Below are positions 1-64,000 of a DNA stretch of 64,000 nt, in pieces. Position 1 is the first letter of the stretch; each line of letters starts with the position of its first letter. Below the pieces are notes generated by a model. It was not told the DNA's origin. It saw only the letters and a list, made by a program, of their open reading frames with translations, and did no database searches. The stretch comes from Deltaproteobacteria bacterium (GTDB taxonomy: Bacteria > Desulfobacterota > Desulfobacteria > Desulfobacterales > Desulfosarcinaceae): the NCBI GenBank assembly GCA_021824175.1, contig JAKALP010000006.1:124001-188000 (forward strand), written 5' to 3'. The position numbers and the translations under genes are program-made.

Positions 1-9
1 TGCAACCCA

Positions 10-573
10 CTACAGCCGGTCATTGCTTTCCTGCAAAATACCCATGCCCACATAGATATAGTGCAGTCCAGAGATGGTGGTGACCACGGCGGTGGTCCAC
101 TGCAGCAAAAGATCAAGGAGTGTCATTTTGGTACCGGTGGGATCAAAGAGCGAGGCCATCACCAGCAGGATCTGCGCCGCGGTGGTGCATTTGCTGACAA
201 TGGAGGGCCGCACTTCGTACTCTTTTTCAGTGATGGTAAAAATAGCGATGCCCAGACTGATGATTACATCCCGCGCAATGACGATGACGGCTACCCAATC
301 AGGGATCACATCCATTACTACCAGCACAATATAGGCCGAGACCAGCAGTAATTTGTCGGCGACTGGGTCCAGGATTGCTCCCAGGGCGGTACGCTGATTG
401 AGGTAGCGCGCGATGAAGCCGTCCAGGCCGTCGCTCAGCCCGGCCACGGCAAAGACAAGCAGGGCATGCGTGTAACGATGGTGCAGCATCAAAATAATAA
501 AGATCGGCGTGAGCAGAATTCGGATGATGGTCAGCACGTTGGGAATGCTGATGGGAGAATGAAAGCGGCTCAA
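10..573 (-). CDS. pgsA: CDP-diacylglycerol--glycerol-3-phosphate 3-phosphatidyltransferase
   Basis: Inner-membrane enzyme that makes phosphatidylglycerophosphate from CDP-diacylglycerol and glycerol-3-phosphate, the committed step to phosphatidylglycerol and cardiolipin. The 187-aa product has the usual family length. The CDP-alcohol phosphotransferase signature is complete: D48, D51-G52, A55-R56, G65, D69 and D73, with hydrophobic helices on both sides. The start is TTG (571-573), preceded by AAAGAGGT at suitable spacing. It lies 13 bp after the exported-protein gene on the same strand, so the two may be co-transcribed. PgsA is preferred over PssA or Cls-like members because of length and the N-terminal IPNVLTIIRI pattern typical of PgsA. 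Confidence 0.95.
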   Translation of the reverse strand: MSRFHSPISIPNVLTIIRILLTPIFIILMLHHRYTHALLVFAVAGLSDGLDGFIARYLNQRTALGAILDPVADKLLLVSAYIVLVVMDVIPDWVAVIVIARDVIISLGIAIFTITEKEYEVRPSIVSKCTTAAQILLVMASLFDPTGTKMTLLDLLLQWTTAVVTTISGLHYIYVGMGILQESNDRL

Positions 574-586
574 ATAGACCTCTTTA

Positions 587-1768
587 CTACTTTTGTTTGG
601 CGACCAATTTTAGACTGATTTTGCTCCCATCCACGCTTTCAATATTGATCCCAAAGGTGTCGAATTCGAGCAACAACAACGCATCGGCCAGGGATTCAGC
701 CGTACCTTGATAGTCCACGGTCAAGACGGCGGCGCCCGACATCATCTCTTTCAACTGCAGATTGGTCACCCCAGAAGTACTGCTCAGCGCCCCCCGGAAT
801 TTGACGAAATTGGCAATATTGCCGCCCAGCCCCTGGACCAGGATCTCCAAGGGCGTGCTGGCGGCGGATTGCTTGAACCAAATCTCGCCAATTTGGGTGT
901 TTAGCTCTTCACCGGCCATGACAGCCGCACTGGCGAGTGCTTCCCGGCCCCCTGCCACAGGGTCATTGCCCGCGGTCATGGCACTGCGTTGAGTGCGGGC
1001 GATGGCTTGACCATCCGACACCCGAATGGCCGTGGCGTTAATGGTGCCCCGGAACGAGCGCACACTGGCGCCCTTGGTGTTGGCCGCTTCCTCGGCCATG
1101 GCCACACCGGTGATCACCACATCGGCCTGCAGTTGCTGGCCGATGGCCGCGGCTTCTGCCGGGCTGAGCTCCGGCGGATAGTTGCCCATGCTCAGCGGGC
1201 CGGCGTGGACCAGTGGATAACCTTTCTCCGCCAGAAACTTCGCCAGTGCGGCACTGAACACGCCTTCTTCCGCGGATTGTCCTTTCCACCAGTACCCAAG
1301 AGTCTCGTCCTGGATTTGCTTCTCGGCGATGCACAGCAGCACGCGTGGATAAGGGATCTGGCCCAGACGTACTCCCGCTTTTTGCAGGGCCCCTTTCAGC
1401 CGCACAGTCGATATGGTGGCCTGAACCAGCAGCCGATAGGTGCTGGTGGCTTTAAATTCAGCCAGTACTTTATAGTCCATCACGAATTGATCGGTGTGAC
1501 TCAGCACGGCTTCATTGAGCGCCTTGAATTGGCCGCTCAGGATTTCCTGGGGCATCAGCTCACCCAGCACCCGGCTGACGGCCATCACCAAGCTGTTGTT
1601 GAGCGCCTCATCACGGCCGGCGGCAAAATCCTCACCACTGAAGCGCCCCGTGCCAACCGCCAGCACCGTCGCCTCATTTTTATTGTTCTGGGCCAGCGCC
1701 TCATTGGACAGGGCCATTGCAGCCAAGAGCAAAACCGTCACCATGGCCAAACCAAATCTTCTTCGCAT
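587..1768 (-). CDS. exported protein with FlgT-like N-terminal region, function unknown
   Basis: 393 aa with a clear Sec signal peptide (about residues 1-26, ending ALA-Q). Residues about 30-130 (AxGTGRFSGEDFAAGRDEAL and following) resemble the repeated mixed fold seen in FlgT and related LPP20-like periplasmic proteins. The middle part (about 140-250, PRVLLCIAEKQ...ADVVITGVA) resembles the curli/LpoB-type GxLLxxL fold. No flagellar gene is nearby, so a flagellar role is not supported. The protein probably acts in the periplasm or outer membrane. The RBS AAAGGA lies inside a 41-base AT-rich sequence (1772-1812) that recurs at 5533-5573. The gene starts 54 bp after ispB ends on the same strand. 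Confidence 0.6.
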   Translation of the reverse strand: MRRRFGLAMVTVLLLAAMALSNEALAQNNKNEATVLAVGTGRFSGEDFAAGRDEALNNSLVMAVSRVLGELMPQEILSGQFKALNEAVLSHTDQFVMDYKVLAEFKATSTYRLLVQATISTVRLKGALQKAGVRLGQIPYPRVLLCIAEKQIQDETLGYWWKGQSAEEGVFSAALAKFLAEKGYPLVHAGPLSMGNYPPELSPAEAAAIGQQLQADVVITGVAMAEEAANTKGASVRSFRGTINATAIRVSDGQAIARTQRSAMTAGNDPVAGGREALASAAVMAGEELNTQIGEIWFKQSAASTPLEILVQGLGGNIANFVKFRGALSSTSGVTNLQLKEMMSGAAVLTVDYQGTAESLADALLLLEFDTFGINIESVDGSKISLKLVAKQK

Positions 1769-1771
1769 GGT

Positions 1772-1812
1772 AGAATTCCTTTGTTTTATACTTTACCCTT
1801 TAGACTTTAAAC
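1772..1812. repeat. 41-base AT-rich intergenic repeat, copy 1
   Basis: Positions 1772-1812 and 5533-5573 match at 35 of 41 bases by hand alignment (both begin AGAATTCCTTTG and end ACTTTAAAC). On the minus strand this copy ends in AAAGGAATTC just before the ATG of the exported-protein gene, so here it supplies the RBS. The internal pattern is roughly ACTTTA repeated, so it may be a degenerate short-unit repeat. Confidence 0.6.
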
Positions 1813-1822
1813 CTGCTTCACC

Positions 1823-2803
1823 TTACGCCGCCCGCGACCATGCGTAATCGACGATATCCAGCAGGGTATCGCGCTCCGGCCAGGGACCGAACTGACGCAA
1901 AGTGTCCTTGGCGTTTTGGATGTGGCGCGCGGCGCATTCGCGGGTGTAGGCCACGCCGCCATAGCGTTCCAGTAATCCCAGCAACCCGCCAAACTCCGCG
2001 GCGGAAAACTCCTGGCGCTGGATGAGTCCGACCATCCATTGGCGGTCGGCCGGCGTGGCCCGTTGCAGGGTATAAATCACCGGCAGGGTGAGTTTGCCTT
2101 CGCGCAGATCGGCACCGGCTGGTTTGCCCAGCACGGCGGTATCCTGGGTATAATCTAATAGGTCATCGGCCATTTGAAAGGCTATACCCAGATGAAAGCC
2201 GTAGTCGGCCAGGGAAGCGGTTTGGGGGCCGGGAGCGCCGGCGATCAGAGCGCCCACCTGACAGGCCCCGCGAAAGAGCACCGCGGTTTTACAGCGAATC
2301 ACATCCATGTAGTCGTCTTCGGAAAGATTGACATCGCCCTTGTGGGCCAATTGCCGGATTTCGCCCTGGGACATCAGCTCGGTGATATTGGCGATGACGC
2401 TGATGACTTCGGGCAAGCCAGTGGCCGCCGCCAGGGAAAGGGAACGGGCCAGGAGAAAATCGCCGGTCAACACCGCGGTGGGCGGGTCCCAGACCTGGTG
2501 GGCCGCGGCTTGTCCGCGCCGCAACTGCCCGCCATCCACCACATCGTCGTGCAGCAAGGTGGCGGCGTGCAGATATTCGAAGATGGCGGCAAAGTCAGCG
2601 GCCGACCGCTTGCCTTTATATCCGCAAAGGCGCGCGGTCAGCACCATCAGCAGAGGCCGCAGGCGCTTGCCGCCGGCAAACAGCAGATGGCCGGCCACCC
2701 GGCGCACCAACTCGAAATGGGGATTGAGGTTGTGGGCCAGGGCCTGCTCGATCTTGGTCAGATCGTCTTTCACGGCGTCCAATATCTTCTTTTTCAAGTA
2801 CAT
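1823..2803 (-). CDS. ispB: polyprenyl diphosphate synthase (octaprenyl type)
   Basis: Trans-type prenyltransferase that condenses isopentenyl diphosphate units into the long side chain of menaquinone. The 326-aa product carries GGKRLRP (44-50), the first aspartate-rich motif D86-D87-x-x-D90 followed by GGQLRRG, and the second motif D213-D214-x-x-D217 in FQMADDLLDYTQD. Bulky residues before the first motif and the long-chain-type length favour a C35-C45 synthase over GGPP or FPP synthase, but product length cannot be fixed from sequence. The role fits the menaquinone-dependent Dsr complex in the same window. Confidence 0.9.
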   Translation of the reverse strand: MYLKKKILDAVKDDLTKIEQALAHNLNPHFELVRRVAGHLLFAGGKRLRPLLMVLTARLCGYKGKRSAADFAAIFEYLHAATLLHDDVVDGGQLRRGQAAAHQVWDPPTAVLTGDFLLARSLSLAAATGLPEVISVIANITELMSQGEIRQLAHKGDVNLSEDDYMDVIRCKTAVLFRGACQVGALIAGAPGPQTASLADYGFHLGIAFQMADDLLDYTQDTAVLGKPAGADLREGKLTLPVIYTLQRATPADRQWMVGLIQRQEFSAAEFGGLLGLLERYGGVAYTRECAARHIQNAKDTLRQFGPWPERDTLLDIVDYAWSRAA

Positions 2804-2826
2804 AATCGTCTTCTTTTTTGCGGATT

Positions 2827-2899
2827 CAGTAGCCAGAAGTCAGCAGTCAGAATTTAGAATATTCCTCCTTCCATTCTGACTACTGTCTTCTGAGTTCTG
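2827..2899. repeat. imperfect 27-bp hairpin of CAGTCAGAA-type units
   Basis: Left arm 2827-2853 and right arm 2873-2899 are inverted copies matching at roughly 21 of 27 positions, separated by a 19-base loop. Each arm is built from short related units (CAGTAG, CAGAAGT, CAGCAGT, CAGAAT). It sits between ispB and rimO, both on the minus strand. It has no T-tract of terminator type. It looks like a dispersed intergenic element rather than a gene-specific site. Confidence 0.55.
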
Positions 2900-2942
2900 T
2901 CTTCTTCTTTAAAAAATACTCATCCCTGAATATATGCTGCCC

Positions 2943-4265
2943 TCATTCTACTTCAGCGACCAAATCATAATCCATACTCTCTTTGATATGAACCTGAATC
3001 ATACGGCCGGTCTGCAGCGCGACCTTTTCCGTAGGCTTCACAAAGGTGACGCCGTCTACCTCCGGAGCCTGGTACTGGGTGCGGCCCACCCAGAAGCCAT
3101 CTTCTTCTCGTCCTTCGATCAGTACGTCCATGGTGCGGCCCAGGTAGCGCGTCAAATTTTGAGCGGAGATATCCCGCTGCCAAGCCATCAGTTCATCCAG
3201 GCGCGCTTGGGCCGTACGCGCCGCCACGTGGCGCCCCAGGAGATGGGAGGGCAGATCGTCGGCATCCGAATAAGTAAACACCCCCAGGTGGTCGAATTCT
3301 ACCTGTCCGATGAATTGCTTCAAGGCTTCAAAGTCGGCCTTGGTTTCACCGGGAAAACCCACCAGCACCGTGGTGCGCAGGACCACGCCCGGCACCGCAC
3401 GGCGCACGCTGTCGAACAAACGGTGCAGCTCCTGAGCGGTATAATGGCGCCCCATGCGCTTGAGCACGCGGTCGGAAGCATGCTGGATGGGAATATCCAG
3501 ATAGGCGCAAATGTTGCCATGGGCCGCCATGGTTGCCAGGACCTCGGGCCGGAGGCTCTCGGGATGGCCGTACATCAGGCGAATCCAGACCCGTGGATCT
3601 TGGGCGGCCAGCTGCGCCAGCAATTGGGCCAGATCCATGGGCGGCGTCAAATCCAAGCCATAGGCCGTGGTTTCCTGGGAGACCAGGGTCAGCTCCCGGG
3701 CGCCTTTGGCGATGAGGCCGCGCGCCTCGCTCAGGATGGTCTGCAGGGGCCGACTCTTTTGCTTGCCGCGCAGTTTGGGAATGATGCAGTAAGTGCAGCG
3801 GCGGCTGCACCCCTCGGCAATCTTCAGGTAGGCGGCGTGAGGCGCCAGCGGATGCTGGGCCGCGGGCCGCAGCACATCGATGCCATCCGGATCAGGCAAC
3901 AGACAACCGCCGGCCGCCATCTCGTCTTGAACCGCGGCCACGATGTGGTCGTAGGCGCCGGTGCCCAGGAAAAGATCCACTTCGGGCAGCGACTCCATGA
4001 TGGGGTCGCGGTAGCGCTCGGGCAAACAACCGGTGACAATGAGCTTGCGGCAGCGGCCCTCTTGTTTGAAGCGCGCCAGGCCCAGAATGGTGTCGATGGA
4101 TTCGTCCGCCGCGGCCTGGATAAAACTGCAGGTATTGACCACGATGACTTCGGCCTGGGCCGGGTCATGGGTGACCTGGATATCGGCCGCTTCCAGCTGG
4201 GCCAGCATGTTTTCGCTGTCCACCTGGTTGCGGGCGCAGCCTAAACTTTCAAGGTAAAGCAGCAT
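2943..4265 (-). CDS. rimO: ribosomal protein S12 methylthiotransferase
   Basis: Radical-SAM enzyme that adds a methylthio group to the conserved aspartate of ribosomal protein S12. In the 440-aa protein the N-terminal UPF0004 domain has C10 (ESLGCARNQVDSE), C46 (NTCSFI) and C80 (TGCLPERY), ligands of the auxiliary cluster. The radical-SAM cluster is C153-x3-C157-x2-C160 (EGCSRRCTYCIIPKLRG). A TRAM domain occupies about the last 65 residues. The ESLGCARN start, rather than TxGCxxN of MiaB, supports RimO. It is separated from etfA upstream by a rho-independent terminator and is probably transcribed alone. Confidence 0.95.
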   Translation of the reverse strand: MLLYLESLGCARNQVDSENMLAQLEAADIQVTHDPAQAEVIVVNTCSFIQAAADESIDTILGLARFKQEGRCRKLIVTGCLPERYRDPIMESLPEVDLFLGTGAYDHIVAAVQDEMAAGGCLLPDPDGIDVLRPAAQHPLAPHAAYLKIAEGCSRRCTYCIIPKLRGKQKSRPLQTILSEARGLIAKGARELTLVSQETTAYGLDLTPPMDLAQLLAQLAAQDPRVWIRLMYGHPESLRPEVLATMAAHGNICAYLDIPIQHASDRVLKRMGRHYTAQELHRLFDSVRRAVPGVVLRTTVLVGFPGETKADFEALKQFIGQVEFDHLGVFTYSDADDLPSHLLGRHVAARTAQARLDELMAWQRDISAQNLTRYLGRTMDVLIEGREEDGFWVGRTQYQAPEVDGVTFVKPTEKVALQTGRMIQVHIKESMDYDLVAEVE

Positions 4266-4389
4266 GGATGGTTATCGTCTATATCAACTAATCACGTCGT
4301 GGTGAGAATATTGAGCCATAACTCCAAGGCTCGGGTGATAACCGACTTTCTCTATCTAAAGATCCATAGCAACAAGCTGCCGCTAAGTC

Positions 4390-4420
4390 AAAAGGCCGCC
4401 TCGATGGAGGCGGCCTTATT
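4390..4420 (-). terminator. rho-independent terminator after etfA
   Basis: Perfect 11-bp stem AAGGCCGCCTC (4392-4402) / GAGGCGGCCTT (4407-4417) with a GATG loop. Read on the minus strand it ends in TTTTGAC. It lies downstream of etfA and upstream of rimO. The stem is symmetric, but the short T-run favours the minus direction. Confidence 0.8.
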
Positions 4421-4461
4421 GCAGTTGATGTCAACTTATCTCTTTAAACTTGAGCCTATCG

Positions 4462-5427
4462 CTACCCCTTTATCTTCTTGATCTCCTCATTGAGCACCGG
4501 CAGCACCTCGAACAGATCACCCACGATGGCATAATCGGCTTTGGTCATGATGGGGGCCTCGGGATCTTTGTTGATGGCTACGATCACCTTGGATGATGAC
4601 ATGCCGGCCAGATGCTGAATGGCGCCCGACACGCCGCAGGCGATGTAGAGATTGGGCGAAACGGTCTTGCCGGTCTGGCCCACCTGATCCGAGGCCGGCC
4701 GCCAGCCCTCGTCCACAGCCGAACGCGAGGCGCCCACGGCGCCGCCCAGGGTCTGGGCCAGGTTTTCCACGGTGCAGAAATCGGCGCCGCCCATGCCGCG
4801 ACCGCCAGTGACGATGATGTCGGCTTCGGTCAGATCCTTTTTGCCCGATTCAAAATTCTTGGCCACCACTTTGGTGGCCACTTGGCCAATGGCCGCCGCC
4901 GCTTTTTCCACGGTGCCGGCGCCGGCCGCCGGGGTGACGGGCTGGGTGTTGGGGCGAATGGATACGATCACGGGCGCGCCGGTGAGGGTCACGTCCGCCA
5001 GAATCTTGCCGCCATACATGGGCCGGGTGGCCGTCACCTGACCGCCTTCCACCTTCAGCGCCACGCAATCGGTGGCCAGGGCCGTGTTCAAACGGGCCGA
5101 GAGACGCGCCGCCAGATCCTTGCCCTGGGTCGTGGCGCCCAGGAGCACCACGGCTGGTTTGGCCTGGTCGATGATCCCGGCCACGGCATTGGTATACGCT
5201 TCGGTCACAAAATCGGTCAGAGCCGCATCGTCAGCCACCAGAATCTTGGCGGCGCCATACTGGGCCAATTGCGCGGCCGCGCCTTCCACACCGCTGCCCA
5301 AAACCGCGGCCCACACATCACCGCCCAGGGCTGCCGCCAGCTTCTGCCCCGCGCTCAATGCTTCAAAGGTCACTTTGCGAAAAGCGCCCTGCGCCAGCTC
5401 CGCAATTACTAGTACATTTTGAGTCAT
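4462..5427 (-). CDS. etfA: electron transfer flavoprotein, alpha subunit
   Basis: FAD-carrying subunit of an electron-transfer flavoprotein, which accepts electrons from acyl-CoA dehydrogenases or related flavoenzymes in the cytoplasm. 321 aa is the normal size. The C-terminal FAD domain has the typical run SPNLYIACGVSGAIQH, then INKDPEAPIMTKADYAIVGD and LFEVLPVL. It lies downstream of etfB on the same strand with a 185-bp gap, which is longer than usual for this pair and holds AT-rich repeat copy 2. The start ATG at 5425-5427 follows AAAGGAGCAGATC. No acyl-CoA dehydrogenase or ETF:quinone oxidoreductase gene lies nearby, so the electron donor is unknown. Confidence 0.95.
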   Translation of the reverse strand: MTQNVLVIAELAQGAFRKVTFEALSAGQKLAAALGGDVWAAVLGSGVEGAAAQLAQYGAAKILVADDAALTDFVTEAYTNAVAGIIDQAKPAVVLLGATTQGKDLAARLSARLNTALATDCVALKVEGGQVTATRPMYGGKILADVTLTGAPVIVSIRPNTQPVTPAAGAGTVEKAAAAIGQVATKVVAKNFESGKKDLTEADIIVTGGRGMGGADFCTVENLAQTLGGAVGASRSAVDEGWRPASDQVGQTGKTVSPNLYIACGVSGAIQHLAGMSSSKVIVAINKDPEAPIMTKADYAIVGDLFEVLPVLNEEIKKIKG

Positions 5428-5532
5428 GATCTGCTCCTTTTATGCGAGGAGAGGTTTAAGTTTAAAGCAAAAAGTTTTAAGTTAAGGAGTTCAGCCATAT
5501 TAAATTTGGGAAGTATTCATTTTGAATTAACC

Positions 5533-5573
5533 AGAATTCCTTTGCTTAAAACTTTACACTTAACACTTTAAAC
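5533..5573. repeat. 41-base AT-rich intergenic repeat, copy 2
   Basis: Matches 1772-1812 at 35 of 41 positions. On the minus strand its AAAGGAATTC end is followed by an ATG that opens only a 6-codon reading frame, so this copy is not serving a recognisable gene start. A further degenerate relative (AAGTTTTAAGTTAAGG) lies at about 5459-5486 in the opposite orientation, so the etfB-etfA gap can pair with itself. Confidence 0.55.
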
Positions 5574-5612
5574 TCTTCCGGATAATACAGCGACGCAACG
5601 CTATCCTGCGTC

Positions 5613-6392
5613 CTAAATCACCTTTGCTTCTTCATGCAACGCCTTGACCAGCGCCGCCACCTTGGCCTGGACCGTATCGCCTTGGATTACGCGGCCGCCC
5701 TTGCGTTCGGGCGGGGTGCGCAGCGCCTTGACTTTGACCTTGGGCTGCAGGTCCGCCGGATTGAGCCCGAGATCGGCCGGGGTTTTGGTATCCAGAGGCT
5801 TCTTTTTGGCCTTCATGATGCCCGGCAGGCTGGCGTAGCGCGGATCATTGAGTCCGCGCTGGGCCGCGATCAAAGCCGGCAGCGGAGCTTCCACCTCCTT
5901 GGTGCCGCCCTCTACGGTGCAGGTGCAGCGGATCTTGGCGTCGGAGAGCTCTTTCTTGATCACCATGGAGATATTGGCAATGCCCAGCAGTTCGGCCACG
6001 GCCGCCGGCACCTGGAAATTATCGTCATCCACGGCCCGGTGGCCGGCCACAATCAAATCGTATTTCATGGGCTTGATGGCTGCGGCCAACAGCTTGGCCG
6101 TGGCCAGACCGTCCACCTGCAGCGTGCCGGGATCAATGAGAATGCCCTTGTCCGCGCCCATGGCCAAACCGGTGCGAACGGCCTCGGCGGCCTTGGCCGG
6201 ACCCACCGAAAGGATGGTCACCGTGCCGCTGCCTTTGGCCTCGCGGATGCGCAGGGCCTCTTCCACGGCCAGTTCATCATAGGGATTCATGACCCATTTG
6301 ATGCCATCGGTTTTGATGGAGAGCCCGTCGCCCGCCACGGCGATCATGGACTCGGTGGCTGGAACTTGTTTAAGTAATACCAAAATTTCCAC
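5613..6392 (-). CDS. etfB: electron transfer flavoprotein, beta subunit
   Basis: Partner of EtfA that binds AMP in simple ETFs and holds the structural half of the heterodimer. The 259-aa product begins MEILVLLKQVP and has MNPYDELAVEEALR, the ETF-beta signature region AGHRAVDDDNFQVPAAVAE and a C-terminal LPALIAAQRGLNDPRY segment. The start is GTG (6390-6392), preceded by a strong RBS AAAGGGAGGA. It is first in an etfB-etfA unit. Whether this is a bifurcating ETF cannot be decided from sequence by eye. Confidence 0.95.
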   Translation of the reverse strand: MEILVLLKQVPATESMIAVAGDGLSIKTDGIKWVMNPYDELAVEEALRIREAKGSGTVTILSVGPAKAAEAVRTGLAMGADKGILIDPGTLQVDGLATAKLLAAAIKPMKYDLIVAGHRAVDDDNFQVPAAVAELLGIANISMVIKKELSDAKIRCTCTVEGGTKEVEAPLPALIAAQRGLNDPRYASLPGIMKAKKKPLDTKTPADLGLNPADLQPKVKVKALRTPPERKGGRVIQGDTVQAKVAALVKALHEEAKVI

Positions 6393-6726
6393 TGTACGCT
6401 TCCTCCCTTTAACTAGTCGATTTTCTCAATAATTGGATACCCAAAGAGGTAAGTGGCTTATATCATTGAGATAGAATTTTACTCAGAGGGTTTTTATAAG
6501 AGTAGACATTGGTTGTCAACGCAAAAGCCGGGTTCGGGGGGTGGATCTCGGTCATTGCATACCACACAGAAACGCGGCGGTTTTTTAGGTACTCGTACGC
6601 GTACTCGTAGTCGAACGGCTTTTTCAATTATTTCGAGTACGAGTACGCGTACGAGTACGAGTAAAAGCAGGATATGGAAAAACACCGATGTGCAAGTGCT
6701 GTGACCTACGCTCGCCGGGTTTGGGA
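6393..6726. other. intergenic region upstream of etfB, holding hexamer hairpin A
   Basis: 334 bp without a credible gene between the etfB start and the apbE stop. It must hold the etfB promoter, though no confident -35/-10 pair was found. Its most visible content is the hexamer hairpin at 6588-6664, preceded at 6569-6586 by GAAACGCGGCGGTTTTTT. The short frames here translate the repeat (Arg-Thr or Tyr-Ser alternation) and are not genes. Confidence 0.6.
6588..6664. repeat. hexamer-built hairpin repeat, copy A
   Basis: Left arm 6591-6615 and right arm 6632-6656 pair over 25 bp with one mismatch. Both consist of alternating ACTCGT and ACGCGT hexamers (their complements on the right). The 16-base loop is CGGCTTTTTCAATTAT. 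Related elements occur at 31414-31493 and 43429-43495. The loop of this copy matches the other two better in reverse complement. The left flank GAAACGCGGCGGTTTTTT (6569-6586) matches that of copy B at 17 of 18 bases on the same strand. Confidence 0.85.
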
Positions 6727-7761
6727 CTAGGACGCGATCAGGGCCTTCATCCCCTTGGAGTAATATTCTTGCAGGCTTCCATCGGCCTGGCGCACGATGA
6801 TCAGGCCTTCAATACCTTCCAGCCGATCCAACAGGGCGATGCCCTTTTCCGGGCCCATGACCATCATGGCCGTGGCCAGTCCGTCGGCCTGGGTGCAATC
6901 GGGAGCCACCACCGAAGCGCTGACCACTCCGTTTTGAATGGGATAGCCGGTGCGCGGATCAATGATATGGGAATAGATTTTCTCTTCGACCTTGTAGAAA
7001 TTGCGGTAATCACCGCTGGTGGCCATGGCGCGATTGCTCAGGGGCACCACCTTGTACACGGCCTCGGCCGGCGCGTCGGCCTGGGGCCGGTTGATGCCCA
7101 CGCGCCAGGGCGTGCCGTCCGGGCGAAGGCCGGCCGCATAGACTTCGCCGCCGATCTCCACCAGATAATCCGTGAACCCCAGCCCCTTGAGCACGGCCGC
7201 CACCTGATCCACGCCCCACCCCTTGGCAATGGAGGCCAGATCCACGGTCACGTCGGCATGCTTTTTAATTAGATACCCTTTCGGATCAATTTGAATCCGG
7301 TCAAAACCCACCTGGCCCAAAGCCGTGTCGATGTCCGTCTGGGCGGGCACTTTCTGCAACGGCCCTTTTTTGCCGAACCCCCACAAATTGACCAGGGGAT
7401 TGACCGTGCCGTCCCAGGCGCCGTCGGTCTGGCGATAGATCTCCTGAGCGACGCGCATCACTTCCAAAAAGCCGGTGGAGACCGCAAACGGTTGGCCGGC
7501 CTTATTCAAAGCATTGAAGCGGCTGATTTCGCTCTCCGGCCGGAAGGTGGACATACTCTGGTTGACCTGCTCCAGGCATTCATCCACCTTGATTTGCACC
7601 TTGGCCATATCGGTCCAGCGGCCCGCCGTCACCTTGATGTGGTAGGTGGTGCCCATGGTCTTGCCGGAGAGCAAGTGTTCCCTCTTCCCGCCGCAGGCCG
7701 TCAGGAAGGTGGGAATCAATAAAAAAATCAGGGCCAATGCAACAACATCTTTTTTCGCCAT
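6727..7761 (-). CDS. apbE: FAD:protein FMN transferase (lipoprotein)
   Basis: Transfers FMN from FAD to threonine residues of target flavoproteins on the outer face of the inner membrane, such as Nqr/Rnf subunits. 344 aa with a lipoprotein signal (LTAC, Cys23). Family motifs are all visible: GKTMGTTYHIKV near residue 33, GAWDGTVNPLVNLWGFG, DLASIAKGWGVD, VEIGGEV, MATSGDYRNF, and IDPRTGYPI followed by APDCTQADGLATAMM with the metal-binding aspartate/threonine region. No Rnf, Nqr or NosR-type target gene is in the window, so its substrate is encoded elsewhere. Confidence 0.95.
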   Translation of the reverse strand: MAKKDVVALALIFLLIPTFLTACGGKREHLLSGKTMGTTYHIKVTAGRWTDMAKVQIKVDECLEQVNQSMSTFRPESEISRFNALNKAGQPFAVSTGFLEVMRVAQEIYRQTDGAWDGTVNPLVNLWGFGKKGPLQKVPAQTDIDTALGQVGFDRIQIDPKGYLIKKHADVTVDLASIAKGWGVDQVAAVLKGLGFTDYLVEIGGEVYAAGLRPDGTPWRVGINRPQADAPAEAVYKVVPLSNRAMATSGDYRNFYKVEEKIYSHIIDPRTGYPIQNGVVSASVVAPDCTQADGLATAMMVMGPEKGIALLDRLEGIEGLIIVRQADGSLQEYYSKGMKALIAS

Positions 7762-7880
7762 AATTGAGATCCTGCTTCTAATAAATGGTGCGCCCCAGTG
7801 TCACGATTTTCCGCGGGCAGCCCTTCTCATAGCGCTTCAGCACCTGGCTGTCAATTTGTAACTTTTTGATATTTAATGAG

Positions 7881-9659
7881 TTATTTGATTGGATGGTCGG
7901 CCTTGGGGTTTAATGGCAGAAAAATCTTAAAGCTGCTGCCCACACCAGGCTCGCTTTCCAGCGTGATGCAGCCCTCGTGGACCTTTACCGCGCCCAGGAC
8001 CATGGAAAGCCCCAGACCCCGGCCGGTGAACTTAGTGGAGTAAAAGGGATCGAAAAGTTTTTCGAACTCCTTTGCGGCAATACCACAACCGCTGTCTTTA
8101 ACCTCTATGCAGGCATAACCAGCGGCCGTGGACTGAAACTCCACCGGCCGACGATAGGCGGTAGAGATATCCGCTGCCGATGCGTTGCCCACAGTCAAGG
8201 AAATACGACCGGGTTTTTCGCCCATGGCTTCCCAGGCGTTGGTGATCAGACTGCGAAGCATTTGAAGAATTTGGCCGGCATCGGCAAGAACCGTCGGACC
8301 TGGCTCGGGCAGATCACTGACCAGGGTCACATAGGCCGGAAGGCCGGTTAGAAGCTCGGGCAAAAAACCACGGCAGGACTGGCACAGGTCCAGCGGTCGG
8401 CGCTGAATGACCCCCTGACCCAGATAGGTCAGCATCGTGGCAGCCAGCGCCGAGGCGCGGCGGGCGGCTTTCATGGCGGCGGCCAGCTCTTCGGTGGGCC
8501 CGGACAACCTGGGCAGCTCCAACTGGGCCATCTCCAGGTTGCCCATAATGACGGTCATCAGATTGTTGTAATGATGCGCAATGCCCCCGGCCACGCGCGC
8601 CAGGCTTTCAATCTTCTTGAGCTGGGACTTTTGTTCGCTCTCCCGCAGCTTGGTTTCGGCCTGAAAGAGGCTTTTAAAATAGACCTCCTTGCGCCGCTGC
8701 CAGGCCACCAGCACCATCGCCGCCCACCCGCCCGCCAGAATCATAAAAACCAACAGGATCAAAGCGGCGCGCCAACGCCACTCGGCGAAGATTTCCGTTC
8801 GGTCCTGCTTGGCCACGATAAACCAGTTTGAATCCTGGATCGGCAAGATTACGGACACCACCTCTACGCCGCGATAGTCCTTGCCATGAAATGCCCCTTG
8901 GCGGCCCATGACCGCGGGCCATTCGGAACGGCTGAGTGGGATGCGCAGTTTGAGGGCCGTATCCTTCTGGTGGCGCAGATCGTTGAGAAACAGGGCATCC
9001 TGGCCATCGCGCCGGATGAGCAAGGTCTCGGCGCTCTTGCTTGGGGTGGGCCAGGATTGAATCAAGGGATAAAGAAAGCGAGAGGCATCGCAGACCATTA
9101 TAATGGCGCCCAATGGCGGCCCATCCAGCCGTTCACCATCAAAGATCGGCGCCATGACGCCCAAATGGGGCGACGGCATGGACCCGCCGGTAAATAACTC
9201 GGTCAGAATAGGTTTGCGTTCATGCAAGGCGGCAGCCAGAAACGTCTTACATTCTTCCTGCAGCTCCACGGCGCGGTCAAGATTCAGCAGCACCCGGCCT
9301 TGGGGGTTCACCAGCAGGATATTGGCGTAATTGTAATTGGCTTGAAGACTGCGAAACCGGACGAGCAGCGATTGGGCATTGTCTTCGCGCGCATCGGCCA
9401 GGAAGCGGGCCACGGCCTGGGCCAGAAAAGGACTTTCGGTCAAAACCGCGGCGTCGGCCAGGCGCTCCGCGCGCCAGGCGGCAATCTGATCGGCCTTGAG
9501 CTGTCCAATGGAAGCCAACTGGGCCTCGGCCGCGCCCTGCACCGACAGCGCCTGGCGGTGATAGAACCATGCGCCGCCGGCGACCAGACCCAGCAGGGCC
9601 GCCACATGGGCGATGATCATCCAGCGGGGAAAACCGTTCATCTTGCCGCTCATCGTCAA
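7881..9659 (-). CDS. membrane sensor histidine kinase (no receiver)
   Basis: 592-aa kinase. One transmembrane helix near residues 12-32, a long periplasmic sensor with Cache-like features (LVNPQGRVLLNLDRA, GAIIMVCDASRFLYPL, WFIVAKQDRTEIFAEW), a second helix near 297-317, then HisKA and HATPase domains. The phosphoacceptor region reads GGIAHHYNN, so His362 is followed by His-Tyr rather than the usual Asp-Phe. The ATPase domain has the N-box, DSGCGI and FTGRGLGLSM. It has no receiver, and no response-regulator gene is adjacent. The signal and partner are unknown. Confidence 0.85.
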   Translation of the reverse strand: MTMSGKMNGFPRWMIIAHVAALLGLVAGGAWFYHRQALSVQGAAEAQLASIGQLKADQIAAWRAERLADAAVLTESPFLAQAVARFLADAREDNAQSLLVRFRSLQANYNYANILLVNPQGRVLLNLDRAVELQEECKTFLAAALHERKPILTELFTGGSMPSPHLGVMAPIFDGERLDGPPLGAIIMVCDASRFLYPLIQSWPTPSKSAETLLIRRDGQDALFLNDLRHQKDTALKLRIPLSRSEWPAVMGRQGAFHGKDYRGVEVVSVILPIQDSNWFIVAKQDRTEIFAEWRWRAALILLVFMILAGGWAAMVLVAWQRRKEVYFKSLFQAETKLRESEQKSQLKKIESLARVAGGIAHHYNNLMTVIMGNLEMAQLELPRLSGPTEELAAAMKAARRASALAATMLTYLGQGVIQRRPLDLCQSCRGFLPELLTGLPAYVTLVSDLPEPGPTVLADAGQILQMLRSLITNAWEAMGEKPGRISLTVGNASAADISTAYRRPVEFQSTAAGYACIEVKDSGCGIAAKEFEKLFDPFYSTKFTGRGLGLSMVLGAVKVHEGCITLESEPGVGSSFKIFLPLNPKADHPIK

Positions 9660-9856
9660 ATTGCTTGTTGAGGTATAGGTTCTCTCAAAAAGAGTTTGGA
9701 GACAAAGCGTTTTTTAAGGGCCAGACGTTAAAAACGTTCTCTTTAGCTTAAGATCAGCGGGAAGCTTGCCGGGCACTCCAATCACGGCCCAAACGGTACC
9801 GGTAGCTCAAATTATATGAATCCCGGTCTGGCTGCAAAAAGAATTTGGGATGTCGC

Positions 9857-10867
9857 TCAACAGATTCTGGGCAACTGCTCGCCGCTGAGCATATCCACGA
9901 TGCGCTGGCCGCCGATGCGGGTTTGCATGATCACCCGGCCGGGGTGGTCGGCGACCACTTGGCCGATGATGCAGGCATTTCGGCCGCAAGGGCTTTGTTG
10001 TATAATGGATAGAACCGCCTTAGCGTGCCTGGCGGGCACAAAGCAAAGCAGTTTGCCTTCGTTGGCCAGATACAGGGGATCAAAGCCCAGCAACTCGCAG
10101 ATGCCGGCCACGGCCGGGGTAACGGGCAATTTCTCTTCTTCGATGACCATGCCCACCTTGGATTGCAGGGCGATTTCGTTCAGGGCCGTGCCCACGCCGC
10201 CCCGGGTGGGGTCGCGCAGCACATGCACGGCCCTGGTGAGGGCCAAAATCGCCTGTACCATATGGTTGAGCGGAGCGGTGTCGCTGATGACTTCCGACTC
10301 AAAGCGCAGCCCCTCGCGCTGGGTAAGCACGGCAATGCCGTGGTCGGCCATGGTGCCGGAGAGAATAATTTTGTCGCCGGGCCGGGCCCCGTCGGCGCTG
10401 ATCTTGACCCGGGCTGGCACCACGCCGATGCCGGTAGTATTGATAAAAATCTTGTCGGCCGCGCCCCTGGGCACCACCTTGGTGTCGCCTGTGATCAACT
10501 GCACGCCGGCCTGGTCCAGGGCTTTGCGCGCGCTGGTCAGAATGCGCCTTAGATCATCGATGGGAAGGCCCTCTTCCAAAATCAATCCCATGCTCAAATA
10601 GCGCGGCACGGCGCCGCACATGGCCAGGTCATTGACCGTGCCGTTGACCGCCAGGTCGCCGATGTCGCCGCCGGGGAAGAAGATCGGGTCCACCACATAG
10701 CTGTCCGTGGAAAAGGCCAGGCGACCCTTGTTTACTTCAAACACCGCGCCGTCATGCAGCATTGCCAGCATAGGATTGTCAAACAGCGGCAGAAGTACTT
10801 CGGTAGTCAATTGGTGGGCCATCTTGCCGCCGGAGCCGTGATCGAGAAGTATTTTGGTGTTTCCCAT
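9857..10867 (-). CDS. hypE: hydrogenase maturation protein, thiocarbamate dehydratase
   Basis: Dehydrates the carbamoyl group delivered by HypF on its C-terminal cysteine to a thiocyanate, the source of the CN ligands of [NiFe]-hydrogenase. The 336-aa protein starts MGNTKILLDHGSGG and ends PRIC, the diagnostic C-terminal modified cysteine. AIR-synthase-type motifs (FSTDSYVVDPIFFPGGDIG, DPTRGGVGTALNEIA) are present. The frame stays open upstream, but the HypE homology starts at ATG 10865-10867, and a longer start would run into hypD. It lies 23 bp after hypD. No hypC, hypF or hydrogenase structural gene is here. Confidence 0.95.
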   Translation of the reverse strand: MGNTKILLDHGSGGKMAHQLTTEVLLPLFDNPMLAMLHDGAVFEVNKGRLAFSTDSYVVDPIFFPGGDIGDLAVNGTVNDLAMCGAVPRYLSMGLILEEGLPIDDLRRILTSARKALDQAGVQLITGDTKVVPRGAADKIFINTTGIGVVPARVKISADGARPGDKIILSGTMADHGIAVLTQREGLRFESEVISDTAPLNHMVQAILALTRAVHVLRDPTRGGVGTALNEIALQSKVGMVIEEEKLPVTPAVAGICELLGFDPLYLANEGKLLCFVPARHAKAVLSIIQQSPCGRNACIIGQVVADHPGRVIMQTRIGGQRIVDMLSGEQLPRIC

Positions 10868-10890
10868 AAAGTAAGTTCTTCTATTCCAGG

Positions 10891-11988
10891 CTAACTGTGG
10901 TAACGGTAATAGGCCGCGCAGGTTCCCTCGCTCGACACCATGCACGGTCCCACCGGGTCCATGGGGGTGCAGCGTTTGCGGAACAGGGGGCACTCCAGGG
11001 GAGTCTTGGCGCCGATGAGGATCTCGCCGCAGGCGCAGCCCTTGGGCGGTTTCATCTCCACCACGGCGATTTTAAAGCGCCGGGCCGCGTCAAAGCGCGC
11101 CAGCTCCGGACGGATGGCCAGGCCGCTGCCGGAGATGGTGCCGATACCGCGCCAGCGGGCGTCGCAAGGCTCGAAGACCTGGGCCATTACGGCCCGGGCT
11201 TTGGCATTACCCTGGTCCGTGACTGCCCGACCATAGCTGTTTTCCAGAGCCGGCCTATGGCTTGTGATTTGACGCGCCAAGGCCGCGATGCCTTGCAGGA
11301 TATCCAGAGGTTCAAACCCGGCCACGGCGCAAGGGGTGTGGTGCTTCTGGAAGAAATCGTCGTAAGCATTCATGCCGATGATCACCGAGACATGACCGGG
11401 CAGAAGAAATCCATCGATGCGGATGGCGGGATTGGCGACCAGGGCCGCCAGGGCCGTGGGCACGGTTTTATGAGCGCAGTTAACACAGAAGTTCTCCAGA
11501 CCCAACTGCTGGGCCATGAGGATGGCCGCCGCAATGGTGGGAGCCGTGGTTTCAAACCCCACGCCCAGAAATACGACCGTTTTGTCCGCATGGGCTTGGG
11601 CCAACTGCACCGCGTCCATGGCCGAGTAGACCACGCGCACATCGGCCCCTTCGGCTTTTTCTTTCTGCAAGGAAGTATAGGTGCCCGGTACGCGCAGCAG
11701 GTCGCCAAAGGTGGTGATGATGACGTCGTCGCGCTGGGCCAGGGCAATGAAGCCGTCGATCTCCTGCTGGTCCGTGACGCACACCGGGCAGCCCGGACCG
11801 GAGAGCAGTGCAATGGTGGGCGGCAGCAAAGCCCGGATGCCGTGGCGGAAGATGGCCATGGTGTGGGTGCCGCACACTTCCATCAGCCGCATGGGCTGGG
11901 TGGCGTGCCCCTTGATTTGCCGCACCAGGCTTTGGGCCAGGGCCGGATCGCGGAACGATTCACCGAAGAGTTTGCCGTCAATGCTCAT
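10891..11988 (-). CDS. hypD: hydrogenase maturation protein, Fe-cyanide scaffold
   Basis: Iron-sulfur scaffold that, with HypC, assembles the Fe(CN)2CO group of [NiFe]-hydrogenase. The conserved cysteine motifs are present: MEVCGTHTM near residue 40, SGPGCPVCVTD, GFETTAPTIA, and the C-terminal set GCACGEIL, LECPLFRKRCTP and GPCMVSSEGTCAA. The start is ATG 11986-11988 with GGAAGGG upstream; the frame extends 24 codons further, but that extension is not family-like. It forms a two-gene unit with hypE. HypC, its usual partner, must be encoded elsewhere. Confidence 0.95.
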   Translation of the reverse strand: MSIDGKLFGESFRDPALAQSLVRQIKGHATQPMRLMEVCGTHTMAIFRHGIRALLPPTIALLSGPGCPVCVTDQQEIDGFIALAQRDDVIITTFGDLLRVPGTYTSLQKEKAEGADVRVVYSAMDAVQLAQAHADKTVVFLGVGFETTAPTIAAAILMAQQLGLENFCVNCAHKTVPTALAALVANPAIRIDGFLLPGHVSVIIGMNAYDDFFQKHHTPCAVAGFEPLDILQGIAALARQITSHRPALENSYGRAVTDQGNAKARAVMAQVFEPCDARWRGIGTISGSGLAIRPELARFDAARRFKIAVVEMKPPKGCACGEILIGAKTPLECPLFRKRCTPMDPVGPCMVSSEGTCAAYYRYHS

Positions 11989-12066
11989 AGGCCCTTCCGT
12001 TAAGATTTGAGGCGTGGATCTCAAAGAAAATGGGCTACGGCATGAAACCGTAACCCACAAATGTTA

Positions 12067-12145
<79 letters not shown>

Positions 12146-12284
12146 ATTTTGGCCGCTGAATAACATGCTTGATGGTCTGAAGCAAGCCCGTTGCAAAACC
12201 CAGAAAGAGAACGGCCCTGGTGTTTCAGCCCAATAGATCTGCAGTTGGGTGGCCGCGGGCAAGCGATCGCTATCCAACGCCCCA

Positions 12285-13010
12285 TCAATGCCCTTCCGCC
12301 AGATAGCCTTCCAGGCCTTTCATAATGGCCTGGGCCAGGTTTTCTTGCTGCAGCGGGTTGTTAAGGCGCTCTTCCTCGGCGGGATTGCTCAAGGAGCCCA
12401 CTTCGATCACCACCGCGGGCATATCGGCGCCTTGCAGAACCAGCAGCGGCGCGGAAACCAGACGCACATCCGGCATTCCGGCCACGGCCTCAAAGGCTGT
12501 TTTCAGGTGCCGGGCCAGCCGTTGACTGTCGGCGCGGTGTGACAGTTGCAGATCTTGCCACGGGGTGAGGCCTTCACCCGACAGGGTCGATCCTGAAGGA
12601 CCCGCGGATTTGGCGGTGGGTTGATAATAGTAGATGACCACGCCGCCGGCCGCATGGACAAATCCAGCGCCCGTATGAATGCTGATCAGCATGTCGGCCT
12701 TTTGGTTATTGGCGATGGCGCTTCGTTCGCTCTGGCTGATCTCGAAATCATCACCGCGAGTCAATACCACGCGGTAAGAAAGCTCCAGCATCTGGGTCAG
12801 CCGTTGGGCCAACGTCAGGCAGATCTGATTTTCGGTGGTGCCCATGCTGCCCTTGGCACCCACATCCTTGCCGCCATGACCGGGATCAACGGCCACCGTG
12901 ACGCCATGGGCGGCCAGTGCGGCTGGACTTTGAGCCACGGCCCACCCCCATGAAAAGGATAGGGCCCATGCCATGGCCAAAGGCAGCAAAAACCAGCGGC
13001 GGATGGCCAT
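12285..13010 (-). CDS. N-acetylmuramoyl-L-alanine amidase (Amidase_3)
   Basis: Periplasmic zinc amidase that cleaves the bond between N-acetylmuramic acid and the stem peptide. The catalytic set is visible: VDPGHGGKD (zinc His), TTENQ (Glu), SIHTGAG (second zinc His) and IEVGSLSN (catalytic Glu). A signal peptide follows the chosen start (MAIRRWFLLPLAMAW..., cleaved near AVAQS). The upstream 35-codon extension of the frame is rejected because it would bury this signal. The predicted 241-aa enzyme is a minimal amidase with no AMIN or LysM domain. It could act in septum splitting or peptidoglycan turnover. No cwl/ami operon context helps. Confidence 0.9.
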   Translation of the reverse strand: MAIRRWFLLPLAMAWALSFSWGWAVAQSPAALAAHGVTVAVDPGHGGKDVGAKGSMGTTENQICLTLAQRLTQMLELSYRVVLTRGDDFEISQSERSAIANNQKADMLISIHTGAGFVHAAGGVVIYYYQPTAKSAGPSGSTLSGEGLTPWQDLQLSHRADSQRLARHLKTAFEAVAGMPDVRLVSAPLLVLQGADMPAVVIEVGSLSNPAEEERLNNPLQQENLAQAIMKGLEGYLAEGH

Positions 13011-13145
13011 TTTACGGCGCTTTGGCGGTCTGAATTTCACTTGACACCCATGGGGTTTGATATTAACTAAATCGATTTTAATACGGCAGTTTAGTTGAAA
13101 AGGGTTGAAAGTCAAGCACCTAAATGGAATCGGGTGTCAAAGTTC

Positions 13146-13232
13146 GCGAGAGTGGCGGAATTGGTAGACGCACTGGACTTAGGATCCAGCTCTGGCGACA
13201 GAGTGGGAGTTCAAGTCTCCCCTCTCGCACCA
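13146..13232 (+). tRNA. tRNA-Leu(TAG)
   Basis: 87-nt class II tRNA: acceptor GCGAGAG/CTCTCGC, D-arm with GGTAGACGC, anticodon stem CTGGA/TCCAG around CTTAGGA (anticodon TAG), long variable arm, T-arm GAGTTCAAGTCTC, encoded CCA. It lies 358 bp upstream of tig on the same strand. Confidence 0.97.
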
Positions 13233-13590
13233 TTTTGAACCTCCAACTCCATGCCCCAATGGTGGTGCAAGCGTTCCCATACGCCGAGCAGGTTACATAT
13301 CCAAAGGTGTCGGCCGCTGCTAAAACCGTTTTCAGGTATACCATTCCATTTTACGTTCGATATAGCGGCTTAACCGATCCGGTTAAAGGACTTGGCCGCG
13401 CTTGAACACAAGGTGGGATAGGGTGGCCGGCACGCTTCCTGAAAGCCTCCAGTCCACCTATCAAAATGGAAACACAGCCCCGGCGCAGCATTCGCAATCT
13501 GGTCGGGGTATAATGGCGAAAAAAAATGCGGGTGCCTTCAGGCGATACAGCGCCAGGCACCATATTCAATTTATGAAAGGTATGGAAGTT
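13233..13590. other. tRNA-Leu to tig spacer with a dyad and a TATAAT box
   Basis: 358 bp without a confident gene; the tig frame is open from 13402, but family homology begins only at 13591. It holds the perfect inverted repeat TTAACCG-ATC-CGGTTAA (13370-13386), a possible operator, and a TATAAT hexamer at 13509-13514 that could be the tig -10 box, though no good -35 lies 16-18 bp upstream. Confidence 0.4.
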
Positions 13591-14922
13591 ATGAAAGTGA
13601 CGGTCGAAGATCAGAGCAGTGTTAAAAAAGTATTGCATATCGAGGTGCCGGCGGACGTGGTGGGACGCGAACTGGATGAGGCCTACAACGAGATGAAAAA
13701 ATCGGTCAAGGTCAAAGGCTTCCGGCCGGGCAAGGCTCCCCGCTCCGTGTTGGAGCGGATGTATCGCAAAGAAGTGCACGCCGATGTGTCGTCCAAGCTG
13801 ATTCAAGAGGGTTTTCTTGCGGCTCTCAAGCTCAACGACCTCAATGTGGTGGCGCCACCCAAAGTCACCCCGCCGGAACTCAAAGAAAACAGCGCTTACT
13901 CCTTTGACGCTTTCGTTGAAGTGCGACCCGAGATCGCTGATGTGCAATTCAAGGGCATCGCCCTGAACAAGAGCAAATACACCATCAGCGAGGAGGAGAT
14001 CGATCTGCAGCTCAAGATGCTGCAGCGCAATCTGGCCCAGAACAAAAAAATCGAGGATGACCGGCCCGTTCAGAACGGCGACATCGCCATTATCGATTAC
14101 GAAGGGTTCAAGGACGGCCTGCCCCACGAGGCCACCCAAAAGACCGAGAATTTCAATGTAAAAGTGGGCGAGGGCCGGGTGGTCAAGGATCTGGATGAGG
14201 GCCTGGTGGGAATGAAGGCCGGGGAAGCCAAAGAGATTAATGTGACTTTCCCCGAGGACTATTTCAACAAGGATCTGGCCAACCAGCAGTTGGTGTTTAA
14301 AGTCAAGCTCCACGAAATCCGGGAAGAGATCCTGCCGCCCATTGACGATGAGTTTGCCAAAAACCTTTCGGATCAATTCACCACCCTGGACGCGCTGAAA
14401 GACAAAATAAAGGACAATCTGCAGAGCGGCTACAACAAACGCATGGAGCAGGAACTCAATGAGCAGGTGTTCACCCATCTGCTGAGCCAGGCCAGTTTTG
14501 AAGTGCCCGATTCCATGACCGAGGTCGAGCTGGAACATATCTTAAAGGACGCGGAGCGATCCTTTTCCTATAGCAACCGGACCTTGGAAGAGATGGGGTT
14601 GAGCCGCCAGTCGCTGGCTGAAAAATACCGCCCAGTGGCTGAAAAGCAAGTGCGGCGGCACCTGATGCTGTCCAAGCTGATCGACCAGGAGAAGCTGACC
14701 CTGACCAATGAAGAGGTGGATAAGGGAATGCAGGAAATGGCCGACACCTACCGCCAACCCCTGGACAACATCAAGGCCTTTTACGAAAACGACAAGGATA
14801 ACTTGGGTGCCTTTAAACACATGCTGCTTGAAAAGAAGGCATTGAAGCTTATCATTGACAGTGCGGTGGTGAGCGAGGTTGAGCCGGCGGCCAAGGCCGA
14901 GGAGACTCAAGCCACTGAATAG
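13591..14922 (+). CDS. tig: trigger factor (ribosome-associated chaperone)
   Basis: Ribosome-bound chaperone and peptidyl-prolyl isomerase for nascent chains. 443 aa from the ATG at 13591, which begins MKVTVEDQSS. Three family domains are seen: the ribosome-binding N-terminus with the GFRPGKAP signature, the FKBP-type PPIase domain (NGDIAIIDYEGF...GLVGMKAGE...FPEDY), and the long helical C-terminal domain. In-frame ATGs at 13573 and 13582 are alternatives; GGAAG lies just before 13591. It is first in the tig-clpP-clpX-lon block, the usual order in Proteobacteria. Confidence 0.93.
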   Translation: MKVTVEDQSSVKKVLHIEVPADVVGRELDEAYNEMKKSVKVKGFRPGKAPRSVLERMYRKEVHADVSSKLIQEGFLAALKLNDLNVVAPPKVTPPELKENSAYSFDAFVEVRPEIADVQFKGIALNKSKYTISEEEIDLQLKMLQRNLAQNKKIEDDRPVQNGDIAIIDYEGFKDGLPHEATQKTENFNVKVGEGRVVKDLDEGLVGMKAGEAKEINVTFPEDYFNKDLANQQLVFKVKLHEIREEILPPIDDEFAKNLSDQFTTLDALKDKIKDNLQSGYNKRMEQELNEQVFTHLLSQASFEVPDSMTEVELEHILKDAERSFSYSNRTLEEMGLSRQSLAEKYRPVAEKQVRRHLMLSKLIDQEKLTLTNEEVDKGMQEMADTYRQPLDNIKAFYENDKDNLGAFKHMLLEKKALKLIIDSAVVSEVEPAAKAEETQATE

Positions 14923-14940
14923 CCAGGCAATACAAGCTCT

Positions 14941-14970
14941 TGATCTATGGGTTGATCGCGGGGTATAATT
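14941..14970 (+). promoter_or_regulatory. candidate sigma-70 promoter of clpPX
   Basis: TTGATC (14941-14946), an 18-bp spacer and a perfect TATAAT (14965-14970), placed between the tig stop and clpP with an expected start near 14977. No sigma-32-like or CIRCE element was seen. A tig read-through transcript remains possible. Confidence 0.6.
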
Positions 14971-15043
14971 GCGTTAGGCTTCAAAACAATGGGCCGCTTT
15001 CGTACAGCGGCAACAAACACCGATCCAATGAAGGAGTCTGATC

Positions 15044-15658
15044 GTGCCAGTGATTCCAATGGTCATCGACCAAACCAGCCGTGGCGAGCGGGCGTATGAT
15101 ATTTATTCGCGCCTGCTCAAGGACCGTATCATCTTCCTAGGAACCGCCATTAACGATGAAGTCGCCAATCTGTTGATTGCGCAGCTGTTGTTTTTGGAAT
15201 CCGAAGACCCGGATAAAGATATCAACTTCTACATCAACTCCCCCGGCGGCGTGGTGACGGCCGGTCTGGCGGTCTATGACACCATGCAATACATCAAACC
15301 GGATATCGCCACGGTGTGTATCGGCCAGGCCGCCAGCATGGGCGCCCTGCTGCTGGCCGCCGGGGCCCGGAAAAAGAGATATTCGCTGCCCAATTCCCGC
15401 ATCATGATCCATCAACCCATGGGCGGGTTCCAAGGGCAAGCATCTGATATTGAGATTCAGGCCAAAGAGATTCTGCGCATGAAGGAGTCGTTGAACAAAA
15501 TCCTTAAAGAGCACACCGGCAAGGATCTGACCCAAATTGCCAAGGATACGGATCGCGATTACTTCATGTCCGGTCAGGAAGCCAGGGATTACGGCATCGT
15601 GGACCATGTGATCCGCAACCGCGATGACCTGGATCAAATCGATAAGCTGGAGAAATAA
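15044..15658 (+). CDS. clpP: ATP-dependent Clp protease proteolytic subunit
   Basis: Serine protease that forms the tetradecameric chamber used by ClpX or ClpA. 204 aa. The catalytic triad is intact: Ser98 in GQAASMGA, His123 in MIHQPMGG, and Asp172. The start is GTG (15044-15046) with AAGGAG eight bases upstream, giving [10 protein letters not shown], a normal ClpP N-terminus with a short propeptide. It is 5 bp ahead of clpX, so the two are translated from one message. Confidence 0.97.
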
Positions 15659-15663
15659 TTACC

Positions 15664-16908
15664 ATGGCTAAAAAAGACGATCCCAACGATAATCTCTTTT
15701 GTTCTTTTTGCGGCAAGAACCAGAAAGAGGTTAAAAAGCTCATCGCCGGCCCCGCGGTCTATATCTGCGATGAGTGCATTCAGCTCTGCAGCGAGATCAT
15801 CGAAGAGGAGACCGAAAAGGAAGCCGGCGACCTCTCCAACCTGATGATCCCCAAAGAGATCAAGCTCAAGCTGGATGAATATGTGATCGAACAGGAAACC
15901 GCCAAGAAGATCCTGGCCGTGGCGGTGTATAATCACTACAAGCGCCTGGAATCCACCCTGAGCACCAGCGATGTGGAGATTCAGAAAAGCAATATTTTGC
16001 TCATCGGCCCCACGGGCAGCGGCAAGACCTTGCTGGCCCAGACCCTGGCGCGTTTTCTCAATGTGCCCTTTACCATTGCCGACGCCACCAGTCTGACCGA
16101 AGCCGGTTACGTGGGCGAAGATGTGGAGAACATCATTTTATCTCTGCTGCAAAACGCCGATTATGACGTGGAGAAAGCCAAGCGGGGCATTGTCTACATT
16201 GACGAGATCGACAAGATCGCCAGCAAATCGGACAATCCCTCCATTACCCGCGATGTCTCGGGCGAAGGCGTGCAACAAGCCCTGCTGAAGATTATCGAGG
16301 GCACCATGGCCAGCGTGCCGCCCAAGGGCGGGCGCAAACATCCCCAGCAGGATTTCGTCAAGGTGGACACCACCAATATCCTGTTCATCTGCGGCGGGAC
16401 CTTCAATGGCTTGGACAAAATCATCAAGCGCCGCCTGGGCTCCAAGTCCATGGGATTCGGGGCTAAGATCGTAAAAGAACATGAGGCTACGCTGGGCGAT
16501 GTGCTAAAAGAAGTGCAGCCCGAAGATCTGATCAAATATGGGATGATCCCGGAGTTTCTGGGACGCTTGCCGGTCATCGCCACCCTGGATGAACTCAGTG
16601 CCGCATCCCTGGTGCGCATTCTGACCGAACCCAAGAACGCCCTGGTGAAACAGTATCAGAAGCTGTTCGAGGTAGAGGGTGTCAACCTGCGCCTGACCGA
16701 CAGTGCTTTATCGGCCATCGCGGATCAGTCCATTAAGCGCAAATCGGGCGCACGCGGCCTGCGGGCCATTATGGAAGAGTGCATGCTCGATATCATGTAC
16801 GAAATTCCTTCCATAGAGAACGTGAAGGAGTGCGTGATCGGCGAGGATGTTGTGTTGCATAAGGAAGATCCGATCCTGTTGTATGAGCAGACGAAAAAGC
16901 AAGCATAG
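15664..16908 (+). CDS. clpX: Clp protease ATP-binding unfoldase subunit
   Basis: AAA+ unfoldase that selects substrates and threads them into ClpP. 414 aa. The N-terminal zinc-binding domain has C13-x2-C16 and C35-x2-C38. Walker A is GPTGSGKT (115-122) and Walker B is VYIDEID. The pore-loop region GYVGED and the [13 protein letters not shown] sensor-2 segment are present, and the IGF-type ClpP-binding loop reads SMGFGAK. It directly follows clpP. A short GGGCGCCATGCGCCC hairpin overlaps its stop region but lacks a T-run. Confidence 0.97.
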
Positions 16909-17086
16909 GGCGCCATGCGCCCTGTGTTGGAACATTTCCCCCATCATCACGCATGGGATAGAAGAGGCCGATGCCAACCCCGCCGCACCGCCCCACTCCC
17001 GGTCAAAGGGAAGAACTCCTTTGGGAGTTCATGAGGAAGCCTAAAATCGCCATATATTTTGCGCGCACTGAGCATAGGAGCTGAAA

Positions 17087-19534
<2,448 letters not shown>

Positions 19535-19550
19535 ATTCCAAGAAGTAAAC

Positions 19551-19589
19551 AAGCCCCGCGCCAGCCGGCGCGGGGCCTTCCTTTTTTAT
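19551..19589 (+). terminator. rho-independent terminator after lon
   Basis: Stem GCCCCGCGCC (19553-19562) / GGCGCGGGGC (19567-19576) with an AGCC loop, followed by CTTCCTTTTTT. It closes the tig-clp-lon block. The minus-strand side lacks a good T-run, so its use for the converging kdp operon is uncertain. Confidence 0.9.
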
Positions 19590-19635
19590 ACTACACTTAA
19601 CTAAAGAAGTATAAACTTGACTGCCGCGGGCCTTC

Positions 19636-21300
19636 CTATTGGCTGGCTTGCCATTTCCGGATGGCCTGCGCGATCCCAGCGGAGGCCTCTACAGCCAGAA
19701 CTTCTTTGCGCCACTGGTCGTCTCCGGCCATTTTGCTGATGGCCGCGAGGGTTTCCAGATGGATTTGGGGCGGCTCAACGGGCGAGAGCAGCAACGCCAT
19801 GATGCGCACCGAACGCCCGGACTGCCCGTCGCGGATGCCGGCCGCGGCCACGCCGATGGCCACCCGCGGCCGCCCCAGGCCCGCAACGCGCGCGTGGGGT
19901 AGGGCCACATCTTCGCCCACGAAGGTGGTGCCCTGTTTTTCACGCGCCAATAGCGCGTCCCAGGCCGTGGCCTGGATATGGGCGTCTATCTCAACGCAGG
20001 CGGCCAGCAGCCGCTGAATGGCCGTGTCTTTTTCCAGGGGTTCGGTCCAAACCAGGGTCGCGGCCATGGATAAGGCCGCGCCGATGTCATGGGAGAATTT
20101 CTTTGGCGGTTTCAAATCCTCCGGCATGGGCCCGGCCGGAGCAATCGATTCACTGATCCGGGCTTCGGGTATGGCCTTGGTGTCGAGCACCACCACCGTC
20201 AAGCCCCGGCCATCGGTCATAAGCCGCTCCACGATGCTGGTTTCCCCCAGGACGCGCTTCCAAAAGGGAACTTTTCTTCCGGGCGTGCCGATCACGATGT
20301 GCCCCACGCGGTACTCCCTGGCAAATTGCAGAATGGTCTTGACGATATCATCGCCCTTGTAGGTGAACACCGTGGCGCCCAATTGCTGCGCCAGGGTCAA
20401 GGTATTGGAAAGCATTCGCTGGGTGACGGCGTCGATGAGAGCGGGCCTTTCACGGGAGGTCTGCACGTAAACCGCATACCAGTTGCGGTTCAACCGCCCG
20501 GCCAGGCGCGATGCGTAGCGCAGCAATGCTTCGCTGTTGGGGCCTTTGGAACTCAGACAGACCATGACCTGATCCGGGCTGGATGGGATCTCTTCTTCCT
20601 GAGGACTTCTTCTGCGGGCATCGATCTGGGCGGCCAGTTCCCGCAAGGCCAGCTCACGTAGCTGCCCCAGGTTGGATGCTTTGAAGAAATGCGCCAGGGC
20701 GATTTCAATGCGCTCCTGGGTGTAGACCTTGCCTTCGGCCAGGCGGCGACGCAGATCCTCAATGGTAATGTCCACATTGACCAATTGATCGGCGTCCGCG
20801 ACCACGCGATCGGGAATCCGCTCGCGCACCTTGACGCCCGTGGCCCGCTCCACGGTTTCATAGAGACTTTCCAGGTGTTGGATATTGAGGGTCGAGATCA
20901 CATGAATGCCCGCCGCCAGCAACTCTTCCACATCCTGATAGCGCTTGGCGTTTTTACTTCCCGGCACATTGGTATGGGCCAGTTCGTCCACCAGCACCAC
21001 GGCCGGCCGGCGGGCCAGAATGGCTTCCAGATCCATCTCCCCGATGTCGATGCCGCGATAGATAATCGTGCGCCGGCCGAGGATTTCCAGCCCGCTGAGC
21101 AGGGCTTCGGTTTCAGGCCGGCCATGGGTTTCCACCAGCCCCACGGCCGCATCAATGCCGTCCTGCTTGAGGCGGTGGCCCTCCAGCAGCATTTGATAGG
21201 TTTTGCCCACCCCGGCCGCATATCCCAGGTAGATCTTCAACCGGCCGCGCTGAGAGCGGCGGATCAGACGCAGGAAATTGTCCGCGCGGTTATCGTCCAT
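19636..21300 (-). CDS. KdpD N-terminal sensor region fused to a PTS EIIA-like domain, no kinase
   Basis: Cytoplasmic protein related to the input half of the K+ sensor KdpD. Residues about 15-220 form the KdpD domain with Walker A GYAAGVGKT (26-34) and VVLVDELAHTN. Residues about 240-370 form the universal-stress-protein-like domain. About 405-552 match a PTS EIIA type-2 domain with the candidate phosphorylated His469 in DVALPHARV. The transmembrane helices, GAF, HisKA and ATPase parts of full KdpD are absent. ATG 21298-21300 has GAAGGA upstream and is preferred to the longer frame, which would overlap the preceding gene. It is last in the kdp operon and presumably informs the separate kinase encoded earlier in it. 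Confidence 0.85.
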   Translation of the reverse strand: MDDNRADNFLRLIRRSQRGRLKIYLGYAAGVGKTYQMLLEGHRLKQDGIDAAVGLVETHGRPETEALLSGLEILGRRTIIYRGIDIGEMDLEAILARRPAVVLVDELAHTNVPGSKNAKRYQDVEELLAAGIHVISTLNIQHLESLYETVERATGVKVRERIPDRVVADADQLVNVDITIEDLRRRLAEGKVYTQERIEIALAHFFKASNLGQLRELALRELAAQIDARRRSPQEEEIPSSPDQVMVCLSSKGPNSEALLRYASRLAGRLNRNWYAVYVQTSRERPALIDAVTQRMLSNTLTLAQQLGATVFTYKGDDIVKTILQFAREYRVGHIVIGTPGRKVPFWKRVLGETSIVERLMTDGRGLTVVVLDTKAIPEARISESIAPAGPMPEDLKPPKKFSHDIGAALSMAATLVWTEPLEKDTAIQRLLAACVEIDAHIQATAWDALLAREKQGTTFVGEDVALPHARVAGLGRPRVAIGVAAAGIRDGQSGRSVRIMALLLSPVEPPQIHLETLAAISKMAGDDQWRKEVLAVEASAGIAQAIRKWQASQ

Positions 21301-21310
21301 ACCGATTCCT

Positions 21311-22249
21311 TCAACGGCTGGCTTTAGTGGTGGCCCGCTCCTTGACCGCCTCCTGGAGGGCATCCAACTGTGATAAACACAGAATCATCAATCGCCGTTT
21401 CTGACCCAGGGATTCTTCCATGGAGCGCACATTGGTGTTTTGATGAGACAGTTCGAGGACCTCATTGTGAAGGGTCTGGAATTGCTCAAAGGCTTGCCGC
21501 GCTTCGGCGATCCACGGCTTGGCCGACCCGCCTCGCACAAGCACATCTAAAAGATTCAACGCCTGGCGCACAGTCGCATCCAATGGCTTCATCCTGGCCT
21601 CTAAGAGCTCCATCCCCGTATCCGTCGCCTCGAAAATATGAGGGGTCTCCAGGGCATGAAGATTGAGGCTGTTGGTCATGGCCTGGGCGCAGAGCTGTAC
21701 CACGCGGGCCTTGTTGGTGGACGGCTGTGCGGCCCAATCCATCAATTTATCGAGGGCTGCCTGCATCTGCTCCAGCCTGGCGGCCGCGGGTCCGGTGGAA
21801 AGGCGCAAGGCTTTGAGATTGGTGTTTTGTACTGCCAGTAAAAGGATCTGACGATCCATATCCCGCAACTTCTCCCAGGCCGTGGAGAATTGGTCCAATA
21901 ATTTTGCTTCGCGGCTATTCTTTTCGAGCAGGGCAGTCAAGGCGAGCCTGGCCTTTTCGACATTTTGCGACGCTTGTTCGGATTGCTCGGCAAAGGCGCG
22001 CGAGGACTCATCCGTATCAGCCATCACGGCGCTCTTCTCCGCTTCGGCCGAGGCAAGCAATTCGCTGCGCATGGTTTGCACCAGATGGGTCTGTTCACTC
22101 CATTTTTCATATTCGGTTTCCAACCGGCCGGCATGACGGCCTTCGACAAACAAAATCCCCAGCAGCAAAGCCAAGAGGATGGCTAAGATGACCCCAAAAT
22201 GAGAAGTGATCTTCTTCTTTGTTATGAGAGGGTATTTCATGGCGTCCAT
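21311..22249 (-). CDS. single-pass membrane protein with helical (four-helix-bundle-like) periplasmic domain
   Basis: 312 aa: a short cytoplasmic start, one transmembrane helix (about 18-37, VILAILLALLLGILFVEG), then an almost entirely helical, charged domain of about 270 residues. Two related segments, LAVQNTNLKALRLS and LSHQNTNVRSMEESLGQ, recall the helices of MCP-type four-helix-bundle sensors. It has no output domain. It sits between kdpC and the KdpD-EIIA gene, starting within the kdpC end (13-bp overlap; an alternative ATG at 22240 gives a 4-bp overlap). It may sense the periplasm or tether partners for the Kdp regulatory system. This is inference. Confidence 0.65.
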   Translation of the reverse strand: MDAMKYPLITKKKITSHFGVILAILLALLLGILFVEGRHAGRLETEYEKWSEQTHLVQTMRSELLASAEAEKSAVMADTDESSRAFAEQSEQASQNVEKARLALTALLEKNSREAKLLDQFSTAWEKLRDMDRQILLLAVQNTNLKALRLSTGPAAARLEQMQAALDKLMDWAAQPSTNKARVVQLCAQAMTNSLNLHALETPHIFEATDTGMELLEARMKPLDATVRQALNLLDVLVRGGSAKPWIAEARQAFEQFQTLHNEVLELSHQNTNVRSMEESLGQKRRLMILCLSQLDALQEAVKERATTKASR

Positions 22250-22833
22250 CCATCCAGGGCCATATTGACGATCAGTACATTGACCAGTGGCTTGGCGGTG
22301 AGTGCGCCGCCCGGCCTGAAGCTATGTTTGGCCAGCAGGGCCTCCACTTCGGCCAGGGGCATCCCCCGCGCCGCCGCAACCCGCGCGGCCTGATAGCGAG
22401 CCGCGGCCAAAGTAATATGCGGGTCCAGGCCGCTGCCCGAGGCTGTGACCAGATCCGCGGGCAGGGGCGCTCCAGCCGTGGCGCCATAGTGCTTCACCAA
22501 GACTACAGCTCGAGTCCGAAGTTCGGGATTGGTGGGCGACAGATTGCTGCCGCCCGCGGCCGCGGCATTGTAATCCACGGCCGAGGACCGGGGCCAGAAG
22601 TATTCGGGCCGGGTGAATGCCTGGGCGATGAGCGCGCTGCCCACGATTTGGCCCTGGCCGTTGCGCACCAGAGAGCCGCCGGCGGACTGGGGCGTCAAGA
22701 TTTGGCCCAGACCCCAGATCACCAGGGGATAAAGGCCGGCGCATACTGCCATGGTGGCCAATACGCTCCGCAAGGATGCGGTCGTTTGTTGGACCCATCC
22801 GTTTTGTCCATTCTTTGCGGTAAAAGAGTTCAT
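22237..22833 (-). CDS. kdpC: potassium-transporting ATPase subunit C
   Basis: Small single-pass subunit of the KdpFABC high-affinity K+ pump, thought to assist nucleotide or K+ handling. 198 aa. An N-terminal membrane helix (about 22-42) is followed by the typical GGSLVRNGQGQIVGSALIAQ, FWPRSSAVDYNAAAAGGSNL and SGLDPHITLAAARYQAARVA blocks, which are the family signatures. It lies 8 bp after kdpB. Its stop overlaps the start of the helical sensor gene, indicating translational coupling. Confidence 0.95.
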   Translation of the reverse strand: MNSFTAKNGQNGWVQQTTASLRSVLATMAVCAGLYPLVIWGLGQILTPQSAGGSLVRNGQGQIVGSALIAQAFTRPEYFWPRSSAVDYNAAAAGGSNLSPTNPELRTRAVVLVKHYGATAGAPLPADLVTASGSGLDPHITLAAARYQAARVAAARGMPLAEVEALLAKHSFRPGGALTAKPLVNVLIVNMALDGWTP

Positions 22834-22841
22834 ACGGCCTC

Positions 22842-24923
22842 CTAGGACAATCCGGTCAGGCCCAGGGCCAGATCAATGAGTTTTATTCCGATAAAGGGCG
22901 CGATGACACCCCCCATTCCATAGACCAGGAGATTGCGTCGCAAAATGCTCTCCGCGCCCATGGGCCGATATTTGACCCCCTTGATGGCGATGGGAATCAG
23001 CAGCGGAATGATGATCGCATTGAAGATCAAGGCCGACAGGATGGCGCTTTGGGGCGTGGCCAGTCCCATGATGTTGAGGGCCGCCAGTTGCGGGATGGCC
23101 AGCATGAACATGGCCGGAATGATGGCGAAGTATTTGGCCATGTCATTGGCAATGGAAAAGGTGGTCAGCGCGCCGCGCGTCATGAGCAATTGCTTGCCGA
23201 TTTCGATGATTTCAATCAGCTTGGTGGGGTCGCTGTCCAGATCCACCATGTTACCGGCCTCCTTGGCGGCCTGGGTGCCGGAATTCATGGCCACCCCGAT
23301 ATCGGCCTGGGCCAGGGCCGGGGCGTCGTTGGTACCATCGCCCATCATGGCAATGAGCCGGCCGGCGCGCTGTTCCCTGCGGATGTACTCCAATTTATCT
23401 TCGGGCTTGGCTTCGGCAATGTAGTCATCCACGCCGGCCTGCTTGGCAATGGCTGCCGCGGTCAGGGGATTGTCGCCCGTCACCATCACCACCCGCAAGC
23501 CCATGGCGCGCAAGCGCTCGAAGCGGTCCCGGATGCCGGGTTTCAACACATCGGCCAGCGCGACCACACCCAGGATGGTCTTGTCCTCGGCCACGACGAT
23601 GGGTGTGCTTCCCTGGCGCGCGACAGCTTCCACCAGCGGTTGGGTGGCTTCTGGAACCGGGCCGCCCTTTTCCAGGATATAGGCGCACAGCGCGTCGGAG
23701 GCCCCTTTGCGAAAGGATCGGCCATCGGCCAGATCAAGGCCGCTCAAGCGGGTCTGGGCCGTAAAGGCGATGACCTTGGCCTGGAGCGATTGGCCCGGCG
23801 CGCGGGGTCCCAGGGTCTGTTCTCCCAGGCGCACAATGGATTTGCCCTCGGGCGTCTGGTCGCCAAAGGAGGCGCACATGGCCGCCTCGGCCAGGCGCTC
23901 CTGGGTCACGCCCGGCACGGGATGATAGGCCGTGGCCTGGCGGTTGCCCATGGTGATGGTGCCGGTCTTGTCCAGCAGCAAGGTATCGATGTCGCCGGCC
24001 AGCTCCACGGCCTTGCCGCTCTTGGCCAGCACGTTGGCGGCAATGGCCCGGTCCATGCCGGCCAGACCGATGGCCGCCAGCAGCGCGCCGATGGTGGTGG
24101 GAATCAAACAGACGAGCAAGGCGATCAAGGTGGGAATGGGCAGATCCACTCCGAAATAGCGGCCCATGGGCCACAAGGCGCCGGTCACGATCAGAAAAGC
24201 CAGGGTCAGGCCCGCCAGGGTCACGGTCAGGGCCAGCTCATTGGGGGTTTTCTGCCGGACCGCGCCCTCCACCAGGGCGATCATGCGGTCGAGAAAGGAC
24301 TCGCCCGCGCCCGCCGTGATGCGGATCTTGATTTGGTCGGAAAGAACGCGCGTGCCGCCCGTGACCCCGGAGCGATCGCCGCCGGCCTCCCGCACCACGG
24401 GCGCGGACTCGCCGGTGATGGCCGATTCATCCACCGTGGCGGCCCCTTCGATGACTTCGCCGTCGCCGGGGATGGTTTCACCAGCGGCCACCAGCACCTC
24501 ATCACCGGCGCGCAGCTCGTCGGAGCCCACCTGCGCTTCGATGCCCTGCACTACCCTGCGGGCCAGGGTCTTTTGCCGGGTCCGTTTCAGCGTGTCAGCC
24601 TGGGCTTTGCCCCGGGCCTCGGCCAGGGCTTCGGCGAAGTTGGCAAACAACACGGTCAGCCACAGGATCAGGGCCACCATCAGCGTATAGATCAGGGCGG
24701 ACCGGTCTTGGAACAGATTCTGGACCAGCGCCAGGGTGGTCAGGCCGGCCCCTATTTCGGTGACGAACATGACCGGGTTGCGCGCCATGACCCAAGGTTT
24801 GAGCATGACCAGGGCCTGCCCGGCCGCGGTTCGCACCAGGCGCCGCTCGAAAAGCGAGGCCCTGCGACCTTTACGGCGCTCCAGTTTTAGTTGGACGTTT
24901 GGGTTGATGATCTCGTTTATCAT
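22842..24923 (-). CDS. kdpB: potassium-transporting ATPase subunit B (P-type ATPase)
   Basis: Catalytic subunit of KdpFABC, hydrolysing ATP to drive K+ uptake. 693 aa. The phosphorylated Asp318 lies in [16 protein letters not shown] is seen as [12 protein letters not shown], the hinge as [14 protein letters not shown], and the metal site as [18 protein letters not shown]. The full set of P1A-type helices is present, with [13 protein letters not shown] and [14 protein letters not shown] in the membrane part. It starts 16 bp after kdpA with the AGCCATG context and is in the usual A-B-C order. Confidence 0.97.
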
Positions 24924-24939
24924 GGCTACTCCCCCAAAT

Positions 24940-26610
24940 TTACCGTACGGATAGCTGTTCGGCGATGGGCCCCAGCACTGCCGCCGGCAAAAACAGCAAG
25001 GCCCCGATGAGCACCACGCTGCCCAGAATCACCACGCCGAAAAGCAGCGTGTCGGTGCGCAGGGTGCCGACGGTTTCCGGCGCCGGCTTTTTGGCCGCCA
25101 GGGAGCCCGCGATGGCCAGGGGAAAAATGATGGGAACGAAGCGGGCCAACAGCATGACCATCCCCGTGGCCACATTCCACGGCACCGTATTGTTGCCCAG
25201 CCCCGCCAAATCCGAGCCGTTATTGGCGGCCGCGGAAGTAAATTCATACAGGATCTCGGAAAAGCCGTGGGGTCCGGTATTGTGCACCGTGGCGGCCCCC
25301 CAGGCCGTGGCAGCGAACAGGGCCGTGCCGCTCAGGATCAACAAGGGATGGGCCAGCAAGGCCAGCAGCGCGAACTTCATCTCCCGGGTCTCGACCTTGC
25401 GATTCAAATACTCCGGGGTGCGGCCCACCATCATGCCGCAGATGAACACCCCGACAATGATGAAAAGGAACATATTGATCAGGCCCACGCCGACCCCGCC
25501 GAAGGTGACATTGAGCCACATGCCGATCAGCGCGATAAGCCCGGTCAGCGGGTTGAAACTGTCGAGCATGCTGTTGGTCGACCCATTGCTCGTGGCAGTG
25601 GTGAGCGTGCCCCACACCGGGGCAGCCACCGGCCCGAAACGCAGCTCCTTGCCTTCAAGATTGCCGGCCGCCTGGACCGGCAGACCGGCCAGGGCCGCCG
25701 CCGGAGCGCTTTCAAAGTGGACCGCCAAGCCCAGCGACGCGATCAGCAGCAGGCCCATCACCGCGAAGATCACGGCCGCGTGCCGCAGCCGGCCCGCGAT
25801 GCGGCCGAACATCCAGACCGAAGCCATGGGAATCAACAGGATGCTCACACACTCCACCAGGTTGGTGAAGAAAGAGGGGTTTTCGAAGGGATGGGCCGAG
25901 TTGGGGCCGAAAAACCCGCCGCCATTGGTGCCCAGTTGTTTGATGGCGACAAAGGCCGCCACCGGCCCCCTGGCGATGGTTTGCACGGCGCCTTCAAGGG
26001 TTTTGACTACAGCCGCCCCCTGAAAGGTCATGGGAACGCCCCCCAGCACCAGCACCACGGCCTCCACGGCCGCCAGCGGCAGCAGCACCAGAAAGGCAGC
26101 CCGCATCAGATCGCGGTAGAAGTTGCCCAGAAGCGTACTGCCCGCCAGCCCCCGGGCCAGGGCGCTCAAAGCGGCGATGCCGGTGGCGGCCGAGACGAAT
26201 TGCAGCCACATCAAGCCCAGAAGCTGCGACAGATAACTCATGGAGACTTCGCCCGAATAGTGCTGCAGATTGGTGTTGGTCACAAAAGAGGCGACCGTGT
26301 TGAAGATCAGGCTGGGCGCCAGCGGCCCTTTGCCGTCTGGATTCAAGGGCAGCAATTGCTGTAACGCCAGGAGCATGAACCCAACGATGAACATCACCGC
26401 GTTGAAGAAAATCAGGGAAAGCGTATAGCCTTTCCAGGTCTGCATGGGCACACCGGCCGGGCCCGCGATTTTTTCAAAGAGCCGCTCGGCGCCTTGGCGC
26501 CAGGGGCCGGCCTTTTCACCGGGCGCCATGGCCCAGGTCATGGCCCGGCCCAGCGGCCATGCGAGCAAGGCAGCCAAACCGGGAATCAATGCCGTAAAAA
26601 TCAGCGACAT
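24940..26610 (-). CDS. kdpA: potassium-transporting ATPase subunit A
   Basis: K+-channel-like subunit of KdpFABC with ten predicted membrane helices and four selectivity-filter regions. 556 aa. Recognisable segments include [10 protein letters not shown] (first filter region), [20 protein letters not shown] (second), [15 protein letters not shown] (third) and [16 protein letters not shown] (fourth). It lies 11 bp after kdpF. Start ATG 26608-26610 follows GGAGAAATGT. Confidence 0.97.
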
Positions 26611-26621
26611 ACATTTCTCCT

Positions 26622-26702
26622 CTAAAATTTTTCAGGGTCGATAATGGCGAAAGTCAGGTACGCCACGCACAACACCAGGACGATGGCTGAAAGATAGAGC
26701 AT
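26622..26702 (-). CDS. kdpF: potassium-transporting ATPase subunit F (26 aa)
   Basis: Found by translating the gap between kdpA and the upstream kinase. It encodes 26 residues beginning MLYLSAIVLVLCVAYLTF and ending DPEKF, one membrane helix with the YLxxAxxxPEKF ending typical of KdpF. KdpF is a small subunit that stabilises the KdpABC complex. The RBS AAGGAGA lies 6 bases upstream of the ATG, and the stop TAG is at 26622-26624, 11 bp before kdpA. Confidence 0.92.
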   Translation of the reverse strand: MLYLSAIVLVLCVAYLTFAIIDPEKF

Positions 26703-26711
26703 GATGTCTCC

Positions 26712-26798
26712 TTATATTCTGTCGCAGGCGGCCGTCAGGCCCGCCATGGCGACGAAAACTACCAAGCCCAGCAGTATATAAAAAAACAGCGACAGCAT
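26712..26798 (-). CDS. 28-aa membrane peptide upstream of kdpF
   Basis: Small frame, 28 residues, beginning MLSLFFYILLGLVVF and ending TAACDRI: one membrane helix with a cysteine-containing end. It has a very good RBS (TAGGAG, seven bases before ATG 26796-26798) and lies 9 bp from both the kinase stop and kdpF. Similar short hydrophobic peptides with a CxRL-like end often precede kdpF in other Proteobacteria, in my recollection, but the function is unknown. It could be a second accessory subunit of the pump or a regulatory peptide. The reading frame, RBS and position make it likely real. Confidence 0.7.
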   Translation of the reverse strand: MLSLFFYILLGLVVFVAMAGLTAACDRI

Positions 26799-26807
26799 TA
26801 TGGACTC

Positions 26808-28664
26808 CTATAAAATCTTCTCCGGCGAACCTTGGGCGGCAGCGGCCCGCACGGGTAGCGTGAAGCAAAAGCGCGAACCCTTGCCCACCACACTTTCGGC
26901 GCGCACTTCCCCACCGTGGGCGCGCACAATTTCTTTGACGATCGCCAGACCCAGGCCGACGCCCGACTTATCGTCCTGGCCCGAACCGCGGTAGAACTGT
27001 TCGAACAAATGTACTAATTCCCGCTCGGGCACGCCCTGGCCGGTGTCTTCCACGAAAAACGCCACATGAGCCTGGGTTTGCTCGGCCCGGAGCGTCACCG
27101 CGCCGCCGGGGCCGGTGAAGCGCAGGGCATTGGAAAGTAAATTGGCGAAGACATGGCGGATCTTCTCGGGGTCCGCCATGACTTCCGGCAATTCATCGGA
27201 GACTTCGTTGGCCACCGTCACCCCTTTATCCTTGGCATCCGTGACAACTGCTTCCAGGGCCTCTCTCGCCAGGTCCCGCGGCGCCACCGGCTTCGGCGCG
27301 AGCCGTGCTTTGCCCGACACGATCCGCTGAATGTCGAGCAGATCGTTGAGGATGCCGACCAGCCGCTCGCTGTCTTCCCGGGCCGAAACCAGCAACTCGG
27401 CTTGTTTTTCGTTTATTGGCCCGATCCGTTCTTCCAACAGCAGATGAATGGACATGCGCAGTGAGGTCAGCGGTGTTTTGAGCTGATGGGATACGGTGGA
27501 GACCACCCCGCGTTTCATCTCCTGCCGTTCCTGCAGTTGGGTCACATCTTTGAGAATCAACGTTGTGCCGGTTGGCTCGCTGTGCTCAGGACCTAACAGA
27601 ATTGGCACCACCATCGGCTGAAAGAAGTATTCGTGGTGGTCGATAAACTTCTGGATATACCCTTCAGCGGGCTCGCGCTCCACGGCGCGCCCCTCGTCCA
27701 GGGCCTTGCGGATCATGGCTGGCAGCCATTCAGAACCGAGGTCGTTCGCCTTGAGGCCCGGCTTAATGCCGAAGAAGAGATTGGCTGTGGCCGTCGCCAC
27801 TTCCACCCTTCCCTCCAGGTCGAACACTGCAATGGCGGCTGGCAGTTCTTTGAAGAGTTCCTCGGTGGCGCGCCGCGTGCGCATCAAATTGACGCGGTCC
27901 TCCTTGCGGACCTGCCGCAGCGCGGCCGCCATCTCGTTGAACGCTTCCGAGAGCCGGCCGATCTCGTCCCGCGAGCGGGTTTCCACCACCAGATCCAGAT
28001 GGCCGCCGCGGATTTCATTGGCCGATTCAATCAGGCGGCGGACGGGATGCAGAATCCAGCGCTGCGCCAGATAACTGAACAGCAGCGCCAGCAAGGCGCA
28101 AACCCCGATGGCCGCCAGCATCTGGCTGTGGGCCGCTCGCGCCTGGCCGCGCGCCGCGCTGTCAGCCGCCTGCATGTTGGCCTGGTTCATCTCCAGGATC
28201 TGCTGGGACTCGCTCTTGATCTGCTGGAACAGCGGGTAGAGGCGGGCAAAGTATTCGGACTGGCGTGCTTCGAGGGGACGTTCGGCCTGGGTCGTCAGGG
28301 GCAGCGCCTGGAGGTACTGTTCAAAAAGCTGCTGGACCTTTTGGGCCCTGGCCCCTTCGCCGGGCAAGGTGATGTTGCCCATCTCCTTCTCCAGCGCGGC
28401 CTGGAACCGCGCGGTATTGGCTTGGATCAGACGGCGTCCCTCCATTGCGTTGCCCGCCAGGGTGAAGAGAATGCCGCTATCCAAGCGCTCCAGAGACTCT
28501 TTCATCTCCTGGCACGCCACCACGCTGCGGTAGTTCTCCCTGAGAATCAGATCAATGGCCTTGCCCAGGTGATCGATCTGGGCCATGGTCATCACTCCGA
28601 CCACGACATTCACCGCCAGCAGACCACCGAATCCCAACATCAGCTTTTGACGAATGCCCCACAT
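26808..28664 (-). CDS. membrane sensor histidine kinase of the kdp locus
   Basis: 618 aa. Transmembrane helix about 8-28, a helical periplasmic domain like MCP four-helix bundles (about 30-180), a second helix near 183-205, HAMP (about 206-260), PAS (about 280-375), HisKA with His393 in VSTVSHQLKTPLTSLRM, and HATPase ending GVGLGLAIVKEIVRAHGG. The layout resembles KinB/NtrY-type kinases. ATG 28662-28664 is preferred because GGAGGG lies 8 bases upstream and the in-frame start at 28706 would put coding sequence over a sigma-54 promoter (28690-28705). It is preceded by an NtrC-family regulator, its probable partner, and followed by the kdp pump genes. Confidence 0.9.
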   Translation of the reverse strand: MWGIRQKLMLGFGGLLAVNVVVGVMTMAQIDHLGKAIDLILRENYRSVVACQEMKESLERLDSGILFTLAGNAMEGRRLIQANTARFQAALEKEMGNITLPGEGARAQKVQQLFEQYLQALPLTTQAERPLEARQSEYFARLYPLFQQIKSESQQILEMNQANMQAADSAARGQARAAHSQMLAAIGVCALLALLFSYLAQRWILHPVRRLIESANEIRGGHLDLVVETRSRDEIGRLSEAFNEMAAALRQVRKEDRVNLMRTRRATEELFKELPAAIAVFDLEGRVEVATATANLFFGIKPGLKANDLGSEWLPAMIRKALDEGRAVEREPAEGYIQKFIDHHEYFFQPMVVPILLGPEHSEPTGTTLILKDVTQLQERQEMKRGVVSTVSHQLKTPLTSLRMSIHLLLEERIGPINEKQAELLVSAREDSERLVGILNDLLDIQRIVSGKARLAPKPVAPRDLAREALEAVVTDAKDKGVTVANEVSDELPEVMADPEKIRHVFANLLSNALRFTGPGGAVTLRAEQTQAHVAFFVEDTGQGVPERELVHLFEQFYRGSGQDDKSGVGLGLAIVKEIVRAHGGEVRAESVVGKGSRFCFTLPVRAAAAQGSPEKIL

Positions 28665-28689
28665 AATGTTGCCCTCCGCCCATAGGAAA

Positions 28690-28705
28690 AGCACGGGCCG
28701 TGCCA
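28690..28705 (-). promoter_or_regulatory. sigma-54 (-24/-12) promoter of the kinase-kdp operon
   Basis: On the minus strand TGGCACGGCCCGTGCT matches the sigma-54 consensus TGGCACG-N4-TTGCW at every defined position but one, with exactly ten bases between GG and GC. The predicted start of transcription is near 28680, giving a short leader with GGAGGG before ATG 28664. The neighbouring regulator has the sigma-54-contact GAFTGA loop. Confidence 0.82.
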
Positions 28706-28756
28706 ATGGCTCTCATTGAAATTTCATGGGGTTATAATCACCATGGAGGCGCCGGG

Positions 28757-28771
28757 CTTGCGATAGGCAAG
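28757..28771. promoter_or_regulatory. candidate upstream activator site
   Basis: Perfect inverted repeat CTTGC-GATAG-GCAAG, about 50-65 bp upstream of the -24 element of the kdp-locus sigma-54 promoter, a normal range for an NtrC-type enhancer site. A single short dyad is weak evidence by itself. Confidence 0.35.
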
Positions 28772-28822
28772 GGGTGGGCCGCACAGGCATTGCATTTTAC
28801 AAGGTGAAATTGGAATGGAGAT

Positions 28823-30184
28823 TTAAATCCCGTACTGCTTGCGCTTGTGCCACAGGGTGGCCTGATCGATGCCGAGAATGTTGGCGGCTTCCTGAAGGGT
28901 CTTGGTGGCGGCGACGACCCGGCGGATGTGGTGTTCTTCGACGGTCTTCAACGAAACCAGATCGCCCAGCCGCAATGGCGGTGTTTGGGGCGTGATGACG
29001 GCCGGCAGATGGGCCAGCTCCACCGTGTCGCCCGCGCAGAGGATGGCGGCGCGCTCCACGGCGTTGCGCAGCTCGCGGAGATTGCCCGGCCAGGGATAGT
29101 GTTGTAAAGCCGCGGCCGCCGCCGCGCTGAAGCCCTTGATCACCTTGTGGTTCTGGGCCGCGAAAAAGGTCAGCATCTGGGCAGCCAGCGGCTCCACGTC
29201 CTGGGGACGCTCGACCAGGGGGGGCAAATCGATTTGAATCACGTTCAAGCGGTAGTAAAGATCCTCCCGGAAGCGCCCTTGCCGCAAGGCCTGATCCAGA
29301 TCGGTGTTGGTGGCGGCCAGGATGCGCAGGTCCGCCTTGCGGGTGCGCGGATCACCCACCCGTTCGTATTCATGATCCTGAATGAAGCGCAGCAGTTTGG
29401 GCTGAAGAGGCAAGGGCAGATCGCCGATCTCATCCAAAAACAGAGTGCCGCCCTCGCAGGCCGCCACCCGGCCGGGTTGGTCGCGCAGTGCGCCGGTAAA
29501 AGCGCCCTTCACATGGCCGAAGAGTTCGCTCTCCAGCAGCTCGGGGCTCAGGGTTGGGCATGAGACCGTGCCAAAGGGTTTGCCGGCCCGCTGGCTCCAG
29601 CCATGGATGGCGCGCGCCAGCACGGTTTTGCCCGTGCCGCTGGGGCCGCGCAACAGAACCACCGCTTCCGAGGCCGCCACTTGCCGGGCCAGTTCCATGG
29701 CCCGTTGCATGCCAGGGTGTTGAGAAGCAAAAGAGACTTCGGGATGCAAGCGCTCCAGCTCTTCCTTCAGGGTTGCCAGACGCTGCTCCATGCCGCGCAG
29801 CGCCGCCACCCGCTCGGTCACCAGCTGGACCTGATCCGGCGTGAACGGCTTGGGAATATAATCGGCGGCGCCCCGGCGCATGGCTTCCACGGCCGTATCA
29901 ATGGAAGCATAGGCCGTGATGACCACAATCTTGAGCCAGGGGGAGGCACCCAAAAGCACGGGGATCAAGTCAAGACCACTCTCCGTGCCCAAACGCAGAT
30001 CCACGAAGGCCAGGTCAAAGACCTGCCGGTCGGTCTCGGAGCGCGCATCCTTGGCGTTGCTCACCGCCATCACGTTGTGGCCAAGGGTTTCCAGGCAGAT
30101 GGCCAGGGTTTTGCGGATATTGGGCTCATCATCCACGATGAGGATATTGAGGCATTTGGGGGTGTCGCGGTGAATGGCGGTCAT
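28823..30184 (-). CDS. sigma-54-dependent response regulator (NtrC family) of the kdp locus
   Basis: 453 aa. Receiver domain (about 13-130) with D18-D19 acidic pocket and phosphoacceptor Asp62 (AFVDLRLG). AAA+ domain with Walker A GPSGTGKT, the sigma-54-contact loop GAFTGA (227-232) and TLFLDEIGDLPL. A Fis-type helix-turn-helix ends the protein (EAANILGIDQATLWHKRK). The next gene downstream is a histidine kinase preceded by a sigma-54 promoter, and the Kdp pump follows. No KdpE-type (OmpR family) regulator is present. It is therefore the best candidate for the kdp activator. It starts 29 bp after a two-helix membrane protein gene. Confidence 0.93.
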   Translation of the reverse strand: MTAIHRDTPKCLNILIVDDEPNIRKTLAICLETLGHNVMAVSNAKDARSETDRQVFDLAFVDLRLGTESGLDLIPVLLGASPWLKIVVITAYASIDTAVEAMRRGAADYIPKPFTPDQVQLVTERVAALRGMEQRLATLKEELERLHPEVSFASQHPGMQRAMELARQVAASEAVVLLRGPSGTGKTVLARAIHGWSQRAGKPFGTVSCPTLSPELLESELFGHVKGAFTGALRDQPGRVAACEGGTLFLDEIGDLPLPLQPKLLRFIQDHEYERVGDPRTRKADLRILAATNTDLDQALRQGRFREDLYYRLNVIQIDLPPLVERPQDVEPLAAQMLTFFAAQNHKVIKGFSAAAAAALQHYPWPGNLRELRNAVERAAILCAGDTVELAHLPAVITPQTPPLRLGDLVSLKTVEEHHIRRVVAATKTLQEAANILGIDQATLWHKRKQYGI

Positions 30185-30213
30185 GGCGAATTTCGATTTT
30201 CCGCAAGCGGCCG

Positions 30214-30483
30214 TTAGATCTCTTTGTTTTGCTGATGGCGGAAGTAATAGCGCCGCGCCAGGCGGTAACCCACGGAAATGCAGACCCAGAGACAGAGCAG
30301 CAGCAGAAAAATCGGCATCCAGACCAGATCGTGGTAGTCCGGGTTGCCCCGTGCGGCGGCAATGCCGGCCCAGCTGAACACCATGATAAGCCCCATGGCA
30401 ATCAGCACGACCACGCAGGTTGTCGTGCTGTCGTGCCAGGGGGCGATCATTTTGCGAAACAGGGGATTAGGGTCCAGGCGCAT
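30214..30483 (-). CDS. small two-helix membrane protein, first gene of the kdp regulatory unit
   Basis: 89 aa with two predicted membrane helices (about 25-45 VVVLIAMGLIMVFSWAG and 57-77 MPIFLLLLCLWVCISVGY) and a basic, His-containing end. The ATG at 30481-30483 has GGAG seven bases upstream; a GTG at 30489 is the alternative. It lies 29 bp ahead of the NtrC-type regulator on the same strand. No family recognised. It could be a membrane partner of the two-component system, but position is the only support. Confidence 0.6.
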   Translation of the reverse strand: MRLDPNPLFRKMIAPWHDSTTTCVVVLIAMGLIMVFSWAGIAAARGNPDYHDLVWMPIFLLLLCLWVCISVGYRLARRYYFRHQQNKEI

Positions 30484-30672
30484 GCTCACTCTCCGGATGG
30501 TAATGAACCGAGCCTACCACGCTCCAACGGCTGAAAGCAACCCACCGTGGAATTCATCCATAAAGATTCTGAACGCCGCGGCCGATAATAAAGTATGGCA
30601 GTTAAAATCATGGATGGGAGCAGCTGCTTCAGGCTCTTGCCTGAAATCCATCCAGCTAACGGTGTCAGCCCG

Positions 30673-31359
30673 ATGAATATGGAATCAAAAGCACGAATTG
30701 TCCTGGTGGTCTCGGATCAGGCGCTCTTGTCGAAGTATCTCACCCATTTGTCCGCCCACCCGGTGGAGATCAAAACCGTAGGCTCCATCAAAGCGCTTGA
30801 AATGGTGTTGTCCAAGGAGCCCTTCAATGGCATCATCATTGATCTGAAAACCAAATTGAATGCTTCCAGGGATCAAAAAGAACTGGCTTACGAGCTTTTG
30901 GAACACTACCCCGTACTGCAATCCCGGATCATTCCGGAGACCGGCAAACTTCAAGCCTTGCCCTTTGGCAAAGCCCAGGGCGACGTGACCCTCGAGGCTT
31001 TCCTCACCAGCCTCTGCCCTTGTTTCGATGCCCGCACGGTGCGTACAAACCCGCGCAAACCCATCTTTTTCAACGTCTTGCTATCCAAAGACGGCGCCTT
31101 CACCGCCGAACAGGTGGAACGCACCTTCACCCTGAACGTCTCCCGCGGCGGCTGCTTCATCGCCAGCACGCAAGCCTGGATTACCGGTACCAATGCGGCG
31201 TTTATCCTCAAGGAGCTGTCCATCCGCACGCCCATTGTGGCCGACATCCGGTGGTGCGTGCCCTGGGGCAAAAAGATGGCCGTACCCGGTATCGGCGTCA
31301 AATTCGAAGACATCGACACTCGCCAGGCCCAGGAACTCATCGAAAAATTTGGTTTGTAG
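30673..31359 (+). CDS. PilZ-domain protein with degenerate receiver-like N-terminus
   Basis: 228 aa. Residues about 1-100 resemble a response-regulator fold (ARIVLVVSDQALLSKYL, IIIDLKTKLN) but lack a convincing phosphoacceptor. Residues about 120-225 match PilZ: LNVSRGGCFIAS, then VADIRWCVPWGK and PGIGVKFEDID. PilZ domains usually bind cyclic di-GMP; the N-terminal RxxxR motif is not clear here, so binding is uncertain. ATG 30673 lacks a good RBS; the frame is open from 30595. Hexamer hairpin B follows 55 bp after the stop. Confidence 0.7.
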   Translation: MNMESKARIVLVVSDQALLSKYLTHLSAHPVEIKTVGSIKALEMVLSKEPFNGIIIDLKTKLNASRDQKELAYELLEHYPVLQSRIIPETGKLQALPFGKAQGDVTLEAFLTSLCPCFDARTVRTNPRKPIFFNVLLSKDGAFTAEQVERTFTLNVSRGGCFIASTQAWITGTNAAFILKELSIRTPIVADIRWCVPWGKKMAVPGIGVKFEDIDTRQAQELIEKFGL

Positions 31360-31635
31360 TCTTTGGCTGGGTGTTGACGGTTGCTTGGGGCACCTGAAAC
31401 GCGGCCGTTTTTTTCGTACTTGTACTCGTACGCGTACTCGAGATGGTTGAGAAGGCTCTTCGAGTACGAGTACGAGTACGCGTACGAGTACGATTTGGAA
31501 ATAGAGCGATAGGCATCCGCCGTGACCGGCCCGCCAGTTCGTCTGAGCTGCATTGACACCGCTCCAGCCCCTGTGTATGCATGGTCCGTATCATCCACAT
31601 GCATTCGGTTGAAATCCTCCTTAATTGAGGCGCTG
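31360..31635. other. spacer after the PilZ gene, holding hexamer hairpin B
   Basis: 276 bp between the PilZ gene and the hybrid kinase. It contains GAAACGCGGCCGTTTTTT (31396-31413) and the hexamer hairpin (31414-31493). The kinase frame is open from 31522, but the signal-anchor start at 31636 is more credible. No promoter was identified. Confidence 0.5.
31414..31493. repeat. hexamer-built hairpin repeat, copy B
   Basis: Left arm TCGTACTTGTACTCG... ending at about 31441 and right arm from about 31460 to 31493 are inverted arrays of TCGTAC, TTGTAC and GCGTAC hexamers. The right array has one or two more units than the left, so pairing can slip. The loop GATGGTTGAGAAGGCTCT is related to those of copies A (reverse complement) and C. 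The left flank matches copy A at 17 of 18 bases, and the right flank TTTGGAAA resembles TATGGAAA of copy A. Confidence 0.85.
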
Positions 31636-34600
31636 ATGAAGATTTCCATTCGCTGGACGTTGATTCTCGGATTTCTGGGACTGATCTGGGCGACCCAATT
31701 GATCATCACCTCTTCGACCTATATCTCATCGAAAAAGGTCTTGTCCGGCCATGCCCGCGATATCATGCAAAATATCGCGGACCTCACCATGGTCCAGTCC
31801 AAAAACCATCTGGCCCTGGCCCAGGGCGCGGCCCAACTCACCAAGCGTTTGATGACTTCCAGAGTCTTCGGTTCCGACGAGAATCAACTGCTGGTGCTTG
31901 AGAAGTATTTTCTGGATCAATTGGCCATCTACCCGCACTTCGCTGGCATTTACATGGGCAAACCCAACGGTGATTTCTTCTATGTCAACCGCAGCGACGA
32001 TAAAACGCCGAGGGGCTTTCGCACCAAAATCATTCTTCATCTCCATGGCGAGCGCACCACCCAACTGATCTGGCGCGATGCCGGCGGCCAAATGATCCAG
32101 GAGAACGTCGACCCCCAGGACAGTTTCGATCCCCGCCAGCGGCCATGGTTTCAGAAGGTCGTGGCGGAGAAGGCCATTACCTGGACCGATCCCTATATCT
32201 TCTTTACTTCCCAAAAGCCGGGCATCACCATCGCGGGCCCCATCCTGGACGGCGATGAATTGAAAGCCGTGGTGGGCGTGGACATTGACATCGATCAGCT
32301 GTCATTGTTCATCAGCCAGTTGCGCATCGGCAAACACGGCCATGCCTTCATGTTCAACAACAACGGCGATGTCCTGGCCTTTCCCGATCCGGCCAAGCTC
32401 AAGCATCGAGACGACACCGCTTCAGGCAAAGCCCGGCTGGCCAAAATTGATGAGCTGGATGACGAGATCAGCAAAGCGGCCTTCCATTGTCTTTCCTGGC
32501 AACACGATGAACAGGGGCGCCTGCGCCTGGCCGCACCCGCCTTCGGACGCTTCATTTATGACGGTGAAGCCTATCTGGCTATGTTCACGCCCTTTCAGAA
32601 TACCCAATGGCCCTGGATGATCGGTGTTTATCTGCCCGAAAAAGATTATCTGGGCGGCATCCACGCCAACCAGCACTTCAACTTTGTGATCACCTTACTG
32701 CTCTCCGGGTTGGCCACGCTGATTGGCCTGCGTCTGGCCCGGGGCATCATCCGCCCCCTGGCCGGCCTGGAAAAGGAGGCCTTGGCCATCAAACAAAACG
32801 ATCTGTCACGGCAGTACGATATCCGCTCGGCCTACAAAGAGATTCAGGAAACGGCCGACTCCTTTGCCCGCATGAAGGAATCACTTAAGAGCGGCGAAGA
32901 GAAGTACCGCAGTATTTTCGAAAACATCCAGGATGTCTACTACGAAACCAGCGTGGACGGGCGCATATTGGAAATCAGTCCCTCGGTTCAAAAAATCTCG
33001 GCCTTCACCCGCGAAGACCTGGTGGGCACCAACTTCGAGCAGCGCTACTATGATCCCCTGGCCCGGCGAAGATTCATGGAGATCATTACCCGAGAAGACA
33101 AAGTCAATGACTACGAAATAGAACTCTTCAACAAAGACGGCACCAGGAACTACTGCGCCATCAGCGCGGTGCTCAAACGCGATGCGGACGGCCAGCCGTT
33201 GAAGATCATCGGCTCGCTGCGGGTGATCAATGATCGCAAGCGGGCCGAAATGGAGCTGCGGCGCTATCAGGAGAAATTGGAAGCATTGGTCACGGATCGT
33301 ACCCGCGATCTGGAGCAAAGCAACCAGCAGTTGCGGCTGGAAGTGGAAGCCCGCAAAGAAAAAGAAGCCCAACTGCGAATCAGCGAGGAGCGCTATCGCT
33401 CCATCATCGAGAATATGGACAGCGGCTATTATGAGATGAATCTCACGGGCCACCTGACCTTCTTCAACGACCGCCTGGTCCAACTGCTGGGCTATACCAA
33501 AGAAGAGTTGCTGGGCAAGCATTTCAGGGAATGCGTGGTCCCGGATTTGGTGCCGATCCTCGAGCTTAAATTCAAAGCCATCCTGCGCACCGGACTGCCG
33601 GCCAAACTCTCGCGCTACAATGCGCTGCGCAAAGATGGCAAAATCAAATCCGTGGAAGCCACCGTGACCCTGCTAACCGGTCCTGATGGTGAGCCCACCG
33701 GATTTCGGGGCGTCGTGTTGGATATCAGCGACCGGCTCAGCGCCGAAGAAGAGAAGAAAAAGCTGGAGGAGCGTTTTCAGCAGATCCAGCGCCTGGAGGG
33801 CATCGCCACCCTGGCCGGGGGCGTGGCCCACGATTTTAACAATTTGCTGATGGGCATCCAGGGCAATGTATCGCTGATGCTGCTGGATGCGCCCCCTGAA
33901 AGCTCCCACCGCGACAAGCTCAAAAGCATAGAATCCTGCGTGGCGGCCGGCGCGGATCTGACCCGGCAACTGCTGGGTTTTGCCCGCGGCGGCAAATACA
34001 TGGTCAAGCCCCTGGACCTCAATCACGTCACCCAGCGGGCGGCCGGCATGTTTGGCCGCACCCGCAAAGAGATTAAAATCGTGCAGAAGCTGCAAAGCGA
34101 TCTGTGGACCGTGATGGCGGATGCCAACCAGATCCAACAAGTGCTACTCAATATCTACATCAATGCCTGGCAAGCCATGCCCAATGGCGGCCATATCTAC
34201 ATCGAGACCAAAAACTGCGTACTGGATGAAGCCTTTGTGCGGCCCTTTGATATTCCCGCGGGCCGCTATGTGTGCATTTCCGTGGCCGATGTGGGCCTGG
34301 GCATGGAAGTAGAGGTGCAAAAAAGAATTTTTGAGCCCTTTTTTACTACCAAAGAAGTGGGCCGGGGAACAGGCCTGGGCCTGGCTTCGGCCTATGGCAT
34401 CATTAAAAACCACGGCGGCGCTATCGACTTTGTCAGCCAGGTGGGCGAGGGGACGACCTTTTATATCTACTTGCCGGGCAGTGACGCCAAACCGCTGGCG
34501 GAGCGCGAGCGGCATACCATGATCGTCAGAGGCAGCGGTACGATCTTGCTGGTGGACGACGAACGGAGAATTCTGACGGTCAGCCAATCCATGCTCGAAA

Positions 34601-34899
34601 GATTGGGCTACACGGTTCTGCCGGCCGAAGGTGGATTGCCGGCCCTTGAGATTTTCGAGCAATTCAAGGATCGCATCGACCTGGTCGTACTGGATATGAT
34701 CATGCCCGATCTGAGCGGCAGCGCCGTGTTCGATCATCTGCGCGACATGCGGCCCGACGTGAAAGTGTTGCTGTGCAGCGGCTACAGCCTGACCCAGCAA
34801 GCCGAAGACATGCTGGCGCGCGGCTGCGCGGGCTTCATCCAGAAACCCTTTAACATGGAGCGGCTCAGCCAGAAGATCAAAGAGATCCTCAAGGGGTAA
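31636..34899 (+). CDS. hybrid sensor histidine kinase (dCache-HAMP-PAS-PAS-HK-REC)
   Basis: 1087 aa. Signal anchor about 8-28; double-Cache periplasmic sensor about 45-335 ([59 protein letters not shown]); second helix about 350-370; HAMP; two PAS domains (about 425-545 and 590-710) split by a coiled coil; HisKA with His732 in GGVAHDFNN; ATPase with [14 protein letters not shown]-terminal receiver with Asp1020 in [10 protein letters not shown]. The dCache sensor suggests a small organic ligand. No output protein is adjacent, so the phosphorelay target is unknown. Start ATG 31636 follows TTGAGG. Confidence 0.9.
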
Positions 34900-34950
34900 A
34901 TTTATATTGTTTCACCCTCTTGGATTTGCTATGAAAGGCGCCAAAACAAC

Positions 34951-35026
34951 GGGGATGTAGCTCAGTTGGGAGAGCGCGGCGTTCGCAACGCCGAGGTCAG
35001 GGGTTCGATCCCCCTCATCTCCACCA
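34951..35026 (+). tRNA. tRNA-Ala(CGC)
   Basis: 76-nt cloverleaf starting GGGGATGTAGCTCAG, anticodon arm CGGCG-TTCGCAA-CGCCG (anticodon CGC), T-arm AGGGGTTCGATCCCCCT, encoded CCA. One G-U pair in the acceptor stem. CGC-anticodon tRNA-Ala reads GCG codons. Confidence 0.96.
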
Positions 35027-35054
35027 AAACAAAATCCACCTTGCTGTTTTGCCA

Positions 35055-35081
35055 TAGCCCTCGGAAAACCGGGGGCTTTTT
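35055..35081 (+). terminator. terminator after tRNA-Ala
   Basis: Stem AGCCCTCGG / CCGGGGGCT with an AAAA loop and one T-G pair, followed by five T residues, about 30 bp after the tRNA 3' end. Confidence 0.8.
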
Positions 35082-35231
35082 GCTTACCGCGCTTCTTGTT
35101 TTTGCTGCCTTGAAATCCCTGCGCCATCATTATGATAGGCTGATTTGATAGTTGACATCGAACTTCTTTGGTGATTATGTGTCCCGATCTAACTTTGTCC
35201 CACGATCCTGGGGTAATTTAAGGAGATCCGT

Positions 35232-35705
35232 ATGAAGCAAAAGTACGCCATTCTTCGCGATGACGACCAGAAAACATTGGTAGTGCGCGAATATGCAGAG
35301 CTTGATAAAGAAATGATGTCGCTGCTGTGTGAGGAGACCTATCCTCAGGCAACTGTCCAAGCAGCGATCAAGCAAGGCGCCCAGGCGGTCATCAACGTGA
35401 TTCGCACCAACAACATGTACCCGCCTACCTTGTTTGCCCAAGCCATAGCCGAGGCCATCATGGGGATTTTGGCCAAGGGCGGCAATCCATCGGCTGAACT
35501 CTTTTTTGATGACAAGGAGCTCTTCAACCAGGATATCGTGCTGCCGGCCGAAGAAAGCGATGAAGAAGCAGAAGAGGATGTGGATGTCGACGAACTATTG
35601 GATGACAACATAGACGATGATTTTGAAGACGATAAAGTATTGAAGGATCTCAAATCCTCTATCCAAGTGGCCGATGACGAAACGCCTGATCCGGATGAGT
35701 TGTAA
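35232..35705 (+). CDS. conserved-looking hypothetical protein with acidic tail
   Basis: 157 aa, not assigned to a family. Residues 1-95 look like a small helical domain (REYAELDKEMMSLLCEE, AAIKQGAQAVINVIR, FAQAIAEAIMGILAK). The tail, about 108-157, is highly acidic (EESDEEAEEDVDVDELLDD). No signal peptide or membrane helix, so probably cytoplasmic. A strong RBS (TAAGGAGATC) precedes ATG 35232 and a strong terminator follows, so it is a monocistronic gene that is probably well expressed. Acidic tails of this kind often bind basic partners, but the function is not inferred. Confidence 0.75.
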   Translation: MKQKYAILRDDDQKTLVVREYAELDKEMMSLLCEETYPQATVQAAIKQGAQAVINVIRTNNMYPPTLFAQAIAEAIMGILAKGGNPSAELFFDDKELFNQDIVLPAEESDEEAEEDVDVDELLDDNIDDDFEDDKVLKDLKSSIQVADDETPDPDEL

Positions 35706-35747
35706 TCCATCAGGCCGCTCACTAGCCCTTGCAGCCATGATCAAGAC

Positions 35748-35780
35748 AACGCCCTGCCAGAGCCGGCAGGGCGTTTTTAT
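35748..35780 (+). terminator. terminator after the acidic hypothetical gene
   Basis: Perfect 11-bp stem AACGCCCTGCC (35748-35758) / GGCAGGGCGTT (35765-35775) with a 6-base loop and a T-run. It lies between converging genes and can also serve the thioredoxin-like gene's neighbourhood on the minus strand. Confidence 0.88.
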
Positions 35781-36280
35781 TGGCCCAATCCATCCAGCTT
35801 ATTGATTTTCGCCAACAGGGCCCGGGCATTTTGCTGGCCGGGCGAGCTCTCCACCAGTTTGCCCTTATTCATCACCAGCAGGGTCGGCACCCCCACGATT
35901 CTTAAGGCGGAGATCAAGGCCGGCCCCACATGGTAGACCGGGAAAGGCAATTGCAGCTTATTGACCAGGCGCTGGACAGGGGCTGGCCCCTCATCATCCA
36001 CGCTCACGGCAATGATCTGAATCTGCTGGGAGGGCTTATTGCGGTACACTTCGGCCACATCGGGAAGTTCGTGTCTGCAAGGCGAACACCACGTGGCGAA
36101 CACCACCACCAAGCCGGTGAAGGTTTCGGCCGTGACCAGATCGGCGAACTGGTTCAACTCCAGGGATTGCACCGGATTGGTGGTCGGCGAGTCCGTGTTC
36201 GAGCATGCCCCGTCGCACAGCAGTACAACCATCAAAGTTAAGGAAATCCACGCGGGTATTCGTCCGGCTCTCATAAACAA
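35777..36280 (-). CDS. TlpA/ResA-like thioredoxin-fold protein
   Basis: 167-aa membrane-anchored or exported thiol-disulfide protein. It has an N-terminal hydrophobic signal segment (about 8-22) with cysteines at 22 and 26, the latter a possible but imperfect lipobox (DGAC). The thioredoxin active site is WCSPC within ATWCSPCRHELPDV, followed by VDDEGPAPV and the cis-Pro region VGVPTLLVMNKGK. Such proteins keep periplasmic cytochrome c apoproteins or other substrates reduced. No ccm gene is adjacent. The multiheme cytochrome DsrJ elsewhere in the window would be a plausible client of the pathway, but this is inference. Confidence 0.85.
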   Translation of the reverse strand: MFMRAGRIPAWISLTLMVVLLCDGACSNTDSPTTNPVQSLELNQFADLVTAETFTGLVVVFATWCSPCRHELPDVAEVYRNKPSQQIQIIAVSVDDEGPAPVQRLVNKLQLPFPVYHVGPALISALRIVGVPTLLVMNKGKLVESSPGQQNARALLAKINKLDGLGQ

Positions 36281-36321
36281 TCCTTTTTGCGTCCCCTTTT
36301 CGAAGAAGTCGCCGGATCGTA

Positions 36322-38622
36322 TTACAAGATGCTGGCTGCCGCAAGATTGAAGCCGCCCTTGGTTTCATCGAGGGCCTTGCGCACCAGTTTGGCCAGTTCC
36401 GCCCTTACTATGGGTTTATAGGCGAACCCCCGTATTCCCAAGGCCGCGGCGTTTTCAGCGGACAATTGGTCGCTGAAGCCCGTACATAGCAGGATGGGAA
36501 GCTCCGGCCGGATGGCAATGAGCTTGGCGGCCAGCCGATCACCAGTCAAATTGGGCATGGCCAGATCGGTGATCACCAGATCAAAGGCCATCGGCTGTTT
36601 TCTGAACAAGGCCAGGGCCTCCATGCTGCTGGACTGGGCCGTAACCGTATACCCCAGTCTTTCCAGTATTTGAGCGCCAATGCGGATAATACTGAGTTCG
36701 TCATCCACCAATAAAATGCGCTCATCGCCGCGAGGCAGCGATTGCGAGTCAAGGACTGGTTGAACCTCATGATTTTGGGTGACCGGAAAATAGATCGTAA
36801 AGGTGGCGCCCTGACCGGGCTGACTTTCCACCTCAATCTTGCCGCCATAAGTCTCCACGATGCCGTGCACCATGGCGAGCCCCATGCCGGTGCCTTTGCC
36901 AACCTCCTTGGTGGTGAAATAGGGATCGAAGATGAACGGCAGGATTTCGCGAGCGATACCGGTGCCCGTGTCCGCGACCGTCAACTGCAGGTAATGTCCT
37001 GGCTTCAGCTCCGGCGCGGTACTGGCCTGATCCGCAGCCAACACCCGATCGGTCAACCGGACCGTCAGCGTGCCGCCCTCCTTTTCCATGGCATGGACCG
37101 AATTGGTGCACAGATTCATCAACACTTGATGCACCTGGGCTGGATTGCCCATGATCTGGGCATCGCTGGCGATATCCGTGGAGATCTGAATGGTGGCCGG
37201 GGTAGTGGAGCGGATCAGTTTGAGGGCTTCCTTCACAATGGTGCTCACCTGGATGGGGTTGACATCCTCCGTGGATTGGCGGGCAAAAGTGAGAATCTGC
37301 TTGACCAGCTCCTTGGCCCTTTGGCCAGCGGATAAGATCTCCTGCAGGTTGTCGTGAAGCTGGGCCTCTTTGGACACATCATCCAGGCAAAGTTCGGTGA
37401 ACCCGATGATGGCCGACAGAATATTGTTGAAATCGTGGGCAATGCCGCCGGCCAGGGTGCCGATGGCCTCCATTTTGCGCGCCTGGCGCAATTGGCCTTC
37501 CAGCTTGATCCGCTCTTGCTCGGCCCGTTTGCGTTCCGAGATGTCGCGGGTGATGCCGATCACCACATCGGCCCGCCCCTGGGCATCGGGAATCAATGAA
37601 AGCGAAAATTCGGCCCAGAGGGTGGAGCCGTCTTTCTTATACATTTCAACTTCCAGGGTCATGGAGCGGTCTTCTCCTGAGCGGTGATCCATGATCAGCA
37701 CGCGGGAGAGCAGTTTTTCCACTTTGCGCCGGGAGTCCGGAGTGAAGGTTTTTTCCAGCGGGAGTTCCATGGCCTCCTGAGGAGTAAAGCCCCTCATCTT
37801 TTCAATCGAGGGACTTACATAGGTCACCTTTTTCCGGCTGATGTCCAAAGTCCAGATCACATCGCTGGCATTGTCCGCCAATAGCCGGTATTGGGCCTCC
37901 CTGGCGCGCAGCGCAATTTCAATCTGTTTGCGCTCCTCGACCTCCTTTTCCAGTTGGGCTTTGGCTTTGATCAGCTCCTGGCGCTCATCTTCCAGCCGGC
38001 CTGCCAGGAGATTCTCCTGGTGATGGCTGGAACTCAGTCTTTTGAGCAACACCGAAACCGAGATCGCCACCATCAGATTCAACGCAATGAAGTTGATGCC
38101 CGCGGCGAGTGTGGCCGCCGTTGTCTTAAAAAAGGGAAAGCCTTGACCGAAATAAGCTTGATGAATCAAAAAGCCAAGGAGGAATATCGTCGTCCCATTG
38201 GCTGCCACCACCAGCAGGGCTGCTCTGGAGCCCAGCAGGACACCGGCGATGACGGCCGACGTGAATAGCCAGATTGGTCCGCCGCTCAAAGGACCCAGAA
38301 TCCCAATCACAAGGACGCCAATGCCATAGGCGCTCAAAACAATGACGCTGGCCCGAAGCTCATAGCTTGGGCCGCGAATAAACAGCACTCCGAAGCACAG
38401 CATGTAGCCGAAGCTATCAATGATCAATAGATTCCAGAGGCCATGGGCAAATGCCAGATAGGCGGCGATCATCAGTCCAAAAATAAACACGGCCAGCCCC
38501 GACAGCACCATCGTGGCCAAAATCTTGGCCCGCCAATACAACAGCTGGTCCTGCGCAAATCTTGCCGAAGGCAACATCCGCTGCACGGAAAGATTGATCA
38601 ATCGTGAAATGAAATTCATCAT
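36322..38622 (-). CDS. hybrid sensor histidine kinase with multi-helix membrane input, PAS and receiver
   Basis: 766 aa. About six membrane helices in residues 25-190 form a MASE-like input, followed by a coiled coil, PAS (about 230-360), HisKA with His396 in GGIAHDFNN, ATPase with GKGTGMGLAMVHG, and a C-terminal receiver with Asp686 (LVITDLAMPN). The adjacent ATGs at 38620-38622 and 38617-38619, preceded by GTGAGG, are better than the longer frame from 38685, which lacks hydrophobic character. No cognate output gene is adjacent. Confidence 0.88.
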   Translation of the reverse strand: MMNFISRLINLSVQRMLPSARFAQDQLLYWRAKILATMVLSGLAVFIFGLMIAAYLAFAHGLWNLLIIDSFGYMLCFGVLFIRGPSYELRASVIVLSAYGIGVLVIGILGPLSGGPIWLFTSAVIAGVLLGSRAALLVVAANGTTIFLLGFLIHQAYFGQGFPFFKTTAATLAAGINFIALNLMVAISVSVLLKRLSSSHHQENLLAGRLEDERQELIKAKAQLEKEVEERKQIEIALRAREAQYRLLADNASDVIWTLDISRKKVTYVSPSIEKMRGFTPQEAMELPLEKTFTPDSRRKVEKLLSRVLIMDHRSGEDRSMTLEVEMYKKDGSTLWAEFSLSLIPDAQGRADVVIGITRDISERKRAEQERIKLEGQLRQARKMEAIGTLAGGIAHDFNNILSAIIGFTELCLDDVSKEAQLHDNLQEILSAGQRAKELVKQILTFARQSTEDVNPIQVSTIVKEALKLIRSTTPATIQISTDIASDAQIMGNPAQVHQVLMNLCTNSVHAMEKEGGTLTVRLTDRVLAADQASTAPELKPGHYLQLTVADTGTGIAREILPFIFDPYFTTKEVGKGTGMGLAMVHGIVETYGGKIEVESQPGQGATFTIYFPVTQNHEVQPVLDSQSLPRGDERILLVDDELSIIRIGAQILERLGYTVTAQSSSMEALALFRKQPMAFDLVITDLAMPNLTGDRLAAKLIAIRPELPILLCTGFSDQLSAENAAALGIRGFAYKPIVRAELAKLVRKALDETKGGFNLAAASIL

Positions 38623-38748
38623 TGCCGCGGGCCTCACACTCGACGCATTGCCGTCGGGGCCGCAAACCTTGGGTCGACGACCCAAGCCGCGGCACCGGAA
38701 TTGATCCCATACCGGACATCTAATTATCGGCTCAAAACAGGGAAGAGA

Positions 38749-39972
38749 TTAGCTCCCGATGGCGGGGTGAGCGGGCCATTGGTGGCGCCACTTTACGAGG
38801 TAGCACACGGCCAGCCCGAAGGCGGCTCCGGGATAGAGAATGGCCAGATAATAGAGGTGCGCCAAGGGAAGAAAAGTTCTTAAGGGGCCGATGATAAAAC
38901 TGCCGAAGCTGGCGCCCACCATGCCGGCCGCGATCATGAGCGAGGCGGCCATGGCGGCCTGCTCGGCAAAGCGCTGGGTAAATAATCCGACGGTGATCGG
39001 GAAAAAGCCCGAACAGGCCGCGCCCGCGCAGGCAAAAAGCAATGCCCCGCTCAGCGGTCCGCGCACACCGGGCAAAAGGGCCAATACCACGATTATCAAT
39101 ATCGGCAGGCAAAGCCAGATCTTTTCCGCCTTGATGCGCAGCAGAAGGGTTGAAATCAACAGGCGGCTGCCGGCCAGGCTGGTCCAGAAGATGGACAGTG
39201 CCAGCGAAGCCCTCGCCGGGTCGACGTGGCGATCTTCATGTAAAAAAATAATGAGCCAGTTGGAGATGGTGCCTTCGGCCAAAGTATATAAGACGCCGAT
39301 GGCGCAGAAAAGAACGGCCGCTGATCGGAATCCCCTGGGCGCGGTCCCTGGCCCTTTGGTGGCGGCGCCTTTTTCATTGGCCGCCACGGCACCCTTTGGC
39401 GACTGGATCACGGCCAATCCAACAAGAAGTGAAAAGCCTAAAAAAATAAGAGACAGGGGATAAATCTGCCACTCGCCGGATTTAATCAGCGGGCCGGTGG
39501 CCAGCGGGCCGGCCGCCAAGCCAAAGGCAATCAAGGCGTGCAGGGCAGTAATGCCGGCTTCAGCCTTTTCCGGGAAAAGCACGGCTGGATAGGCGTTCAA
39601 CGGCCCGGCCCCCAGACCATAGCCCAGGCCCACCAGGGCCATGGCGGCCAGAATCCCAAAAAATGCGGCCGGCAATGGTACAAAAGCCACTATATCCGCC
39701 ATGAGCGCCATAGAAAGGACCATGGTGATCAGCGATAGCACCAGCAGATTTTTCGACCCCCAGCGCCGGGCCAAGGCACCGCCGACCAGCGAGCCGCCCA
39801 AGGTCGTGAAGATCTGGGGTAAAAAAAGCAGCCCGTATTGGGCATCGCTAAACCCCTTGACTTCTTTGAGCACGGGCGCCGAGGCCGCCAAAATGATCAG
39901 GACGAGACCCTGAAAAAAAGCGGTCGTATAAATCACGATAATTGCGGGCAGGGGATTGGTTCGGTTGGGCAT
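38749..39972 (-). CDS. MFS transporter
   Basis: 407 aa with twelve predicted membrane helices in two blocks of six, separated by a cytoplasmic loop near residues 190-215. The first half has the MFS motif A-like segment GGALARRWGSKNLLV after helix 2. The overall shape and length fit the sugar-permease-like (FucP/YfkF) branch, but no substrate residue can be named. It is flanked by hybrid kinase genes on the same strand with short gaps, and may be controlled with either. Confidence 0.85.
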   Translation of the reverse strand: MPNRTNPLPAIIVIYTTAFFQGLVLIILAASAPVLKEVKGFSDAQYGLLFLPQIFTTLGGSLVGGALARRWGSKNLLVLSLITMVLSMALMADIVAFVPLPAAFFGILAAMALVGLGYGLGAGPLNAYPAVLFPEKAEAGITALHALIAFGLAAGPLATGPLIKSGEWQIYPLSLIFLGFSLLVGLAVIQSPKGAVAANEKGAATKGPGTAPRGFRSAAVLFCAIGVLYTLAEGTISNWLIIFLHEDRHVDPARASLALSIFWTSLAGSRLLISTLLLRIKAEKIWLCLPILIIVVLALLPGVRGPLSGALLFACAGAACSGFFPITVGLFTQRFAEQAAMAASLMIAAGMVGASFGSFIIGPLRTFLPLAHLYYLAILYPGAAFGLAVCYLVKWRHQWPAHPAIGS

Positions 39973-40053
39973 GGATGGAATTCAGCGCTTTCTGCAAGCC
40001 ACTTTAAATTTTGAGAATGGCTTTTACTACACCTGGAGCTTGTCTTCCAGAGA

Positions 40054-42324
40054 TTATCCTTTTACTTCGTCCAGAACTTTGCGCACCATCTGAGCCAGTT
40101 CGGATTTCACAATGGGCTTCATCAAAATCCCCTTGATGCCAACGGTTGAAACCAGCTGGGGATTGAGCCTGTCGCTGAAGCCGGTGCAGATAATGATAGG
40201 AATGCCCGGCCGGATGGCGTCCAAAGCCTGGGCCAACTCATCGCCGGTCATGTGGGGCATGGTCATATCCGAAATCACCAAATCAAAGGCATGGGGGCCG
40301 CGCTTGAATGTCTCCAGAGCCGAAATACTGCTGGTGCACGCGGTAGTTCGGTATCCCAAGCGCTCCAGCATCCGTCTTTCAAGTTCTACAATGGGAGCTT
40401 CATCATCGACCATTAAAATCCGCTCGGAACCGGTGGGGTCTTTTATCAGCGGCGTTGACGCGGAAGTTTCGGCGATCTTCTCAATGAGCGGCAGGTAGAC
40501 ATGGAAGGCCGAGCCTTTGCCCAGCTCGCTGTATACTTTGATATCGCCGCGATGTTTCTGGACCAGACCGTACACCACGGCCAAGCCAAGACCGGTGCCT
40601 TTGCCTTTGGGCTTGGTAGTAAAATAAGGCGTGAAGAGTTTGGCCAACACGGCCGGCTCCATGCCGCAGCCCGTGTCCGCCACGCTCAGCATGGCGTAGC
40701 GGCCGGGAGCCAAAGCGTTGCCGGAAGATTCATCGTAACCGCGCACAATCTCTTTGAGCTCCACGGATATCCGGCCATGGGAGGCTTCCACGGCATGAAA
40801 GGCATTGGTGATCAGATTCATGGCCACCTGATGCAATTGGGTGGCATCGGCCATGATCACACCGCAATCGGCTTGAATGTGGTGAAGAATTTCGATGTCC
40901 GCCGGAATGGTGGAGCGGCACAATTTGAGGACTTCCTTTAAAATCTGCTGGAACCGCACCGGCACCATCTGAATCTCCGATTGACGGCTGAAAGCCAGGA
41001 TCTGTTTGACCAGTTCCTTGCCGCGCGTGCCGGCCTCTAAAATGCCTTTGACATATTCGTGTTCCGTGCTGCCCGGCGCCAGATCTTCCAACAGCAGGTC
41101 CGCAAAACCGACGATGGGGGCCAGAATATTGTTGAAGTCGTGGGCAATGCCGCCGGCCAGGTTGCCGATGGCTTCCATTTTTTGCACCTGCTGCAGATGC
41201 TCTTCGAGCTTTTTGCGTTCGGTGATGTCTTCAATGGTGGCCACCATGCCTTCAAAAATGCCGGCCGGGTCAACCAGGGGCGCCGCGTTAATGGAAAGCA
41301 AACGCCGCTGGCCGTCGGCCCATTGGATGGCATGTTGCACATCGAAAACCGGCTGAAGGGTCTGCCGGACCACAAAAAAGGGAAGCTGATCCTTTGGGTA
41401 CGGTCCGCCATTCAAGGCGGTAATCCTCCAATCGGGGTCATCATAGGTACGGCCGGCTTCGGTCGACAAGTGGATGCCCAAAATAGTTTCGGCCTGCATG
41501 TTGGCATAAACAATTTGGCCACGGGCATCGGCCCGCACGATGCCCGCCGGACTGGTCTCCATCACCCGTTCGATTAAATCGCGCTGGGCCTTTAGCTGCT
41601 CTTCCCAGGCCTGACGTTCAGCCATATCCTGCCGCAGCCGGCCCTGCATGGAATTAAGAGCGGCGGCCACCTGACCGATTTCATCGTGCCGGTCTTCGCG
41701 CTGGAGCTGCAAGTTGGTGCCCAGATGTTCCAAATCAATGCCTTGGGCAAAGGCCGCCATTTTAAAAAGATGCCGGCCCACGGTCCTTTGAAAAATCACC
41801 ATGACCACCACGGCGGAAACGATCATCAAAAGGCTGTACGTCAGGATTTGAAAGGCGAAATGTTTCCATAACATCAAATAGAATTCGGCCACATTGGTAT
41901 AAACGGTGAGCGTGCCGAGAGGTGTTTTCTCTCCGTTGGGCGCTTTATACGCCAGATCAAACTTACGCCCGTCGCCACTGATGGTTTCACCATCTGTTTG
42001 GGAAATTCTAAATCCGCCGGCGCTGGTCTCTTCAACCACCTCGCAGGACACGATGCCCGGGAGCCTGACCATTCCCATTAGCAGTAATTCAACCTGCGCC
42101 TTGTCCACTGTGAACAAACTGGTTTCAAGGGCCGGCAGATAGCTGTCGTGAATCAATTGCAGGTTCTCTTCGACCCGCCGAAGCCCTTCGTGATAGGCCA
42201 GCCAGAATTCCAAGGCCGTGGAGAGCAGCAAGGCTGCCAAGCTGCAACCCAGGACCAGCAGAAAAAACCGGCGCGACAATTGCCGGTTTCCTCCAAAAAG
42301 AGTACTGACTAGAGAGCTTCCCAC
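40054..42324 (-). CDS. hybrid sensor histidine kinase paired with a periplasmic binding protein
   Basis: 756 aa. Helix 1 about 18-38, a periplasmic domain of about 120 residues (EENLQLIHDSYLPALETSLFTVDK... LGTLTVYTNVAEFY), helix 2 about 155-180, HAMP, PAS (about 245-370), HisKA with His395 in GGIAHDFNN, ATPase with GKGTGLGLAVVYG, receiver with Asp686 (LVISDMTMPH). The start is GTG (42322-42324) with AAGGAG ten bases upstream. It begins 11 bp after the gene for a solute-binding protein on the same strand. That coupling suggests the binding protein presents its ligand to this sensor. Confidence 0.88.
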   Translation of the reverse strand: MGSSLVSTLFGGNRQLSRRFFLLVLGCSLAALLLSTALEFWLAYHEGLRRVEENLQLIHDSYLPALETSLFTVDKAQVELLLMGMVRLPGIVSCEVVEETSAGGFRISQTDGETISGDGRKFDLAYKAPNGEKTPLGTLTVYTNVAEFYLMLWKHFAFQILTYSLLMIVSAVVVMVIFQRTVGRHLFKMAAFAQGIDLEHLGTNLQLQREDRHDEIGQVAAALNSMQGRLRQDMAERQAWEEQLKAQRDLIERVMETSPAGIVRADARGQIVYANMQAETILGIHLSTEAGRTYDDPDWRITALNGGPYPKDQLPFFVVRQTLQPVFDVQHAIQWADGQRRLLSINAAPLVDPAGIFEGMVATIEDITERKKLEEHLQQVQKMEAIGNLAGGIAHDFNNILAPIVGFADLLLEDLAPGSTEHEYVKGILEAGTRGKELVKQILAFSRQSEIQMVPVRFQQILKEVLKLCRSTIPADIEILHHIQADCGVIMADATQLHQVAMNLITNAFHAVEASHGRISVELKEIVRGYDESSGNALAPGRYAMLSVADTGCGMEPAVLAKLFTPYFTTKPKGKGTGLGLAVVYGLVQKHRGDIKVYSELGKGSAFHVYLPLIEKIAETSASTPLIKDPTGSERILMVDDEAPIVELERRMLERLGYRTTACTSSISALETFKRGPHAFDLVISDMTMPHMTGDELAQALDAIRPGIPIIICTGFSDRLNPQLVSTVGIKGILMKPIVKSELAQMVRKVLDEVKG

Positions 42325-42335
42325 GGTGGCGCTCC

Positions 42336-43181
42336 TTAGGGGGTCGGTAAAGGTGTGGCTTGAGCGGATTTGGCCTGCGCCTCCAATCGCGCCCAGGTGC
42401 CGTCGGCTTTCATGGCTTTGAGAGCGGCTGCCAATGGGGCCACAAGGTCACGGTGCTTTTGATTCAAATAGGGGTATGTTGGCGTTTTTTCCAGAATACC
42501 GGCCTGGAAGATCCCCGCATCCTTGAACCGTGATTGTTTCAAAATACTCTCCACGATCGGGGCGACCGCCACCAGAACATCTATGCGTCCATGCTGGAGC
42601 ATGGTCAACCCTTGATCAATATCCGTCATCGCAAACAGAAGTTGTGGAGTCACGTGACCTTGCAGAGCCGTTTCCGCCAACTTGTAGCCGCGTGGACAAC
42701 CGACCCGCAATTTGCCGCGGCCCAGCGCTTCCCAACCGGAAAAATGCAGGCGGCGGTCTGTGCTAAAAGCGGCCCAAGGGATTTGGCTCACCGGCTCAGG
42801 AACCTGAATCATGTTTGGATATTGAGCTGCCAGGGCGTTATCAAACTCTATTCGGGCTACTTCGCCATCCATGCGGCCGGCATCGACTTCCAGCAGCGCC
42901 CTTTCCAGGGGCAGTGCATACAATTCGAAACCATATCCCAGCCGAGCAAAGGCTTCGGAATAAACCAGCTCGGCCAGCCGGTACAGATAGGTGCCGGGTG
43001 GAGAGCCACCAAATACAAATCGAATCACCTGCTTGTTTGGCGGTGTGGTGAGTGCTGGCGAGATGGGCGTCTCCGGGGTTTGAGCATGGGCCAGAGTAAA
43101 CAGCAGGAGGGCCATGAGAAGAAGGCACGAAACGATGCGCCGGATGTTATCCTTATCCTTCGAATATGGTGGCTTGAACAT
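42336..43181 (-). CDS. periplasmic solute-binding protein (amino-acid-type fold)
   Basis: 281 aa with a signal peptide (about residues 15-35, ending AHA-Q). The mature part looks like a family-3 solute-binding protein: IRFVFGGSPPGTYLYRLAELVYSEAFARLGY, the mid segment DGEVARIEFDN and GKLRVGCPRGYKLAE, then the C-terminal lobe with LNQKHRDLVAPLAAALKAMKADG. Start ATG 43179-43181 follows GGGAGGCAAGAC; an upstream in-frame ATG adds 11 non-signal residues. No ABC permease or ATPase gene is adjacent, so its probable job is sensing for the kinase encoded immediately downstream. Confidence 0.82.
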   Translation of the reverse strand: MFKPPYSKDKDNIRRIVSCLLLMALLLFTLAHAQTPETPISPALTTPPNKQVIRFVFGGSPPGTYLYRLAELVYSEAFARLGYGFELYALPLERALLEVDAGRMDGEVARIEFDNALAAQYPNMIQVPEPVSQIPWAAFSTDRRLHFSGWEALGRGKLRVGCPRGYKLAETALQGHVTPQLLFAMTDIDQGLTMLQHGRIDVLVAVAPIVESILKQSRFKDAGIFQAGILEKTPTYPYLNQKHRDLVAPLAAALKAMKADGTWARLEAQAKSAQATPLPTP

Positions 43182-43552
43182 GTCTTGCCTCCCTGAAAAA
43201 TGGATACATCCCATAGCGTCCTAAAACCCAAGAATACCAGGGTCAAAGTCTGCCGACTGAACCGCGTTTGAACAGTGAATTAAAGGAGAGTCAATCCCAC
43301 GAGCTGGAAGAGGGGAGCCAAGATTGCTTCGGTTTCGATTTTATACGATCCCTGGAGAAATTGCCACCGCTGTCTTATCGGTGGGTGTGAATCACCACTG
43401 TTGTATGAAGCATGAGGTCTCTCCCTTATCGTACTCGTACTCGAATGATTTAAAAAGTTTTTCGAGTACGCGTACGAGTACGCGTACGAGTACGACCTCG
43501 CCAAAGCGGATATCGTACAACACTCCTGACTTACACTCCTTATCGATTGCAA
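43182..43552. other. spacer between the binding-protein gene and the next kinase, holding hairpin C
   Basis: 371 bp without a credible gene. It should contain the promoter for the binding-protein/kinase unit on the minus strand, but no confident promoter was found. The hexamer hairpin lies at 43429-43495. Frames here translate as Tyr-Ser or Arg-Thr alternation and are rejected as genes. Confidence 0.5.
43429..43495. repeat. hexamer-built hairpin repeat, copy C
   Basis: Left arm TCGTACTCGTACTCGAA (43429-43445), loop 43446-43460 (TGATTTAAAAAGTTT), and a longer right arm of five TACGAG/TACGCG units (43461-43495). The left arm has fewer units than the right, showing unit-number differences between arms and between copies. 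The loop aligns with that of copy B. Confidence 0.85.
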
Positions 43553-45511
43553 TCACCCCAGAACTTCCCGCACCTTCTTGGACAGATCATTGATATTGTA
43601 GGGTTTCTGAATGAATCCCACCCGGCCGTGCTCCAGGATGCTGCTGGCTTCGCCTGATAAGCTGTAGCCGCTGGAGAGCAGTACTTTGATTCCGGGATTG
43701 ATTTGATTGAGTTGATCGTAAGTCTTGCGGCCGTTAAGCCCCGGCATGATGAGATCGAGGATCACCAGATTCACCTTGGATTGGTCCCGGGCATAGAGGT
43801 CAATGGCCTGCTCGCCGCTGCGGGCCAGGATCACGGTGTAACCCAAACTCTCCAGGATCTCCGAGGCCACATCCAGAATGATGTCCTCGTCATCCACCAG
43901 CAAAATGGTTTCCGTGCCGGTCTGCATCTGACCAGGCTCATGAAGTTCTTCTTGAATCACCGCCTCATCGGAAGAAGGCAGATAGAAAGACATGGTGGTG
44001 CCGCGGCCCACCTGGCTCTGGACCTCGAAGAATCCGCCATGGTTCTGAATAATACCATAGGCCGAGGCCAGCCCCATGCCCGTGCCGCGCCCCATCTCCT
44101 TGGTGGTAAAGAAAGGATCGAAGATCTTCTGCATGATCTTCTCATCCATGCCGATGCCCTGGTCAATGATGCTGGCTTTTACATACCGGCCGGGTTTGGC
44201 ATCCCGGCTCTTGAGTTTGCGCTCGTCGATGGTGACGTTCTGGGTGATGATTTTCAGCGCTCCGCCGCCGGGCATGGCCTGCCAGGCATTCATATAGAGA
44301 TTGAGCAACACCTGTTCGATCTGGCCCCGATCCACCTTCACCACCCACAGCTTGCTGTCCAGATCGAGCTTAATGGAGATCTCTTTGTTGGTTCGGCCGA
44401 AGAGCCGGGAGGAATCGGTAATGAGGGCGTTCAAATTGGTGGCGTTGACCTGGTATTTGCCGCCCCGGGCAAACCCGAGCAACTGCTTGGTCAGCTCAGA
44501 ACCCCGGATCACATACTGTTCAGTGTTCTTGAGCTTTTCATAAAAGGGGTGATCCGCGTTGGACTTTAACAGCATCAAGGAGGTGTTGCCCTGGATTCCC
44601 ATGAGCAAGTTGTTGAAATCGTGGGCGATACCGCCGGCCAGGCGGCCGAGGGCCTCCATTTTCTGAGCCTCCTGGAATTTGGACTCCAGTTCGGCCCGGC
44701 CCTTTTCCGCCCGCTTACGTTCTTCAATCTCTTCGCTAAGCTCCTTGTTTTTTTCCAGCAACTGGGCCGTGCGCTTGGCCACGATCTTCTCCAGGCGCCG
44801 GTTGACCGATTTGACCTTTTCCTGTTCCTGATCCAGCATGAAGGCCAGCACAAAATCCCGGCGGGTGTAATACTCAATGAAATAACAGGAAAACATGCCC
44901 ACCAAATTGGAACTGATGAAGAAAAAGTTGTTGCTCAGCAAGACCGGCATGGGGCTTTGAATGAGGGCGGTGACCACGATTTCATAGAGCGCCACCAGAA
45001 TCCAGCCGGCGGTGGTGGCCCATATAAATCGCACCCGGGTAAAGGTGTAGCCCCAGATGAGCACCAGAATCAGACCAGCATAATAGGTCTGGTTCACCGG
45101 CGCGGGCAAAATGGCGATCATGTAGAGAATGCCCGATCCGGCCACGATCATGGTGGCGGCCATGGTGGGCTGGAAATAGGCCTTGAACGACGGCAGATAG
45201 GAGAACAGGATCACTCCCAACATGAACGGGCAGACCACCGCAAAGCGAATCAGCCACAGGGTATGCGTCATCTCCGGAATCAGGTTGGCGTCCAAAATCC
45301 CGAAGAAGCCGTACATCACGATGCCCGCCAACAGCGAAACCCGCATGGTTTTCAGGGAATTGGCATAATAGGTTTCGCGGAAGGCCTTTTCCAGGCTGCG
45401 GGGGAAGTTAAGGGTCAGTGGATTGATATCCACCTGATTGACCCCCTGTGACGACGGGGGCATGATGAAATCTTTGTTCGGCTCCATCCCCGAGTTCCTC
45501 AATAAAATCAT
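43553..45511 (-). CDS. hybrid sensor histidine kinase with multi-helix membrane input and receiver
   Basis: 652 aa. A hydrophobic N-terminal region of about six helices (about 45-225) forms a MASE-like input, then a coiled coil (about 228-285), HisKA with His297 in GGIAHDFNN, ATPase with GRGTGMGLASAYG, and a C-terminal receiver with Asp586 (LVILDLIMPG). No PAS domain. The ATPase-receiver half is close in sequence to that of the kinase at 31636-34899 (shared [25 protein letters not shown]), so the two probably arose by duplication of the core with exchange of input domains. Confidence 0.88.
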   Translation of the reverse strand: MILLRNSGMEPNKDFIMPPSSQGVNQVDINPLTLNFPRSLEKAFRETYYANSLKTMRVSLLAGIVMYGFFGILDANLIPEMTHTLWLIRFAVVCPFMLGVILFSYLPSFKAYFQPTMAATMIVAGSGILYMIAILPAPVNQTYYAGLILVLIWGYTFTRVRFIWATTAGWILVALYEIVVTALIQSPMPVLLSNNFFFISSNLVGMFSCYFIEYYTRRDFVLAFMLDQEQEKVKSVNRRLEKIVAKRTAQLLEKNKELSEEIEERKRAEKGRAELESKFQEAQKMEALGRLAGGIAHDFNNLLMGIQGNTSLMLLKSNADHPFYEKLKNTEQYVIRGSELTKQLLGFARGGKYQVNATNLNALITDSSRLFGRTNKEISIKLDLDSKLWVVKVDRGQIEQVLLNLYMNAWQAMPGGGALKIITQNVTIDERKLKSRDAKPGRYVKASIIDQGIGMDEKIMQKIFDPFFTTKEMGRGTGMGLASAYGIIQNHGGFFEVQSQVGRGTTMSFYLPSSDEAVIQEELHEPGQMQTGTETILLVDDEDIILDVASEILESLGYTVILARSGEQAIDLYARDQSKVNLVILDLIMPGLNGRKTYDQLNQINPGIKVLLSSGYSLSGEASSILEHGRVGFIQKPYNINDLSKKVREVLG

Positions 45512-45555
45512 TTTACCTCTAGTCTATCGGCGAATGAAAGGATTTCTTGAGGGAA

Positions 45556-45801
45556 CTAAGATAGAGAACTTCGGACATCCTTTAACATGAGAAAGAGATG
45601 GAAGGGATCGGTTGGGGCAGGAATAGAGTCAAAATACGGATAAAACGCTTTGGCTTGATCATCTTTGGCATGGACCACAATGCAACGAATGCCTGCGATA
45701 TCAGCTGCTTGGAGGGTGCGCAACACGGCATCTTTCAACAACGCCTTGCCGATGCCCTGTCCTTGCCAGCGGTGATCCACGGCCAACCGCGCCAGACATT
45801 G
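45556..45801 (-). pseudogene. GNAT N-acetyltransferase, C-terminal remnant
   Basis: The frame reads CLARLAVDHRWQGQGIGKALL and continues to a plausible GNAT C-terminus (about 80 residues). GNAT proteins of this toxin-like type are about 150-170 aa; the N-terminal half is missing. The frame is closed by a stop (45802-45804) just before the ARLAV strand. The motif QGQGIGKALL is the acetyl-CoA binding loop. Directly upstream is a strong terminator, not the lost half, so this is a deletion remnant. A TTG at 45786 could start a 76-aa peptide, but it would lack the catalytic fold. Confidence 0.75.
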
Positions 45802-45808
45802 TCAAGAC

Positions 45809-45841
45809 AAAGGCCCGCCGGAACTCCGGCGGGCCTTTGGG
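45809..45841. terminator. bidirectional terminator between dsrP and the GNAT remnant
   Basis: Perfect 13-bp stem AAAGGCCCGCCGG (45809-45821) / CCGGCGGGCCTTT (45826-45838) with an AACT loop and T-runs on both strands. It probably ends the dsrMKJOP transcript on the minus strand. Confidence 0.88.
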
Positions 45842-45869
45842 TGTAAATGCATTGTCTAATCTAATGGAA

Positions 45870-47027
45870 CTAAGCGCGCACCTCTTCTTTGACGCCGACC
45901 ACCATCTTGTAAAGGATGGTCAGCACCAGGGCGCCCATGGCGTAGATGCCCAAAGTGATGCAGATCTCTTTCAAGGTGGGCACGTACTCGTTGACCTCAT
46001 GCAAGGGATTGGGCACAAAACCGCCGGCGATCATGCCCAGGGCCTTGTCGATCCAGGTGCCGGCGATGATTACGGCGCAGCCCACGGCCAGGGTGGTTTC
46101 GTTCTTGCGGGTGGCCGGGTTGACGGTCAGGATGATACCGATGACCATCAAGGACATGGAGGCCCACATCCAGGGCACCATGATGCCGTGGCCGTGCAGA
46201 CCGGCGAACAGATATTTGATGTGATCCATGTGTTCGGGGATCTTGCTGTAAAAGGCCACGAAGATCTCGCACAGGAAAAAGAAGACATTGATGCAAATGG
46301 CGTAGGCCACGGTTTTGCCCAGGCTCTGGATCTGCTCCTTGCCCGGATCAAAATGGGTCACCTTGCGCACGAAGAGGCACAGCAGCACCAGCAGGGCCGG
46401 GCCGGCGGCAAAGGCCGAACTCAAGAAACGCGGGGCTAAAATAGCGGTCAGCCAGAAGCCGCGGCCGGGCAGACCGCAGTACAGGTAAGCCGTGACCGTG
46501 TGAATGCTGACGGCAAAGGGGATGGAGATGTAGATAATGGGTTTGAGCCAGTGGGCGTAATGCACGCCGTTGCGCTCGGCCTGCAGCACGTTCCAGCCCA
46601 CGATGAGGTTGATGAACAGGTAGCCGTTGAGCACGGTGGCATCATAGAGCAATACGCTGTTAAAGGTCGGGTAGAGAAACACATTGGCCACGCGCATGGG
46701 TTGCCCCATATCCACCACGATGAGCAGCATGCACATGATCAAGGCGGCGATGGCCAGGAATTCACCCATGATGGTGATGCGGCCGTAGGCCTTGTAGTCA
46801 TGCAGGTAGTATGGAAGTACTACCATCACGCCTCCGGCCGCCACGCCCACCAGATAAGTGAAGTTGGCGATGTAAAAGCCCCAGGAGACATCCCGGCTCA
46901 TGCCGGTGATGCCCAGGCCCACGGTTAATTGGTTTAGGTAAAGGAGAAAGCCCGCGCCGATAACGGCCAGCAGGGCCACAATCCATATCCAATAGCTTTT
47001 GCTTCCTTTAATGGCTAATTCAAGCAT
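45870..47027 (-). CDS. dsrP: DsrP, NrfD-like integral membrane subunit
   Basis: Membrane subunit of the DsrMKJOP complex, which couples the menaquinone pool to cytoplasmic thiol/disulfide (DsrC) chemistry in dissimilatory sulfur metabolism. 385 aa, about ten helices, NrfD/PsrC family (GFYIANFTYLVGVAAGGVMVVLP near the N-terminus; PRFLSSAFAAGPALL). It likely binds quinone and passes electrons to DsrO. ATG 47025-47027 has GAGGTGGG upstream and gives MLELAIKGSKSYW, preferred to the longer frame overlapping dsrO. Last gene of the operon, followed by a terminator. Confidence 0.95.
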   Translation of the reverse strand: MLELAIKGSKSYWIWIVALLAVIGAGFLLYLNQLTVGLGITGMSRDVSWGFYIANFTYLVGVAAGGVMVVLPYYLHDYKAYGRITIMGEFLAIAALIMCMLLIVVDMGQPMRVANVFLYPTFNSVLLYDATVLNGYLFINLIVGWNVLQAERNGVHYAHWLKPIIYISIPFAVSIHTVTAYLYCGLPGRGFWLTAILAPRFLSSAFAAGPALLVLLCLFVRKVTHFDPGKEQIQSLGKTVAYAICINVFFFLCEIFVAFYSKIPEHMDHIKYLFAGLHGHGIMVPWMWASMSLMVIGIILTVNPATRKNETTLAVGCAVIIAGTWIDKALGMIAGGFVPNPLHEVNEYVPTLKEICITLGIYAMGALVLTILYKMVVGVKEEVRA

Positions 47028-47034
47028 ACCCACC

Positions 47035-47826
47035 TCACACGATGTAGTAGACACACGGCTCGGTGCCTAAGTTCTGTTTGCGGCGAATGGTGAAGTTTTC
47101 GCGCAGCAAATGCCTGACTTCCGAATTGGGGTCCGACAGGTCGCCGAAAGCGATGGCGCCGTTGGAGACCTCCACGCAGGCCGGCTTCTGGCCCACGGCC
47201 AGCCGCTCCGCACAGAAGTTGCACTTTTCCACCACACCCATCATGCGGGTGGGGTATTTGGGATTCATCTCTTTCTCATTGAGGCCCGTGCGCGGGTCGA
47301 CAAAATTGAAGCTGCGCGAGCCGTAAGGGCAGGCCGCCATACAAAAGCGGCAGCCGATGCAGCGGTGCATGTCCATCATCACGATGCCGTCGTTTTCACG
47401 CTTGAAGGTGGCTTTGGTGGGGCAGGCCCGCACGCAGGGCGGATTTTCGCAATGGTTGCACAGCACCAGGTAGGGGCGCGATTCGGCGGCCTCGCTGATA
47501 AAGCGGTTGGGAATATCGGGAAACGCATTGTGGAAGTGGGTCTCCCAAATCCATTTGATGACGTGTCGCTTGTCGGAGAAGTGGGGCACATTATGAGTCT
47601 TGTGACACACTTCGATCATGGGTTCCAGGTCTTCGGGTTTATTAAAGCGGCGGGTGTCGATCACCATGGCCCACTGTTTGGCCGTCAGGGCATTGGGGCC
47701 TGGGCTGAACTCTACCTGCGGCCCGGTTTGCGCGGCCGGGGCAATGGCCTTGATCGCCGGCTGAGCGCCAAGCCCCAAAGCGGCAATGCCCGCCAACTTG
47801 ATGAAGCGTCTGCGGCTGCTTTTCAT
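47035..47826 (-). CDS. dsrO: DsrO, periplasmic ferredoxin-like subunit
   Basis: Periplasmic electron-transfer subunit of DsrMKJOP. 263 aa. It begins MKSSRRRFIKLAG, a twin-arginine signal, as expected for export with its clusters. [4Fe-4S] motifs: CNHCENPPCVRACPTKATF, CIGCRFCMAACPYGS, and CNFCAERLAVGQKPACVE. Its ATG overlaps the dsrJ stop (ATGA), with AAGGAG inside the dsrJ end. It links DsrJ heme and DsrP in the usual model. Confidence 0.95.
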   Translation of the reverse strand: MKSSRRRFIKLAGIAALGLGAQPAIKAIAPAAQTGPQVEFSPGPNALTAKQWAMVIDTRRFNKPEDLEPMIEVCHKTHNVPHFSDKRHVIKWIWETHFHNAFPDIPNRFISEAAESRPYLVLCNHCENPPCVRACPTKATFKRENDGIVMMDMHRCIGCRFCMAACPYGSRSFNFVDPRTGLNEKEMNPKYPTRMMGVVEKCNFCAERLAVGQKPACVEVSNGAIAFGDLSDPNSEVRHLLRENFTIRRKQNLGTEPCVYYIV

Positions 47827-48227
47827 TTCATTTCTCCTTGGGGGTTGTCGAGATGGCAATCCCAGCAATAGGGTCTTACCGAAGCATAGTTATGACAGCG
47901 GTCACAAAACTCGGCCTTGTTGGAGTGGCAATCCAGACAAGTATTGGTCAAACTCATCTCAAAGGTCTTGCCTTGGGCGTTGGTAAAATCCCTCTGTGCG
48001 CCGCGCACCACCTTGAGCCGCCACTCATCGAGCAGCTGCATGTGTTCGGTCCTCATATAAGGGGTCGGCATGACGCACTCTTTGGCGGCCTTGGCTTTGG
48101 GCGTCAGGACCAGTTCAGCCATGGGCGCTGCTTTCCCGGCTTTGATCAGCACATTGTACAAAAACGGGGAAAGGAACAGGACCATGAAAATCAACAGGCC
48201 CAGTATGATCCATTTTTTATCACTCAT
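47823..48227 (-). CDS. dsrJ: DsrJ, triheme cytochrome c
   Basis: Periplasmic triheme c-type cytochrome anchored by an N-terminal helix (about 6-28). 134 aa. Three CxxCH sites occur close together: CLDCH, CDRCH and CWDCH. One DsrJ heme in characterised members has unusual His/Cys ligation; the candidate cysteine is in KECVMPTPYMR. The gene overlaps dsrK by 8 bp and dsrO by 4 bp. Confidence 0.95.
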   Translation of the reverse strand: MSDKKWIILGLLIFMVLFLSPFLYNVLIKAGKAAPMAELVLTPKAKAAKECVMPTPYMRTEHMQLLDEWRLKVVRGAQRDFTNAQGKTFEMSLTNTCLDCHSNKAEFCDRCHNYASVRPYCWDCHLDNPQGEMK

Positions 48228-49851
48228 CGGCTTCCTCCATTCCCGGCAGCGGCTCTCCGCGCAGGTCCGTGGTTCGTTCTTGTTCTTCGGGCAGGACCAG
48301 GGCGTTGGCCACCAGCTCGGTCAAGCCGGTGACTTGCACCTCCGGCACCCAGTACTGCATCAGGGGCGGCAGGGCGGCCCGGTCAATGGCGCACACACAG
48401 GCCAGCATGTTCACGCCGAACTTCTCGTGCACATATTTGACCGCATTGGCCCTGGGCAGACCGCCGGCCATGCGCTGCTCCATGTTCTCGCCGGCATTGA
48501 GGCCCGATCCGCTGCCGCAGCAGAAGGTCTGCTCGCGGATGGTGTTGGCCGGCATTTCATAGAAGTGGTTGGCCACGTTTTGGATCACATAGCGCGGCTC
48601 ATCGAACATGCCCATGCCGCGGGAAGTATTGCACGAATCATGGAAGGTCAGAATCTTGTTATCATTGCGCTCGGGCTTGAGATCCAGCTTGCCATGCTTG
48701 ATCAGGTCGGCCAGGAATTCGGCGATGTGCACCATTTTGGTGGACTTGGCGTTTTCGAACTTGGTGCCCGTGATGGGATTGACCGGCTCTTGCAGAAAAT
48801 CGGCCGGGCCGTTCATGGTATCCATATACTGATGGATGACGCGCCACATGTGGCCGCATTCGCCGCCCAGAATCCATTTCACGCCCAGGCGCTTGGCTTC
48901 CAGATACATCTTGGCGTTGAGGCGCTTCATGGTCTCATGGGAAGTAAAGAAGCCGAAGTTGCCGCCTTCGGAAGCATAGGTGCTCCAGGTAACCTTCAGG
49001 CCGTACTTCTCCTTGAGATAATGGAACAGCATGATGTAGCCCATGCAGGTGTAAGTGCCGGGGTCGGCGAAGACATCGCCCGACGGCGTGACGAAGAGAA
49101 TGTCGGCGCCCTTCATGTTGAAGTTGGGCTCCGGCTTGAGGCCCGTGATGGTCTCGATGTCGTCGCAGAAGAAATCGATCATGTCCTTGAAGGCGTGGGG
49201 CTGGATGCCCAGGTGGTTGCCGGTGCGGTAGCAGTTGGCGGCCGGGGTGGCGATCCAGTCGATGTTCAAGCCCAGCAGGTTGAGCAGCTCGCGGCCGAAA
49301 ATGGTGATCTCGGCCGTGTCGATGCCATAGGGGCAAAAGAGCGAGCAACGCCGGCACTCGGTGCATTGGAACAGATAGTACCACCACTCCTTGAGCACCT
49401 CCAGGGTCATGGGCCGGGCGCCGGCCAGTTTGCCAAAGAGTTTGCCCGCGGTGGTAAAGTCATTGCGGTAGATGGAGCGCAGCAATTCGGCGCGCAGCAC
49501 CGGCATGTTTTTGGGGTCGCCGGTGCCGATGAAGAAGTGGCACTTGTCGGCGCAGGCGCCGCAGCGCACGCAGATATCCATGAAGACTTTAATGGAGCGG
49601 AAGCGCTCCAGGCGCTCCTTGAACCCTTCGTGCAGAATCTGCTGCCAGTTTTCAGGCAACTTCCAATCTTCTTCCACCGGATTCCACTGCCGGGCATTGG
49701 GGAATCCTAAATACTCCAGGCTTTTGGGGTTGCCGGCATAGCAGTACATGCCCTTGCGGATTTGGACCGGCACATCCATCCACTGCTTGGCCTGGGGTGT
49801 ATAATTGATTTTAGCCAACAACTGTGCGGCTTTGGGTGTTTCATCGGCCAT
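48220..49851 (-). CDS. dsrK: DsrK, HdrD-like catalytic iron-sulfur subunit
   Basis: Cytoplasmic subunit thought to reduce the DsrC trisulfide or disulfide using electrons from DsrM. 543 aa. Two ferredoxin-type clusters: C94, C97, C100, C104 and C163, C166, C169, C173. CCG-type cysteine domains for the special [4Fe-4S] catalytic cluster follow, with GGECGHMW, HDSCNTSRG and TFCCGSGSGLN. It lies 6 bp after dsrM and overlaps dsrJ. The product fits DsrK more closely than HdrD because it lies in the M-K-J-O-P order. Confidence 0.96.
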   Translation of the reverse strand: MADETPKAAQLLAKINYTPQAKQWMDVPVQIRKGMYCYAGNPKSLEYLGFPNARQWNPVEEDWKLPENWQQILHEGFKERLERFRSIKVFMDICVRCGACADKCHFFIGTGDPKNMPVLRAELLRSIYRNDFTTAGKLFGKLAGARPMTLEVLKEWWYYLFQCTECRRCSLFCPYGIDTAEITIFGRELLNLLGLNIDWIATPAANCYRTGNHLGIQPHAFKDMIDFFCDDIETITGLKPEPNFNMKGADILFVTPSGDVFADPGTYTCMGYIMLFHYLKEKYGLKVTWSTYASEGGNFGFFTSHETMKRLNAKMYLEAKRLGVKWILGGECGHMWRVIHQYMDTMNGPADFLQEPVNPITGTKFENAKSTKMVHIAEFLADLIKHGKLDLKPERNDNKILTFHDSCNTSRGMGMFDEPRYVIQNVANHFYEMPANTIREQTFCCGSGSGLNAGENMEQRMAGGLPRANAVKYVHEKFGVNMLACVCAIDRAALPPLMQYWVPEVQVTGLTELVANALVLPEEQERTTDLRGEPLPGMEEADE

Positions 49852-49857
49852 GATGGT

Positions 49858-50922
49858 TTACTCCTTTCCCTCTTCCGCCGTCGAATCTTCGGGCATGATT
49901 TCCAATGGCAATCCGGCTTCGAACATCTTCTCGCGGAACTCGTTTTCGTAAGCTGCGTAGGTATGCACTTTGACCGGATAGTTCCACGGATTGACATGGC
50001 GCACTTCGCGGGTATTGGCGGTCATGTTGCGGGTAGGACTCAAAAAGACGCCGCCCATGTGCATCAGCTTGCTGAAGGGAAAATAAGCCAACAGCGTGCT
50101 GACGAACAGCAGATGGATGAAGAAGAGCGGACTGATGCCCGCGGGCACCTTGAAACTTAGCAGGGCTTTGAAGGTCACCAGATTCATGGTCAGCTCTTTG
50201 ATGGCAATCAGATCCACTTTGTTAAAATAGCGCATCAGGATGCCGGTAAAGGCGATGCCCATGATCAAGAAGAGCGGGAAGTAATCCGAAGCCAGGCTGA
50301 TGTAGCGCACCTTGGACAGCAGCACGCGCCGCAAGAAGAGAAAGATGACCGCGCCCAACAAAACCAAACCGGACATGTAGATGCCCGGCAGGCCGAATTG
50401 GATGGGGTTGTAGGAGATCTCCACCCGGAAGAAGCTATCCACATTTTCAATCAACTGAATGCACCATGGCACCGGCTCCAGGAAGAAGCGCATGTGGCGG
50501 ATCAGCGTAGTCAAGAACGCATAATGGAACGCCAAAGCCCCGGCCCACAGGAAGATCTCCATATTGTAAGCCAGGCGTCCTTCCGGGGTCATGCGCATGC
50601 GGGTGTTGCGGAACAATGACCGGAAGGTCAGGATCTCCAGGGCCATGCGGATGACCACCGCGAATTTGGTGGAAGGGTTGTCGATCTTGTTGGATTTGAT
50701 CCAATCAAAGGACTTCTGCTGCCCGCCCGTGGTGGGAATGGCGAAGGGCACGGCCGACCGCGACCATCCCATGACGCGCCGGCTCACGCCGACGACAAAA
50801 CACAGGACAGCCAGGTACGGCACCACGATCCCGAACAGCCAGGGAAGCGCAGGAGCCCCCACCCAGGCGATCAGGGCCAGCACAAGTACCGCCAGCAGTG
50901 ATGATAAGTAAAATTTATTCAT
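49858..50922 (-). CDS. dsrM: DsrM, NarI-like cytochrome b subunit
   Basis: Heme b membrane subunit of DsrMKJOP, related to NarI and HdrE, which takes electrons from menaquinol and passes them to DsrK. 354 aa with about six helices. Histidines in membrane segments (GALAFHYAFLTTLIRHMRFF and FFIHLLFVSTLLAYFPFSKLMHMGG) are the likely heme ligands. ATG 50920-50922 lies within the stop region of a 57-codon gene, implying translational coupling. Confidence 0.95.
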   Translation of the reverse strand: MNKFYLSSLLAVLVLALIAWVGAPALPWLFGIVVPYLAVLCFVVGVSRRVMGWSRSAVPFAIPTTGGQQKSFDWIKSNKIDNPSTKFAVVIRMALEILTFRSLFRNTRMRMTPEGRLAYNMEIFLWAGALAFHYAFLTTLIRHMRFFLEPVPWCIQLIENVDSFFRVEISYNPIQFGLPGIYMSGLVLLGAVIFLFLRRVLLSKVRYISLASDYFPLFLIMGIAFTGILMRYFNKVDLIAIKELTMNLVTFKALLSFKVPAGISPLFFIHLLFVSTLLAYFPFSKLMHMGGVFLSPTRNMTANTREVRHVNPWNYPVKVHTYAAYENEFREKMFEAGLPLEIMPEDSTAEEGKE

Positions 50923-51088
50923 CTAACCACACCTCACTTTTGGCCCCAACCACCGGGTCGAGGCCCTCCATATGAAAAAAGGTTAAATCCGACCAGAAGG
51001 CCCAGGCATGCGCAACGGCCATCGCCGCAAACCCGCCGGCGGGCCGCGTGGCGCGCTGCAACCCTCTGAAGAAGCCGGCGCTACTCAT
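50915..51088 (-). CDS. 57-aa peptide coupled to RsbRD protein and dsrM
   Basis: Small frame found by translating the gap before dsrM. 57 aa, starts MSSAGFFRGLQRATR, contains a mildly hydrophobic stretch (FAAMAVAHAWAFWSDLTFF) and ends VWLDE. Its ATG overlaps the stop of the RsbRD gene by 8 bp, and its TAA overlaps the dsrM start by 8 bp. The three genes are thus translationally chained. A function tied to the Dsr membrane complex is possible. No known family is recognised. Confidence 0.72.
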   Translation of the reverse strand: MSSAGFFRGLQRATRPAGGFAAMAVAHAWAFWSDLTFFHMEGLDPVVGAKSEVWLDE

Positions 51089-51587
51089 CGGCCGGCTCCT
51101 TTATTAAACCTGCTTTGGCAAACGCTTTATAGGTGCGATCTTTCATCTCATTGGCTTTGAGCTCATAAATCTTCTCCCGGCACTGCATGTAAAGATCAAA
51201 GGCCTCCAGCGCCATTTGATCGATGCGTTGCTCCATTGTGGCCCACTGGGCCAGAGTCAACTCCTTGGCCGGCAGCTCCTGCCTGATAATCGCTTTGAGT
51301 TCAAACACAAAACCCATGGCCTGGGCCGGGGAAAAGCTCTGAACCGCGCGGATACGCATGACCGGGTCCAGCGCGGCGCGCATGGCGGCGGCATCCGGTG
51401 TTGAGGTGAGAAGCTCGATGAGGGTGGTGAGGCTTTGCCGCGTGGTTTGGCCCACGGGATTGGCAAAAGGGTCCTTCTGGCTGGAAAGAAAACGGGCGGT
51501 TTCAGCCGGGTAACTCGCGATTACCCGGGCAAACCACTTGTGGACAATGGTCTGCTTTTGCAGCGCCAGTTGCTCGATCAAACCCAT
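51081..51587 (-). CDS. RsbRD N-terminal-domain protein at the head of the dsr operon
   Basis: 168 aa from the ATG at 51585-51587, matching the RsbRD_N type domain (globin-like fold; HKWFARVIASYPAETARFL, KDPFANPVGQTTRQSL). In RsbR/RsbRD proteins this domain senses stress; here no STAS domain follows. The frame is open to 51734, but a TTGACA-17-TATAGG promoter (51706-51734) lies inside that extension, so the shorter start is favoured. It leads the dsrMKJOP transcript and may report redox or ligand state to the complex. This is inference. Confidence 0.8.
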   Translation of the reverse strand: MGLIEQLALQKQTIVHKWFARVIASYPAETARFLSSQKDPFANPVGQTTRQSLTTLIELLTSTPDAAAMRAALDPVMRIRAVQSFSPAQAMGFVFELKAIIRQELPAKELTLAQWATMEQRIDQMALEAFDLYMQCREKIYELKANEMKDRTYKAFAKAGLIKEPADE

Positions 51588-51705
51588 CGAATTTGTTATC
51601 CAAAGCTTCGAAGTACGTACCGCCCGTATCCCGTTGGTCCTTTTGAAGCCCAGCCGGCCATATATCGCGCCAGCTATAAGCCCCGTCCAAAAAACCAAGT
51701 TTCGA

Positions 51706-51734
51706 CCTATAGTCAAGAAGGTATGCGGTGTCAA
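51706..51734 (-). promoter_or_regulatory. sigma-70 promoter of the RsbRD-dsrMKJOP operon
   Basis: On the minus strand: TTGACA (51729-51734), 17-bp spacer, TATAGG (51706-51711). The expected start is near 51699, leaving a leader of about 110 bases before ATG 51587. The -35 is a perfect consensus. Confidence 0.65.
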
Positions 51735-52046
51735 GACTTAAACCGGCGGCGGCAAAGGGGTTGAAATGATTTCGGTTTGGGGTACATCAGCCGATAACCG
51801 GGTGCTTGGGCGGATCGGCTTTCGGGTTTGGCAGCCGATCGGCTGTTTGCATATTAGAGCATTTTTATCGATTGGATGTTTGCACGGATGCTTTGTCTGA
51901 AAGGCCCTTTTGTTTATTTGGGTAGTGTAATCTTTACTGGTGCCACAGGCCAACGATCACTTGTTTTTTCAATACAAAGCAGTTAACGGTGATACAATCA
52001 GTAGCCTACGCCTTGTTCGATTCTATTAAACTACAAAGGAATCTCC
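51735..52046. other. divergent intergenic region between dsr and the defence-like operon
   Basis: 312 bp. Contains GCCGAT-type palindromes (51788-51845) and then an AT-rich stretch up to the helicase RBS AAAGGA at about 52036. A TACAAT-like -10 at 51993-51998 could serve the plus-strand operon, but no good -35 was found. No gene is seen. This is also the likely boundary of the defence-like segment. Confidence 0.45.
51788..51845. promoter_or_regulatory. cluster of CAGCCGAT palindromic sites
   Basis: CAGCCGAT (51788-51795), ATCGGCT (51814-51820), and the perfect 14-bp palindrome CAGCCGATCGGCTG (51832-51845). They lie upstream of the dsr-operon promoter, centred roughly 90-140 bp from its predicted start, and about 200 bp ahead of the plus-strand helicase gene. 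Two or three half-sites spaced like this suggest a transcription-factor operator. Confidence 0.45.
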
Positions 52047-55000
52047 ATGAACGTCTTCGAGACCCACTCGAAAATCATTGCTGACTATGCAACCTACATT
52101 CACAGCTTCCTCAACATTGCAGATCCCAGCATTCATGAGATTGTAAAGGCCGAGCTTAAAAGGGGGAAATTATGGCCCGAACCACTCCTTCAATTCAACC
52201 CGGCATTTAAAGTTGCGGGCCATGTTTCCGAACATACCAAGGCCGGAGTGCTACATTCCGAAATTGCGTCTATTTTTAAAGGCTATGCGCTATACCAGCA
52301 TCAGTATGAGGCCATCCAGTTGGGCATTGCCGGTAGGGATTTTATCGTAACTTCCGGAACGGGGTCAGGCAAATCGGTCACCTATATCGGCCCCATATTT
52401 AATCATCTGCTTGAAAATCCAGGCGCTGCGGGCGTAACGGCAATCGTGGTTTACCCCATGAATGCCTTGATCAATTCTCAGATGGAGGAGTTTAATCGAT
52501 ACAAATCCAATTACAAGAACAGCACCGGGAAAGCATTTCCAATTACCTTCGGCAAGTTCACGGGCCAGGATGATGAAGATGCGCGCCAAGCTATGCGTGA
52601 CGAACCCCCACAAATACTGCTCACAAACTATATGATGCTTGAATTGCTCCTTACCCGGGTGAAAGAACGCCCCATTAGGGATGCAATTTATGAAAATTTG
52701 AGGTTCCTGGTATTTGACGAGCTTCACACCCACAGAGGACGCCAAGGTTCGGATGTGGCCATGCTGATTCGCCGCATCAGTGCCCGCGTCAGTCACAAAT
52801 TGACCTACATTGGAACATCGGCAACGATGGTTTCGGTGGGCAGCGTTTCCTCCCAGCGCGAAGAAGTGGCAACGGTGGCAACCTCGCTATTCGGTCGCCA
52901 CTTTTCTCCTGATCAAGTCGTCAATGAAACCCTGACACGCTCATTATCCTATTCCGGTCATCCGCCGATGGGACCTGAGCTTGCGGCCGCCATCGAGAAG
53001 GGTGTCGATTTTCAGGCAGGTGCCGAGACGCTGAAACTAAATCCAGTTGCGGTGTGGATCGAAAACAAGGTGGCGATAGAAGAGCGCGATGGTCAGCTTG
53101 TCCGCCGTAATCCCCAGCGCACTAAAGACATAGTAAAGGTACTGGCCTTGGAATCCGGCGTTGATGAAGAAGCTTGCCGGCAATTTTTAGCCGACTTGCT
53201 TCAATGGATCAGCATCATTAACAAAAGGCTTCAAGATAGCGGCGAGCGTTACACGATTCTGCCATTCAAGCTTCACCAGTTTATCTCCCAGACAGGGTCG
53301 GTCTATACGACCCTCGATCAAGATGAAAAAAGGCTTATCACCTTAGAACCCGGTGTTTACAAGCAGGACGAAAAGGAGCGCAAGCCGATATTTCCCATCG
53401 TCTTCAGTCGCGCCAGCGGCCACGCGTTTATCTGTGTATCGCACGTCGGCAATCGGCTGGAACCGAGGGAGTTCCGAGAGGGGGCCGAGGAGGATGAAGA
53501 AGCCACGGATGGTTATTTGATTATTGGGGATGATGTTTGGGACCCAATTGAAGACCCGGAGTTCCTGCCGGATTCATGGCTTCGTAAGACCAAAAAAGGT
53601 TTGCTGCCGAACACCAAAGCGCAGCCTTTTTTCCCTAAAAAGCTGTACTTCGACGAGCTGGGAAATTGTTCCGAAAAAGAGCCGTTGAAATGGTGGGGTT
53701 GGTTTATGAAAGCGCCGCTCTTATTCGATCCCAGTGCGGGCGTCTTTTTTGACACCAAAACCAATGAAGGGACCAAGTTGACCAAACTGGGCAGTGAAGG
53801 CCGCGGCACTTCCACCACCATCATGGCTTTTTCCATCCTCAATCAACTGCACGAAAGCGGTTACCATGCCAAAGATCAAAAGCTGTTGAGCTTTACGGAT
53901 AATCGCCAGGATGCGGCCCTGCAAGCCGGGCATTTCAACGATTTTGTCCAGATCGTGCAACTTCGGGCAGGCATCCATAAGGCGTTGTTGCAAGCGCTGG
54001 GAAACACGCTCGATTACACCACGCTGGGGGAAGCGGTTTTCAAAGGGCTTGATTTACCTTTCCTCGATTTTGCCAATCGCAATGAAGAACCTGCATTGGT
54101 GACCGTTCGGCGCGACTATGAGGCCTGCTTTCAGAACTTTCTCTTTTATCGCGCCATTGCCGACTTGAGGCGCAGTTGGCGGATTATCCTTCCCAATTTG
54201 GAGCAATGCGGGTTGTTGAAGATCCGCTACAAGGATTTAGAGGCAGTCGCGGCCGAAAGTGACTATTGGCAGGATTGCCCTCTATTAAATGAACTGTATC
54301 CTGAGGATCGGCAGATCTTTCTTGCAACTATTCTCGATTTCTTCCGGCTCGAATATGCCCTTCATAGCGCGAACTACCTGACCCAGTCCAAGATCAAGGA
54401 GAACGAAAAGCAATTCCTTGAAAGACTTCGCGAACCATGGACACTGGACCGCAATGAGGAACTTCGGGAACCCTACTTCATCCGTTATGATCCTTTGAAT
54501 AAGGCTACTAAACTTTTTTCCAAGAGCATGGGACCTGCCAGTTCGTTAGGTAAATTCATAAGGCTCTACGCGCGGCAACAGACTTCGAATATCAATCTGA
54601 AAGGAGATCATTACCGCGACTTCATTCTACTCCTGATGAAAAAGCTGGAAGATGCGGACTATCTTATCAGCAGCACGGCCCGTAACGAGAAAAAAGAGGA
54701 AGTGCCGATCTACCGCCTGAGGATAGAAAAACTCTTATGGAAACTGGGCGACGGCGAAAGCGTTAAACCCGACGTCATCAAGCGACGTTCGTATAAGGAT
54801 CAAGCCCTGAAACCCAATCTCTTCTTCAGGGAAATGTACCGGCGGGATTTTTCGGCCCGCAAACGGTTGCGCGCGGAAGACCACACCGCCCAATTGAAGT
54901 CCGAACCGCGCCAGGAAAGAGAAACCCGCTTCCGGGCCGAATGGTATCTCGATGATGCCAAGCAATTATTGGATGAAAAGCGTATCCGCGGCGAATCCAT

Positions 55001-57218
55001 CAGCGCACTCTTCTGTTCGCCCACTATGGAGTTGGGGATCGATATCGGTGGCCTGAGCGTCGTGCACCTGCGCAACGCGCCGCCCAACCCCGCCAACTAT
55101 GCCCAGCGGTCGGGACGCGCCGGCCGCAGCGGTCAAGGCGCACTGGTATTCACTTACTGTTCCAGTTACTCACCCCATGATCGCCACTATTTTAAGCAGC
55201 AATCCGAGCTGGTGTCCGGCGCCGTGCATGTGCCGCTCCTGGACCTGTGCAATCGAGAACTTTTATTGACCCATCTCAACGCCTTGGCGATTTCGGAAAT
55301 CGGCATGCCGGGGCTGGAGGAGCAGGGCGGCGCCAAACCTTCCATCATGCGCTTGATCCTGGACGACAATGACCAGATGCCCGTCTCCCCGGAAGTCAAA
55401 GCCGGGCTTGCCATTCTTCCGGAGATGTTCATTCATATCAAGTCAACCTTTAAAAGAGCCATTCATGATTTCGAATCAAAATTAGAGTCAAAGGCCGCGA
55501 GTTGGTATTCCGACCAGTGGGTGGAACAACAGCTCTCCAAGCTGGCCGAAAACCTGGATCAAGCCCTTAACCGCTGGCGACGGCTCTATCGCTCCGCAAG
55601 GCATATTCTGACCCAGGCCACTCAAAAAATCGAGAGCGGCACGCTTAGGCAAGGCAGCGACGAATACAAAAAGTATAGGCGCAATATGGACCAGGCGGCC
55701 CGCCAACTGGACCTGCTGCGCAACGAAGCCCGGGGTATATACTCTGAGTTATCCGAGTTCTACCCCTATCGATACCTGGCCTCGGAAGGCTTTCTGCCCG
55801 GCTACAACTTTACGCGGCTACCTTTGCGCGTCTTCATTCCTACGGGTGACTCCTCCGGTGAATTCATCTCGCGGCCCCGCGCCATTGCCTTAAGAGAATT
55901 CGGGCCGCTCAACATCATCTACCACAACGGCCGCAAATACCGCATATCCCAGTTGGTGGTTCAGGATGCCGAGACCTCCCTGTCCGAAGCCAAGATCAGT
56001 TCCAAGGCAGGCTATTTTCTGACAGGCGATCAGAAGGATCTGGAGTATTGTCCCTTCAGCGGCCAGAGTTTGAGCGATAACGCCAACAAAGAACACCTTC
56101 ACTTCCTGTTGGAGATGAGCGAGTCCAGGTCCCAAGAGGTAGACCGAATCTCGTGCGAGGAAGAAGAGCGGGTATCTCGGGGCTTCGATATCAAGACCTA
56201 CTTTTCGGTGGACGGCGGCCATTTGGAACGGGTTCGCAAAGCCGTGGCCCGCACCAGCGAGAACGCCTTGCTGAACCTGCGCTATGTGCCTGCCGCCCGG
56301 ATGGTCCACGTGAACTACAAGTGGCGCTCCCAACGCGCCGATGGATTTCCCGTCGGGCTGGTATCCGGTGACTGGCGCGGCTCTATCCCCGACCCGGAGA
56401 ACAATCTAAAGGAAGAGTTTAAACTGGTGAAGTTGTGGACATCCAATCTGGCCGACGCTCTGCACATCGAACCCATCCAACCCCTGGGGCTCAAAGCCGA
56501 AGGGGTCATTACATTGCAGCATGCGCTCAAGCGGGCCATTGAGCGTCTGTTTCAAGTCGAATCCAGGGAGATCGGCGTGGTCGCGGTGGGCGACCCCGAA
56601 GTGCCCAATATCCTACTCTATGAAGCCGCCGAAGGCACCCTCGGCATCTTGTCCCAGTTTGTCGAGGATGTGACTATTTTCCATAAGGTCATTGACGAAG
56701 CCATTACGCTCTGCCGTTTTGACGATGAAAACTACAAGGAGCCGGCCAGCTACGACGATCTGCTCAGTTATTATAACCAACGGGATCACAAACTAATCGA
56801 CCGCTTTTTAATCAAAGATGCCTTGGAAAAGCTGCGCATCGCCGACATTGAAATTCAAGCCAACACCACTTTCAAGAGCTACGAGGAGCAATACCAATCC
56901 CTGCTGCGCCATCTTGACCCCAACTCCTCGACGGAGCGCAAATTTCTCGACTATCTCTATGAAAACGGACTTCGCCTGCCGGATGCCGCCCAAAAGCGCG
57001 TAGAAGGCATTTACGTGCAGCCCGATTTTTACTATGAACGGCGTTTCTGGGTCTTTTGCGACGGCACGCCCCATGACGCCTCGGAAGTAAAAGAAAGAGA
57101 CGCGGCCCAACGCCAGGCGATCATGGCCAAGGGAGATGAAGTTTGGGTTTACTATTACAAGGATAACCTGGTCGAAAAGATTGCGGCCCGGCCCGATATC
57201 TTCAGGAGGGTGCGATGA
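52047..57218 (+). CDS. DEAD/DEAH helicase with DUF1998-like region and possible C-terminal nuclease (DrmA/DrmB-like fusion)
   Basis: 1723 aa. Helicase lobe 1: Q-motif region about 84-90, Walker A SGTGSGKS (103-110), VVYPMNALINSQ, DELH (224-227), GTSAT. A long insert follows, with LLSFTDNRQDAALQAGHFND near 611, typical of DISARM DrmA-type helicases. Lobe 2: CSPTMELGIDIGGL and QRSGRAGRSG (1020-1029). About 1490-1560 (LQHALKRAIERLF, LLYEAAEGTLGIL) matches DUF1998, the DrmB hallmark. The end (about 1610-1723) resembles Vsr/DUF559 nucleases: ERKFLDYLYENGLRLP, PDFYYE, FCDGTPHD. It probably moves on and cuts foreign DNA. RBS AAAGGA. The 5' half is visibly poorer in GC than the rest. The stop overlaps the SNF2 gene by 4 bp. 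Confidence 0.82.
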   Translation: MNVFETHSKIIADYATYIHSFLNIADPSIHEIVKAELKRGKLWPEPLLQFNPAFKVAGHVSEHTKAGVLHSEIASIFKGYALYQHQYEAIQLGIAGRDFIVTSGTGSGKSVTYIGPIFNHLLENPGAAGVTAIVVYPMNALINSQMEEFNRYKSNYKNSTGKAFPITFGKFTGQDDEDARQAMRDEPPQILLTNYMMLELLLTRVKERPIRDAIYENLRFLVFDELHTHRGRQGSDVAMLIRRISARVSHKLTYIGTSATMVSVGSVSSQREEVATVATSLFGRHFSPDQVVNETLTRSLSYSGHPPMGPELAAAIEKGVDFQAGAETLKLNPVAVWIENKVAIEERDGQLVRRNPQRTKDIVKVLALESGVDEEACRQFLADLLQWISIINKRLQDSGERYTILPFKLHQFISQTGSVYTTLDQDEKRLITLEPGVYKQDEKERKPIFPIVFSRASGHAFICVSHVGNRLEPREFREGAEEDEEATDGYLIIGDDVWDPIEDPEFLPDSWLRKTKKGLLPNTKAQPFFPKKLYFDELGNCSEKEPLKWWGWFMKAPLLFDPSAGVFFDTKTNEGTKLTKLGSEGRGTSTTIMAFSILNQLHESGYHAKDQKLLSFTDNRQDAALQAGHFNDFVQIVQLRAGIHKALLQALGNTLDYTTLGEAVFKGLDLPFLDFANRNEEPALVTVRRDYEACFQNFLFYRAIADLRRSWRIILPNLEQCGLLKIRYKDLEAVAAESDYWQDCPLLNELYPEDRQIFLATILDFFRLEYALHSANYLTQSKIKENEKQFLERLREPWTLDRNEELREPYFIRYDPLNKATKLFSKSMGPASSLGKFIRLYARQQTSNINLKGDHYRDFILLLMKKLEDADYLISSTARNEKKEEVPIYRLRIEKLLWKLGDGESVKPDVIKRRSYKDQALKPNLFFREMYRRDFSARKRLRAEDHTAQLKSEPRQERETRFRAEWYLDDAKQLLDEKRIRGESISALFCSPTMELGIDIGGLSVVHLRNAPPNPANYAQRSGRAGRSGQGALVFTYCSSYSPHDRHYFKQQSELVSGAVHVPLLDLCNRELLLTHLNALAISEIGMPGLEEQGGAKPSIMRLILDDNDQMPVSPEVKAGLAILPEMFIHIKSTFKRAIHDFESKLESKAASWYSDQWVEQQLSKLAENLDQALNRWRRLYRSARHILTQATQKIESGTLRQGSDEYKKYRRNMDQAARQLDLLRNEARGIYSELSEFYPYRYLASEGFLPGYNFTRLPLRVFIPTGDSSGEFISRPRAIALREFGPLNIIYHNGRKYRISQLVVQDAETSLSEAKISSKAGYFLTGDQKDLEYCPFSGQSLSDNANKEHLHFLLEMSESRSQEVDRISCEEEERVSRGFDIKTYFSVDGGHLERVRKAVARTSENALLNLRYVPAARMVHVNYKWRSQRADGFPVGLVSGDWRGSIPDPENNLKEEFKLVKLWTSNLADALHIEPIQPLGLKAEGVITLQHALKRAIERLFQVESREIGVVAVGDPEVPNILLYEAAEGTLGILSQFVEDVTIFHKVIDEAITLCRFDDENYKEPASYDDLLSYYNQRDHKLIDRFLIKDALEKLRIADIEIQANTTFKSYEEQYQSLLRHLDPNSSTERKFLDYLYENGLRLPDAAQKRVEGIYVQPDFYYERRFWVFCDGTPHDASEVKERDAAQRQAIMAKGDEVWVYYYKDNLVEKIAARPDIFRRVR

Positions 57219-60076
57219 CCTTTCTGTTTCAGCCCGGCAAACTGGTCTCCCTTCGGGGCCGGGAGTGGATCGTGCTGCCGTCGGACGACAAGGACCTCTT
57301 GGTGGTAAAGCCCCTGGGCGGCTCGGATCACGAAATCACCGGGATTTATCTGCCCCTGGGCATACGCCACGATTTGCCCGCCGATGCCCGTTTTGACCCG
57401 CCCACGGCGGAAGACCTCGGCGATATCGGTACGGCTCGGCTGCTCTACGATGCCGCCCGCCTGGCCTTCCGCAACGGCGCCGGCCCATTCCGCGCCCTGG
57501 CCAAGCTCTCGTTCAGACCCCGGGCCTACCAGATGGTGCCGCTGATCATGGCGCTGCGCCAGGAGGCCGTGCGCCTATTGGTCGCCGATGACGTAGGCGT
57601 CGGCAAGACCATCGAAGCCTTGCTGATCGTCAAGGAGCTGTTGGAACGTCGTAAAATTAAACGTTTTGCCGTCCTATGCCTGCCGCACTTGTGCGATCAA
57701 TGGGATGCGGAGATCCGGGCCAAGCTCGACCTGGAACCCGTCATTATAAGGTCCAACACCCAGGCCCGGCTGGATCGGCAGATCCAGGGCGATACCAGCA
57801 TCTATGACTACTACCCCTTCCAGGTCATCAGCATCGATTTCATCAAGTCGCCCGCGCGCCGCGATGTCTTCATCGAACAGTGCCCGGAACTGGTGATCGT
57901 GGACGAGGCCCACACCTGCGCCCGGCCCACGGGAGCCGCCGCCGCACAGCAGCAGCGCTATCATCTGATCAGCCGCATCGCCCAAAAACCCAATCAGCAG
58001 ATCGTGCTGCTGACCGCCACGCCCCACAGCGGCAAGCCCGAAGAGTTTCGTTCACTCTTGGGATTGCTTCGCAATGATTATGAGCAGCTCGATATCGTCA
58101 ATTCCAACCAGACCCAGCGCCGGGACCTGGCCCGTTGCTTTGTTCAGCGCAAACGCGCCGATGTGGAAAAGTGGATGGGCGAAAAAACACCTTTCCCCGA
58201 GCGCGATCCATTTGAGTGGCCTTATCACCTATCCAAAGGGTATGCTCAATTTTTCGGCGAAGTGCTCGAATTCGCCCGCAAGCTCATCGACCCCAAAAGT
58301 GGCGTCGCCGGGCGTCAGAGGGTTCGTTATTGGACCGCCCTCGGGCTTTTGCGCGGTGTCATGTCCAGTCCGGCCGCCGGCATCGAAATGCTCAACACCC
58401 GGCTCAGCCGTCTGGCCGAATCCTTTCAAGACGACGCGACAGCAGGCACCGTCGATGAGCTCCTCGCGCTTGAAAATCCTGTGCACGATACCGAGTTCGG
58501 GTTTGAAGGCGACAACGCCCCGACCCAGGTCATGGCCCATCCCGACTGGACCGAGCATCAACGCCGGCAGCTCCGCCAACTGGCCAAACAGCTCGACCCA
58601 TTGGGCAATGCCCAGGAAGATCAAAAACTGGCCTCCGCTGAATTGATTCTCGAAGAGTGGCTGACCAACGGATTCAATACGGTTGTCTTTTGCCGCTACA
58701 TTGCCACCGCCAACTACATAGGTTCCCGGCTCGCCCCGACGTTGAAAAGAAAATTCCCCCAACTGGATCTTCAGATCATCACCAGCGAACTTCCCGACGA
58801 CCTGCGCAAACAACGCATCGAAGAGATGTTCAAATCACCCCTGCGTGTGGTCATCGCCACCGACTGTTTGAGCGAAGGCATCAACCTGCAAGATCTGTTT
58901 ACCGCGGTCCTGCACTACGACCTTCCCTGGAACCCCAACCGGCTGGAGCAACGGGAAGGCCGCGTGGACCGCTTCGGGCAGCAGGCCCCCGTTGTCAAGG
59001 CCTGCCTGCTCTACGGCGCCGACAACCCCATCGACGGCATCGTCCTCGATGTCCTGTTGCGCAAGGTGCGCCAGATCAAGCGTGAAACCGGCATCAACGT
59101 GCCGTTCCCTGAGGACTCCCAGAGCATCATCGACACCATCACCCAAGCTCTGCTGCTCAATCCCCAGCGACGGGTTGTGGCCGTCGGCGTCCCGCAGCAG
59201 ATGGAATTTGATTTCGGTGAATTCGATGAAGCCGTTGCCGCTAAAAACCGGATCACCCGCAAGGTGGACGAGGCTGCGGCCCGGGAAAAGGCCTCCCGCA
59301 GCATCTTTGCCCAGCATGCCGTCAAGGCCCAGGAGATCGAAACCGACCTGCGGGAAATGGACGAGGCCATCGGCGATCCCAAAACAGTGGAGACCTTTGT
59401 CTTTGCCGCGCTCAATAATCTATTCGGCGCCCAGGTGTTCAAGGATGCCAAGGGGTTTCGCATCGTCACCGGCAACCTGCCGCCCCAACTCCTGGATCTG
59501 CTTCCCGCCCAAGATCCGGTCAAGGTCAGCTTCGAGTCGCCCACCCCGGAAGGGTATCACTACATAGGGCGCAACCACCGTTTCGTGGAACAGCTCTGTC
59601 ATCTGCTGATGGCCAACACCTTGAGCCGGGTCGACAAACGCGCGGCCAGGGCCGCCGTCATCCGCACCCGCCAGGTGGCTGTGAAAATCACGTTGCTGCT
59701 CTTCCGGTGCCGCAACGTCATCGAACAGAGTAAGGACGGACATCAGATCGTGGCCGAGGAGATGCTCATCTGGGGCTGGCGGGGCACGCCGCAACAAAAA
59801 GAGTTCCTGGCGCAAGCCGAGGCCAAGTCCCTGCTGAGCGCGGCCCGGGCCTCTTCCGATCTTTCATCCCAAGCGCGCGCCAATTTCCTGGAAAATGAAC
59901 TCAGACTCCTGGCGGATCTATCGCCGGAATTCGATTGCCTGGCGGAACGGCAAGCCCAGCATCTGGTGCAAGCCCATGAACGTTTCAGCGCCCTCATGGA
60001 CCATCGCCGTTATCAAGTGGTTTATCCGGTTCTGCCCATGGACCTTTTAGGTGTTTACATTTTACTTCCGGAGTAA
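57215..60076 (+). CDS. SNF2-family helicase (DrmD-like)
   Basis: 953 aa SF2/SNF2 ATPase. N-terminal extension of about 100 residues, then Walker A DDVGVGKT (125-132), DEAH (230-233), LLTATPHSGK, and the C-terminal helicase half with VVFCRYIATANYIGSRL, ATDCLSEGINLQ and QREGRVDRFGQ (from Gln579). A long C-terminal helical region follows. It translocates on double-stranded DNA by family inference. Similarity of motifs and size to DrmD of class 1 DISARM is clear by eye. It overlaps the upstream gene (ATGA) and ends 3 bp before the AlbA-type gene, so the four genes form one operon. Confidence 0.85.
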   Translation: MTFLFQPGKLVSLRGREWIVLPSDDKDLLVVKPLGGSDHEITGIYLPLGIRHDLPADARFDPPTAEDLGDIGTARLLYDAARLAFRNGAGPFRALAKLSFRPRAYQMVPLIMALRQEAVRLLVADDVGVGKTIEALLIVKELLERRKIKRFAVLCLPHLCDQWDAEIRAKLDLEPVIIRSNTQARLDRQIQGDTSIYDYYPFQVISIDFIKSPARRDVFIEQCPELVIVDEAHTCARPTGAAAAQQQRYHLISRIAQKPNQQIVLLTATPHSGKPEEFRSLLGLLRNDYEQLDIVNSNQTQRRDLARCFVQRKRADVEKWMGEKTPFPERDPFEWPYHLSKGYAQFFGEVLEFARKLIDPKSGVAGRQRVRYWTALGLLRGVMSSPAAGIEMLNTRLSRLAESFQDDATAGTVDELLALENPVHDTEFGFEGDNAPTQVMAHPDWTEHQRRQLRQLAKQLDPLGNAQEDQKLASAELILEEWLTNGFNTVVFCRYIATANYIGSRLAPTLKRKFPQLDLQIITSELPDDLRKQRIEEMFKSPLRVVIATDCLSEGINLQDLFTAVLHYDLPWNPNRLEQREGRVDRFGQQAPVVKACLLYGADNPIDGIVLDVLLRKVRQIKRETGINVPFPEDSQSIIDTITQALLLNPQRRVVAVGVPQQMEFDFGEFDEAVAAKNRITRKVDEAAAREKASRSIFAQHAVKAQEIETDLREMDEAIGDPKTVETFVFAALNNLFGAQVFKDAKGFRIVTGNLPPQLLDLLPAQDPVKVSFESPTPEGYHYIGRNHRFVEQLCHLLMANTLSRVDKRAARAAVIRTRQVAVKITLLLFRCRNVIEQSKDGHQIVAEEMLIWGWRGTPQQKEFLAQAEAKSLLSAARASSDLSSQARANFLENELRLLADLSPEFDCLAERQAQHLVQAHERFSALMDHRRYQVVYPVLPMDLLGVYILLPE

Positions 60077-60079
60077 TGC

Positions 60080-61624
60080 ATGTCCCTGCCCGTGAACATC
60101 CGTGACTTGATCCAGGGCCGCACCGTCGAATGGGAACGCCTGGAATTCAAAAAGGGCTGGAACCCGTTGGACACCCTGCACGCCATTTGCGCCTTTGCCA
60201 ATGACTTTCACAACCTCGGCGGCGGCTATATCGTTCTCGGCATTCAGGAGCGCAACGGCCGGCCAGTTCTGCCGCCGGCGGGTCTCGATCCGGACCATTT
60301 CGATGCCCTTCAAAAGGAGTTGCTGCAACTCGGCAGCAACGCCATCCAGCCGGCCTATCATCCCATTGTGATCCCTTACCAAATGGAAGGCCGCGACATC
60401 CTGATCATCTGGGCGCCCGGCGGCCAGACCCGGCCCTACAAGGCCAAGCTCGGTCTGGGCAAAAGCAATAAGGAGTACGGCTATTTTATTCGCAAAGGTT
60501 CCAGCACCGTGCGCGCCAAAGGCGCCGACGAGACCGAACTGCTCTCCCTGGCGGCCACCGTGCCCTTCGACGACCGGATCAACCAGCGGGCCAGAGTTCA
60601 AGATCTTTCCAGGGAGTTGATCGGCGCATTTCTGGAAGAGGTCGGCAGCGACCTGGCCACGCAAGCCGCCACTCTCCCCCTGGTCGAACTCGGACGGCAG
60701 ATGAACATCATCAGCGGTCCGAACGAAGCGCCCTTTCCGCTTAACGTGGGACTGCTTTTCTTCCATTTGGAACCATACCGTTTTTTTCCGGCCACGCAGA
60801 TCGACGTGGTGTGGTTCCCGGACGGCCCCGGTGGAGACAAGTTCACCGAAAAAACATTTCGCGGCCCGCTGCCGCGCATGACCCGTGAGGCCCTGGACTA
60901 TATCCGCCGCAACTACCTCAATGAAACGGTCATCAAGCATGCCGACCGGGCCGAGGCCACGCGGGTGGCCAACTTTCCTTATGAAGCCATCGAAGAGGCC
61001 GTGGTCAACGCCGTCTACCATCGCAGCTACGAGGAGCGCGAACCCGTGGAGGTGCGCATCACCCCCCAGGAGATGGTGGTGCTCAGCTACCCCGGTCCGG
61101 ACCGTTCCGTGCGCCTGGACCAGTTGCGTCTTGGCCGCGCCATGCCCCGGCGTTACCGCAACCGCCGCATCGGTGAATTTTTAAAAGAACTGGATCTCAC
61201 CGAAGGCCGGGCCACCGGTATTCCGAAAATCTTGCGCGCCATGCGAGCCAACGGCTCGCCGCCGCCTGAGTTTGAATTTGATGAGAATCACAGTTATTTC
61301 CAGGTGCGCTTGCCGGTAAATTCGGATGCCATAAGAGGCACGGAAGATGACACGGACATTTTGAAGCCCGAGTCGAGGCCCGAGTCGAGGCCCGAGTCGA
61401 GGCCCGAGTCAGACCTTGCGGCTCGCATCCTTGAAACCTTACAAGATTCGCCTAAGTCTAAAAGTGAAATTGCAGCTGCGTTAGGTCACAATTCCATTTC
61501 AGGCGCTGTGAAAAAGGCCATCGTAGCACTTTTGGCAGAGGGTTTGATTGCCTATACCTTACCGGACAAGCCCCAAAGCCGTCTCCAAAAGTACCGTTTG
61601 ACCCAGGGAAAGAAACAGCCATGA
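60080..61624 (+). CDS. Schlafen/AlbA_2-type ATP-binding protein with winged-helix end
   Basis: 514 aa. Residues about 14-150 match the AlbA_2/Schlafen N-terminal fold (EWERLEFKKGWN, GGGYIVLGIQERNG, YFIRKGSSTVRA). About 290-415 match the RecG-related HATPase_c-like region (NFPYEAIEEAVVNAVYHRSY, LRLGRAMPRRYRNRRIGEFL, EGRATGIPKI). A linker of four near-identical ARPES units (about 430-443) comes from a 12-base tandem repeat. A winged helix ends the protein (KSEIAAALGHNSISGAVKKAI). Such proteins are often labelled transcriptional regulators, but they occur in defence operons. It may regulate the operon or be an effector. The stop overlaps the methylase start by 4 bp. Confidence 0.78.
   Translation: MSLPVNIRDLIQGRTVEWERLEFKKGWNPLDTLHAICAFANDFHNLGGGYIVLGIQERNGRPVLPPAGLDPDHFDALQKELLQLGSNAIQPAYHPIVIPYQMEGRDILIIWAPGGQTRPYKAKLGLGKSNKEYGYFIRKGSSTVRAKGADETELLSLAATVPFDDRINQRARVQDLSRELIGAFLEEVGSDLATQAATLPLVELGRQMNIISGPNEAPFPLNVGLLFFHLEPYRFFPATQIDVVWFPDGPGGDKFTEKTFRGPLPRMTREALDYIRRNYLNETVIKHADRAEATRVANFPYEAIEEAVVNAVYHRSYEEREPVEVRITPQEMVVLSYPGPDRSVRLDQLRLGRAMPRRYRNRRIGEFLKELDLTEGRATGIPKILRAMRANGSPPPEFEFDENHSYFQVRLPVNSDAIRGTEDDTDILKPESRPESRPESRPESDLAARILETLQDSPKSKSEIAAALGHNSISGAVKKAIVALLAEGLIAYTLPDKPQSRLQKYRLTQGKKQP
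61367..61410 (+). repeat. 12-base tandem repeat inside the AlbA-type gene
   Basis: CCCGAGTCGAGG in three perfect copies plus eight bases of a fourth. As 12 is divisible by three, copy-number change would lengthen or shorten the Pro-Glu-Ser-Arg linker without breaking the frame. It sits between the ATPase-like part and the winged helix. Confidence 0.9.
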
Positions 61625-64000
61625 GCTATCCCTGCATCCGCATCGAAGGCGCCATCCTGGCCCCGGACATCCTGGAGCGGCTGGAAGAGGCCCCCGGCCA
61701 GCGCCCTAACGATTTCGGCCTGGACAGTGCCATCAAGGTCAAGGACGAAATCGCCCGGGCCTGGGCCGACGCCCAGGACTACTGGCGCATCTTCCAGCGC
61801 AAAATCGAAAACCTGAAGCCCGGCGCCACAGCCGCCACCGAAACCCGCCAGCAGTGGATCATCCCCCTGCTGGGCCTGCTCGGCTACCAGCTCGAATACC
61901 AGGCCCGGGGCGCGCAGCTCAGCGGTAAGATCTACCCCATCTCCCACCGCGTCACCAACCGGGCCGACACGCCGATCCATATCGTGGGATGCCTCGAAGC
62001 GGCCGGCCTGGACCGCAAGCCGGAAAAAGGAGTGGTTCTGCGCATGTCGGCCCACGCCATGGTGCAGGAGTATTTGAACCTCAAGGAGCAGTTGTACGGC
62101 CTGGTCACCAACGGCCGCCTGCTGCGGTTGCTGCGCGACAGCTCCCGGCTGGTCAAACTCTCCTACCTGGAGTTCGATTTGGAGCGTATCTTCGGCGACG
62201 GCCTGTTCGCCGACTTTGCTATCCTGTTCCGTCTGCTGCACGCCTCGCGTCTGCCGGCCTCGGCCGATAGCGCCGCCGAATGCCTCATCGAACGCTTTCA
62301 CCAGGATTCCTTGGATTCCGGGGCCCGCATCCGCGAAAAATTGAGCGGTGCCGTGGAAACGGCCATCCGTGATTTTGCCAACGGCTTTCTATCCCATCCG
62401 GCCAATCAAACGCTGCGGCAAGAGGTGGCCTCGGGCAGCCTCAAGCCCGATGATTTTTATCAATATCTACTGCGCCTGATCTACCGCATCCTCTTTCTCA
62501 TGGTCATCGAGGAGCGCGGTTTGATCTTCCCGCTGGGCGCCGATGCCCGGCAGCAGGAGATCTACCAGAGCTACTACAGCCTGCAACGCCTGCGCCGTCT
62601 GGCGGAAAAGCGTTTTCTGGCCGACCGCCGCAAGTTTGACCTTTGGCTCTCCCTGCGGGGCACCTTCCGGCTTTTTGAGGCCGGCGGACCCGGACCCAAG
62701 CTCGGCATCGCCCCCTTGGACGGCGATCTTTTCGATCCCAACGCCATCGGGGGCTGGCTCAAGCCACCCTGGGGAACGATGTGCTGCTGGGTTGCCTGCG
62801 CGCCCTGGGACTTTACCAGCACCCCGACACCGGCCAGACCATCCGCGTCAACTACGCGGCCCTGAACGTGGAAGAGTTCGGATCGGTCTATGAAGGCCTG
62901 CTGGAATACCGGCCCGTGTTTATGACCATTGAAGGCCGCACCCACTTCGATTTCGCCCAGGGCGGCCAGCGCGCCGCTACTGGCTCGCACTACACGCCCG
63001 ACGATCTGGTTCAACCTTTGATCAAACACTCCCTAAACCATCTGATCGCGGAAAAGCTTAAGGCGCCGGACCCTGAAAAGGCCCTGCTCGCCCTGCGCGT
63101 GGCCGACATCGCCTGCGGCTCGGGGCACATTCTGCTGGCCGCGGCCCGGCGCATCGCCACGGAACTGGCCATCGTGCGCAGCGGCGAGGAGCAGCCCGCG
63201 CCGCCGGCCATGCGCGCCGCCGTGCGCGACGTGATCCATGAATGCATTTTCGGCGTGGACATCAACCCCCTGGCCGTGGAGCTGTGCAAGGTGGCCCTCT
63301 GGCTGGAGGCCCACAATCCCGGCCAGCCGCTCAACTTCCTGGATCATCACATCCGGTGCGGCAACGCCATTGTGGGCTATGTGCGCCGCGAGGAGGTGGA
63401 GCAGGGGGTGCCCGATGAAGCCTTTGCTACTATGCCCGGCGATGACAAGAAGATCGCGGCCGGCTTGCGCCAGCAGAACAAGGAAGAGCGGCGGCCTCAC
63501 AAGCAGATGAAGATCGAGCTTGCCCCCGAAATCCAGAAGCAGCTTGACACCATTTTAGGCAAATGGCAGGCCATCGCGGCCCTGCCCGAGCGCTCGCCGG
63601 ACGACATCGCCGCTAAAAAGAAGCATTTCGTGGAGTTCAATAACAGCGGGGATGCTTGGGTATTGAACCAGATCGCCGCCATTCCCATTGCCCAGTTCTA
63701 TTTGCCCAAGACGGAAGAGAACCAGCCCCTTTTCATCACCGACGAGCAATTCCAGCGCTATTGGAAAGGCGAGCGCCGCCCCCAGGGTCAGGCCACGGCG
63801 GCGGCCTGGGCCATTTCATATGAGAAGCGCTTTTTCCACTGGTTCCTGGAATTTCCGGAGATCATGGAGAAAGGCGGTTTTGACTGCATTTTGGGTAATC
63901 CGCCCTACTTAGGCGGCCAGGCCCTCAGCGGCACCTATGGCCACTCGTTTTGCGGCTATGTAAAATGGCAGTATAAACCGATCGGCTTGAGCGACCTGGT
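61621..64000 (+). pseudogene. Eco57I/N6-adenine DNA methylase (DrmMI-like), frameshifted and cut by the window edge
   Basis: First reading frame 61621-62865. After a G5 run (62749-62753) the homology continues in another frame, open to the window end. Adding one G there joins them into GGLAQATLGNDVLLGCLRAL. The N-terminal part has LLGLLGYQLEYQAR and EYLNLKEQLYGLVTNGRLLRLL, seen in type IIG and DISARM methylases. The catalytic part, in the downstream frame, has SAM motif ACGSGH (63111-63128), CIFGVDINPLAVELCKVALWLE, and NPPY (63897-63908). It would methylate adenine N6, presumably to mark self DNA. The break may be real inactivation, phase variation, or a homopolymer sequencing error. The 3' end lies outside the window. 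Confidence 0.85.

What the first reader, a model, noticed from the sequence alone, without database searches (positions are those of the whole stretch)
19636..21300. KdpD input module fused to a PTS EIIA-like domain, without a kinase
In E. coli, EIIA-Ntr (PtsN) is known to bind KdpD and affect its activity. Here a KdpD/USP region and an EIIA-like domain with an intact candidate His469 are one polypeptide, in the kdp operon, with the transmitter missing. The fusion supports a direct PTS-potassium link and suggests the KdpD part acts as a separate regulator of the membrane kinase encoded in the same operon.
Basis: partly seen in the sequence, partly recalled or inferred. Interest (0 to 1): 0.58.

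Follow-up and report, generated by a model that had tools for sequence, protein, structure and literature searches.

The report
PTS-linked KdpD regulator without histidine kinase
A bacterial potassium-pump operon carries a protein that fuses a potassium-regulator kinase module to a sugar/nitrogen-signalling switch domain; the same fusion recurs in many environmental bacteria and offers a direct, testable wire between energy metabolism and potassium uptake.

Summary
Window 21300→19636 (minus) encodes 554 aa: KdpD (PF02702), Usp, then a PtsN-like EIIA domain over Pfam's cut-off, with no HisKA/HATPase. His469 aligns with the PtsN phospho-histidine H73 and is His in 77 of 77 fused proteins, window included. 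HPr, EI, PtsP-like EI and a separate PtsN exist in the genome. "Without a kinase" needs correcting: the KdpD domain is elsewhere shown to be an atypical serine kinase that inhibits KdpFABC through KdpB Ser162 (PMC11018627); most of its catalytic residues are present here. The fusion sits in a conserved cassette: sigma-54 response regulator, HAMP histidine kinase, K+ transporter, KdpD-Usp-EIIA. Usually the transporter is KdpABC, but KimA-like or TrkAH genes fill the slot in some genomes lacking KdpA, and a short KdpD accompanies Kup in a 99%-complete genome. None of 29 Chlorobi genomes with the fusion has a recognised diadenylate cyclase, so there EIIA is the better candidate input. Best reading: a PTS-gated serine kinase/adaptor for K+ uptake; new variant of a known kind. 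Biochemical activity is inferred, not shown.

The parts
19636..21300 (-). KdpD-Usp-EIIA fusion gene, 554 aa
   Evidence: ATG at 21300; Pfam KdpD, Usp, PTS_EIIA_2
20623..21252 (-). KdpD domain (atypical serine kinase fold; Walker A G26-T34, Walker B D105/E106), residues about 17-226
   Evidence: PF02702 307.5 bits; catalytic residues mapped to E. coli KdpD
20272..20568 (-). Usp domain, residues about 245-343
   Evidence: PF00582 24.3 bits, marginal; structure matches 7ji4 KdpD-Usp with c-di-AMP
19654..20034 (-). EIIA (PtsN-like) domain; candidate phospho-His469 at 19894-19896
   Evidence: PF00359 over cut-off; H in 77 of 77 fused rows; PtsN H73 equivalent
21311..22249 (-). 4HB_MCP-domain membrane protein between kdpC and the fusion
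   Evidence: PF12729 54.3 bits; not found between kdpC and the KdpD gene in two congeners
22237..22833 (-). kdpC
   Evidence: PF02669
22842..24923 (-). kdpB; Ser173 in TGES aligns with E. coli Ser162, the residue phosphorylated by KdpD
24940..26610 (-). kdpA
   Evidence: PF03814 703 bits
26622..26702 (-). candidate kdpF (26 aa)
   Evidence: Read from the sequence; resembles E. coli KdpF by eye only
26808..28706 (-). membrane sensor histidine kinase (HAMP, HisKA, HATPase_c); more likely ATG start about 28664
   Evidence: start read
28690..28705 (-). sigma-54-type -24/-12 promoter candidate TGGCACGGCCCGTGCT
   Evidence: counterparts upstream of the HK in 30 of 57 loci against 1.54 expected
28823..30184 (-). 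sigma-54-dependent response regulator (NtrC type)
   Evidence: Response_reg, Sigma54_activat, HTH_8

Best explanation
The protein is a soluble regulator of potassium uptake that combines an atypical serine kinase (KdpD domain), a Usp domain and a PtsN-like phospho-acceptor domain. Most likely the KdpD domain inactivates KdpFABC by phosphorylating KdpB Ser173 when potassium is plentiful, and the phosphorylation state of His469, set by EI-HPr from phosphoenolpyruvate, adjusts how readily it does so; c-di-AMP on the Usp domain is a second input where the cell makes it. Transcription is handled separately by the histidine kinase and sigma-54 response regulator of the same cluster, and the fusion protein probably also touches that kinase, since it stays with it when KdpABC is replaced. 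Shown here: the domains, the conserved residues, the cassette, the PTS genes, the transporter swaps, and no recognised diadenylate cyclase in the Chlorobi tested. Inferred: serine kinase activity of this protein, its target, phosphorylation of His469, and the direction of the effect.
For: E. coli KdpD-N and D. geothermalis short KdpD/Usp phosphorylate KdpB, the latter stimulated by c-di-AMP (PMC11018627). Residues reported there as needed map here: G36/K37/T38 to G32/K33/T34, D109/E110 to D105/E106, R190 to R186, KdpB E161/S162 to E172/S173; G32, K33, T34 and D105 invariant in 81 of 81 rows, E106 in 80 of 81. EIIA active site R57/H73/H120 to R453/H469/H514; H469 in 77 of 77 fused rows. PTS genes in the same genome: HPr, EI, PtsP-like EI with GAF, PtsN between rpoN and rapZ; HPr in 29 of 29 and EI in 28 of 29 genomes tested, 26 of them carrying the fusion. 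0 of 29 Chlorobi genomes with the fusion have a DAC domain. Operon position next to kdpABC.
Against: In 5 of 11 fusion genomes tested no KdpA is found, yet the fusion persists next to KimA-like or TrkAH genes, so KdpB cannot be the only target. The adenine-stacking Trp39 is Tyr35 here (Trp in 15 of 81 rows). TGES is, from recall, a general P-type ATPase motif, so a conserved Ser173 is weak evidence. Two of 10 congeners examined keep the KdpD-Usp part without EIIA, so EIIA is not essential to the core function. The model gives no confident domain arrangement (pTM 0.34).
Confidence: 0.5

Rival explanations
1. Trans-acting adaptor of the histidine kinase: the fusion protein supplies in trans the input module that E. 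coli KdpD carries in cis, binds the cassette's HAMP histidine kinase, and passes potassium and PTS status to the sigma-54 response regulator. The ATP site is a sensor rather than a kinase.
For: HK present in 52 of 54 fused loci with at least 5.5 kb upstream, KdpB in 49 of 54; the HK and RR remain where KimA-like, TrkAH or Kup replace KdpABC. Tree distances of the KdpD part follow HK (r 0.80) more than KdpB (r 0.68). Trk-linked L017 has E106D, the residue equivalent to the serine-kinase Glu110, and the KimA clade has A108Q beside it.
Against: The bootstrap interval of the HK-minus-KdpB difference includes zero (-0.03 to 0.29), and for the EIIA part the difference is smaller still. Shared operon alone could explain the co-occurrence. 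The HK has its own sensor region, HAMP and transmitter. No interface tested. The ATP-site motif is intact in most copies without Kdp.
Confidence: 0.3
2. The EIIA domain is a passive binding or stabilising domain and c-di-AMP on the Usp domain is the only input, as in D. geothermalis.
For: Congeners with the short form lack EIIA; DAC is present in the window genome and in 25 of 29 genomes of the first set; the Usp part matches 7ji4.
Against: A His invariant in 77 of 77 rows is unexpected for a passive domain. 0 of 29 Chlorobi genomes with the fusion have DAC. One of five positions of the Firmicutes c-di-AMP consensus, Ser246, is Lys here and mostly Arg or Lys in the family.
Confidence: 0.12
3. 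The EIIA domain is an ordinary sugar-transport EIIA handing phosphate to an EIIB.
For: It belongs to the same Pfam family, PTS_EIIA_2.
Against: Closest solved relatives are PtsN (E 2.8e-12) and not mannitol EIIA (E 0.019); the seven cassette proteins of the window scanned are Kdp and two-component proteins and a 4HB protein, with no EIIB or EIIC.
Confidence: 0.02

Closest known systems
Short KdpD/Usp atypical serine kinase (D. geothermalis KdpD; D. radiodurans KdpD-N; NCBIfam NF038185 'KdpD-like non-kinase potassium sensor')
   Same: KdpD plus Usp domains, no transmitter, in a kdp cluster (in D. radiodurans with a separate sensor kinase and response regulator, PMC5716572); ATP-site and Walker B residues shared
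   Different: Has a C-terminal PtsN-like domain; scores 360 bits against the NF038185 cut-off of 550; partner response regulator is sigma-54 dependent; cassette also occurs with KimA-like and TrkAH transporters
E. coli KdpD sensor histidine kinase
   Different: No TM/GAF/HisKA/HATPase in the same chain
PtsN (EIIA-Ntr)
   Same: Fold and the three active-site residues R57/H73/H120; known to regulate KdpD, TrkA and YcgO in E. coli (PMC13104625, passages)
   Different: Covalently fused to KdpD-Usp; the KdpD regions bound by PtsN in E. coli and S. fredii are missing; a separate PtsN also exists in this genome

Membership tests
Sensor histidine kinase KdpD (full length) | HisKA and HATPase_c transmitter in the chain | tested here: not met
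   Only KdpD, Usp, PTS_EIIA_2 over cut-off
KdpD atypical serine kinase | Walker A (G-X5-GKT) and Walker B Asp/Glu | tested here: met
   G26-T34; D105, E106
KdpD atypical serine kinase | Adenine-coordinating Trp39/Arg190 pair | tested here: inconclusive
   Tyr35 and Arg186
KdpD atypical serine kinase | Phosphorylates KdpB Ser162 equivalent | not testable with these tools
   Ser173 present; activity needs biochemistry
NCBIfam NF038185 KdpD_non_kinase | Score over the curated cut-off (550 bits) | tested here: not met
   360.1 bits
PTS_EIIA_2 (Pfam) | Score over the gathering cut-off (27 bits) | tested here: met
   53.1 bits; 60 of 60 members of A1 match at E up to 0.001
PtsN (NCBIfam TIGR01419) | Score over the curated cut-off (138.7 bits) | tested here: not met
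   40.5 bits
PtsN (EIIA-Ntr) | Active-site Arg57, His73, His120 | tested here: met
   R453, H469, H514
PtsN (EIIA-Ntr) | Phosphorylated by EI-Ntr and NPr | not testable with these tools
   Relay genes present
c-di-AMP-binding KdpD Usp | (A/G/C)-X-S-X-S-X2-N and Tyr271 consensus | tested here: inconclusive
   C248, S250, N255 and Y278 match, Ser246 is Lys252; placed by eye

The most novel reading that the evidence does not exclude
A transporter-independent potassium-control cassette: a soluble KdpD-Usp-EIIA protein reads PTS (carbon/nitrogen/energy) status, in place of c-di-AMP in Chlorobi, and passes it both to the transporter and to a sigma-54 two-component system that drives whichever potassium uptake system occupies the slot (Kdp, KimA-like, Trk; Kup for a short-KdpD form).
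Probability: 0.33. Interest if true: 0.8.

Novelty: new variant of a known kind. Interest (0 to 1): 0.6.

Why it matters
Why the nitrogen PTS acts on potassium transport is an open and disputed question (the review PMC13104625 reports discrepant models; passages). Here the PTS domain and the potassium regulator are one polypeptide, so the effect of His phosphorylation on potassium control can be tested without sorting out a pleiotropic ptsN mutant. The same genome also fuses EIIA to a cation/proton antiporter, another kind of ion transporter on which PtsN acts in E. coli. The Chlorobi cases, with the fusion but no recognised diadenylate cyclase, predict that PTS state replaces c-di-AMP as the input. 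The loci with KimA-like, Trk or Kup in place of Kdp suggest that KdpD modules do more than police KdpFABC.

Tried and rejected
Considered and rejected: frameshift or chance fusion (76 of 80 related loci carry it); sugar-type EIIA; c-di-AMP as the universal input (0 of 29 Chlorobi genomes have DAC); the KdpB Ser kinase as the whole story (5 of 11 genomes tested without KdpA).

Tests that gave little or went against my reading: a sigma-54 pattern scan of the whole window is no richer than chance (3 matches, 7.35 expected), and only the position upstream of HK across loci is informative; in Chlorobi the pattern is seen in just 6 of 28 loci, against 24 of 29 elsewhere (counts from the list). Upstream of kdpA (4 of 54 at 9 or more) it is rare. 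The mirror-tree comparison favours HK over KdpB but the interval includes zero. The AlphaFold model has pTM 0.34, so relative placement of EIIA and the ATP site cannot be read. The genome's antiporter-EIIA protein is not a clear homologue of E. coli CvrA/YcgO (best E 0.031), so that parallel is one of kind, not of orthology. In the phylum survey three of 57 re-searched genomes lack KdpA; two of them are incomplete and their contigs end inside kdpB or kdpC, so only G242 was kept as evidence. Invariant-site changes in copies without Kdp beside them (1 to 5, against 0 to 3 in leave-one-out controls) may partly reflect a long branch of the KimA clade (0.91).

Dropped or set aside: 4 of 80 loci without EIIA (L058, L059, L065, L088) and 17 further rows, to thin the set, were left out of A1 (60 of 81 rows used); the mirror-tree test used 41 of 48 eligible loci after thinning; 5 of 67 KdpB rows were contig fragments with gaps at TGES.

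Full report
Observation. The 554-aa product of window 21300→19636 (minus strand) contains, in order, a KdpD domain, a Usp domain and a PTS_EIIA_2 domain, with no transmitter. Its ORF can be extended upstream to 21363, but that overlaps the preceding gene; ATG 21300 is the likelier start. The EIIA assignment rests on Pfam (53 bits, cut-off 27), on phmmer to PtsN crystal structures, and on a predicted structure whose C-terminal part is confident and matches PtsN. Active-site residues R57, H73 and H120 of E. coli PtsN align with R453, H469 and H514. Of the 81 aligned rows, window included, 77 have the EIIA domain and all 77 have His at 469.

Spread. A scan of GTDB genomes with this protein returned the best 80 of 127 confirmed loci; 76 of the 80 carry the fusion. 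Titles name Desulfobacterota/Deltaproteobacteria, Chlorobi, Hydrogenedentota, Aminicenantes, Planctomycetota (Phycisphaerae), Riflebacteria, Verrucomicrobia and Dadabacteria; most are metagenome bins and single labels may be wrong. In the window's own phylum 21 of 395 sampled genomes, the window's included, have an unbroken fusion (my count of the match table); the other strong matches are short KdpD/Usp forms, long KdpDs or broken/edge copies. In the window's genus 10 relatives were examined: two have a KdpD-Usp gene without EIIA after kdpC, none of the other eight has a listed match over the KdpD part. In a tree of the KdpD-Usp part, three of the four short forms of the scan (L058, L059, L065) fall inside a starred clade (99/94) with the window and other fusions, so EIIA has probably been lost (or gained) more than once (the tree does not exclude a single event).

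Cassette. The cluster order is response regulator, histidine kinase, (KdpF), KdpA, KdpB, KdpC, fusion; in the window a 4HB-domain gene is inserted before the fusion. Among 54 fused loci with at least 5.5 kb upstream, the HK is present in 52, the RR in 44, KdpB in 49 (some absences are contig ends, and the HK counted for L038 belongs to a neighbouring cassette). The HK has a HAMP, HisKA and HATPase_c and no KdpD-type part; the RR is NtrC-like. Upstream of the HK a -24/-12 promoter match is found in 30 of 57 loci against 1.54 expected from dinucleotide shuffles; this set includes a few loci with short KdpD and 28 Chlorobi loci, of which 6 match. The window's site is 28690-28705.

Transporter swaps. 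In Chlorobi loci L034, L039, L045, L086 and L087 the slot between RR and HK holds a 665-688-aa ORF; the one from L086 matches B. subtilis KimA (6s3k, E 1.9e-64), and L034, L039 and L087 are 86-94% identical to it over the matched stretch. In L017 the slot holds TrkA and TrkH. Genome-wide search for KdpA in 11 fusion genomes finds none in 5 (L017, L034, L039, L045, L087); completeness of these bins was not given. In G242, a one-contig genome at 99% completeness with no KdpA, the order is RR, Kup, a 119-aa KdpC remnant, short KdpD/Usp (no EIIA), HK: a fossil showing that KdpD and HK stayed when KdpA was lost. KdpD copies in cassettes without KdpABC differ at 1 to 5 of 80 otherwise invariant positions, against 0 to 3 for the others in a leave-one-out control; L017 alone has Asp for the Walker B Glu106, and the KimA clade L081/L086/L087/L090 has Gln at 108. 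Three of these genomes (L081, L086, L090) also have KdpA and another fusion copy.

Inputs. Silberberg et al. 2024 (PMC11018627; I read the first part, section 8 and passages) show that E. coli KdpD-N is an atypical serine kinase for KdpB Ser162, and that the short D. geothermalis KdpD/Usp is stimulated by c-di-AMP. Most residues they found necessary are present. Their main text has no occurrence of EIIA or PtsN or PTS. The window genome has a DAC domain protein. In a first set of 29 genomes (26 with the fusion), 25 have DAC; the four without are all Chlorobi. A second search of 29 Chlorobi genomes with the fusion (four shared with the first set) found DAC in 0. HPr was found in 29 of 29 and EI in 28 of 29 of the first set. 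So the PTS input is available almost everywhere the fusion was tested, c-di-AMP is not.

PTS and potassium. Passages of PMC13104625 and PMC9239096 report that PtsN acts on TrkA, YcgO and KdpD in E. coli, with contact at HisKA there and at GAF in S. fredii. Neither region exists in this protein, so the fused EIIA must act differently: on the serine kinase module, on the separate HK, or on the transporter. The window genome also encodes an Na/H-exchanger-EIIA fusion with the phospho-His intact, an HTH-EIIA protein, and a stand-alone PtsN between rpoN and rapZ genes.

Literature. No paper in the held library contains both 'KdpD' and 'EIIA domain', and none holds all of 'EIIA domain', antiporter, PtsN and 'fused'. 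The three papers with KdpD, EIIA, fusion and 'kdp operon', and the three with KdpD, KimA and PtsN, were seen as listings only. The architecture is probably visible in domain databases (recall, not checked); I did not find it described as a regulatory system in these searches. Split KdpD with a separate sensor kinase is known from D. radiodurans (PMC5716572, passages). The c-di-AMP consensus of the Usp domain is from passages of PMC8214093. The Geobacter kdp cluster in PMC10599522 and PMC2700814 (passages) is described simply as kdp structural genes with kdpD/kdpE.

Verdict. A genuine, conserved, phosphorylation-competent-looking fusion in a conserved potassium cassette. Mechanism is inferred from a well-characterised relative; the PTS gating is a prediction.

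Noticed in passing
window 21311-22249 (-): A 312-aa 4HB_MCP-domain protein sits between kdpC and the fusion; not found between kdpC and the KdpD gene in two congeners, but similar genes lie directly downstream of the fusion in L056 and L057.
   Followed up: partly
window 26622-26702 and 26712-26798 (-): Two mini-ORFs between HK and kdpA; the first looks like KdpF, the second is an unassigned 28-aa hydrophobic peptide.
   Followed up: no
L002 (own genome) 1486-3351 (-): Na/H exchanger with a C-terminal EIIA domain and intact His; not a clear CvrA/YcgO homologue.
   Followed up: partly
L003 1477-2178 (-): HTH_17-EIIA fusion in the same genome.
   Followed up: no
L105 4790-10242: RR, Kup, KdpC remnant, short KdpD, HK in a one-contig genome without KdpA: a relic of a lost Kdp pump.
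   Followed up: yes
L036/L086, L061/L081, L029/L090: Some Chlorobi have two KdpD-Usp-EIIA copies, one with KdpABC and one with a KimA-like transporter or beside the HK alone in the stretch held; the second copies form a long-branch clade.
   Followed up: partly
L038 1650-15535: Chlorobium ferrooxidans: RR, KdpABC, fusion, RR, KimA-like, HK, with only one matching HK for two cassettes in the stretch seen.
   Followed up: no
L016, L018, L099: KdpABC of a more distant class, divergently transcribed from the HK-fusion pair.
   Followed up: no
window 9857-19534: Neighbouring genes look like hypE, hypD, tig, clpP, clpX, lon by recall of the translations; not searched.
   Followed up: no
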